Both the position numbers and the translations under genes were made by a program. The notes under the pieces were generated by a model, which did not search any database, was not told the origin of the DNA, and saw only the letters and a list, made by a program, of their open reading frames with translations. From Candidatus Didemnitutus sp. (GTDB lineage: Bacteria; Verrucomicrobiota; Verrucomicrobiia; Opitutales; Opitutaceae), in contig JAUXXD010000009.1 of assembly GCA_030681265.1 (NCBI GenBank), positions 1 through 35,854 on the forward strand: a DNA stretch of 35,854 nucleotides, in the 5' to 3' direction. Positions 1-35,854 of the stretch are shown here, piece after piece. Every line of letters starts with the position of its first letter. Position 1 is the stretch's first letter.

Positions 1-45
1 TTCCCGCTTTCATTCCGCGTCGTTCGTGTCTTTCGTGGTGGCAAA

Positions 46-828
46 ATGAAACTCCTCGTCACCAACGACGACGGCATCAACTCGATCTTTTTTCATGAGT
101 TGGTTCACGCGCTCCGCGCGGCCGGTCACGAACTTTACATCGCCGTCCCCGCCACGGAGCAAAGTTGGACCGGCGCGTCCAAGACCCGCTCGCGCCCCGT
201 CAAATGCGCCTCGGTGGACCGTGGCTTCGGTTGCCCCACGTGGATGCTCGACGGCACGCCATCCGACTGCGTCAACATCGCCCTCGCCCACTTGTTGGAG
301 CCTGCCATCAAAGTCGATGGCGTCGTCAGCGGCATCAACGTCGGCTTCAATTGCTCGCTCGGCTTCGTCCTCGCCAGCGGCACCGTCGCCGGCGCGTGGG
401 AAGGCGCGTTGCACGGCTTGCCCGCCGCCGCGTTTTCGCAGGATGTCTCGGAGGAAGTCTACGCGCAAATGAAGGAACAAGGCGAGACACCCGATGTGGA
501 ATTACTCGCTACTCTCCGTGCCTCTGCCGCGCACGCCGCGCAATTCGTGACCGCAACTTTTCCCAACGCCGCGCGCAACACCTTCACGGTGCACAACGTC
601 AATTTCCCGATTCCGTGCCACGCCGACACGGAAACCAAACGCACGGTCCCCGCGCAGGTGCATGCGCCGGGTTTGTTCAGTCCCGCCGCCGATGACGGCT
701 CGCACCGCCTCGTGTGGGGCAACATCATCGATGTCTCACCGCCCGAGCCGCTCACCGACGTCAAGTGCCTCGAACTCGGCTGCATCAGCCACACCGTGCT
801 CGACTACCGCAAACTCGGCCACGGCTGA
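46..828 (+). CDS. surE: 5'/3'-nucleotidase SurE
   Basis: SurE removes phosphate from nucleoside 5'- and 3'-monophosphates using a divalent metal and is cytoplasmic. The 260-residue product is of normal SurE length. It opens with the family N-terminus MKLLVTNDDG; D8 and D9 are the expected metal ligands. EQSWTG (S40) and SGINVG (N98) match the remaining metal-site motifs, and LDGTPSDCVN and SGTVAGAWEGA are further family signatures. The ATG at 46 places the conserved N-terminus at residue 1. No strong Shine-Dalgarno is visible just upstream. The gene converges on add with a 46-bp gap that contains only a weak 5-bp hairpin (843-857). The residues after NDDG (INSIFF) lack the usual APG, a mild divergence. 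Family assignment is confident; substrate preference cannot be read from sequence. Confidence 0.95.
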   Translation: MKLLVTNDDGINSIFFHELVHALRAAGHELYIAVPATEQSWTGASKTRSRPVKCASVDRGFGCPTWMLDGTPSDCVNIALAHLLEPAIKVDGVVSGINVGFNCSLGFVLASGTVAGAWEGALHGLPAAAFSQDVSEEVYAQMKEQGETPDVELLATLRASAAHAAQFVTATFPNAARNTFTVHNVNFPIPCHADTETKRTVPAQVHAPGLFSPAADDGSHRLVWGNIIDVSPPEPLTDVKCLELGCISHTVLDYRKLGHG

Positions 829-874
829 GTCGCGGGGAACTCGCCGCGCATTGCGGCTCAAGGGAAAGCTAATT

Positions 875-1870
875 TCAACGCGCCGCCGCGAGGAGCGCCG
901 CTTTTTCATCGGCGCTGAGGTAGGCGATTTCGAGGGCATTGCGCCGCGCTTGATAAATCTGCGCCGCCGTGAGTCCGGCCGCAGGCGCGGCCACTTCGAG
1001 TTCGTGGCGCAAGTCGATGTTACTGATGCCGGGGTCGTCGGTGTTGATCGTCGCCAACAGTCCACGATCGAGAAATTGCTTCAACGGATGCGACGGATAA
1101 TCCGGCACCGTGTTCGTCTGCAGATTACTCGTGAGACTCACTTCGAGTCCGATGCGATGCGCGGCCAAGTGATCGAGCAACCGGGGATCGTCGATCGCGC
1201 GCACGCCGTGGCCGATGCGCGTCGCGCCGAGTTCGCGCAACGCCGCCCACACACTCGCCGCGCCACCCGCCTCGCCCGCGTGCACCGTGATCGCCCAACC
1301 CGCGTCGCGCCCGCGCTTGAAATGCTCTACAAACAAATCCGCCGGCCAATTCTTCTCATCCCCCGCAAGGTCGAGCGCCGCCAATTTCTCGCGATGCACC
1401 AGCAACGCGTCGAGTTCGCGCGCGCAAGTCTCCGGGCCAAACGTGCGACTGAGAATGCCGATCAAATTTACTTTCACGCCGGTGGCCCGACTGCCTTCGG
1501 CGGCCCCTTCGGCAATCGCCGCCACCACATCGGCCAGGTTGAGCCCGTGCGCTCGCGCCATGAAATACGGGCTGAAGCGCAACTCGAGGTAGGCGATGCC
1601 TTCCTTCTGTGCGTCCTCGATATTCTCCCGGGCGACGCGCCGGCACGCGTGCACATCACCGAGCACACCGACCATCCAGTCCAACTTTGCTAGAAACGCG
1701 ATGAGGTCGGCCTCCGCCCCTTGCACCTGCACGTGGGGCCGCAGTGTCTCAACCGTGTCGCCCGGTAAGCGCACGTGATGCTTCTGCGCCAACTCGAGAA
1801 TGGTCTGGATGCGCACGCTGCCATCCAAGTGTCGGTGCAGATCGATGAGTGGCAGGGGCGGATTAGGCAT
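875..1870 (-). CDS. add: Adenosine deaminase family protein
   Basis: Predicted zinc hydrolase that deaminates adenosine (or a related aminopurine) to inosine in purine salvage. The 331-residue product has the amidohydrolase zinc site: H12 and H14 in LHRHLDGS, H197 in TVHAGEAGG with catalytic E200, H221 in RIGHGVRA and D278 in NTDDPG. The length is normal for bacterial adenosine deaminases. The reading frame stays open up to 2005, but that extension would run into the divergent ABC ATPase gene, and its 45 extra residues look non-coding. The ATG at 1870 puts the zinc motif at residues 11-17, as the family expects. Adenine or another aminopurine as substrate cannot be excluded, because this family includes adenine deaminases and other variants. 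Confidence 0.93.
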   Translation of the reverse strand: MPNPPLPLIDLHRHLDGSVRIQTILELAQKHHVRLPGDTVETLRPHVQVQGAEADLIAFLAKLDWMVGVLGDVHACRRVARENIEDAQKEGIAYLELRFSPYFMARAHGLNLADVVAAIAEGAAEGSRATGVKVNLIGILSRTFGPETCARELDALLVHREKLAALDLAGDEKNWPADLFVEHFKRGRDAGWAITVHAGEAGGAASVWAALRELGATRIGHGVRAIDDPRLLDHLAAHRIGLEVSLTSNLQTNTVPDYPSHPLKQFLDRGLLATINTDDPGISNIDLRHELEVAAPAAGLTAAQIYQARRNALEIAYLSADEKAALLAAAR

Positions 1871-1931
1871 GTCGCGAAGTTGACGGACCGCGCGCTGGGG
1901 CACAACGCCGCGATTGCGTTTCTTCTGGCCC

Positions 1932-1963
1932 TGAATCCCGTCTCCTGAATCCTCTCTCCTGCC
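1932..1963 (+). repeat. Period-14 direct repeat just upstream of the ABC ATPase
   Basis: The unit CCTGAATCC followed by a five-base pyrimidine-rich spacer (CGTCT, then TCTCT) occurs twice and is followed by a third CCTG. The array ends four bases before the ATPase start at 1968 and occupies the position where a ribosome-binding site would be expected. No purine-rich Shine-Dalgarno is visible there. It lies in the 97-bp gap between divergent genes. Confidence 0.6.
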
Positions 1964-1967
1964 GCCC

Positions 1968-2969
1968 ATGATCGAAGTCGAAAATCTCACCCGCGTCTTC
2001 CGCACCTACAAAAAAAAGCCCGGCTTCTGGGGTGGCGTGAAAGGTTTGTTCAAACGCGATTTCGAGGAAACGCGCGCAGCCGATGGCGTCAGCTTCTCGA
2101 TTAAGGAAGGTGAGTTCGTCGGCTTCCTCGGCCCGAACGGCGCAGGCAAGACGACCACGCTGAAGATGCTTTCCGGTTTGATTTATCCGACCAGCGGCAC
2201 CGCACGCGTGGCGGGTTTTGATCCGACGCAGCGCGAAAATGAATACCGCCGCCTCTTCGCCCTCGTGCTCGGACAAAAGAATCAACTCTGGTGGGATTTG
2301 CCCGCGATGGAGTCCTTCTACCTCCTGCGCGCCATCTACGGTCTCGATCCGAAGCAGTGGAAGGAAACGCTCGACGAACTCGTGGCGCTGCTGAACGTCA
2401 GCCACAAACTGAACGTGCAAGTGCGCGAACTCTCTCTCGGCGAGCGCATGAAGATGGAACTGATCGCCGCACTCCTCCACCGCCCGCGCGTGCTCTTCCT
2501 CGACGAACCGACCATCGGCCTCGATGTCATTTCGCAGAAGAACGTCCGTGAATTCCTGCGCGACTACAACCGGCGCAACAAGACAACCATTCTGCTCACG
2601 AGCCATTACATGGCGGACATCTCGCACTTGTGCGACCGCGTCATCGTGATTGATCACGGCAAGAAAATCTACGACGGCGCCCTCGCGCGCATCGCCGGGG
2701 CCGGGGCACGGCAGCGTATTATCAAATTCAAACCGCGCCCCAGCTTGAGTGGTGCGCCCGTTAGTTTTCCCCCCGAATGGCAACCGCTCCACGGCGAGAG
2801 CAAGATTTGCGACGACGGCGAAATTCTCCTCCATGTGCCGAGTGAAAGCGTCACCATCGTCTGCCAGCAAATCCTCGCGCAAGGCGCGGTGGACGACATC
2901 ACGATTCAAGACGTGCCGTTGGAAGATATCATCAGCGAGATTTTCTCGCGCGGCGCGGTGACCGCTTGA
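1968..2969 (+). CDS. ABC transporter ATP-binding protein (COG4586-like), without adjacent permeases
   Basis: Predicted nucleotide-binding subunit of an ABC-2-type exporter. The 333-residue product has Walker A GPNGAGKT (55-62), a Q-loop around GQKNQLWWD (102-110), signature LSLGER (155-160), Walker B VLFLDEPT (175-182) and switch His in LLTSH (213). The N-terminal extension FRTYKKKPGFWGG before the Walker A core and the motif GQKNQLWWDLP are typical of the uncharacterised COG4586 group, which normally sits next to two six-helix permease genes. None is present here: the next gene is convergent and regulatory. The C-terminal 100 residues form an accessory domain. The substrate is unknown. It either works with permeases encoded elsewhere or is a remnant, but its intact motifs argue against decay. 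Confidence 0.9.
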   Translation: MIEVENLTRVFRTYKKKPGFWGGVKGLFKRDFEETRAADGVSFSIKEGEFVGFLGPNGAGKTTTLKMLSGLIYPTSGTARVAGFDPTQRENEYRRLFALVLGQKNQLWWDLPAMESFYLLRAIYGLDPKQWKETLDELVALLNVSHKLNVQVRELSLGERMKMELIAALLHRPRVLFLDEPTIGLDVISQKNVREFLRDYNRRNKTTILLTSHYMADISHLCDRVIVIDHGKKIYDGALARIAGAGARQRIIKFKPRPSLSGAPVSFPPEWQPLHGESKICDDGEILLHVPSESVTIVCQQILAQGAVDDITIQDVPLEDIISEIFSRGAVTA

Positions 2970-2978
2970 GCGTCACCG
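2956..2978. terminator. Hairpin across two convergent stop codons
   Basis: CGGTGA (2956-2961) pairs with TCACCG (2973-2978), and CGC (2963-2965) pairs with GCG (2970-2972), around a TTGA loop with one bulged C. The hairpin covers the stop codons of both convergent genes, whose coding regions are three bases apart. There is no T-run on either side, so bidirectional termination is only a suggestion. Confidence 0.35.
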
Positions 2979-4313
2979 GAGCCGCGAGCGCACGAGTTCC
3001 GTCAGCGCCGCCACATTGAACGGCTTTTCGATTACCAACGCTTCGTCAGGCGGAACACTGTGAGGTGCATTCTGAATTGTTGTGAGAAACGGACGGATAC
3101 CCGGCTGCAGTTGCCGGGCGCGACGCACCCATTCGCGACCATCGGGACCGGAGCGCGATTCCAGTTCAGCGACGAAGCCCTCGAAGAATTCGCCTTGCAG
3201 TAACTCGACCGTGCGCGCCGCGGAAGAACTTTTCTCCACTCGAAAATCGCGGCCGAGCACCATCGCCAAGGTATCGGCTACCGCAGGATTTTCGTCATGC
3301 ACCAAAACGGCCGGCCGCAGCATGTGGTCGAAACTGCCGTGGCGACGCAAGGCCGCGTGCAACAATTCGGAAGGCGTCTTGCCGTCACGCCCCAACTCCG
3401 CATAGCCCAAACGCACCTCCGGCAAATCGGCAAAATAGTGCCGCAGATTGCGCAGGCGGGCGCGCAAGTTCAGCCCGCCCGCCGCCAGCACCACGCCCAC
3501 GCGATGCGCATCGTAGGGTCCGACGAGCTCATGTTCTTGCAAAGCCGTGCGCAAAGCCGGCAAGCGACGCAGCGCACTGTTGCGTGCATCCGCCACTTCG
3601 ATCAGCGCCACGCCACAGCCACGCGCTTCGGCCCGTGCGCGATAGACCTCACGTTGCAGGCCATCCATCAGCTTGGCCTGTTCGCCGGTTAAATCATGCA
3701 ACACGATGACCCACGCGCCGCCGGGTAAATCGGTGATGCGGCGCGCTTCGCCGTAAACGAGCTTCCCGTCGGCGCGCAGATGAAAACTGTCGCCGCCCGC
3801 TTCGAGGTCGGCAAACGGCACCTTCGCCTCGCCCAACCATCGCAGGGCGGATTCGTTGGCGACGATCGGACGGTGATCCAAGCCATACGCCGCGATCCCA
3901 ACCGGTGCTTGGTTGAGCAACAGGCGGAGCAATTCGCGACCGCGGACGGAATCCTGCGCGCGTTGCGCCTGCGTAAGCACCGCACTGAGAAAATCCGCCA
4001 ACCCGGCCAGCAAATGCAAATCCTCCGCGCCGAAGAGCCGGCGGCGACCATCGACGGGGATTTGCAACGTGCCCAACTCGACACCGTCGTTGGTCAACGG
4101 TAGCGCGAGCGCGCCTTGCTGGAACTGATCGGCGGTTTCCACCACGTTGCGATGGAGCGCAATTTTCGCGGTCTCAAACGCGGTGGTGCGTTCTACTGCG
4201 GACTGCAATCCCGCGACGAAGCGATCGAAGTTGTCGAATTGCGCGAAGGCGCGGGCAAACGCACGGAATGCCAGGGGTCCGCTGAGGGAAACAGTATCGG
4301 GGGCGCTGAGCAT
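2973..4313 (-). CDS. GAF-like/PAS/degenerate GGDEF/pseudo-receiver regulatory protein
   Basis: A 446-residue cytoplasmic protein, probably the output or modulator partner of the kinase encoded just upstream. By eye it has a GAF-like region (about 15-120), a PAS-like region (about 125-210, with APVGIAAYGLDHRPIVANESALRW), a GGDEF-fold region (about 215-325) in which the GGDEF motif is replaced by GPYDAH (265-270), and a C-terminal receiver-like domain (about 333-446). The receiver keeps acidic D340/E341, T411/T412 and K430. It has no Asp at the phosphoacceptor position; the nearest acidic residues are E383 and E385 in AELES. The ATG at 4313 shares its A with the TAA of the upstream kinase, which implies translational coupling. 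A 77-residue upstream extension of the frame lies inside the kinase gene and is rejected. There is no DNA-binding domain, so output is probably by protein contact. Confidence 0.8.
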   Translation of the reverse strand: MLSAPDTVSLSGPLAFRAFARAFAQFDNFDRFVAGLQSAVERTTAFETAKIALHRNVVETADQFQQGALALPLTNDGVELGTLQIPVDGRRRLFGAEDLHLLAGLADFLSAVLTQAQRAQDSVRGRELLRLLLNQAPVGIAAYGLDHRPIVANESALRWLGEAKVPFADLEAGGDSFHLRADGKLVYGEARRITDLPGGAWVIVLHDLTGEQAKLMDGLQREVYRARAEARGCGVALIEVADARNSALRRLPALRTALQEHELVGPYDAHRVGVVLAAGGLNLRARLRNLRHYFADLPEVRLGYAELGRDGKTPSELLHAALRRHGSFDHMLRPAVLVHDENPAVADTLAMVLGRDFRVEKSSSAARTVELLQGEFFEGFVAELESRSGPDGREWVRRARQLQPGIRPFLTTIQNAPHSVPPDEALVIEKPFNVAALTELVRSRLR

Positions 4314-6412
4314 TAGGGTTGAACGGGAAGATAGACGCGAAATGTGGTGCCTTGGCCGAGTTGGCTCGTCACTTGAATCTCGCCATGATGGTGCTGCACG
4401 ATGCGCTTCACGATGGCGAGGCCCAAGCCCATGCCGTGTTTTCCGCGGCGTTGACCGGTGGCCTTCGTCGTCGTGAACGGTTCGAAAATGTGCGGCAATA
4501 ATTCCGGATCTACACCGGGTCCATTGTCGGTGACGGCCGCGCACAACTGCGGGCGCGGCACATCCTTCGTGCGAAGCGAAACTTCGAGCGCGAGTTCGCT
4601 GCCCGGCCGTTGATCCATCGCCTGAATCGCATTTTGGGCGAGGTTGAGAAAAACCTGCAGGAGCTGGCTGCTGTTCCCGATTAGGTGAGGGACCTTGGTC
4701 GGCTTGAAAGTCAGCGTCACGCCGCGTCGCTCAGCTTCCGGTCGGATAATCTCCACCACTGTCTGCAGCACTTCCGGCAATTTCACGATGGTCATCGCGA
4801 CCTTATTGCTCTCGGCGAACGCCGCGACGTTTTCCACAATGCTGGCGATTCGCGTGACATCGCGTTGGACCACGGCACCAAATTCCTTGAGCGCTTCCGG
4901 TTCGGGTGTCTGCTCGCGCAAGAGTGCCGCGAAAGTCTGGATCGAGGTGAGTGGATTGCGCAACTCGTGCGCGAGTCCGGCCGCGAGCGTGCCGAGTGCG
5001 ATCAACTTGTCGGTCTGGCTCGCCCGGCGTTCGAGTTGGCGGGCACGCAGCGTGACGGCAATCTGCAAGCAAATCGACTCCAACAAGGTCAACTCCGCCT
5101 CGGTGTAACGCTCATTCTCCGCCCGATGGCCGAGCAACAAGACGCCGGAGAGGAAATCATCACTCGCGATGGGAAAGATGCCATCGAAAGGTATTTTTTC
5201 GCGAAACTCCTCCAGTTGTTCCACGCTTTCCACTGCGAACTCCATCTCCGAGCCGTCAAATAGCACGGGCGATTTGCTATTCTGAAAGACACGCGTCAGC
5301 GCCGAATTAATCGGCAGCTGCGGCGGGCAATGTGACCAGCCCTGCATCGCGCGCAATTGGTAGTCGCGGTCAAATTCCGTGCGCACATAGATCGCCGTCG
5401 CTTGCAAATTGAAGGCGCGGACAATTTCCGGCGCGAGGTGCTCGAAGATTTCCTTCTCGCTGCCAATTGAACCGATGCGCGCCGCCAGTTCCTTGAGTTG
5501 CTTTTGCTGATTGTGGCGGCGCCTTGAATAGGTCTGCGCCAAAATCAGATCGGCAAGTTTGTGTAACTTGGGCACGCCCCAAAAAAAGACCCAACAGACA
5601 ATCAAGCTGCCGAAAAATTGGGTGAATAAATTCGCGTTGCTAAACTGGACATTGAGCAACGAACCCAGCGTCGTCAAACTGAGCAAGTAGCCGACAGACA
5701 GCGTGACACTCAGGCCCAGATACACCGCCGCATGCGCGAAATCATGGGCGACCAAGGGTAATTGATAGCGCGACACCGCGTGCGCCATGATCAGCAGATA
5801 GACAAAGATCAGCAGATTGCCGAACGGGGGCAGCGGCACGTCATACCAAAGCGGAAAATTGGTCGCACCGCCACCGAAGCCGACGATGGTCGCGATTAAA
5901 ATATTCCGCAGTTGGGCGGCGCGCGCCCCAATCGATTGGCGCAGCGTCTCGATCAACAGTCGTCCCGCCTGATAAGTGAGCACCGCAAAAAAGCCGAGGT
6001 AGAACCAGTAAAACGGTCCCGCTTGCGGCCAGAACGGAAATTGCATGGCGGGTTTCACCCCCGTGATCATCAACGGCGTGAAGTTCAGCACCGCCAACAC
6101 CGACGCCATGACATAGCCGCCGCGCACCCAGTGTCGTCGATCCTTGCCGCAGAGATCGACAATGAAATGGAAGAAGGTCACCGGCACGAAGCTGGCGAAG
6201 ACCATCAGCAAACGCGCAAAAAACAACGCGCGCACCGCTTCATCACTCACCTGCCAAAAAAAGTAGGCCGCCGACCACGCGCCGATTGACACCGCAAACA
6301 AACCGAAGCGCAAATTCAGCCCCTCTTGCCGTCCGCGCACCATCACCGCAAAGGAGAGCAAACTGGCCGCCAAAAAATTCAGCAGCGACGAAATGGCGAG
6401 ATACGTGGTCAC
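4313..6412 (-). CDS. Membrane-bound histidine kinase: multi-TM sensor, GAF, HisKA, HATPase
   Basis: A 699-residue sensor kinase. Residues 1-290 hold about eight hydrophobic segments, resembling the 7TM-type kinase sensor domain (for example PPFGNLLIFVYLLIMAHAVSRYQLP-like text at 195-219). A GAF domain spans about 305-455. The phospho-acceptor H-box is AHELRNPLTS with H482, and the ATPase domain has N-box LAQNAIQAMDQ, G1 box TDNGPGVD, F-box IFEPFTTTK and G2 box HGMGLGLAI. The start is GTG at 6412, and GTGA overlaps the stop of the upstream acyltransferase-methyltransferase gene by four bases. The stop overlaps the next start by one base. The three genes are therefore almost certainly cotranscribed and coupled. 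Layout and length also recall PrsK kinases of PEP-CTERM systems, but the partner here is not a PrsR-type AAA+ regulator. The ligand is unknown. Confidence 0.93.
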   Translation of the reverse strand: MTTYLAISSLLNFLAASLLSFAVMVRGRQEGLNLRFGLFAVSIGAWSAAYFFWQVSDEAVRALFFARLLMVFASFVPVTFFHFIVDLCGKDRRHWVRGGYVMASVLAVLNFTPLMITGVKPAMQFPFWPQAGPFYWFYLGFFAVLTYQAGRLLIETLRQSIGARAAQLRNILIATIVGFGGGATNFPLWYDVPLPPFGNLLIFVYLLIMAHAVSRYQLPLVAHDFAHAAVYLGLSVTLSVGYLLSLTTLGSLLNVQFSNANLFTQFFGSLIVCWVFFWGVPKLHKLADLILAQTYSRRRHNQQKQLKELAARIGSIGSEKEIFEHLAPEIVRAFNLQATAIYVRTEFDRDYQLRAMQGWSHCPPQLPINSALTRVFQNSKSPVLFDGSEMEFAVESVEQLEEFREKIPFDGIFPIASDDFLSGVLLLGHRAENERYTEAELTLLESICLQIAVTLRARQLERRASQTDKLIALGTLAAGLAHELRNPLTSIQTFAALLREQTPEPEALKEFGAVVQRDVTRIASIVENVAAFAESNKVAMTIVKLPEVLQTVVEIIRPEAERRGVTLTFKPTKVPHLIGNSSQLLQVFLNLAQNAIQAMDQRPGSELALEVSLRTKDVPRPQLCAAVTDNGPGVDPELLPHIFEPFTTTKATGQRRGKHGMGLGLAIVKRIVQHHHGEIQVTSQLGQGTTFRVYLPVQP

Positions 6413-8106
6413 TTCTGCGCTTTGATTACCACGGCTTGGTTACCCAATGAATGAAAATTCTGGCTCACCGTAAAGCCGGCCTCCGTGGCCAGCGCGGCCA
6501 ATTCGGTATCGGAGAAAAACGCATAATGGCCGACTTCCTCTTTTTGACGGATCTTGCCCGCCGCGCGCAGTAGATTACGCGCTCCTTCCAATTCCTCCGC
6601 GGAAACCTGCTGCGTCATGAAATCACGGTAGATCATCGACATGTCGCAATGCGGTTTCATGCTCGAGGCCACGATCACCGCCCCGGGACGCGCGACGCGG
6701 TGCAACTCCGCCAACAACGCGTGCGGACGGCGCAGGTAGGAAAGCACCAAGCTGCAACAAACGACATCAAACGTGTTGTTCGCGAAGGGCAGATGCGGTG
6801 ACTCCGGTGTGCCGGTAAGATCGTTGAAATCAAAACGCAAATAACCGATGCCGGGCGGACCACCTCGCGCCAACTCATCTTGGTAACGTCCGAGCGCATC
6901 CAAGTGGTGGCCCATCGCGTCGGTCAGTCCGCGATTGGTCAAATCTAGTCCCACGTAAAGGGCCGGCGGAGTCGGGGCGGTGCGCACGCGGCGCTGGCGC
7001 ATGGCCTCGTGCAACATCCAGCGGCCAAACATACCGTTGCCGCAGCCCGCATCGAGCACCATGGCACCGGGGCGAAACGCGCAGAGTCGCCCCACCAACT
7101 CCATGTATTGGCGGTAGTCCTCCGATTTCTCGAGCACGCTGTATTTTTCGAGATAGCCCGACCAAAACACGCCTTCGCTTTCCGTCGGCATTTCGGAACG
7201 GCGCAACCGTTCGCGCTCTACTTTGTTTTGTTGGAGAATGAGCTTTTTTTCCGGCTGTTTGAACTCCACCTGATTGTCGCTCGGCCATTCTTGCTCAGTA
7301 AGACACGCCCACACCACGCGGCGGAAAACCTCCTCGGCCGCACGCGGATTTTCACGCACCTCGTGCATCGCACCCTCGATCGCCACCATGCGCGCCAAGG
7401 GCTGACCGGCCATCGCCTTTGCCACATCTTGGCTATCAACCCACGCATCGTTCATCGCGTAAAAATAAATCAACGGCACGCGCAATGCGGCGATGTCCAC
7501 CACCGAACCGGCAAGGTTGTGCATGTTGGCGTCCACCGCCGTCCCGAGGAAAATCTCGCCATTGATGTCAAAGCCGAGGATGTCGGTCAGCCCCCAGTGG
7601 CGGCCCGCGAGGTAGGTGCCGAAAATGTCCTCCTGGTAAACTTCGCGCAGCGTGTGCTGCATGTTGACGACGCCGACGACACTGATGAGTCGGCTGATAC
7701 GTGAGTCTGTCGCGGCGGCACGAAATGCACAACGAGCCGATAAGCTGTTCGACACCAGCACCGCGTCGTTCGCGTAGCCCTTGGCCGCCAAAAAGTCGTA
7801 GCAACTCACGATATCATCGACCGCGCCGGGCAAACTGAAATCCTGCATGCGCCCTTCGCTCTCTCCGACATGATTCGTCTGGTCGAAACGCAGGACGTTG
7901 AGTCCATTGGCGGCGAGAAAGTAGGCGAGTTGTAAATTGTTTTTTTTGGTCTCGCCGTATTTGGGGGCGACGACCACCCACGGGCGGCCCGCGAGCACTC
8001 CCGCATGGTCAAGACACGCAGCTACGTTCAGCCCGGTGCGACTGGTGAAACTGACGAAATCTGTTCGAATCTGTCCGGTTTGGACATGCGAAGAATCCGC
8101 TATCAT
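6409..8106 (-). CDS. LuxD-like acyltransferase/thioesterase fused to a class I SAM methyltransferase
   Basis: A 565-residue two-domain enzyme. The N-terminal half (about 15-270) is an alpha/beta hydrolase most like LuxD, the acyl-ACP acyltransferase of luminous bacteria. Shared features are NGLNVLRFDQTNHVGESEG (67-85), the nucleophile elbow SNSLSAR with S121, the segment VGVVN (144-148), D220 in MNDAWVD and H248 in EGAMHEV. These coincide with the LuxD Ser/Asp/His triad as I recall it. The C-terminal half (about 315-565) is a class I methyltransferase with motif I VLDAGCGNG (350-358), acidic VGLDLT (385-390) and FDVVCCSLVLSYL. There is no signal peptide. I chose the ATG at 8106 over an in-frame TTG at 8163; neither has a clear ribosome-binding site. 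The stop overlaps the kinase start. Plausibly it releases an acyl chain from a carrier and methylates it. The substrate is inferred, and a general S33-type hydrolase is the alternative. Confidence 0.85.
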   Translation of the reverse strand: MIADSSHVQTGQIRTDFVSFTSRTGLNVAACLDHAGVLAGRPWVVVAPKYGETKKNNLQLAYFLAANGLNVLRFDQTNHVGESEGRMQDFSLPGAVDDIVSCYDFLAAKGYANDAVLVSNSLSARCAFRAAATDSRISRLISVVGVVNMQHTLREVYQEDIFGTYLAGRHWGLTDILGFDINGEIFLGTAVDANMHNLAGSVVDIAALRVPLIYFYAMNDAWVDSQDVAKAMAGQPLARMVAIEGAMHEVRENPRAAEEVFRRVVWACLTEQEWPSDNQVEFKQPEKKLILQQNKVERERLRRSEMPTESEGVFWSGYLEKYSVLEKSEDYRQYMELVGRLCAFRPGAMVLDAGCGNGMFGRWMLHEAMRQRRVRTAPTPPALYVGLDLTNRGLTDAMGHHLDALGRYQDELARGGPPGIGYLRFDFNDLTGTPESPHLPFANNTFDVVCCSLVLSYLRRPHALLAELHRVARPGAVIVASSMKPHCDMSMIYRDFMTQQVSAEELEGARNLLRAAGKIRQKEEVGHYAFFSDTELAALATEAGFTVSQNFHSLGNQAVVIKAQK

Positions 8107-8187
8107 TGGTAGGTTGACCCGCGAGCCCAGTGAGGAGAATTCGCCACGAAATGCAATGAGCAAGTCCCACTTCTAGTGCCATTTCGG

Positions 8188-8206
8188 GAATTATTCACAA
8201 TAATTC
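8188..8206. promoter_or_regulatory. Perfect 8-bp-arm palindrome in the divergent intergenic region (operator candidate)
   Basis: GAATTATT, CAC, AATAATTC: two perfectly complementary 8-base arms around a 3-base centre. It is strikingly AT-rich within a GC-rich window. It lies near the middle of the 151-bp gap between the divergent acyltransferase-methyltransferase and sensor-kinase genes. Its symmetry and position fit a dimeric regulator's operator controlling both arms, or overlapping -10 elements. I could not assign convincing -35/-10 pairs. Confidence 0.5.
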
Positions 8207-8257
8207 ACGCTTGCTTCGTCAGGTAAGGCGGAATGTTCTCCCACAAGACACACGGAA

Positions 8258-10276
8258 GTGACCCGGCTCCTCCTCATCACCGACGACACCCCCCAGGCGC
8301 TGGCGCTAGCATCAGCGCTCTCGTCGTCTGCCGACTTCCAGATTCACCATCGCGAAAAATTGGCCGAAGCCCGCGGCGCCATTGTCGCCGGAGCGTTCGA
8401 AGCCTGCCTGTTCCTCGCCAGCCGGATTGATGCGGAAATTTGCCACGAAATCAGCACCGCCCGAGCCCTCGCGCCAGCGTTGGCTTTGGTCGCGGTCGCG
8501 CCAGCTGGTGCCACCACTGACGCCCAGCCCCGCCTGCTCACTGCGGGAGCCGACAGCGTGCTGTTTCAACCGCTCGACGTCGACGCCCTCGCGGTGCACC
8601 TCAGCCGCCTCACCGGTCGCGGCTCCCTCGCGGTCAGCGCACCCGAAAAACCATTGACCGCATCTTCGCCGAGTTCACTCAATGCGAAGAACGAAGCGCT
8701 TTCGACGGCGTTGGAAGTCCTGCGCGACTTCTCGCGCGTGCTGGGCTACTCGCTCGATTACCGGCAACTCACCCATCAATTCATTCTCAAATTGCGCGAA
8801 GTAGTCGGCGTATCGCGCATCGCGATCTTCTTGGAACCCGGCGCCGCCGATGCGCTCCCGGCGACCGCGAGATCCGACAGCACCAGCCTGCCCTGCATCG
8901 CCGCCGTCGGCGTGCCGGCCGACCTTGTCGAATGTTTCGCGCTCACGCGCAAGAGCGGCCTCGGTCGCCAGCTGACGTTGCAGCCGCAGATCCTCCGCGC
9001 CCCGACGCAGAGCGCGGCCCCGATGCTCGATGCGAAGATCGCCCGCGAATTCGAAGTCATCGGCGGCCAAGTCGCTATTCCCGTCAACGACCGCGAACGC
9101 ACGCTCGGCGTGGCGGTGCTGGGCGGGCGCATCACCGGCGGCGAATTCTCCGACGAAGAGCTGCTGCTCGTTTATCACCTGCTCGAAGAACTCGGGCTCG
9201 CGATTAAAAACAGTTGGTTGCACCACCAACTCGTCGGCAGTCACCGCCTTTTCGGCACGGTGCTCAATGGACTGACCGTCGGCGCACTCGTCGTCGGCCC
9301 CGCCCAGCGCATCGCCTACGCCAATCGCGCCATTCTCGATTTTCTCGGCGGACCCGACGCGACGACACTCGAGATGACCGATCTCCCGCCCAATGTCGCG
9401 GCACGGCTGCACGAGGTGACGGAAAAAGGCGGCGATGTCGTCCCCTTCTTCCACGAGACGAGCAGCCCGGTGCGGCAGGAATTCCGCGTCACGATCATTC
9501 CGCTCCGTCAGCCGGACGGACGATTGCCGCAAACCGCGCTGTTGCTGCTCGAAGATTTTACGCAGGTTCGCGCCGGACAACGCGCCGAGATCGAGGCGTC
9601 CAATCTCAAACTCATCAGTTTGATCGCCCGCCGTTTCGCACACGAGATTCGCAACTCACTCGTGCCACTCACGACACATGCGCAACTCTTCGAAACCGAA
9701 ATCGGCAACGAAGATTTTCGTGATTCGCTCCGCGCCGCCCTCAATCGCGAAACGCAACGCATCCAGCGTTTCACTGATCAGATGCTGTTGCTCGCGCGCG
9801 CCGATCAACCACCCGCGGAACTCGCGTCGCTCGAGGAAATCCTGCGCGCCAGCTTCGAGAAATCCCGCGCCTACGTCGGCGGCAACGCGACGCTGGACAT
9901 CAAAAGCGACCTGCCGCCCGTGTTGCTCCGTTGCAACCGCGCCAGTCTCACGCATGCGTTTCAGGAAATTTTCCTCAACGGACTGCAAAGCAGTCACGAC
10001 TCGAGTCGCCGCGTCACCGTGGGTCTCCACGCGATGCCAAGCAGCGAGCGCCCGAGCGAACTCGTCATCACGGTGCGCGACGGCGGAGAAGGGTTTGCCG
10101 CCGACTCCGCGCCGCGGGCCACCGAGCCATTCTACACCACCCGCAACACCGGTGTCGGCCTCGGCCTGACAATTGCGCAACGCGTCATCGCGGCGCACGC
10201 TGGACGCCTCGAAATTCATTCTCGTCTCTTGCCCGCGGATGCTGATCTCACCATCCGCCTTCCCCTTCCCCGCTAG
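8258..10276 (+). CDS. Histidine kinase with pseudo-receiver, GAF and PAS domains
   Basis: A 672-residue soluble kinase. Residues 1-120 have a receiver fold (LLLITDD at the N-terminus) but lack both the phosphoacceptor Asp (the beta-3 end reads CLFLASR) and the conserved Lys (LFQP, Q104), so the domain is likely a non-phosphorylated pseudo-receiver. A GAF domain covers about 150-315 and a PAS domain about 328-440 (VLNGLTVGALVVGPAQRIAYANRA). The H-box is FAHEIRNSLVPL with H462. The ATPase domain has VRDGGEGF, TEPFYTTR and TGVGLGLTIA. There is no transmembrane segment, so the signal is cytoplasmic or comes through a partner. The start is GTG at 8258, preceded by CACGGAA. Its stop is separated by one base from the ATG of the FadL-like gene, indicating an operon. 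Confidence 0.92.
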   Translation: MTRLLLITDDTPQALALASALSSSADFQIHHREKLAEARGAIVAGAFEACLFLASRIDAEICHEISTARALAPALALVAVAPAGATTDAQPRLLTAGADSVLFQPLDVDALAVHLSRLTGRGSLAVSAPEKPLTASSPSSLNAKNEALSTALEVLRDFSRVLGYSLDYRQLTHQFILKLREVVGVSRIAIFLEPGAADALPATARSDSTSLPCIAAVGVPADLVECFALTRKSGLGRQLTLQPQILRAPTQSAAPMLDAKIAREFEVIGGQVAIPVNDRERTLGVAVLGGRITGGEFSDEELLLVYHLLEELGLAIKNSWLHHQLVGSHRLFGTVLNGLTVGALVVGPAQRIAYANRAILDFLGGPDATTLEMTDLPPNVAARLHEVTEKGGDVVPFFHETSSPVRQEFRVTIIPLRQPDGRLPQTALLLLEDFTQVRAGQRAEIEASNLKLISLIARRFAHEIRNSLVPLTTHAQLFETEIGNEDFRDSLRAALNRETQRIQRFTDQMLLLARADQPPAELASLEEILRASFEKSRAYVGGNATLDIKSDLPPVLLRCNRASLTHAFQEIFLNGLQSSHDSSRRVTVGLHAMPSSERPSELVITVRDGGEGFAADSAPRATEPFYTTRNTGVGLGLTIAQRVIAAHAGRLEIHSRLLPADADLTIRLPLPR

Positions 10277-10277
10277 C

Positions 10278-11498
10278 ATGATGTCCCCACCCTGCACTCC
10301 TCTCTCTCGTCGTAAAACGGCGGGAGTAGTTCTACTCGCCGTGGCCGTTTCGTGGTCGCTCGCGTTCGGTTCCGGCACACGCGTCGGCTTCAAAGACGCC
10401 TTTGCCACCGCGCGCGGCAACGCCTTCGTCGCCACGGCTGATAATCCCAGCGCGCTCTACTATAATCCCGCCGGCATCACGCAGCTCGACGGCTTGCAGA
10501 TGGCGGGAAACCTTTACCATCTCGCCGTTTCGTCCGACTACGCCGGCACCGGCGGCACCGCGTCGCTCGTCAAGGATCGCCAGAATGTGCCTTCACTCTA
10601 CTTCACATGGAAACCGGCCAACGGCTCCGTCGCCTATGGCTTCGCCGTTTACGCGCCGTTCGGTCTCGCCACGGAGTGGCCCAACACATCGCCGCTGCGC
10701 ACCCACGCGCTGAAAAACGAGCAAACCTACCTCACCTACAATTTCACCGCCGCGTGGCAGGTTGCGCCAAATGTCTCCGTCGGCGGCAGCGTCACTTACA
10801 ACCGCATCGACACCGACCTGCGCCGCGCGCTCGGTATCTTCGGTCCGACCGATCTGTTCCGCTTTGAAGGCAACGGGCACGACTTCGGCTTCAATCTCGG
10901 CCTCTTGTGGAAACCAACCGAACGCCACAGTCTCGGCCTCAGTTACTCACACCGCACGTCCGTCAATCTCACGGGCACTTCGTCCACGATTCCGCTTGTG
11001 CCGAGCGAACCTGCGTCGGCGCGCTTTGAATTTCCCGAAGTGCTGATCGTCGGTTGGTCTTTCCGTCCGACCCCTGCGTGGAATTTCGAAGTGAATCTCG
11101 ATTGGACGAACTGGAATCGCCTCAACACCGTAACTGTGCAAAAAGCTTCCGGCGCGACTCCGCTACCGTTTCACTGGAAGTCCGGTCTGTTCTACGAATT
11201 CGGCGCGACGCACTATTTCACCAACGGTTGGAACATGAGCGCCGGTTATTGCTTCACGGAAAATTCCACGCCCGACGCGACCTACACGCCGGCGGTGCCC
11301 GATAGCGACCGTCACTTTTATTCACTCGGCGTTGGTTATCGCGGCGAGCGCATCACCGCCGATCTCGCATGGCAATATGCCGACGGTGGCACGCGGCGCG
11401 TCGTCGGCAGTCCGGCCTCGCTCATTGGGGCCACCGCCGATGGCAGCTATCGCAATACGATCAACTCGCTCTCGCTTTCTCTCGGTTATAAATTCTAA
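10278..11498 (+). CDS. FadL/OmpP1/TodX-family outer-membrane fatty-acid transport protein
   Basis: A predicted outer-membrane beta-barrel that lets long-chain fatty acids or other hydrophobic molecules cross the outer membrane. The 406-residue precursor starts with basic and hydrophobic signal-peptide text (SRRKTAGVVLLAVAVSWSLAFGSG). The mature N-terminus carries the family hallmark SGTRVGFKDAFATARGNAFVATADNPSALYYNPAGI-type segment with NPAG. Alternating barrel strands follow, and the C-terminus ends in an aromatic outer-membrane signal (SLSLGYKF). The chosen start is ATG 10278, one base after the kinase stop; ATG 10281 is equally possible. The frame extends upstream inside the kinase gene, but that part lacks signal-peptide logic. 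Its position between two histidine kinase genes is unusual and suggests ligand uptake for the sensing system. Substrate specificity is inferred. Confidence 0.92.
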   Translation: MMSPPCTPLSRRKTAGVVLLAVAVSWSLAFGSGTRVGFKDAFATARGNAFVATADNPSALYYNPAGITQLDGLQMAGNLYHLAVSSDYAGTGGTASLVKDRQNVPSLYFTWKPANGSVAYGFAVYAPFGLATEWPNTSPLRTHALKNEQTYLTYNFTAAWQVAPNVSVGGSVTYNRIDTDLRRALGIFGPTDLFRFEGNGHDFGFNLGLLWKPTERHSLGLSYSHRTSVNLTGTSSTIPLVPSEPASARFEFPEVLIVGWSFRPTPAWNFEVNLDWTNWNRLNTVTVQKASGATPLPFHWKSGLFYEFGATHYFTNGWNMSAGYCFTENSTPDATYTPAVPDSDRHFYSLGVGYRGERITADLAWQYADGGTRRVVGSPASLIGATADGSYRNTINSLSLSLGYKF

Positions 11499-11510
11499 AC
11501 TGCCGCGCCC

Positions 11511-12776
11511 ATGAATGCTGTTGCGCCATCGCCCCTCGCCACCCTGCCGACCTTACTGATCGTCGATGATGAGGAAGGACCACGGCACTCGCTGCGCATG
11601 GTCTTCCGACAGGAGTTCAAGGTGCAGACAGTAGACAACGGCGAAGAGGCGCTCGAATTCGCCCGCGCCAATCACGTGCAGTTGGCGATCCTCGACATCC
11701 GCATGGCGGGCAAATCCGGCATCGACGTGCTCCGCGGTCTCAAAGCCATCGACCCGCACATTGAAGTTATTATGCTCACGGCCTACGAGACGATCGAGAC
11801 TGCGCGCCAAGCATTGCGTCTCGGCGCCTGCGATTACCTGAGCAAGCCATTCGACCTCTCGACGATTCGCGAAGCCGTCACCCGCGCCCTCCATCTGCGT
11901 CGCATTTCCGAAACGGTTTCCTCCACCTCCGAGCGCCTCCAAGCACTCACGGTGCAACTCAACGACGCCTCCGTAAAAGAGGAAATGTCGCGCACCACGA
12001 CCGAAATTTACGCCGGCGCGCTGCACGACATCAACAACCCGCTCACGGTCATTTCCGGTTACGTCGAGCTGTTGCGTCACAAATTGGAAAGCGTCGGCTC
12101 GCTCTACGGCGCAGACCTTCACGGCATCCGCGAAGACGTCAACCTCCTCGCCAAACAGGTCAACACCTGCGCCGCGATCACGCGCCGCTACTTACGTTTC
12201 GTCAACAAACGCAGCGCGCACACCCCGGAAGTTTCCGTCAATCAAGTGATCGACGACGTGCACACCCTGATGCGTAATCACCCGAGCCTGCACGGCGGCA
12301 CGCTCTCCGTGAAACACCTCGACCGCGACGCTGCGGCGCAAATCGGCGGCACCGAGCTCATCCAGATTTTGCTCAATCTCACCGTCAACGCCTTCCAATG
12401 CTGCGACCGTCCGCAATCCGTTTGGATTACCGCCGAGCGCCATGAAGAGCCGTTGCCAATCGAGACCTTTCGCGACACGCCGACCGAGCGCTTCATCCAT
12501 CTGGAATCCTTCGCCAACCACGCGCCGCTGATCGCGCTCTCCGTGCTCGATCAAGGTCCCGGCATCACCCAGGACGTGCTCTCACGCATTTTCGAACCTT
12601 ATTTCACGACCAAAGCGCAAACCGGCACCGGGCTCGGTCTCGCTATTGTCACCCGCCTCGCAAGACATCACTCTGGCCTCGTGCAAGTCGTGACCAAACT
12701 CAACGAAGGCACTCGTTTCACGATCTATTTGCCCGCCAAAGAGCCGGGCGATTCGTTTAGTCCTTTCGACGCCTAA
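11511..12776 (+). CDS. Receiver-histidine kinase hybrid (REC-HisKA-HATPase)
   Basis: A 421-residue soluble protein that starts with a canonical receiver domain (about 14-130: D19/D20, phosphoacceptor D62 in ILDIRM, T90, K112 in LSKPFD). A kinase module follows: H-box ALHDINNPLTVISG (H172), N-box NLTVNAFQCCD, VLDQGPGI, FEPYFTTK and TGTGLGLAI. There is no DNA-binding domain. The receiver-then-kinase order matches proteins that relay phosphate onward, such as PhcR-type regulators. It starts 12 bases after the FadL-like gene and is probably cotranscribed with it and the upstream kinase. Its intact receiver makes it the only protein in this island with a complete phosphoacceptor site, hence a likely phosphorylation target of the neighbouring kinases. 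A cognate DNA-binding output is not visible here. Confidence 0.93.
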   Translation: MNAVAPSPLATLPTLLIVDDEEGPRHSLRMVFRQEFKVQTVDNGEEALEFARANHVQLAILDIRMAGKSGIDVLRGLKAIDPHIEVIMLTAYETIETARQALRLGACDYLSKPFDLSTIREAVTRALHLRRISETVSSTSERLQALTVQLNDASVKEEMSRTTTEIYAGALHDINNPLTVISGYVELLRHKLESVGSLYGADLHGIREDVNLLAKQVNTCAAITRRYLRFVNKRSAHTPEVSVNQVIDDVHTLMRNHPSLHGGTLSVKHLDRDAAAQIGGTELIQILLNLTVNAFQCCDRPQSVWITAERHEEPLPIETFRDTPTERFIHLESFANHAPLIALSVLDQGPGITQDVLSRIFEPYFTTKAQTGTGLGLAIVTRLARHHSGLVQVVTKLNEGTRFTIYLPAKEPGDSFSPFDA

Positions 12777-12859
12777 GCGCTTCGTGAATTTAGTCTGAGA
12801 CACGGACTCTGACGCGAACCGGGCTTGCTCGCCGTGAGCGCCCGCGTTTCACTCCCGGC

Positions 12860-14167
12860 GTGACCGAATTTGTTATTCCGCTCATCGCTGCCGCCCTCGC
12901 CGGTGGTCTCGGTTGGTTCATCGCCCGCACCAGCACTGCCGCGCTCGCCGAACGCGCGCGCTTGACCGCCGAGGAGTTGCAAACCACCCGCGTGCGCCTC
13001 GTCGAAGTCGAAGCCGAGCGCAACAAGTTGGACTCCGCACTCGCCGCCGAACGCGCCGCGGGTGCCGAGCGCGTCAACGCGCTGACGCTCGCGCACGAGC
13101 GTCTCACCACGGAATTCAAATCCCTCTCCGCCGACGCGCTGAGCAAAAACACCAACGAGTTCCTCAAACTCGCCGGTGAAACTTTCGGCAAGTTGCAGCA
13201 GCAATCCGCGGGCGATTTGGAAAAGCGCCAACAAGCGATCGATTCGCTCGTCAAGCCGCTCAAGGAATCGCTCGAAAAAGTAGACGCCAAAATCAGCGAG
13301 ATCGAAAAAGCCCGTTCCTCAGCCTACGGCCAACTATCGGAGCAGTTAAAATCCCTCGGCACCGCGCAGGTTTCACTCCAAGCCGAAGCCTCCAAACTCA
13401 CCACCGCGCTGCGTTCCACCACCACCGCAGGCACCTGGGGCGAACTCCAACTCCGCCGCGTCGTCGAGATGTCTGGCATGAGTTCCTACTGCGACTTCGA
13501 TGTGCAGAGCAGCGTCTCCACCGACGGCGGCCGCTTTCGCCCCGACCTCATCGTTCGTCTGCCCGGCGGCCAACAAATCGTGATCGACGCCAAGGCTCCT
13601 AACGAAGCCTATCGCGAAGCGGTCAACTCGTCCGACGACGCCGTGCGCACGCAAAAGCTCGCCGAGCACGCCGCGAAAGTCCGCAGCCACATCGACGCCC
13701 TCGGTGCGAAAAATTACTGGGAGCAATTTCAGCCCTCGCCCGAATTCGTCGTCCTCTTTCTGCCGGGTGATCAATTCCTCTCCGGCGCGTTGCAAGGCGA
13801 CGCCACCCTCATCGACCGCGCCATTGCGAAGAAGGTTCTCCTCGCCACGCCCGCCACACTCATTGCGCTGCTCAAAGCCGCGGCCTACGGTTGGCGGCAG
13901 GAAGACGTGTCGAAGAACGCGCAACTCATCGCCGACCTCGGCCGCGTGCTCTACGACCGCATCGCCAACTTCGCCGACAACCTCGACAAAGTCGGCCGCG
14001 GTCTCGAAACCGCCAACAAAGCCTACAATTCCGCCGTCGGTTCGTTCGAACAAACCCTCCTACCCGGCGCGCGTAAATTCGACGAACTCGGCGCGAAAGG
14101 CGCGAAAGACCTCGCTGATCCGTCTCTGGTGGAAAGCACCCCGCGCGACGTCATCAAGCGCACCTGA
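12860..14167 (+). CDS. rmuC: DNA recombination protein RmuC
   Basis: RmuC is a predicted nuclease-fold protein that limits inversions and recombination at repeats. The 435-residue product has an N-terminal membrane anchor (FVIPLIAAALAGGLGWFIA, about 4-22), a long coiled coil (about 25-165) and the RmuC domain with GTWGELQLRRVVEMSGM, RFRPDLIVRLPGG and IVIDAKAP, all characteristic of the family. Length is normal. The start is GTG at 12860 without an obvious Shine-Dalgarno. The 83-bp gap before it separates the gene from the signalling island. It is followed at 14 bases by the TIGR03067-like gene, so the two may be cotranscribed, although no functional link is known. Confidence 0.95.
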   Translation: MTEFVIPLIAAALAGGLGWFIARTSTAALAERARLTAEELQTTRVRLVEVEAERNKLDSALAAERAAGAERVNALTLAHERLTTEFKSLSADALSKNTNEFLKLAGETFGKLQQQSAGDLEKRQQAIDSLVKPLKESLEKVDAKISEIEKARSSAYGQLSEQLKSLGTAQVSLQAEASKLTTALRSTTTAGTWGELQLRRVVEMSGMSSYCDFDVQSSVSTDGGRFRPDLIVRLPGGQQIVIDAKAPNEAYREAVNSSDDAVRTQKLAEHAAKVRSHIDALGAKNYWEQFQPSPEFVVLFLPGDQFLSGALQGDATLIDRAIAKKVLLATPATLIALLKAAAYGWRQEDVSKNAQLIADLGRVLYDRIANFADNLDKVGRGLETANKAYNSAVGSFEQTLLPGARKFDELGAKGAKDLADPSLVESTPRDVIKRT

Positions 14168-14181
14168 TCATTTTCCCCTCG

Positions 14182-14529
14182 ATGGAATCCCTCGAAGGCA
14201 TTTGGCAGCCACTCTACGCGGAACTCGACGGCGAGGAAGCGCCCACCGAAGTCTTACAGCAAACCGAAGTCGAGTTGTGCGACGGCGGTTATTTCGTGCG
14301 CTTTGGCGGCGTCACCTCCGACCAAGGAACATATCAAAACGAAGAGGGAAACTTGACCTTGCTCGGCACCAACGGCCCGAACGCCGGACGCACGATTCCG
14401 TGTCGGTTCAAGTTCATTAAAGACACGCTAATGATTTGCTACGGACTCGATGGCACTCGGCCCACGGAGTTCAAAACACGACTCGACGCCCACCGCTACC
14501 TCGTCACCTACCGGCGCAAACTGGAATAA
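14182..14529 (+). CDS. TIGR03067-like small domain protein
   Basis: A 115-residue protein made of a single small lipocalin-like domain. It begins SLEGIWQPLYAELDGEEAPTE and ends with PTEFKTRLDAHRYLVTYRRK. This fits the TIGR03067 pattern (L.G.W......DG......, ....ICY......RPTEF........ and a final ...Y.R.K) common in Planctomycetes and Verrucomicrobia. There is no signal peptide, so it is probably cytoplasmic. The biochemical role of the family is unknown. It lies 14 bases after rmuC and 20 bases before the MOSC gene in the same direction, so it may be part of a loose operon. Confidence 0.8.
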   Translation: MESLEGIWQPLYAELDGEEAPTEVLQQTEVELCDGGYFVRFGGVTSDQGTYQNEEGNLTLLGTNGPNAGRTIPCRFKFIKDTLMICYGLDGTRPTEFKTRLDAHRYLVTYRRKLE

Positions 14530-14549
14530 CTCCCCACGACTGATTCATC

Positions 14550-15368
14550 ATGCCCCACGTCGCCGGAATTTTTATTTACCCGATCAAATCCTGCCGGGGC
14601 CACGCCGTCAGCGCAGCGTCAGTCGGGCCGTGGGGATTCGAGCACGACCGGCAATACATGATCGTCTCGCCAGCCGGCGAATTTTTCACGCAACGCCAAC
14701 TCCCGCGCATGGCACTAATCGACCCCGCACTCAGCGCGCAAGGCGTCACACTCACCGCGCCGGATTATCCGGAGATTAAAGTCGCGCGCCCCGCGAGCCG
14801 CGCCGCCGTGACACTGGCCGTCAACGTCTGGTCCGACACCGTGCTCGCCGACGATTGCGGCGATGCAGTCTCCGCGTGGTTGACCGGCTTCCTCGGCCTG
14901 CCCGCGCGCCTCGTGCACGCCGGCACCGATTATTTCCGCCCAGTCAAACCAAGCAAAGCCCTGCTCGGCGACACGGTTTCGTTCGCGGACGGCTATCCGT
15001 TTCTCGCCATTTCCGAAGCTTCCGTCGCGCACCTCAATGATCGCATTGTTGCCACCGGCGAAGACGCCGTGCCCGCGGATCGCTTCCGCGCCAATCTCGT
15101 CATCGCCGATTGCGCGCCCTTCGCCGAGGATGAGTGGACGCGCGTGCGCCTCGGCGAAATTATTTTTCGCAACGCCGGCCCGTGCGCCCGTTGCGTCGTG
15201 ACGACCACCGACCAGCACACCGGCGAACGCGGCAAAGAACCGCTGCGCACGCTCGCGAGCTTCCGCCGCGACTCCGCTGATCCGACCGCCGTGAATTTCG
15301 GCGTGAATCTTATTCACGAGACCAAGACCGGCACCGTCCGCGTCGGCGACACCGTCACGCTGCTCTGA
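14550..15368 (+). CDS. MOSC-domain protein (molybdenum cofactor-binding type)
   Basis: A 272-residue protein with an N-terminal MOSC_N beta-barrel (GIFIYPIKSCRGHAV, WGFEHDRQYMIV) and a C-terminal MOSC domain. The MOSC segment NAGPCARC contains C212, which matches the cysteine that ligates molybdenum or receives sulfur in this family, and is followed by TTTDQHTG. It is related to mARC/YcbX reductases, which reduce N-hydroxylated bases. No ferredoxin domain is attached, unlike YcbX, so electrons would come from a separate partner. It is cytoplasmic, with no signal peptide. The substrate cannot be inferred. Downstream it converges on the release-factor-like gene. Confidence 0.92.
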   Translation: MPHVAGIFIYPIKSCRGHAVSAASVGPWGFEHDRQYMIVSPAGEFFTQRQLPRMALIDPALSAQGVTLTAPDYPEIKVARPASRAAVTLAVNVWSDTVLADDCGDAVSAWLTGFLGLPARLVHAGTDYFRPVKPSKALLGDTVSFADGYPFLAISEASVAHLNDRIVATGEDAVPADRFRANLVIADCAPFAEDEWTRVRLGEIIFRNAGPCARCVVTTTDQHTGERGKEPLRTLASFRRDSADPTAVNFGVNLIHETKTGTVRVGDTVTLL

Positions 15369-15380
15369 GCCATGTCCCTG

Positions 15381-15394
15381 CGCTCAATAGAGCG
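15381..15394. terminator. Small hairpin in convergent gap
   Basis: CGCTC, AATA, GAGCG forms a 5-bp stem in the 31-bp gap between the convergent MOSC and release-factor-like genes. A second small hairpin (CGATT, GTCT, AATCG) overlaps it at 15393-15406. Neither has a T-run, so the terminator assignment is weak. Confidence 0.25.
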
Positions 15395-15399
15395 ATTGT

Positions 15400-15810
15400 C
15401 TAATCGTCGGTTTGTGGCCGCGCACGTTTGCCTTTGATTTTGGCGCGGTGTTTTTTGCCCTGAATCATCCGCGCTTTCTGACCGCGAGATTTCTGTCGTT
15501 TTTGACGGCGCACCAATTCCCGCGCCGCTTGCGCTTCGTTGGCCGCCGTCGCGCGCCGCCACTCCAATTTTTCCGCCAACTCCTCCCACGCCAGCAAGCG
15601 ATTCGTCGCCTGTGACCGCTCGCGCTGGCACCGCACATCGACGCCGGTCGGCTCGTGGCGCAACCACACCGTGGAGGACGTTTTGTTGATTTTTTGCCCG
15701 CCCGCCCCGGTCCCGCGGACGAAACGCTCCGTCACCTCTTCCGGGCGCACCCGCAAAGAGACAAATCGGGCCCGCAGCGCCGCTTCTACCATCTCAGGAA
15801 AATCCGCCAT
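15400..15810 (-). CDS. Release-factor-like GGQ protein (MTRFR/C12orf65-like ribosome rescue candidate)
   Basis: A 136-residue protein that carries only the peptidyl-tRNA hydrolase domain of class I release factors. It has the GGQ motif in RGTGAGGQKINKTSS (Q39), the motif WLRHEPTGVDVRCQRERSQATNR typical of MTRFR-like proteins, and a strongly basic C-terminal tail (KKHRAKIKGKRARPQ) suited to binding the mRNA channel of stalled ribosomes. It lacks codon-recognition domains. The ATG at 15810 has GGAAAGG upstream; a longer frame to 15855 adds 15 residues before it and is less likely. Known relatives release peptides from stalled ribosomes. It could instead be an ArfB-type factor, but the KTSS and CQRERSQ motifs favour the MTRFR group. 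Confidence 0.88.
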   Translation of the reverse strand: MADFPEMVEAALRARFVSLRVRPEEVTERFVRGTGAGGQKINKTSSTVWLRHEPTGVDVRCQRERSQATNRLLAWEELAEKLEWRRATAANEAQAARELVRRQKRQKSRGQKARMIQGKKHRAKIKGKRARPQTDD

Positions 15811-15955
15811 CTTTTTGCCTTTCCGAGTGAAACCAACCCTGTCGCCATGAGTCAAACCAACCTCCCACCCTGCGACTTGCGCCGCTGCCGCCTCCCGCAG
15901 CCTACCGCGGTTCGGCGCTTGTCACACTTTCACCGTCACTTTTCACTCCCTCCTT

Positions 15956-16933
15956 ATGATTAACGGCCCTGCTTGGTCCCAGAAACTCCGCGCTGAAATT
16001 GGCAAAGCCGTCATCGGCCAAGACGAAATAGTCGAACGCCTCCTCGTCGCCCTGCTCGCCAACGGCCACGTGCTCCTCGAGGGCATGCCCGGTCTCGCGA
16101 AAACGCTCCTCGTCAAATCGCTCGGCACCGCCCTCGGCGTGCAATTCGAGCGCGTCCAGTTCACACCCGACCTGTTGCCGAGCGACGTCGTCGGCACGAT
16201 GATTTTTTCGCCGAAGGACGGCGCATTCGCCACGCACAAAGGCCCGATCTTCGCCAACCTCGTGCTGGCCGACGAAATCAACCGCGCGCCCGCCAAAGTG
16301 CAATCTGCGCTCCTCGAAGCGATGCAGGAACGCCAAGTCACCATCGGCGGCAACTCACTGCAGTTACCCAAGCCTTTTTTCGTCATGGCGACGCAGAATC
16401 CGGTCGAACAGGAAGGCACCTACCCGCTCCCCGAAGCGCAGACCGATCGTTTCCTCTTCAAACTCATCGTGGATTATCCGTCGGCTGAAGAAGAAGCGCG
16501 CATGATGGATATGTGGGGCCAAGTCACGAAAGCCCCGTCGCTCCAAGCGGTCTCCAGTGGTGCCGAGTTGCTTGAACTCCGCGCCCAAGTCGACGCCATC
16601 CACGTGTCCGCTGGCGTGCAGGCATACATCCTCGCGCTCGTGCGCGGCACACGCGAACTCGCCGCGCAAGCTGAAGGCACGACGACCACTTCGAAACGTC
16701 TGCTCAACTTTGGTGCTTCGCCACGCGCGTCGCTCGCGCTCTTCCAAGCGGGTCGCGCCCTCGCGTGGTTGCGTGGTGCTGATTATCTTTCTCCGTCGCT
16801 CGTGCAGGAAATCTTCCTCGATGCGCTGCGTCACCGCGTCGGTTTGACCTACGAAGCCGAAGCGGAAGAGCTTACGTCCGACCGCATTCTCACTCGCGTG
16901 CTCGAACGCACTCCGGTGCCCGCGCACGCTTGA
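15956..16933 (+). CDS. MoxR-family AAA+ ATPase
   Basis: A 325-residue chaperone-like AAA+ ATPase that typically works with VWA proteins encoded beside it. Walker A is GMPGLAKT (about 43-50) and Walker B is LVLADEINRAP. FFVMATQNPVEQEGTYPLPEAQTDRFLFK covers the sensor-1 and arginine-finger region, and a C-terminal lid ends at 325. It is the first gene of a plus-strand run MoxR, DUF58, BatA, BatB-C, BatD-E. The 151-bp gap to the next gene carries an inverted repeat. Its role is presumably maturation or remodelling of a target at the cell envelope through the VWA proteins; the target is unknown. Confidence 0.95.
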   Translation: MINGPAWSQKLRAEIGKAVIGQDEIVERLLVALLANGHVLLEGMPGLAKTLLVKSLGTALGVQFERVQFTPDLLPSDVVGTMIFSPKDGAFATHKGPIFANLVLADEINRAPAKVQSALLEAMQERQVTIGGNSLQLPKPFFVMATQNPVEQEGTYPLPEAQTDRFLFKLIVDYPSAEEEARMMDMWGQVTKAPSLQAVSSGAELLELRAQVDAIHVSAGVQAYILALVRGTRELAAQAEGTTTTSKRLLNFGASPRASLALFQAGRALAWLRGADYLSPSLVQEIFLDALRHRVGLTYEAEAEELTSDRILTRVLERTPVPAHA

Positions 16934-16949
16934 GAAACACCAAGCTCGC

Positions 16950-17065
16950 AAGCATCAAGCTCCAAGGGACTCCCATGAACTCAACTCACAACCGCACGGA
17001 ACACCCTTCCCGGCTGGTTGGACATTGGTGTTTCATTGGAGTTTGGCGTTTGGAGCTTGGAGCTT
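16950..17065. repeat. Inverted repeat in the moxR-DUF58 gap
   Basis: A 16-base left arm at 16950-16965 (AAGCATCAAGCTCCAA) and a right arm at 17050-17065 (TTGGAGCTTGGAGCTT) are complementary at 14 of 16 positions and enclose 84 bases. The right arm continues a run of related TTGGAG/TTTGG words from about 17034. It lies inside an operon just upstream of the DUF58 start. It may be a dispersed intergenic repeat or an mRNA hairpin that sets relative expression. Confidence 0.55.
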
Positions 17066-17084
17066 CGTAAGCGCAGCTCACATC

Positions 17085-18017
17085 ATGGCCAATCCACTCA
17101 CCGAACACACCTCGATCGTCACCTCCCAACTCGCGCTGCTGCGCCAGTTGGAATGGAAGGTGCGTCATGCGGTCGAGAACGTGCTCAGCGGCGAGTATCG
17201 CTCGGCGTTTCGCGGGCGCGGCATGGAGTTCGACCAGGTCGTCAAATACACCTACGGCGACGACATTCGCGATATCGACTGGAACGTCACCGCACGCCTC
17301 GGCGAACCTTACCGCAAAAAATTCATCGAGGAACGCGAGGTCACGTTGCTGCTCGTGCTCGATGACAGCGTCAGTCTGCAATTTGGCTCCGGTGCGCAAT
17401 CCAAGCGCGAAGCACTGCTCGAGTTGGCCGGACTCGTCATGTTGCTCGGCGCGGTGAATCGCGACCGCGTGGGGTTTCTCCACGCTTCGCGCGACGGCTA
17501 CACGCTGAAAGAACCCGTGCGGGGCCGCGGACAGATTCTGCATCTCGCCGCGCAATTGCTCGGCCGCCCCGCGCCCGCGCTCGACGGGCGCACCGAGGAA
17601 GCCGTGACGCCGTCGGCGGCGATTCCGTGGCGCATCCTTGCGCACGCCGCACCGCGTCACAGTATATTGATTTGGCTTGCGGATTTTCCGCCGCAGTTGC
17701 CGCCCGAAGGTTGGAGCGTGCTCTCGCGTCGTTATCAAACGATGGGCTTCCGCGTCGATGATCCGTGGGACCGCGAGTTGCCGACGGGCCGCGTGCTTAC
17801 GGCCTACGATCCGGTGTCCGGTCGGCTGGTTAATCTCGATGGCTCTTCGTCTGCGCAACGCGCCGCGCACGCCGCATGGGTTGCGACACGCGAGGAGTCG
17901 TTTCGCCAGTTGTTTCCCGCGCCGCTCAGCCGCCTCGTCGTGCCGACCGACGAAGATCGTCTCAAGGCCCTCGTCCGCTTTTTCCATGCCCGCATGGCTG
18001 CGGGTTCACGTCGCTGA
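17085..18017 (+). CDS. DUF58-domain protein of the Bat operon
   Basis: A 310-residue protein of the DUF58 family, which has a VWA-like fold and is almost always encoded next to MoxR. The hallmark segment GRGMEFDQVVKYTYGDD-IRDIDWN (about 45-68) is present, followed by LLLVLDDSVSLQFG (about 90-103), the degenerate MIDAS-like strand. There is no signal peptide or transmembrane helix. ATG 17085 is chosen because the frame's earlier ATG at 17025 lies within the inverted repeat and adds 20 unrelated residues. Its TGA overlaps the BatA ATG by one base (TGATG), indicating coupled translation. Molecular function is unknown; genetic context links it to envelope-stress or aerotolerance functions. Confidence 0.93.
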   Translation: MANPLTEHTSIVTSQLALLRQLEWKVRHAVENVLSGEYRSAFRGRGMEFDQVVKYTYGDDIRDIDWNVTARLGEPYRKKFIEEREVTLLLVLDDSVSLQFGSGAQSKREALLELAGLVMLLGAVNRDRVGFLHASRDGYTLKEPVRGRGQILHLAAQLLGRPAPALDGRTEEAVTPSAAIPWRILAHAAPRHSILIWLADFPPQLPPEGWSVLSRRYQTMGFRVDDPWDRELPTGRVLTAYDPVSGRLVNLDGSSSAQRAAHAAWVATREESFRQLFPAPLSRLVVPTDEDRLKALVRFFHARMAAGSRR

Positions 18018-19078
18018 TGCCACTCGCCAATTACACGCTCTCCGAACCTTGGTGGCTGCTCGCGCTCGCCGCACTGCCGCTGTTGATTTGGGCGCGCGGA
18101 CATCGCGGAGCGCCGGTGCTCGTCGTGCCGTTTGCGGCGGCGTGGCACAAGCCGACGTTCATTCCCACGTCGCGCTGGCCGGCCTCGTTTGCGTTGGTCG
18201 GACTGACGTTGCTCATCATCGCGTTGGCGCGACCGCAGATCGTCGAAGATAAACGCGAAGTGAAACAGCAGGGCTACGACCTCATGCTGGCGATCGACCT
18301 TTCCGGTTCGATGCTCGCGGAGGATTACGAACGCAACGGCGAGCCGATCAACCGGCTGCAAGCGATCAAGCCCGTCATCCAGGCCTTCATCACTCAGCGC
18401 AAGAGCGACCGCATCGGCATGGTGGTTTTCGCCGGACGCGCCTACACGCTCGCGCCACTCACCTTTGATCACGACTGGCTCGGCCGGCAGGTCGAGCGAC
18501 TCAAACTCGGCTTGATCGAAGACGGCACCGCCATCGGCGACGGACTCGGCGTGGCGCTCACCCGACTCGAACAAGCCGGACGCGAGGAAGGCAGCCAGCG
18601 CAAGGGCGCGTTCGTGGTGCTGTTGACCGACGGCGCGAACAACCGTGGCTTGCTCACGCCAGAGCAAGCCACCGATATTGCAAAATCGCGCGGCGTGCCG
18701 GTCTATACGATCGGCGCCGGACGCGACGGACTCGTGCGCATGCCGGTGTTTGACGACAATGGCCGCAAGATCGGCTATCGCCGCGCCATCTCTGATCTCG
18801 ACGAAGGACAACTGCGCGCGATGGCGAACGCGACGGGCGGCAGGTTTTTCCGCGCGTTCGATAGCGACACGATTGAGAAAGCGTTCGCGGCCATCGACCA
18901 GGCGCAGAAAATCGAATTTCAGTCGAAGTCCTACCTCATCACCACGGAGCTTTTCCCGTGGTTTGCCGGGCCGGGCGCGGTGCTGTTGTTTCTCGGCGCG
19001 CTGATCGCGTTGCCACCGCAATTTCCGCGCCGCCGCACCGCGCGCGCAACCGCCGCCGCGGAAGGAGGCCGGGCATGA
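18017..19078 (+). CDS. batA: BatA-type membrane VWA protein
   Basis: A 353-residue inner-membrane protein. It has two N-terminal transmembrane segments (about 12-26 and 56-72), a VWA domain with MIDAS motif DLSGS (94-98) and LLTDGANN, and a C-terminal transmembrane segment near 313-333. It matches BatA of the aerotolerance operon first described in Bacteroides. The start overlaps the DUF58 stop (TGATG) and its own stop overlaps the BatB-C start (ATGA). Function is known only by association: protection against oxygen or envelope stress, and possibly assembly of membrane complexes together with MoxR. Confidence 0.93.
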   Translation: MPLANYTLSEPWWLLALAALPLLIWARGHRGAPVLVVPFAAAWHKPTFIPTSRWPASFALVGLTLLIIALARPQIVEDKREVKQQGYDLMLAIDLSGSMLAEDYERNGEPINRLQAIKPVIQAFITQRKSDRIGMVVFAGRAYTLAPLTFDHDWLGRQVERLKLGLIEDGTAIGDGLGVALTRLEQAGREEGSQRKGAFVVLLTDGANNRGLLTPEQATDIAKSRGVPVYTIGAGRDGLVRMPVFDDNGRKIGYRRAISDLDEGQLRAMANATGGRFFRAFDSDTIEKAFAAIDQAQKIEFQSKSYLITTELFPWFAGPGAVLLFLGALIALPPQFPRRRTARATAAAEGGRA

Positions 19079-20910
19079 CACCCGACTTCCATTCGCCCCA
19101 TCTGCTTTGGTTGCTCGTGCCACTCGTCTTGTTATTCTCGGGGGAGCTCGCGCGGCGCGTCGGTGCGGCCGCGACTTTCTGGCCGAAGATTCCCCGCGCG
19201 TGGGCCGGGGCCTTCGACGTCGCGCTCGGCACCAAACACACGACGGCCGAAACCCGCGCCCGCATCTGGCTCTGGTTCGGCCTCGCCTTTTGCATCATCT
19301 CACTCGCGCGCCCGCAATGGGGCGTGATTGAGGAACAAGTTTTTGACCAATCGCGCGAAGTGCTGATCGCCGTCGATTTGTCGCGCTCAATGTTGGCGCA
19401 AGACGTGAAGCCATCGCGGCTCGACCGCTCGAAGTTGCTCATCACGTCGTTGCTCGACGGCCTGAAGGGCGAGCGCGTCGGACTCGTGTTGTTCGCCGGC
19501 ACGGCGTTTTTGCAAAGTCCGCTCAGTTCGGATTACGAAATCTTGCGCGAATTTTTACCTGCGCTCGGGCCGGATTACTTGCCGGAAGGCGGCTCGAATT
19601 ACCAAGCGATGCTGGAAACTTCCGTCCAGGCTTTCGGCACTTCTACGGCGGATCGCTACCTGATTATTCTCAGCGACGGCGAGAGCACCGAGGACGGTTG
19701 GAAAGAACTCGCCGCCACGCTGAAGACGAAGGGCATTCGCGTGATCGGCCTCGGTATTGGCACGAGTCAGGGGTCGTTCATTCCCGACAGTTCTGGCGGA
19801 CTCGTCAAAGACGAGCGCGGTGCCGTGGTGTTGTCTCGCCTCGACAGCTCGACGTTGCAAAGCCTCGCGCAAACCACCGGCGGTGCCTACACCGACGCCA
19901 GCAGTTGGATTGATCTCGCGGGCTTGCTTAAGAAGACCGTCGAAGCCGGACAGAAGGGACAATTCACCGAGAAGAATACGGCGCGTCTGATCGAGCGCTA
20001 CCAGTGGTTTCTCGTGCCGGGGCTGGTGTTGTTGATGATCAGTTTCTGGGCGGAATTTCCGGTGCGTCCCCGCGAACGCGCCTTGCCACTTCACCGCGCG
20101 ACCTCGCGCCCGCCGCGTCCAGCCCAACGTGCCGCCGCGCTGGCGATCGGCCTTTTGTTGCTCACCGGATTCGGTGCGGCGCAGCCGCTGCCCGCGCAAA
20201 CGGCCGCGCCATCCGTTTCGAGTGAAGACACCCTGGCTAAACCGCTCACGACAACTGTCGCGCGGCTGGCCGACAAAGACGCGTTGACCGCAAAAGACTA
20301 CGCCGACCTCGCGCAGACGACGCTCACCTACGGCGGACGCCTCCAGTCTTCACAAAAACCCGTCACCGAAGGGGTCGTGCGCGACGCGCTCGCGGGCGTC
20401 GATCTCGGCGCGAAGTTAGATGCAAAAGCCGCCGACTGGCCGCGCCTGCGCACGGAGTTGGAAGCGTTGCTCGAAAAACCGGAACAGCCGCCGGAAGATA
20501 AAAAGGATGACCAACAAAAACAGGACCAGCCGCAACAGCAGGACAAAAACCAGCAACAGCAAGATCAGCAGAAACAGGATCAGCAACAAGACGACCAACA
20601 GAAGCAAGATGAGCAGCAGAAGTCCGATTCCCCGCAAAAGCAGGAACAGGACGCATTCGGCGATATGAAGGAGCCTGACGAAAGACAAAACACCGAAGAA
20701 AAATCCGAAGACACTCCCCCACCGCCAAAACCGCCAACGCAAAAAGTCGGCGGCCAGCCGGAGAGGAAGGAAGAAGCCCCACTCGATCCCGATCTCGCGA
20801 TGCCGCTCCAGAAACTCGACCAAGTCCGCAACCAAGATTCTCCCGCCAAACTCCAGCAACTCCTGCAAGGCCAGCCGCAAAAGCAGCCGAAGCGAGGCAA
20901 GGATTGGTAA
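19075..20910 (+). CDS. batB: BatB VWA protein fused to a BatC-like domain
   Basis: A 611-residue membrane protein. Residues 1-330 are BatB: two N-terminal transmembrane segments (about 9-22 and 64-77), a VWA domain with MIDAS DLSRS (101-105) and SDGES (200-204), then a transmembrane segment at about 310-325. After a basic linker, a further hydrophobic segment (353-369) resembles an internal signal or anchor. It is followed by a domain of about 100 residues, a Gln/Asp/Lys-rich low-complexity stretch (about 475-530), and a terminus ending in KDW, as in BatC proteins. BatC is normally a separate gene. The start ATG has GGAAGGAGG upstream and overlaps the BatA stop. The low-complexity region is a codon-repeat tract, not a nucleotide repeat array. 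Confidence 0.88.
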   Translation: MTPDFHSPHLLWLLVPLVLLFSGELARRVGAAATFWPKIPRAWAGAFDVALGTKHTTAETRARIWLWFGLAFCIISLARPQWGVIEEQVFDQSREVLIAVDLSRSMLAQDVKPSRLDRSKLLITSLLDGLKGERVGLVLFAGTAFLQSPLSSDYEILREFLPALGPDYLPEGGSNYQAMLETSVQAFGTSTADRYLIILSDGESTEDGWKELAATLKTKGIRVIGLGIGTSQGSFIPDSSGGLVKDERGAVVLSRLDSSTLQSLAQTTGGAYTDASSWIDLAGLLKKTVEAGQKGQFTEKNTARLIERYQWFLVPGLVLLMISFWAEFPVRPRERALPLHRATSRPPRPAQRAAALAIGLLLLTGFGAAQPLPAQTAAPSVSSEDTLAKPLTTTVARLADKDALTAKDYADLAQTTLTYGGRLQSSQKPVTEGVVRDALAGVDLGAKLDAKAADWPRLRTELEALLEKPEQPPEDKKDDQQKQDQPQQQDKNQQQQDQQKQDQQQDDQQKQDEQQKSDSPQKQEQDAFGDMKEPDERQNTEEKSEDTPPPPKPPTQKVGGQPERKEEAPLDPDLAMPLQKLDQVRNQDSPAKLQQLLQGQPQKQPKRGKDW

Positions 20911-20915
20911 TTCCC

Positions 20916-23471
20916 ATGCGTCAGCCGAAACAATTTTTCCCGCTCTTCTTCCTCGCGCTCGTGTGCGCTCTCACAATCGCCACCACGGTGCGCGCCCAAA
21001 CCGTGCGCTGGAATCCGCCATCCGGCCAACTCGGCTATAATCAGGTCAGCGAACTCACCCTCGAATTTGAGGACTGCGAACCGAAGGAAGGACTCCAATT
21101 GCCCGCCGTCGCCGGTCTCGTCTTCGGTCGTCCGTCGCAACGCAGCGAGACGAGCATGGTCAACTTCAGCGTCACCCGCCGCTTCTCGCTCGCGTTCCCT
21201 GTTCGCCCCTCGCAGCGCACTCCGATTCAAATTCCCGCGTTTCAAGTCGAGACCAACAAAGGCACGCTGCGCGTGGCCCCCGCCAGTTACACCGTGGGCG
21301 ACGCGACCGTCGGCGGCAGCGGACTCGCGCTCGCCGACATTTCCAGCGCCACACTCACGTTGCCAAAAACGACCTTCTGGGCCGGCGAAGTTTTCCCAGT
21401 CAGCTACAATCTCAGCGTCATCAAACGCTACTTTCACTCGCCCGCCACACTCGTCGAGTGGTCGGCCAGTCCGCTGATTCTCGAAGAATGGACGCGCCCC
21501 GAAGCAACGGAAACGATGGTGAAAGGCGAACGCCGCATCATCGCCACGCAGACCACGCGCGCCTACTCCAAACAACCGGGCAATTTTTCGTTCAAGCCCG
21601 CGCAACAACTCGTCAACCTCGCCGTCGGCACGTCCGGCTTCGGACTTTTTTCCACGCCCACCGTCGAACAACGCGTGCTCGTTACCGAGCCGGTGGAGTT
21701 GACCATTCGCGCGCTGCCGACTCCGCCGCATGATTTCTCCGGCATGGTCGGACAATTTGCCCTCACGGCGAATGTCGTGCCGACCAATCCGAGTGTCGGC
21801 GAACCGATCACGTGGACGCTCGAACTCTCGGGCACGGGCAATTGGCCCGATATTTCCGGTCTGCCGCAACGCGAAGTTTCGAGCGACTTCTCCGTCGTGC
21901 AACCGAAGTCCAAGCGCACGATGAAGGACAATTCCCTTTTCGATGGCACGCTGACCGAAGATGTCGTGCTCGTGCCCACCAAGCCCGGCCGCTACACGCT
22001 CGCGCCGGTCAAGCTCACCTACTTCGACCCCGCGAGCGGCACCTACAAGACGCTCACGACGCCGGCCGCCACGATCGATATCGGCATGAGCGCCGCGCCC
22101 GCGCCGCGCGCCACGAGTGGCGGGCCAGTGCAATTTTCCCTCACGCCGCCGACCAACGCGACTGCGGCAACATCGGCGCTGACGCTGCCGGAAGCCGTCG
22201 CCCCCGTGACGCCGGAAAATTTACCGCGCGATCCTGCTACGGAAACGAATCGTCGCTTCGTGCCCGTTTCCGTCACTGCACTGGTCTGGAGTTGCGTGGC
22301 ACTCGCGACGCTTTTGCCGCTGCTCGCATGGCTCGTGCTCGCCGCGTTGCGCTCGCGCGAACTTGATCCGCAGCGCCGTCGTCGCGAAGCCCGCGGCGCG
22401 CTCGTGGCGACGTTATCGCAACTACGCACCGCCGACACCGCGGCGCGCACGCTGCTGTTGCGCGCATGGCAGCAACACACCGCCATCTTCTGGAATATTC
22501 CGCATGCCGCGCCCGGCACGCCGCTCGTGCAAACGCATGTGACTTCGCTCGCGCCTAACGCGACGGACACGTGGACGACGTTGTGGGCGGAAGCTGATCG
22601 CGCCCAACACGGACGCGACGCAAGCCTGCCTGCGGATTGGTCCGCGCGCGCCGAAGCGGCCCTGCACGCCGTGCGCGTGCCGGGTTGGTCACCGTTCTCA
22701 CTTTTCGCGCCGCGGCATCTGTTGCCGTTTCTCTTCGCGCTCGTCGGCGCGCTCGCGCCGCTCTCCGCGCAGGCAAGCGCGCCAGCGCAAGAGTCCTACA
22801 AACGCGGCCAATACGCCGCCGCCGAAAGTGCGTGGCGCAAGGCGTTGGTGGAATCCCCGACCGACTGGAGCGTGCGCCATAATCTCGGCCTCGCCCTCGC
22901 GCAACAGGATCGTTGGGCGGAAGCGACGGCACACTGGACGAGTGGCTTTGTGTTGAATCCGCGCAGCGAAACCGCGCGCTGGGATCTCGCGCTCGGTTTG
23001 CAGCGTTCGGGTCTGGCGCATCCGGAGCTCGTGCAATTTTCGCGCGGCGAAGGCCGCTACGAATTGGCGCGCGCGGCTTCGCCGGCCGAATGGCAACTCG
23101 TGCTCGGTGGCGCTTCATTACTCATCGCCGCAGCGCTCGGCTTACTGTTACTCGCGGCGTATCGTCGCGTCGGTGTGTGGGCACGCTCGACGGCGCTCGG
23201 CGCGGTGCTGGTCGCGATGGTGTTGGCGGCCGCCGCGACGTTCAGTCTGCGCACTTACGGACAATTGGCGGACCCGAGTGCCGTGCTGGTGTGGCGCGCC
23301 TCGACGTTGCGCAGCGTGCCATCGGAAGCTGACACGCAGAAAACGACGGCGTTGTCGGCGGGTTCGCTCGCGACGGTGGATCGCACGTTCCTCGGATGGA
23401 GCCGGCTGAATTTTGCCAGCGGCCAAACTGGTTGGGCGCGCACGGCGGATCTCGTGCGGCTTTATCAGTGA
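20916..23471 (+). CDS. batD: BatD protein fused to a BatE-like TPR/SH3 domain
   Basis: An 851-residue envelope protein. A signal peptide (1-29, ending VRAQ) is followed by a BatD beta-sandwich region (about 30-400) with the typical 'G.P..WT.ELSG.GNWPDI.GLP' region, then a transmembrane segment (about 449-480). A second half starts with a hydrophobic signal-like stretch (about 599-620) and a TPR-like region (about 626-700: YKRGQYAAAESAWRKALVESPTDW). Two transmembrane helices follow (about 725-750 and 757-776), then an SH3-like C-terminus (about 788-851). TPR-TM-SH3 is the BatE architecture, so BatD and BatE are joined in one chain. The ATG at 20916 is preferred over an in-frame TTG at 20904 inside the preceding gene. 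It is the last gene of the operon. Confidence 0.88.
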   Translation: MRQPKQFFPLFFLALVCALTIATTVRAQTVRWNPPSGQLGYNQVSELTLEFEDCEPKEGLQLPAVAGLVFGRPSQRSETSMVNFSVTRRFSLAFPVRPSQRTPIQIPAFQVETNKGTLRVAPASYTVGDATVGGSGLALADISSATLTLPKTTFWAGEVFPVSYNLSVIKRYFHSPATLVEWSASPLILEEWTRPEATETMVKGERRIIATQTTRAYSKQPGNFSFKPAQQLVNLAVGTSGFGLFSTPTVEQRVLVTEPVELTIRALPTPPHDFSGMVGQFALTANVVPTNPSVGEPITWTLELSGTGNWPDISGLPQREVSSDFSVVQPKSKRTMKDNSLFDGTLTEDVVLVPTKPGRYTLAPVKLTYFDPASGTYKTLTTPAATIDIGMSAAPAPRATSGGPVQFSLTPPTNATAATSALTLPEAVAPVTPENLPRDPATETNRRFVPVSVTALVWSCVALATLLPLLAWLVLAALRSRELDPQRRRREARGALVATLSQLRTADTAARTLLLRAWQQHTAIFWNIPHAAPGTPLVQTHVTSLAPNATDTWTTLWAEADRAQHGRDASLPADWSARAEAALHAVRVPGWSPFSLFAPRHLLPFLFALVGALAPLSAQASAPAQESYKRGQYAAAESAWRKALVESPTDWSVRHNLGLALAQQDRWAEATAHWTSGFVLNPRSETARWDLALGLQRSGLAHPELVQFSRGEGRYELARAASPAEWQLVLGGASLLIAAALGLLLLAAYRRVGVWARSTALGAVLVAMVLAAAATFSLRTYGQLADPSAVLVWRASTLRSVPSEADTQKTTALSAGSLATVDRTFLGWSRLNFASGQTGWARTADLVRLYQ

Positions 23472-23475
23472 CGTT

Positions 23476-23488
23476 GCGCCGTGGGCGC
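23476..23488. terminator. Small hairpin between convergent genes
   Basis: GCGCC, GTG, GGCGC gives a GC-only 5-bp stem in the 22-bp gap between the convergent BatD-E and LOG-family genes. There is no T-run on either strand. It may act as a bidirectional terminator or mRNA 3'-end stabiliser; evidence is positional. Confidence 0.25.
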
Positions 23489-23493
23489 GACGC

Positions 23494-24072
23494 TCACTTC
23501 GTCTGATACCATTTCGCGTCACCGGGCTGCTGTTGCCAGCCGGTGATGAGCGGAAAGATTTCGTCGATCGCATTGGCCACGGCGTATTTGCTCCGCACGG
23601 AGTCGTGCATGAAGCGTTCCTCCACGATGCGTTCGAACAGGCGCACGAGGTCGTCGTAGTAGCCGTCCTGGTTGAAAATAATCACCGGTTTGTGCAGCAC
23701 TTCGAGGTGCGCGAGGGTGAGGATTTCGAGCAACTCCTCCAAGGTGCCCCAGCCACCCGGTAGCGCAAGAAAGGCGTCGGCGCGCGTCTCCATCAGCATT
23801 TTGCGTTCACGCATCGTGATGACCGAGATGAGTTCGTCGGCTTCGTCGAACGCCAACTCGCGCTCTTTCATGAATTCGGGAATGACGCCGACGACGCGTC
23901 CGCCGGCGCCCTTCGTGCCACGCGCGACCGCACCCATCAGGCCCGTTTTGCCGCCGCCGTAGACGAGCGCCCAGCCGCGTTGCGCGATCTCGGCGCCCAC
24001 TTGCTCTGCGGCGGCGTAGTATTTCGGGTCGAGCCGGTCGCTGGAGGCGCAGTAAACGCAGAGGGATTTCAT
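23494..24072 (-). CDS. LOG-family (TIGR00730) Rossmann-fold protein
   Basis: A 192-residue cytoplasmic protein of the 'lysine decarboxylase-like' LOG family. Members cleave nucleoside 5'-monophosphates, such as cytokinin ribotides or AMP, to base plus ribose 5-phosphate. The motif PGGWGTLEE (105-113) is the family's catalytic signature, and MRERK (88-91 region) and VYGGGKTGLMG are also conserved. Length is typical. The many LOG proteins historically called lysine decarboxylases lack that activity. It is divergent from gluQ with a 100-bp gap. Substrate is not assignable from sequence. Confidence 0.93.
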   Translation of the reverse strand: MKSLCVYCASSDRLDPKYYAAAEQVGAEIAQRGWALVYGGGKTGLMGAVARGTKGAGGRVVGVIPEFMKERELAFDEADELISVITMRERKMLMETRADAFLALPGGWGTLEELLEILTLAHLEVLHKPVIIFNQDGYYDDLVRLFERIVEERFMHDSVRSKYAVANAIDEIFPLITGWQQQPGDAKWYQTK

Positions 24073-24172
24073 CGTGAACCACGATAAGCGCCGCAGGGTT
24101 TCGGGTTCAATGCCAGCTTCACCTGAATTTTCGGATGGTTCCTTTTTGGTTGGTGATTAAGCGTATTCGGCA

Positions 24173-25033
24173 GTGGTCAACCCTCCCCTAACCTATCGCG
24201 GCCGACTCGCGCCCTCGCCCACGGGTTATTTACATCTCGGTCACGCGCGGACGTTTTGGACGGCGCAACAACGGGCGCAGGCGGCGCAGGGCGAACTCAT
24301 CTTGCGTAACGACGATCTCGATGCGGCGCGTTGCCGACCGGAGTTTGTGGCGGCGATGATTGAAGATATGCGCTGGTTCGGACTCGAGTGGAGCGAAGGG
24401 GCGGACGTCGGCGGCCCGCACGCGCCTTACGCGCAAAGCCAACGACTCACGCACTACGCGGCGGCGTTCGAGCAATTGCGCGTGGCGGGCCACGTGTATG
24501 CGTGCACCTGTTCACGCAAGGATGTGCAAGCCGCGATCGCCGCGCCGCACGAGCATGCGGACGAGCCGCTATATCCGGGCAATTGCCGGCCGGAAAACTT
24601 GCCGGATGCCGAGCGCACGAGTCGTGCCACGTGGCCGCGCGCGGGTGTGAACTGGCGCCTGCGCGTGCCGGACGGCGAGACGATTGAATTCACCGACGGG
24701 CAATGCGGCGGGCAGCGCGCGACGTTTGGTCGCGACATCGGCGATTTTCTCGTGTGGCGCAAAGATGAACTCCCCAGCTACCAACTCGCCTGTGCGCTCG
24801 ACGATGCGGCAATGGACATTACGGAGGTCGTGCGCGGCGAGGATTTAGTGATGTCCACTTTCCGGCAATTGCTCCTCCTGCGTCTGCTCGGGCAGCGCGC
24901 GCCCGCGTATTATCATTGTCCGCTCGTCACCGACGAACACGGCGTGCGCCTCGCGAAACGACACGACGCGCTCTCGCTGCGCGCCTTGCGGGCCGCCGGG
25001 CGCTCGCCGGCGCACTTGCGCGAGCAAGCGTGA
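24173..25033 (+). CDS. gluQ: Glutamyl-Q tRNA(Asp) synthetase
   Basis: GluQ loads glutamate onto the queuosine base of tRNA(Asp). The 286-residue product is a truncated glutamyl-tRNA synthetase-like catalytic core without an anticodon-binding domain. It has RLAPSPTGYLHLGHA (HIGH-type motif HLGH, 21-24) and ends shortly after the KMSKS-like RLAKRHDALSLR. The metal-site cysteines appear in CTCSRKD and PGNC. This length and the missing C-terminal domain distinguish it from GltX. The start is GTG at 24173. A small FmdB-like gene follows 52 bases downstream. No queuosine biosynthesis gene lies nearby. Confidence 0.93.
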   Translation: MVNPPLTYRGRLAPSPTGYLHLGHARTFWTAQQRAQAAQGELILRNDDLDAARCRPEFVAAMIEDMRWFGLEWSEGADVGGPHAPYAQSQRLTHYAAAFEQLRVAGHVYACTCSRKDVQAAIAAPHEHADEPLYPGNCRPENLPDAERTSRATWPRAGVNWRLRVPDGETIEFTDGQCGGQRATFGRDIGDFLVWRKDELPSYQLACALDDAAMDITEVVRGEDLVMSTFRQLLLLRLLGQRAPAYYHCPLVTDEHGVRLAKRHDALSLRALRAAGRSPAHLREQA

Positions 25034-25085
25034 GATGCGCGCGCTTGCCTTCGGGGCCATTCGTCCTTCAAAAAGACGCGTTCCG

Positions 25086-25337
25086 ATGGCCACCTACGTT
25101 TACGAAACCCTACCGCAACAGTCGGGCGTCACGCCGCGTCGCTTCGAAGTCGTGCAAAGCATGAAAGACGCTCCGCTCCAGCGCGACCCCGTGACAGGCG
25201 AACCGGTGCGGCGGGTGATTACAGGCGGTTTCGGTTTGATGGGCGTGGGACCGCCCGCCGCCGAAGCGCCCGCGGCGAGCGGTGGTTGTGGTGCTGGTTG
25301 CGCGTGTCATCCCGGATCGCGTATTCCGCCACTGTGA
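25086..25337 (+). CDS. FmdB-like small protein lacking the zinc-ribbon cysteines
   Basis: An 83-residue protein. Its first 50 residues follow the FmdB/CxxC_CxxC zinc-ribbon pattern (MATYVYE..., FEVVQSMKDAPLQ, GEPVRRVITGGFG) but have no cysteines where the family has two CxxC pairs. Instead the C-terminus carries a GGCGAGCACHPG cluster with three Cys and one His after an Ala/Pro linker. The start is placed at the ATG that gives the family N-terminus; the ATG at 25035 would add 17 unrelated residues. Function is unknown for the family. The loss of the ribbon ligands with a new terminal Cys cluster is unusual. It converges on the MazG-like gene with a 4-bp gap. Confidence 0.72.
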   Translation: MATYVYETLPQQSGVTPRRFEVVQSMKDAPLQRDPVTGEPVRRVITGGFGLMGVGPPAAEAPAASGGCGAGCACHPGSRIPPL

Positions 25338-25341
25338 GCAA

Positions 25342-25710
25342 TTAGAGCTCCGTGTATTTGTCGGAGCGACCGCGCGCTTTTTCCACGGGATATTTCGCGG
25401 CGTTTTTCGCGAGCTTGGCGTCGATCGCCGCCGCCACATCGATGCCGGTGATGTTAGCAAATTCGAGCGCGTAGATGATGACGTCGGCGAGTTCGTCGGC
25501 GATTTCTTCGCGTTTGGCGGGCGCTTGCGCGACGGTGGCGGACGCGGCGGAGTCACTCCAGAGAAAGTGCTCCATCAATTCGCCCGCTTCGGCGGCGAGG
25601 GCCATGCTGAGATTTTTCGGCGAGTGAAATTGCTCCCAATCCCGCTCGCGCGCAAAGGCGAGGACGCGAGCGCGGAGGACGGCGACGGTGGCGGAGTCAT
25701 CATGCATCAT
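25342..25710 (-). CDS. MazG-like nucleotide pyrophosphohydrolase
   Basis: A 122-residue all-alpha NTP pyrophosphohydrolase of the MazG-like group, predicted to hydrolyse (d)NTPs, often non-canonical ones or dCTP, to the monophosphate. The metal-binding pattern EAGELMEHF, then EEIADELADV, is present. The segment RERDWEQFHSPKNLSMALAAE is highly typical of this small family, which forms dimers. The start is uncertain: the ATG pair at 25710/25707 gives the usual family N-terminus, and an in-frame ATG at 25767 would add 19 residues. No ribosome-binding site settles it. It is divergent from hsp20, separated by about 340 bases. Confidence 0.9.
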   Translation of the reverse strand: MMHDDSATVAVLRARVLAFARERDWEQFHSPKNLSMALAAEAGELMEHFLWSDSAASATVAQAPAKREEIADELADVIIYALEFANITGIDVAAAIDAKLAKNAAKYPVEKARGRSDKYTEL

Positions 25711-25767
25711 GCGCGCGAACGTGGCGTGACCGAACCGCGGGGGCAAGCGCGGCGCGAAAAGCGTCAT

Positions 25768-26053
25768 AGTCGGATTTCGCTCAATATCCCACTTGTTGCG
25801 CCGATATTTGTATGTAGGTTCGACCCAACCTCATGGCACCGGCTTCCACAATTCAACGTCCCAATCGCGGCGCTTCGTTTACGAAGGCCGCGCTTGTCGT
25901 TGCTCAGCAGCATTCGCTGCAACGGATGTGCCCGTGCGTCGCCATTTGGTCTAAACAAATCACCGACGCGGGCTGCCTGGCCTGACGGACTAACCGACCC
26001 ACGGAAAAGTCCTTCGCTTCCAGGAGACCCGCCGGTAACCACCGACGAGCCCT
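25768..26053 (+). other. Upstream region of hsp20 with a possible 50-codon ORF
   Basis: This stretch separates the MazG-like gene from hsp20. An ATG at 25833 opens a 50-residue frame ending in TGA at 25983-25985 (begins MAPASTIQRPNRG, ends TDAGCLA, contains CPC). It could be a small protein or a leader peptide, but there is no clear ribosome-binding site or known family. AGGAG at about 26022 is too far from the hsp20 ATG to serve it directly. No CIRCE element is visible. I see no convincing thermosensor fold by eye. Confidence 0.3.
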
Positions 26054-26449
26054 ATGCGTATGCATACGATCAACCCACCAGTCCCTCGCCTTATCGCCGC
26101 CGCCGCGGATTCCTCGCCTGAATTCCGCCAGCCGCAGTATGAATGCACGTTGTTGCCACACGGGATGAAAATCGAGGTCTGCATTCCGGGCGTCGAAGCC
26201 TCCGGCGTCGAAATCACGTCGCGTGGTCCGGACTTGGTCGTGCTCGCTCACAAGCCGCATCCCGTGCGCGTCAATTGGCAAGCGCTCCACCTCGAAGCCG
26301 CACAGCGCGACTATGAACTCAAGCTGCGGCTGGGCCACGGCCTCGACTTGTCCGAGTTAACCGCCGAGATGGCGAATGGCATTCTGACGATCATGGTGCC
26401 GAAGCGTCACCATTTCGTAACGAACTTGGTTACCCAACACGTGGCATAG
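26054..26449 (+). CDS. Hsp20/alpha-crystallin-family small heat-shock protein
   Basis: A 131-residue holdase-type chaperone candidate. The alpha-crystallin domain covers about residues 28-117: YECTLLPHGMKIEVCIPGVEASGVEI at its start and ELTAEMANGILTIMVPK at its end, which is the conserved A.x.NGvL.i..PK strand. The N-terminal arm (about 27 residues) and the C-terminal tail after the domain are short. The usual IxI oligomerisation motif is not obvious in the tail, so oligomer form may differ from canonical Hsp20. ATG 26054 is used; ATG 26060 is an alternative. A strong terminator follows, so it is probably monocistronic. Confidence 0.85.
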   Translation: MRMHTINPPVPRLIAAAADSSPEFRQPQYECTLLPHGMKIEVCIPGVEASGVEITSRGPDLVVLAHKPHPVRVNWQALHLEAAQRDYELKLRLGHGLDLSELTAEMANGILTIMVPKRHHFVTNLVTQHVA

Positions 26450-26475
26450 AACCAGCTAAGTTGGAGCCAACACTT

Positions 26476-26492
26476 CCTCCGCATAGCGGAGG
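26476..26492 (+). terminator. 7-bp hairpin downstream of hsp20
   Basis: CCTCCGC, ATA, GCGGAGG forms a perfect 7-bp stem 27 bases after the hsp20 stop. It is followed by TTT and then Gs rather than a long T-run. It may be a 3'-end stabiliser or weak terminator ahead of the stronger one at 26514. Confidence 0.4.
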
Positions 26493-26513
26493 TTTGGGGG
26501 TAAGAAAGCAATG

Positions 26514-26549
26514 GCGGGCCGTCCAGGGGTGGGCGGCCCGCTTCTTTTT
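26514..26549 (+). terminator. Rho-independent terminator after hsp20
   Basis: GCGGGCC (26514-26520) pairs with GGCCCGC (26535-26541) around a 14-base loop and is followed directly by TTCTTTTT. The stem is GC-only and the T-run is on the plus strand, giving a canonical intrinsic terminator for hsp20. Confidence 0.78.
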
Positions 26550-26878
26550 GGGGGAGTCGCGCACTGTGCGTGAATAAATCTGACGTTCGTCGCGTGATTT
26601 CGCAAAATCGTGGGAACTTCCGCGAGCGTGGCGGGTTCTGACCTCTAACACCTAGCTCTAGCCGAACATGACGCACTTCCCGCACCAACTTCGCCGCACC
26701 GACGCCAAGTCGCCCGCGGCCCGCACTCCCGCCTCCGATTTGGCGAGCGATGTGACGTGGGGGCGACCAGTTTTCCGCGCTCCGCAACTCAAGTTGCAAC
26801 AGCCGCACGCGCCTCTCGCCTTCACGGCCAAACGCGTAACGCGCAACACACGCAGTCGCTCGGCCGCGCGCTCGTAAT
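26550..26878. other. Gene-free stretch between hsp20 terminator and rlmJ
   Basis: About 330 bases with no recognisable gene. A 69-codon plus-strand frame (ATG 26668 to TAA 26875-26877) encodes a basic, Arg/Pro/Ala-rich peptide of no known family, and long minus-strand frames cross the same DNA. Without a ribosome-binding site or family match I treat these as probable chance frames. The plus frame ends two bases before the rlmJ stop, which is the only reason to keep it in view. No tRNA or terminator-like fold is evident here. Confidence 0.4.
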
Positions 26879-27754
26879 TTAGCGCTCCGGCACCGGCCAA
26901 CTCACGCGCGCCGCGCCACCCGCATCCTGTTTCAACAATGCCGCGAGTGGCGGCAGGATGGCGCGAAATTCTTCGTCGATCCGCCACGGCGGATTCAGCA
27001 CGAGCAACCCGCAACCTTTCATGCGCACTTGGGACGCCTCGCTGGCGATCTGCAGTTCCGCGCACAACATCGGAGGTGCCGCCTGCGCAGACGCGAGTGC
27101 CGCAATGAAGTTATCACACCGCGCCCGCTCAGTGATCGGATACCAAATCGCATAGGTGCCGCTCGGAAAGCGACGTTGCGCCGCGGCCATTGCGTCGACG
27201 ATGTCGGCAAACTCCGTGGCGCTTTCAAATGGCGGATCGATCAACACGAGCGCGCGTTTCTCCGGTGGTGGCAAAAACGCCTTTAGCCCCGTGTAGCCAT
27301 CCATTGCGCACACTTTGACGCCCGGTTGTCCGCCGATTTCAAAATCCAGCGCTTCCGCGTCGTCTTCGCGCAGTTCGCAGAGCACGGCGCGATCCTGAGG
27401 ACGCAACGCGCATCGCGCGACCCACGGCGAACCGGGGTAGACGCGGATTTCAGCATCATCGCCCGTCTTGCGCAGGTTGAACGCCTTACTCGCCTGCAAA
27501 AGTGGCGCGAGCTCCGCGGGTAATTGCGCCGCTTCCCACAGCCGGCCGATGCCGGCGGGCCATTCAGGCGCTCGCTCACGACCATCAGGCAAAACTCCGG
27601 ATGTCGTCAGATCGTAACCGCCACGGCCAGCGTGCGTGTCAAGATAGAGGAAGCCCTTTTCTTTGCGCTGCATGCCGCCGATGAGGCTGAGCAGCAACGC
27701 GTGTTTGAAGACGTCGGCGTAATTGCCCGCGTGGTAGTGATGCCGGTAATTCAT
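26879..27754 (-). CDS. rlmJ: 23S rRNA (adenine(2030)-N(6))-methyltransferase RlmJ
   Basis: RlmJ methylates A2030 of 23S rRNA with SAM. The 291-residue product starts with the family hallmark MNYRHHYHAGNYADVFKH, then LDTHAGRGGYDL (motif I region), VLIDPPFES (the DPPF/Y catalytic motif) and LLVLNPPW near the C-terminus. Length is typical. The start ATG is fixed by the conserved N-terminus. It lies eight bases downstream of the YhcH-family gene on the minus strand, so both are probably one transcript, though no functional link is known. Confidence 0.95.
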   Translation of the reverse strand: MNYRHHYHAGNYADVFKHALLLSLIGGMQRKEKGFLYLDTHAGRGGYDLTTSGVLPDGRERAPEWPAGIGRLWEAAQLPAELAPLLQASKAFNLRKTGDDAEIRVYPGSPWVARCALRPQDRAVLCELREDDAEALDFEIGGQPGVKVCAMDGYTGLKAFLPPPEKRALVLIDPPFESATEFADIVDAMAAAQRRFPSGTYAIWYPITERARCDNFIAALASAQAAPPMLCAELQIASEASQVRMKGCGLLVLNPPWRIDEEFRAILPPLAALLKQDAGGAARVSWPVPER

Positions 27755-27762
27755 GGTGCGAT

Positions 27763-28260
27763 TCAGGCGACCGGCACTTTGACGACTGTCTTGCGCACGA
27801 AGCGATCGACGCCGGGCAAATGCAACGAAGGCATGTGTCCGTCAGACGGGAAAAACAGCGCCGCATCACCCGCGCGCATCACGAGTCGCGACGCCAACGG
27901 CACGTCGGTGGCAAATTTGATCAAATCGCGCTCAGCGACGAAGTCGGTTGTCGGCGTGAGGCGGTCGATTTCCTCGACCTCCATTAATTCCGCGCCGGTG
28001 ACGATGACTTGCACGTCGATGTAGCGGCGATGCGCTTCGAAAAATCCTTCGCTGCGCGGTTTGGCGAGGTAGGCTTGTTCGAGGGCGAAAGTGCCGTCGG
28101 CAAGTTCGACGCGTTCCGTCGCACCCTCAGCCACCGCGAGAATGCGGGTGTGCGTCTCCGAGCCGACGCGCAAGGCCTCTGCCACATAGTCAAAAGCAGC
28201 GGCGAAACGCGCAGCGTTGTTCTGCGCGCGGAGTGATGCAAAGGGACCAAACTGAGCCAT
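27763..28260 (-). CDS. YhcH/YjgK/YiaL family protein (DUF386)
   Basis: A 165-residue cupin-fold protein of the YhcH/YjgK/YiaL family, some members of which are linked to sialic-acid or sugar-acid metabolism. Conserved text includes HRRYIDVQVIVTGAELMEV (substrate/metal-site His), FFPSDGHMPSLHLPG and VRKTVVKVPV at the C-terminus, which together define the family. The start ATG 28260 gives MAQFGPFASL; an upstream ATG at 28311 would add 17 residues and is less likely. The neighbouring rlmJ gives no metabolic hint. A sugar-acid isomerase or mutarotase-like role is possible but not shown by sequence. Confidence 0.87.
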   Translation of the reverse strand: MAQFGPFASLRAQNNAARFAAAFDYVAEALRVGSETHTRILAVAEGATERVELADGTFALEQAYLAKPRSEGFFEAHRRYIDVQVIVTGAELMEVEEIDRLTPTTDFVAERDLIKFATDVPLASRLVMRAGDAALFFPSDGHMPSLHLPGVDRFVRKTVVKVPVA

Positions 28261-28471
28261 GCGCCGAGAATTGCCCACGGCTGGGGCGCGGCAAGAGTGA
28301 TTCCCGTGCACCCCCCAAATCGTGTTTTCGACGATGAGACGCCGAACGGAGGCCGGCCCGAGGTGCCCGATATGGCAAATTACGGCTAGCTAATGTCAAA
28401 ATAACAGAGGATATTTCGGCCGGGTGACGTAATATTGTCGCTCGGTTCATCTTAACCAAAACCCATCCATT

Positions 28472-28666
28472 ATGAAAAACACGCTCCGTCTCGCCGGCCT
28501 CCTCGCCGCCCTCTCCTTAACCGTCTTCGCCTTCGCTGGCGACGACAAGAAAGCCGCTGATTGCAAGGATGGCAAAGACGCCTCGGCCTGCTGCAAAGCG
28601 GACAAGAAGGACGCCTGCTGCAAAGCGGACAAGAAGGACGCCGACAAGACTCCAGAGAAGAAGTAA
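28472..28666 (+). CDS. Small secreted Cys/Lys/Asp-rich protein
   Basis: A 64-residue precursor with a clear signal peptide (about 1-22, cut after AFA) and a mature part of about 42 residues rich in Lys, Asp, Ala and Cys. Five cysteines are present: C31, C40, C41, C49 and C50. A nine-residue unit CCKADKKDA is repeated exactly. It is not a known family to me. The composition suggests a periplasmic or exported metal-binding or redox peptide, which is inference. It is monocistronic by structure: a terminator follows. No Shine-Dalgarno is evident before the ATG. Similar small Lys/Asp/Cys-rich secreted peptides appear in other Verrucomicrobia in my recollection, without a known role. Confidence 0.75.
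   Translation: MKNTLRLAGLLAALSLTVFAFAGDDKKAADCKDGKDASACCKADKKDACCKADKKDADKTPEKK
28589..28642 (+). repeat. Perfect 27-bp tandem duplication
   Basis: Two identical adjacent 27-base units (28589-28615 and 28616-28642) in frame within the small secreted protein gene, each encoding CCKADKKDA. Being identical at DNA level, third positions included, they look like a recent duplication or slippage product. Confidence 0.9.
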
Positions 28667-28693
28667 GTCGCGGCAACTCGCTCCTGAATTTTC

Positions 28694-28730
28694 ATGGCCC
28701 GCTCCTTTCGGGGATCGGGCCATTTGTTTG
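28694..28730 (+). terminator. Rho-independent terminator after the small secreted protein
   Basis: ATGGCCCG (28694-28701) pairs with CGGGCCAT (28716-28723) around a 14-base loop, followed by TTGTTTG. The 8-bp stem plus T-rich tail lies 27 bases after the stop of the small gene and 47 bases before the PEP-CTERM gene start, so it separates the two transcription units. Confidence 0.7.
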
Positions 28731-28776
28731 CAACAAAAGCTTGTTCCGTTGCGGCGGTTGCCGTAGTTTTACCGCC

Positions 28777-31700
28777 ATGAAATCGCGCGTCGGCTGGCTA
28801 GCATTTCTCATTTTGGTCGGTGCGGTCACGCAAGCGGTAGCACAGGCGATTACGGAATCCGGTCCGGCATTCGTCTGGTCCGGTCAGGGTTTCTCGGGTT
28901 CGTTTGATGATCAGAAGAATTGGGTTGGTAAAGTCGTGCCGAACGCGACCACGGGCACCGACCAGCTCAGCTTCCCGACCGCGCGCAATAATTTCGTCTT
29001 CCTCAACACCTCGCTCGATGTCGGCGGCATGGTCGTCGGCGACCATTTTCATTTTAGCGGGTATTCCCTCACTTACACTCTCCGGTCCGGCGGACTCGTC
29101 TTCGCTCCGGCCGATCCGTTCACGCATCTCGCCTTTGAAGGTAACTTCAATTTCGTGCTCGGAGCGAACCAAACGTGGCACATCGCAGCCGGCTCGACAG
29201 AAGTTTATGTGCCGCTAAGCGGCACCGGCACGCTGACCAAGTCCGGGGCGGGGCAACTTGTGTTGCAAAACAGCAACTCCAACTCCGGCGGCATCGTGCA
29301 CAACGAAGGCCGACTGGTCGTCAACGGATTTGGCGGCGAAAACCTTGCCACGAGCGCCCTCGGCACCGGCGCGCTGACGATAGGCCCTCTGCCGCAAGTG
29401 GCCGGCGTCACATTCCGCGACGAGGAATCCTCCTTCATTGCCCAGCATGACTCCGCCCCTGTGATCGAGTTTCGTTCTCACTCCTACGGCCGGAACGGTC
29501 AGGGCGGCACGACGGAAACCGTCGGCATTTTCGAACTGCCGGTTGTCGTGGGCAACGATATTTTCCTCAACGGCCACCTGACGACGCGCAATGACACGGA
29601 CGTCATCCTGACGGGCAATGTGACCCTCAACACCTCCTCCGTTATCCGCGCCGATGGCTCGCCCCTCTTCATTACGGGTCCAATCGGCGAAGCATCCCCG
29701 AACACGATGCTCTCGGTCAACGCGACCACCCCAGTCATCCTCTCCGGCAACAATTCCTACTCCGGCGGCACACACGTCGACGGCGGCATGCTGATTTTTC
29801 ACCCGATGGAAAGCAGCCCGATTCCCGCCAACGGATTTCTCACCACCTCACACAGCGGCTACATCGGCTACGCGGCCAGCTCGAACGTGGTCAACGGCTT
29901 CCTCAACCACTTCGATCCCGCCAACACGCACGGCACGATCGGTTTTGACACCGATCCGAAGCGCGTGAACGCCAACATCGTGGAGCACGACATCGACCTG
30001 ACCGGCTTCAGCCCCACGGCCCGCCTCGGCTCGGTAACGAGAGCCGTGCTCGTCGGCACCATTACGCCCCAAGGCGCGGACTATCGCTTCGGCGGTGGCG
30101 GTGGCGAACTCACTGTCGCCAGCCCACTCGACGCTAATCGTAATCTCTCCGTCACCTCCGCCCCGGATCTGCCGCTCACGCTGCGCCTAACGAATACCTC
30201 CACTAATTTCAACGGCACCATCTACGCACATAATTCCGGCGTGATTTTGGACGCCAATGTGCCCCTCCCCGCCGGCCTCAACAACCTCATCGCCGGCCCC
30301 GGCGGCTACATCGGCACAGCCACTGTCGGCCACTCGGTCAACGCCGTCGCCCTCAACGCCTACCTCGCCCACTTTCCCGTCACCACCAACGGCATGATCG
30401 GCTTCGATCTCGAGCCCGCCGCCGAAGGCGCGCGTGTCGTCGATCTCACCGGAGCTTCCCTCAGCACCTTTGCCACCGCCTATTTCGGCACGAGCTCATT
30501 CTTCTACGACAACGAACTCGATCGCGTTTCCGGTGCCGGCGTGCGGTTCATCGGCACCATCGCGCCCAACACCGACCTCAAGCACCGGTTCGCCGCCTTC
30601 AAGGGCGGCGCGCTCGAAGTTGCTGGCACCCTCACCGGCAACGCCCTCGCCATCGGCCACCCCGAGTGGTTTAGCACTTTCGGCGATCGCCTGCGCGAAC
30701 AATATTCCAGCGTGACCATCTCCGGCGACAACGCCGGCAGCCTCGCCAACGGCACCACGCTTTACAGCGGGCACCTCCTACTCGGCCAATCCAACGGCAC
30801 CCTCGGCACCGACCCCACCTCTGCCTTGGGCAGCGGGCCCCTCATGATCGCCCCCGCGAATTTCATCATCGCTGGCGATCACGATGGTTTTTACCCGCTC
30901 CTGTCCTCCGCTCGCGATAATTTGATTTTCAACAATCCCGTCGTGCTCAACGGCAGCCTAGCCATCGGCGGCAGCCGCAGCTTCGCTATCAACGGCCCGA
31001 TTTCCGGCTCCGGATTGATCGACATCGGCGAAGATAGCGAAGGGCCCTTTACCGTCACGATCAGTGGCAACAATTCGTTCCGTGGCGGATTCTATGTGCG
31101 CGAAGCCGCAAGCGTGATTTTCGCCTCCGACACAGCCACCGGCCAGGGACCGCTTGGTTTCGGTTCAACCGTCGGCAACGGCTTCGTCCAATTTAACACT
31201 GCCGCGCCCGTCGTGCACGGGCTGCGTAACAACAACAGCTACAACTACGTCAACCTTGTGCTGACGCAGGACAATACGGTCCTGACTATCGCCGAAGAAG
31301 CCAAGGGCAACTTCTCCGGCTTCATTTCCTCGGAAGCCCCCGGCAACAGCGCCCGCATCGTGAAAACCGGCACGGGCACACTCTCCTTCGACAACGGCGG
31401 CCTCAATATCACCAACGGCACGCCCGAAAACTCGCTTATCGGCAGTCCGTTAGTCGGGCTCGAGATCAACCAAGGCACGCTGATCATCGGCCCGGGGTTC
31501 TATGTTTCCGGCTCCGCCTCCCACATCTGGCTCAACGGTGGCTCCCTCGTGCTGCAAGGCGGTCAAGGCCTCTACAATCCCCTCGTCGTCTCGAGCGGTG
31601 CACTCAGCGGCAGCGGTTATTATTCCACCGCGACCATCGGTGCAGGCGCAGCAATCTCGCCCGGCACCGGCGGCAATGGCGGCCAGATTGGCTTCCTCAG

Positions 31701-32187
31701 CTTCAACCACCTCACGCTCGGCGGCGGCGGTATTTACGAGTGGCATATCCAGAGTGCCAATCCCGGTTCCTTCAATTCCCGTGACCAAATTTCGATCAAC
31801 ACTCCCAGCACTCTCGAGATCGTCGCAACGGCTGCGCAGCCCTTTGTCATCCAACCCGTCACGCTCGATTCCGCTGGCGTCGGTGGTATCCTCGGCGATG
31901 TGCAGCCCGGGCAATTCTACTCTTGGACGCTCATTTCCTATCAAAGCATCACCGGCCCCACTCAGTTGATTAATCCCGAAAATTTCCTCCTCGATACCAC
32001 GCAATTCCAGACGTCGATGGGCGGCACGTTCTCGCTCCAGCTCACCTCCCTCTCCGGCAACGGCGAGCTGTTACTGAACTTTACCGCCGTGCCCGAACCC
32101 TCCACCTACGTGCTCCTCGCCCTCGGTCTCGGCTTCGTGATTTTCCAAGTGCGCCGCCAGTCGCGCGCCAAGCGCGACCGCGCTTAA
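28777..32187 (+). CDS. PEP-CTERM-anchored exported protein with autotransporter-type repeats
   Basis: A 1136-residue exported protein. The signal peptide is MKSRVGWLAFLILVGAVTQAVAQ-like (about 1-22). The body is rich in Gly, Asn, Ser and Thr and contains autotransporter-associated motifs such as SGNNSYSGGTHVDGG, TISGNNSFRGGFYV and TLTKSGAGQLVLQ, consistent with a beta-helix. The C-terminus has VPEPSTYVLLALGLGFVIFQVRR followed by basic residues: the PEP motif, a transmembrane helix and a basic tail recognised by exosortase. No exosortase gene is in the window. Two internal modules of about 150 residues begin around residue 361 and 510. The ATG at 28777 supplies the signal peptide. It is presumably a surface or matrix protein; no catalytic motif is seen. 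Confidence 0.9.
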   Translation: MKSRVGWLAFLILVGAVTQAVAQAITESGPAFVWSGQGFSGSFDDQKNWVGKVVPNATTGTDQLSFPTARNNFVFLNTSLDVGGMVVGDHFHFSGYSLTYTLRSGGLVFAPADPFTHLAFEGNFNFVLGANQTWHIAAGSTEVYVPLSGTGTLTKSGAGQLVLQNSNSNSGGIVHNEGRLVVNGFGGENLATSALGTGALTIGPLPQVAGVTFRDEESSFIAQHDSAPVIEFRSHSYGRNGQGGTTETVGIFELPVVVGNDIFLNGHLTTRNDTDVILTGNVTLNTSSVIRADGSPLFITGPIGEASPNTMLSVNATTPVILSGNNSYSGGTHVDGGMLIFHPMESSPIPANGFLTTSHSGYIGYAASSNVVNGFLNHFDPANTHGTIGFDTDPKRVNANIVEHDIDLTGFSPTARLGSVTRAVLVGTITPQGADYRFGGGGGELTVASPLDANRNLSVTSAPDLPLTLRLTNTSTNFNGTIYAHNSGVILDANVPLPAGLNNLIAGPGGYIGTATVGHSVNAVALNAYLAHFPVTTNGMIGFDLEPAAEGARVVDLTGASLSTFATAYFGTSSFFYDNELDRVSGAGVRFIGTIAPNTDLKHRFAAFKGGALEVAGTLTGNALAIGHPEWFSTFGDRLREQYSSVTISGDNAGSLANGTTLYSGHLLLGQSNGTLGTDPTSALGSGPLMIAPANFIIAGDHDGFYPLLSSARDNLIFNNPVVLNGSLAIGGSRSFAINGPISGSGLIDIGEDSEGPFTVTISGNNSFRGGFYVREAASVIFASDTATGQGPLGFGSTVGNGFVQFNTAAPVVHGLRNNNSYNYVNLVLTQDNTVLTIAEEAKGNFSGFISSEAPGNSARIVKTGTGTLSFDNGGLNITNGTPENSLIGSPLVGLEINQGTLIIGPGFYVSGSASHIWLNGGSLVLQGGQGLYNPLVVSSGALSGSGYYSTATIGAGAAISPGTGGNGGQIGFLSFNHLTLGGGGIYEWHIQSANPGSFNSRDQISINTPSTLEIVATAAQPFVIQPVTLDSAGVGGILGDVQPGQFYSWTLISYQSITGPTQLINPENFLLDTTQFQTSMGGTFSLQLTSLSGNGELLLNFTAVPEPSTYVLLALGLGFVIFQVRRQSRAKRDRA

Positions 32188-32192
32188 CGCGC

Positions 32193-32214
32193 CGCGCCGT
32201 CACTTCACGGCGCG
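32193..32214. terminator. 8-bp hairpin between convergent genes
   Basis: CGCGCCGT, CACTTC, ACGGCGCG is a perfect 8-bp GC-rich stem spanning the gap after the PEP-CTERM gene and the stop codon of the convergent membrane-protein gene (stop at 32200-32202). There is no T-run, so bidirectional termination is probable but not canonical. Confidence 0.45.
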
Positions 32215-33456
32215 CATCAACTCGACGAATTCACGTCGCACCGGATCGGTGCCGACGCCCGACGCGGCCCACTCTGCCATCGCCGCCACGTCCAACCGCG
32301 GTTGTTGCAGCGAACCCTGCAACGCCATTCCGTAAGCCGCCACCCCCGCCATGAAACGCAGATCGGCGCTGCCTTGTCCAAACGTCGTCGCCGTCCCCTG
32401 CCAGTGCCGCGCAATCTCCCGCGTCGCACCCGCATGCTCTGTCGCGTAACGCAACCGCACCGACAGCAACGGCGCGCTCACGTCTGCCCCTCCGCGTTCT
32501 TGCGGGACGATTTCATAGAGCGCCGTCACCGTGTCTCCGCCCCGCAGCGTCTCGCCCTCCTCCTGCGTCAAGCCCACCGTGGCGCCGCCGTGCTCAAACC
32601 CGAGCAAGCGCCACGCCCGCACGACCGTCGGACTGAAATCCACCTGCACGCGCGCTTCGCGCGCCACGACCGCTCCGGCTGCTCCCACGCTTTTCAACCC
32701 CACGCGCACCAAGCGATGCGCTGGCGACCACGGCGCCGCGGTGTCATCAAGCAAGAACGCCACCGGTTCACCCGCCGCCGCTTCCGGCCACGAATAATTG
32801 AAAGCGTTAATCAACTCCGCCACGTGCACCGTATCGCGTGACGGACGTCGTCCCTGCCGCAACTGTTCGACCACCGCTGTATACGACTCGCGTCCGACTC
32901 GCAGGGGAAACGACGACGTGCTCACGTCCGTCGTGGCGAAAAAACGCTCAGCCCGCGTTGCCGCGGCACTGACCAGGTTGACCTTTGCACTCGTCATCCG
33001 TGCCGCTGTGGCCCGCTCGTCCGCGTCGCGATCTGCCATCGCGTAGTGGGCCGCCGTGGCGAGCGTTGGCGCGGCCGCCACGACGTGTTGCACCGAGCCA
33101 CGTTCGGCATCCGCCGACTGGTGTTGCACGACAAACACGACCGCAAAGCACGCCGCTGCCAGACTCGCGGTCACGTAATAGAGTTGAGGAAAACGCAGCA
33201 ATGCACTCGTCCGCCGTGCCCGGGCGGCATCGATTTTCGGGGCGACCAGCGGCACCGCGACCCGCGTCGCCGGTTCTGCCCCCAACGCCGCACTCAACTG
33301 CTGCGCCGCCGCCCGCACCTCGGCCACCACGCGTTGCGCCCCGGCACTGTGGCGAACCAGCTCCGCCACCGCCATCGCTTCGGCTGGTTCAAGTTCATCC
33401 AACGCATAGGCCGTCAGTCGTGGATCGTCGGGGGTAATTTTCTCACTGGGATTCAT
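32200..33456 (-). CDS. Anti-sigma-like membrane protein with YfbK-type flanking domains but no VWA domain
   Basis: A 418-residue protein encoded nine bases after an ECF sigma gene. Residues 1-60 resemble an anti-sigma N-terminus (DDPRLTAYALDELEPAEA) without zinc ligands, and a transmembrane helix lies at about 92-111. Residues about 165-225 resemble the YfbK N-terminal vWF_A-associated domain (STSSFPLRVGRESYTAVVEQL...VAELINAFNYSWP). Residues about 266-418 match the DUF3520 region (ARVQVDFSPTVVRAWRLLGFE, VTALYEIVP, DLRFMAGVAAYGMALQGS, EFVELMRAVK). In YfbK proteins a VWA domain sits between these two parts; here the join is direct (RVGLKSVGAAGAVVAREARV). It is a likely membrane regulator of the adjacent sigma factor. 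Domain calls are from motif memory. Confidence 0.8.
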   Translation of the reverse strand: MNPSEKITPDDPRLTAYALDELEPAEAMAVAELVRHSAGAQRVVAEVRAAAQQLSAALGAEPATRVAVPLVAPKIDAARARRTSALLRFPQLYYVTASLAAACFAVVFVVQHQSADAERGSVQHVVAAAPTLATAAHYAMADRDADERATAARMTSAKVNLVSAAATRAERFFATTDVSTSSFPLRVGRESYTAVVEQLRQGRRPSRDTVHVAELINAFNYSWPEAAAGEPVAFLLDDTAAPWSPAHRLVRVGLKSVGAAGAVVAREARVQVDFSPTVVRAWRLLGFEHGGATVGLTQEEGETLRGGDTVTALYEIVPQERGGADVSAPLLSVRLRYATEHAGATREIARHWQGTATTFGQGSADLRFMAGVAAYGMALQGSLQQPRLDVAAMAEWAASGVGTDPVRREFVELMRAVK

Positions 33457-33465
33457 GGCAGTTCC

Positions 33466-34005
33466 TCACTCCGGCAGAGCCGTCATTTCCTTGCGCAACC
33501 GGGCCAACGCCGTGTGCAAGATGAAGCCGACATTCGTCACCGAGAGCGACGTGATGCGACTGATTTCTTTGTAGCTAAAACCATTTTGAAATTTTAACCG
33601 CACGACCTCCTGTTGGTTGCGCGGTAATTTCTCGAGCTGCGCCAACATCGTCGCGTGCGCCTCCGCGCGTTCCACTTGACGATCTGGATGTGGCTCCGGC
33701 GCGATGAGGCGCTCTGCTTGACCTTCTTCAAAAAAACTCACGCGCCCCTCCTTCCGCAGATAATCGAGCGTGCGATTGCGGCACACCGTGAAGAGCCACT
33801 CCGCGAGATGATCTTCCACCGCCGCGCGCGGTTGCGCCAACAAGCGCATAAACGTGTCCTGCACCGTATCCCGCGCTCGCTCGACATCACCGTGCAACAA
33901 CCGCGTCGCGTAACGCAGCAACGGAGCTTGATGCCGCTCCACGGCACTCTGCACGAAGGCCCGGTTTTCATCGGAATTGGGTTCAGTAGTCACGTCACCT
34001 GCCAT
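33466..34005 (-). CDS. ECF-type RNA polymerase sigma factor
   Basis: A 179-residue sigma-70 family protein containing region 2 (LLRYATRLLHGDVERARDTVQDTFMRLL with AEWLFTVCRNRTLDYLRK) and region 4 (LPRNQQEVVRLKFQNGFSYKEISRITSLSVTNVGFILHTALARLRKEM), without regions 1.1 and 3. It directs RNA polymerase to a specific promoter set when released from its anti-sigma factor. It lies nine bases upstream of the anti-sigma-like membrane protein and 55 bases downstream of a VWA protein, all on the minus strand. I could not identify an autoregulatory promoter in the 55-bp gap. The regulon is unknown. Confidence 0.93.
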   Translation of the reverse strand: MAGDVTTEPNSDENRAFVQSAVERHQAPLLRYATRLLHGDVERARDTVQDTFMRLLAQPRAAVEDHLAEWLFTVCRNRTLDYLRKEGRVSFFEEGQAERLIAPEPHPDRQVERAEAHATMLAQLEKLPRNQQEVVRLKFQNGFSYKEISRITSLSVTNVGFILHTALARLRKEMTALPE

Positions 34006-34060
34006 CGTTACGCACCAGCGTGCGATTTCTTAGACAAGTGGACAGCGATTTTTCGCCCGC

Positions 34061-35854
34061 CTACGGCACCAAGCCCTGCGCCAGCTCCCCCAGTTCTAGC
34101 AATTCCGTGCGATAACCACCGGCGTCATGCGGCAGGTGTTGATCGATCAATCGGAGCAACTTCGCCCACTCCGCTTTGTTGGTGGCCGCGCCGCGCTGCA
34201 GCAATTCGCCAAGGCGCTCACCGAGCACCGCGAATTTAAAACCATCGCTGGCCTGCGCGAAAGTTCGGCCGGGGTCATCCCAACGCGTCTCGTGCATCGG
34301 CAAGACCGCCGCACCCACGGGCTGATTCACGAAGCGCACGTGCAGCAACTCATCGATCGCTCGCGCGGCGGTGCGCGGCGCGTAGTCACAGAGCAGGCTC
34401 AACGTCTCGCCGGGAAAAATTTTGGTCTGCTCAATACTGCGTTGCCCGTCTTGCGTCCAACCGCGTGGCTGCACGGCACGCAACGGATTAAAATCAACCG
34501 TCAACCGCGCATCTGTTGCCACTGGCGCGAGCAACGGTTGTAATTGCGCCAACAACACCGCCGCGGCCTCCGCACTCGTGTTCACATAACCGCTGCCACC
34601 CTGCGCGCGCGCCGCGAGACTTTCCAAGCGCGGATCAATCCGCGCACTCCGCCCAAAGCCAAAAATCGCCACCCGCACGCCGCGCCGCGCTTGCTCGTCG
34701 ATCAAGTTGCCCAAGGCCGCGTCACTGGTTTGCCCGACATTGAATTCACCGTCGGTGCACCACAGCACGACCGCGGGTCCCGCGTCGCTGCCACCAGCCT
34801 CCGCGAGCGCAAACGCTTCAACGAGTCCGGCGCCGCCGTTCGTCTGGCCCTGCGCCACCAGCGACTGCACCACTCGTCCGATGGGCGCTTGCTCCTGCGC
34901 GTTGACGGACGGCAGCATCGTCTGCGCTTCGCCGGCGTAAGTGACAATCCCGACGCGATCCTGCGGCTCCAGCGCCTCGACGACGCGCGCCACCGCCTCT
35001 TGCACCAAGGGCAAACGATTCGCCGCCGCCATCGAACCGGAAGTATCAAGGAGAAATATAACGTTGATGCGCGGACGCACCGCCGTGGTGCGAGTCGGCG
35101 CCTGTGCCGTCACGCGCACAACGCGGCGCGGCGCATCCCACGGCACTTCCGCCGCTTCAATCGCCAGCGAGAATGCCGGCCCTGCCACTTGCGCGTCGCT
35201 CTCCGGTTCTCCGCGCTCGCCCAAGCGCGCAGCGGCTACTTGTGCCGATGTCGGCCATTTTTCTGCCGTCAACAACCGCTGCAGAGCACGGCGCGCAGCG
35301 GAACGCGCGGTGTCGCGCTCGCTCGTTGGCGCAGGCGTGACCGCGCGCGGAGTTTGCAAATCCGACTGCGTCGCCTCAGCGCCAACCCGCCCAACTGTTG
35401 CGGCCTCGCGCGTTCGTGTCGGCGGAATGGCCACCGGTGAAGCGGCGCTCGCGGCTGACGCGGGCGCGCCATTCTCGCCTTCCTCAGCTGGCTGGCGCGG
35501 CTCCTCCTGTGCGAGGCCGACGTCCGCTCGCGCTCCCCGGAACGATGCTTTCGGGGTCTCTCCCCTCCTCTCCCCCAGCTCACCGCGCGGCGGCGCGGCT
35601 GATGCGCGCGCCACGGTCGATTCGGTCGACGCGGCAGATCCGCCCACTGTAACTTCGTGATTCGCAGCGGTGATATCGGCGACAAGTGCGGCTCCACGCG
35701 CGTCAGCCCGTCGCACTACTGTTCCTCGCTTCGGAATGGAACCGATGGGTGTCTGCCTGCCCTGCGAGAATGAAGTGTCGCCAGCCACGCGCGCGGCTTC
35801 GTCGTTGGGCGCGGTGCCGTCATTGGTTTCGCGCACATGGACGTGTTCGCTTTC
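34061..35854 (-). CDS. VWA-domain protein (YfbK-like), 5' end outside window
   Basis: At least 590 residues. The frame stays open to the window edge, so the true start lies beyond 35854; the GTG at 35836 is only the first in-window candidate. The N-terminal 180 residues visible are Ala/Glu/Thr/Pro-rich and probably disordered. The segment TARSAARRALQRLLTAEKWPTS recalls the YfbK N-terminal domain. A VWA domain has MIDAS FLLDTSGSM (near 35040), a threonine-containing loop and CTDGEFN (near 34745). A shortened C-terminal region resembles DUF3520. It lies 55 bases upstream of the ECF sigma gene in the same direction. It could serve as the VWA partner missing from the downstream membrane protein. 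Whether it has a signal peptide cannot be seen. Confidence 0.85.
   Translation of the reverse strand, partial: ESEHVHVRETNDGTAPNDEAARVAGDTSFSQGRQTPIGSIPKRGTVVRRADARGAALVADITAANHEVTVGGSAASTESTVARASAAPPRGELGERRGETPKASFRGARADVGLAQEEPRQPAEEGENGAPASAASAASPVAIPPTRTREAATVGRVGAEATQSDLQTPRAVTPAPTSERDTARSAARRALQRLLTAEKWPTSAQVAAARLGERGEPESDAQVAGPAFSLAIEAAEVPWDAPRRVVRVTAQAPTRTTAVRPRINVIFLLDTSGSMAAANRLPLVQEAVARVVEALEPQDRVGIVTYAGEAQTMLPSVNAQEQAPIGRVVQSLVAQGQTNGGAGLVEAFALAEAGGSDAGPAVVLWCTDGEFNVGQTSDAALGNLIDEQARRGVRVAIFGFGRSARIDPRLESLAARAQGGSGYVNTSAEAAAVLLAQLQPLLAPVATDARLTVDFNPLRAVQPRGWTQDGQRSIEQTKIFPGETLSLLCDYAPRTAARAIDELLHVRFVNQPVGAAVLPMHETRWDDPGRTFAQASDGFKFAVLGERLGELLQRGAATNKAEWAKLLRLIDQHLPHDAGGYRTELLELGELAQGLVP

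Follow-up and report, generated by a model that had tools for sequence, protein, structure and literature searches.

A FadL-family outer-membrane channel within a conserved kinase and acyl-enzyme cluster of Opitutales: a candidate lipid-signal system

The question raised by this locus is why a gene for an outer-membrane channel of the fatty-acid type should lie between genes for two kinases, and whether the channel has a part in what those kinases sense. The DNA analysed, referred to here as the window, is a stretch of 35,854 nucleotides from a contig of Candidatus Didemnitutus sp.

The FadL gene and the six-gene cluster

The channel gene (A; positions 10278 to 11498, forward strand, ATG at 10278) encodes a protein of 406 amino acids. 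Residues 51-406 matched the Pfam family Toluene_X/FadL (PF03349; E 2.5e-53), and the score of 181.5 bits against a curated cut-off of 29.7, over most of the protein, assigns it to this family. Solved chains of FadL, TodX and CymD were also identified as sequence matches, and a search of the 220 contigs of its own assembly revealed no second copy at E 0.001. What sets it apart from FadL/TodX channels is that it is embedded in a kinase cluster.

The sequence-only reading of this DNA had placed the FadL start one base past the stop of a histidine kinase and its stop 12 bases ahead of the start of a receiver-kinase, and both distances were confirmed. The upstream ORF (B; 8258-10276, forward strand) encodes a histidine kinase with HisKA, HATPase_c and PAS_4 matches, the N-terminus of which was found to be receiver-like by profile comparison, with a GAF domain found in 19 of 23 relatives. 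The downstream ORF (F; 11511-12776, forward strand) encodes a receiver (Response_reg, 2.9e-27) with HisKA and HATPase_c, and no DNA-binding domain was found in it. The order kinase-FadL-kinase had thus been seen correctly, but half of the six-gene cluster, a divergent arm consisting of C, D and E, had been overlooked.

The first gene of this arm (C; 6409-8106, reverse strand) starts within about 150 bases of B on the opposite strand, the start at 8106 being our choice within a longer frame that begins at 8163. Pfam, PDB 1THT and a structural model identify its product as a fusion of a LuxD-like acyl hydrolase and a SAM methyltransferase, with matches to Acyl_transf_2 (1.1e-26), Methyltransf_23 (4.2e-14) and also Methyltransf_11 and Methyltransf_12. 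The LuxD half matched 1THT by sequence (E 8.4e-24), and 1THT was the top Foldseek match of the model (pLDDT 84; TM-score 0.82 on the target). In 20 of 20 sequences there was no variation at the aligned positions of Ser, Asp and His, which we take to be the catalytic triad of LuxD, or in the SAM motif DxGCG-G, which places the second half among the SAM-dependent methyltransferases. In one relative (L089:9944-11645) the copy of C is broken into two frames in that assembly. Because C scored 97.6 bits against the NCBIfam LuxD model, far below the cut-off of 420, it is regarded as a relative of LuxD and not as LuxD itself. Its likeness to LuxD, the myristoyl-ACP thioesterase of lux operons, lies in the fold and the aligned triad positions; unlike LuxD, it is fused to a methyltransferase and lies beside kinases, and no luxAB or luxCE-like gene was found among the window genes scanned. 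The nearest solved match of the methyltransferase half was LahSB, described in PMC10952241 as a carboxylate methyltransferase, a weak lead towards a putative ester product.

The second gene (D; 4313-6412, reverse strand), the start of which overlaps the stop of C by 4 bases, encodes a 7TM-GAF histidine kinase identified by HisKA_7TM (1.5e-10), GAF_3, HisKA and HATPase_c matches and by hydropathy. The ATG of the third (E; 2973-4313, reverse strand) overlaps the stop of D by one base. The window copy of E had no Pfam match at E 0.001; among 24 relatives (E 0.05), GAF_2 was identified in 17, Response_reg in 12 and PAS_8 in nine. Its model (pLDDT 82) led with Foldseek to receivers and, weakly, to PAS-GGDEF proteins, and the architecture is read as GAF, PAS, a third domain that the model weakly suggests to be GGDEF-like, and a receiver. 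The phospho-site of this receiver is Glu in 20 of 25 sequences, the window copy among them, and Asp in the other five. Tested as a set, B, D and F possess the features of two-component proteins, namely HisKA with its His box, HATPase_c and a receiver. As a recognised DNA-binding domain is absent from all six cluster genes, the output regulator would be encoded elsewhere.

The stretch between the two arms (8107-8257) is probably the promoter region serving both, and divergent gaps are also seen in relatives. A single weak promoter-like site was located on the forward strand at 8176-8204, although shuffled sequences can score as well. Alignment of the stretch across relatives gave short common words and no convincing site, partly because, with a start of C at 8163, it could be coding sequence. 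Scanning of 7800-13200 for terminators gave four terminator-like sites, all on the reverse strand and below the counts in shuffled sequence, and the sigma-70 promoter and terminator scan overall gave no usable sites; no Rfam families or tRNAs were found in the window. Elsewhere the window carries a Bat-type operon (15956-23471, forward strand) of a MoxR ATPase, two vWA proteins and a BatD/TPR-like protein in succession, a gene for a protein of 1208 aa that carries PATR repeats and a PEP-CTERM motif (28561-32187, forward strand), and a sigma-70-type factor (regions 2 and 4) flanked by two YfbK-like vWA proteins (32200-35836, reverse strand).

Conservation of gene order and the accessory nature of FadL

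A contig scan by short peptide patterns, which misses relatives lacking those peptides, yielded 33 loci with C, all from Verrucomicrobiota and with finer names of the Opitutia, Opitutales, Opitutaceae or Puniceicoccaceae type. One of these loci (L080) belongs to a cultured relative, Verrucomicrobia bacterium IMCC26134 (CP011265.1). B was seen in 26 of the 33. Upstream sequence without B was present in L074 (1.7 kb) and in L076, L078 and L089 (about 10 kb each), while in L060, L088 and L090 the contig ends at or within the start of C. With L077 ending inside B, 25 loci allowed the FadL slot to be judged. FadL was present in 20 of these, including L064, which is counted by inference because another contig of its assembly carries B-FadL-F, and absent from five. 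Of the 20 loci with FadL, 15 have it flanked by B and F, and the others have it beside B only, F having moved (L083, L084, L086) or being off the contig (L069, L087). Conservation of the kinase-FadL-kinase order, proposed as a check when the locus was first read, was therefore found in Opitutales.

Spacing at these junctions is close. Both genes are present in 19 other loci, where 17 of the gaps between B and FadL fell within -28 to +22 nt and one measured 153 nt, a value for which the choice of start is uncertain, all starts having been picked by script. At L070:6657-9833 (reverse strand), B and FadL form one open frame of 1058 aa, which may be a fusion, a missing stop or a sequence error. 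Gaps between FadL and F ranged from -35 to 100 nt in 14 loci, and this close spacing suggests that B, FadL and F are transcribed as one operon. As a control, 26 FadL loci outside the cluster were read up to 1.5 kb on either side with the kinases of the window as queries; two had a kinase-like match, both weak (64 and 71 bits), and the adjacency of kinase and FadL thus exceeds chance. The use of C as a marker of all such loci was rejected, since B-FadL-F was also found without C nearby (L040, L043, L049).

FadL is nevertheless dispensable to the arrangement. B directly adjoins F without it in L063, L071, L081 and L085, neither FadL nor F was seen in L079, and it is also missing from the B-F units of L103, L104 and L108. 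A quick tree built from 38 B rows (FadL present in 25, absent in eight) requires at least five gains or losses; shuffled FadL labels gave a mean of 7.3 changes, with 21 (or 10) of 500 shuffles as low as observed. FadL presence is only loosely clustered on this kinase tree, the details of which are unsure owing to the long branches of L113, L114, L082 and L083. Relocation of the same FadL in the genomes that lack it at the locus was considered and rejected, as copies elsewhere are at most 26-27% identical and the L071 assembly contains no FadL-family match. From its absences among the judgeable loci, the changes on the tree and the one assembly without any, FadL is concluded to be a common accessory and not a required part of the cluster.

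Median identities to the window, over domain limits set by the analyst, were highest for the receiver of F (75%), which is better conserved than any other domain examined in the cluster. The GAF domain of B (62%) is the best conserved sensory domain and exceeds the kinase part of the same protein (50%), as a fixed ligand would predict. Values for the remainder were 52% for the kinase and 33% for the 7TM part of D, 48% for each half of C and 50% for the FadL barrel.

Distribution and exchange of the acyl enzyme

Within the order, C was identified in nine of 177 genomes, its own included. Across the phylum it was found at E 1e-25, with three candidates scored per genome, in six of 387 genomes, again including its own, and all six belong to Opitutales. 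Eight of the 33 loci lie on the very contigs that represent the eight other C genomes of the order, so the two sets are not additive. FadL was found in 37 of the 177 genomes at E 1e-10 and in 14 at E 1e-60. A near FadL (E <= 1e-60) occurs in all nine genomes with C and in five of the 168 without it (Fisher p 5e-12, a value that ignores kinship and uses a threshold chosen after the list was seen).

These five genomes without C (G050, G024, G033, G090, G008) differ in what accompanies the channel. The order in G050 (L040) is SurE, ABC, ICMT-like, ketoacyl synthase, 7TM kinase, B, FadL, F and RmuC, at the same genomic locus as the window cluster, and in G024 (L046) it is FadL, ICMT-like, ketoacyl synthase and 7TM kinase. 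G033 carries a near-group FadL followed by a reducing type I polyketide synthase of 2090 aa (KS-AT-DH-ER-KR-ACP; L052:9468-17539). No comparable acyl enzyme was found beside FadL among the neighbours scanned in G090 and G008, nor among those scanned beside the near FadLs outside the cluster in L047, L053 and L055. Ketoacyl synthases were further identified with B, FadL and F in G119 (L043) and G042 (L049), where C-D-E lie on a separate contig, with B and F in G106 (L117), and with a 7TM kinase in G096 (L122). Order-wide, ketoacyl synthase matches were found in 156 of 177 genomes at E 1e-90, mostly at 38-45% identity; these were set aside because most look like housekeeping FabF copies, and only ketoacyl synthases beside cluster genes were used.

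Twelve hand-picked Opitutaceae genomes without C were read at the same chromosomal place. Six of these carry a more distant set of receiver-kinase, ketoacyl synthase and kinase (L165-L169, L172), in one ABC adjoins RmuC (L175), and in five neither a cluster nor RmuC near ABC was present in the stretch read. A set similar to this distant type was also seen in G013 (L115). The set at L165:5988-14767, from the genus of the window, encodes an F 81% identical to that of the window together with different enzymes, and comprises a FAD-binding oxidase, a ketoacyl synthase, kinases, an aminoglycoside-adenylyltransferase-like protein and the receiver-kinase; no FadL was seen there.

We tentatively propose that this Opitutales locus, which in Opitutaceae lies between SurE/ABC and RmuC/MoxR, may hold exchangeable lipid-signal cassettes. 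Each would consist of the LuxD-methyltransferase fusion, the ICMT-like and ketoacyl-synthase pair or the distant ketoacyl-synthase set, with its own kinases, a common receiver-kinase type and often a dedicated FadL that would carry the signal across the outer membrane.

A proposed self-made lipid signal and its rivals

The explanation we favour, and to which we would give an even chance, is that a fatty-acyl signal is both produced and detected by the cluster, and that FadL helps its passage across the outer membrane. The LuxD-like half of C would take an acyl chain off an acyl thioester, and the methyltransferase half would methylate that chain or a derivative of it. The product would reach the outside and come back, with FadL as its path through the outer membrane, uptake being the most likely direction. 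The 7TM kinase D and the GAF kinase B would sense it, and phosphate would pass to the receiver-kinase F and perhaps to E. The sequence-only reading had suggested that the channel supplies or exports the ligand of the kinases. The conserved neighbourhood and close spacing agree with this, and the acyl-hydrolase/methyltransferase fusion encoded in the divergent arm makes it plausible that the cluster itself supplies a lipid ligand. The five loci without FadL speak against a strict form of this reading.

The conserved order, the retention of the motifs of C, the exchange of acyl enzymes and the co-occurrence of C with FadL count in favour of a self-made signal. A precedent for FadL passing a signal is the Salmonella fadL mutant, whose response to a DSF is given in PMC7504960 as 39% lower. 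Counting against it are the loci without FadL, those with C-D-E and no B, and the near FadLs with no acyl enzyme beside them; furthermore, the families to which the ketoacyl synthases and methyltransferases belong are broad. It is unlikely, in our estimation, that FadL takes up fatty acids, esters or hydrocarbons from the environment for the kinases to sense and C to process, with no signal being made. TodX and FadL relatives, to whose structures A was matched, do import such compounds, and the LuxD-like fold is common to esterases; yet ketoacyl synthases, the enzymes swapped in, build chains, and the window genes scanned included none for beta-oxidation.

The repeated absence of FadL (eight of 33 labelled rows of the kinase tree), and the same kinases standing adjacent without it, would also suit a passenger that shares the transcript and has no part in signalling. 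Against this, FadL, where it lies between B and F, is always at the same junction with tight spacing, and is kept in Opitutaceae, in Puniceicoccaceae and in the ketoacyl-synthase variants, and we judge a passenger to be unlikely. A membrane kinase that neighbours both acyl enzymes and an outer-membrane protein could also reflect envelope lipid homeostasis, in which C would remodel membrane or acyl pools, the 7TM kinase would sense the state of the membrane and FadL would clear or exchange outer-leaflet lipids. Such a role fits less well, as C is patchy in both order and phylum and is lacking in a genome of the same genus, which is unusual for a housekeeping function, and it is considered very improbable.

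DSF/Rpf signalling combines a fatty-acid signal with two-component sensing. No RpfF-type synthase was found among the cluster genes scanned, in which the cluster differs from that signalling (reviewed in PMC4504480). Closer in architecture, by which alone it is likened here, is the Phc quorum-sensing system of Ralstonia (phcB, phcS, phcR, phcQ), the signal of which is a methyl 3-hydroxy-fatty-acid and the genes of which, according to PMC8578825, encode a methyltransferase, a sensor kinase, a receiver-kinase without a DNA-binding domain and a further receiver protein. The same list of parts is present in one cluster here. Unlike Phc, this cluster has a LuxD-like half fused to the methyltransferase, additional kinases, FadL and a layout of two divergent arms. 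Within it no gene for a PhcA-like regulator was seen, and the methyltransferase half of C gave five weak matches among plasmids, none bearing a PhcB label. In a search of a largely open-access literature collection, no description was found of a FadL inside such a cluster, of a LuxD-methyltransferase fusion with kinases or of Phc-type signalling in this group of bacteria, and no paper among the 15 of 20 matches listed, ranked so that a complete match would lead, dealt with FadL together with PhcB, PhcS, PhcR and a methyltransferase. Taken as a self-made signal, the FadL-containing cluster suggests an undescribed lipid-based signalling system with Phc-like parts plus a dedicated channel.

To our knowledge, signals of the fatty-acid type have to pass through the outer membrane, and the means of doing so are seldom built into the system itself. 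With FadL encoded beside a putative synthase and sensors, the outer-membrane step would become directly testable. If the proposed exchange of cassettes is real, the locus would represent a family of lipid chemotypes much as exchangeable pheromone types are known elsewhere, and it would offer candidates for cell-cell signalling in the Verrucomicrobiota, little-studied bacteria of water and soil.
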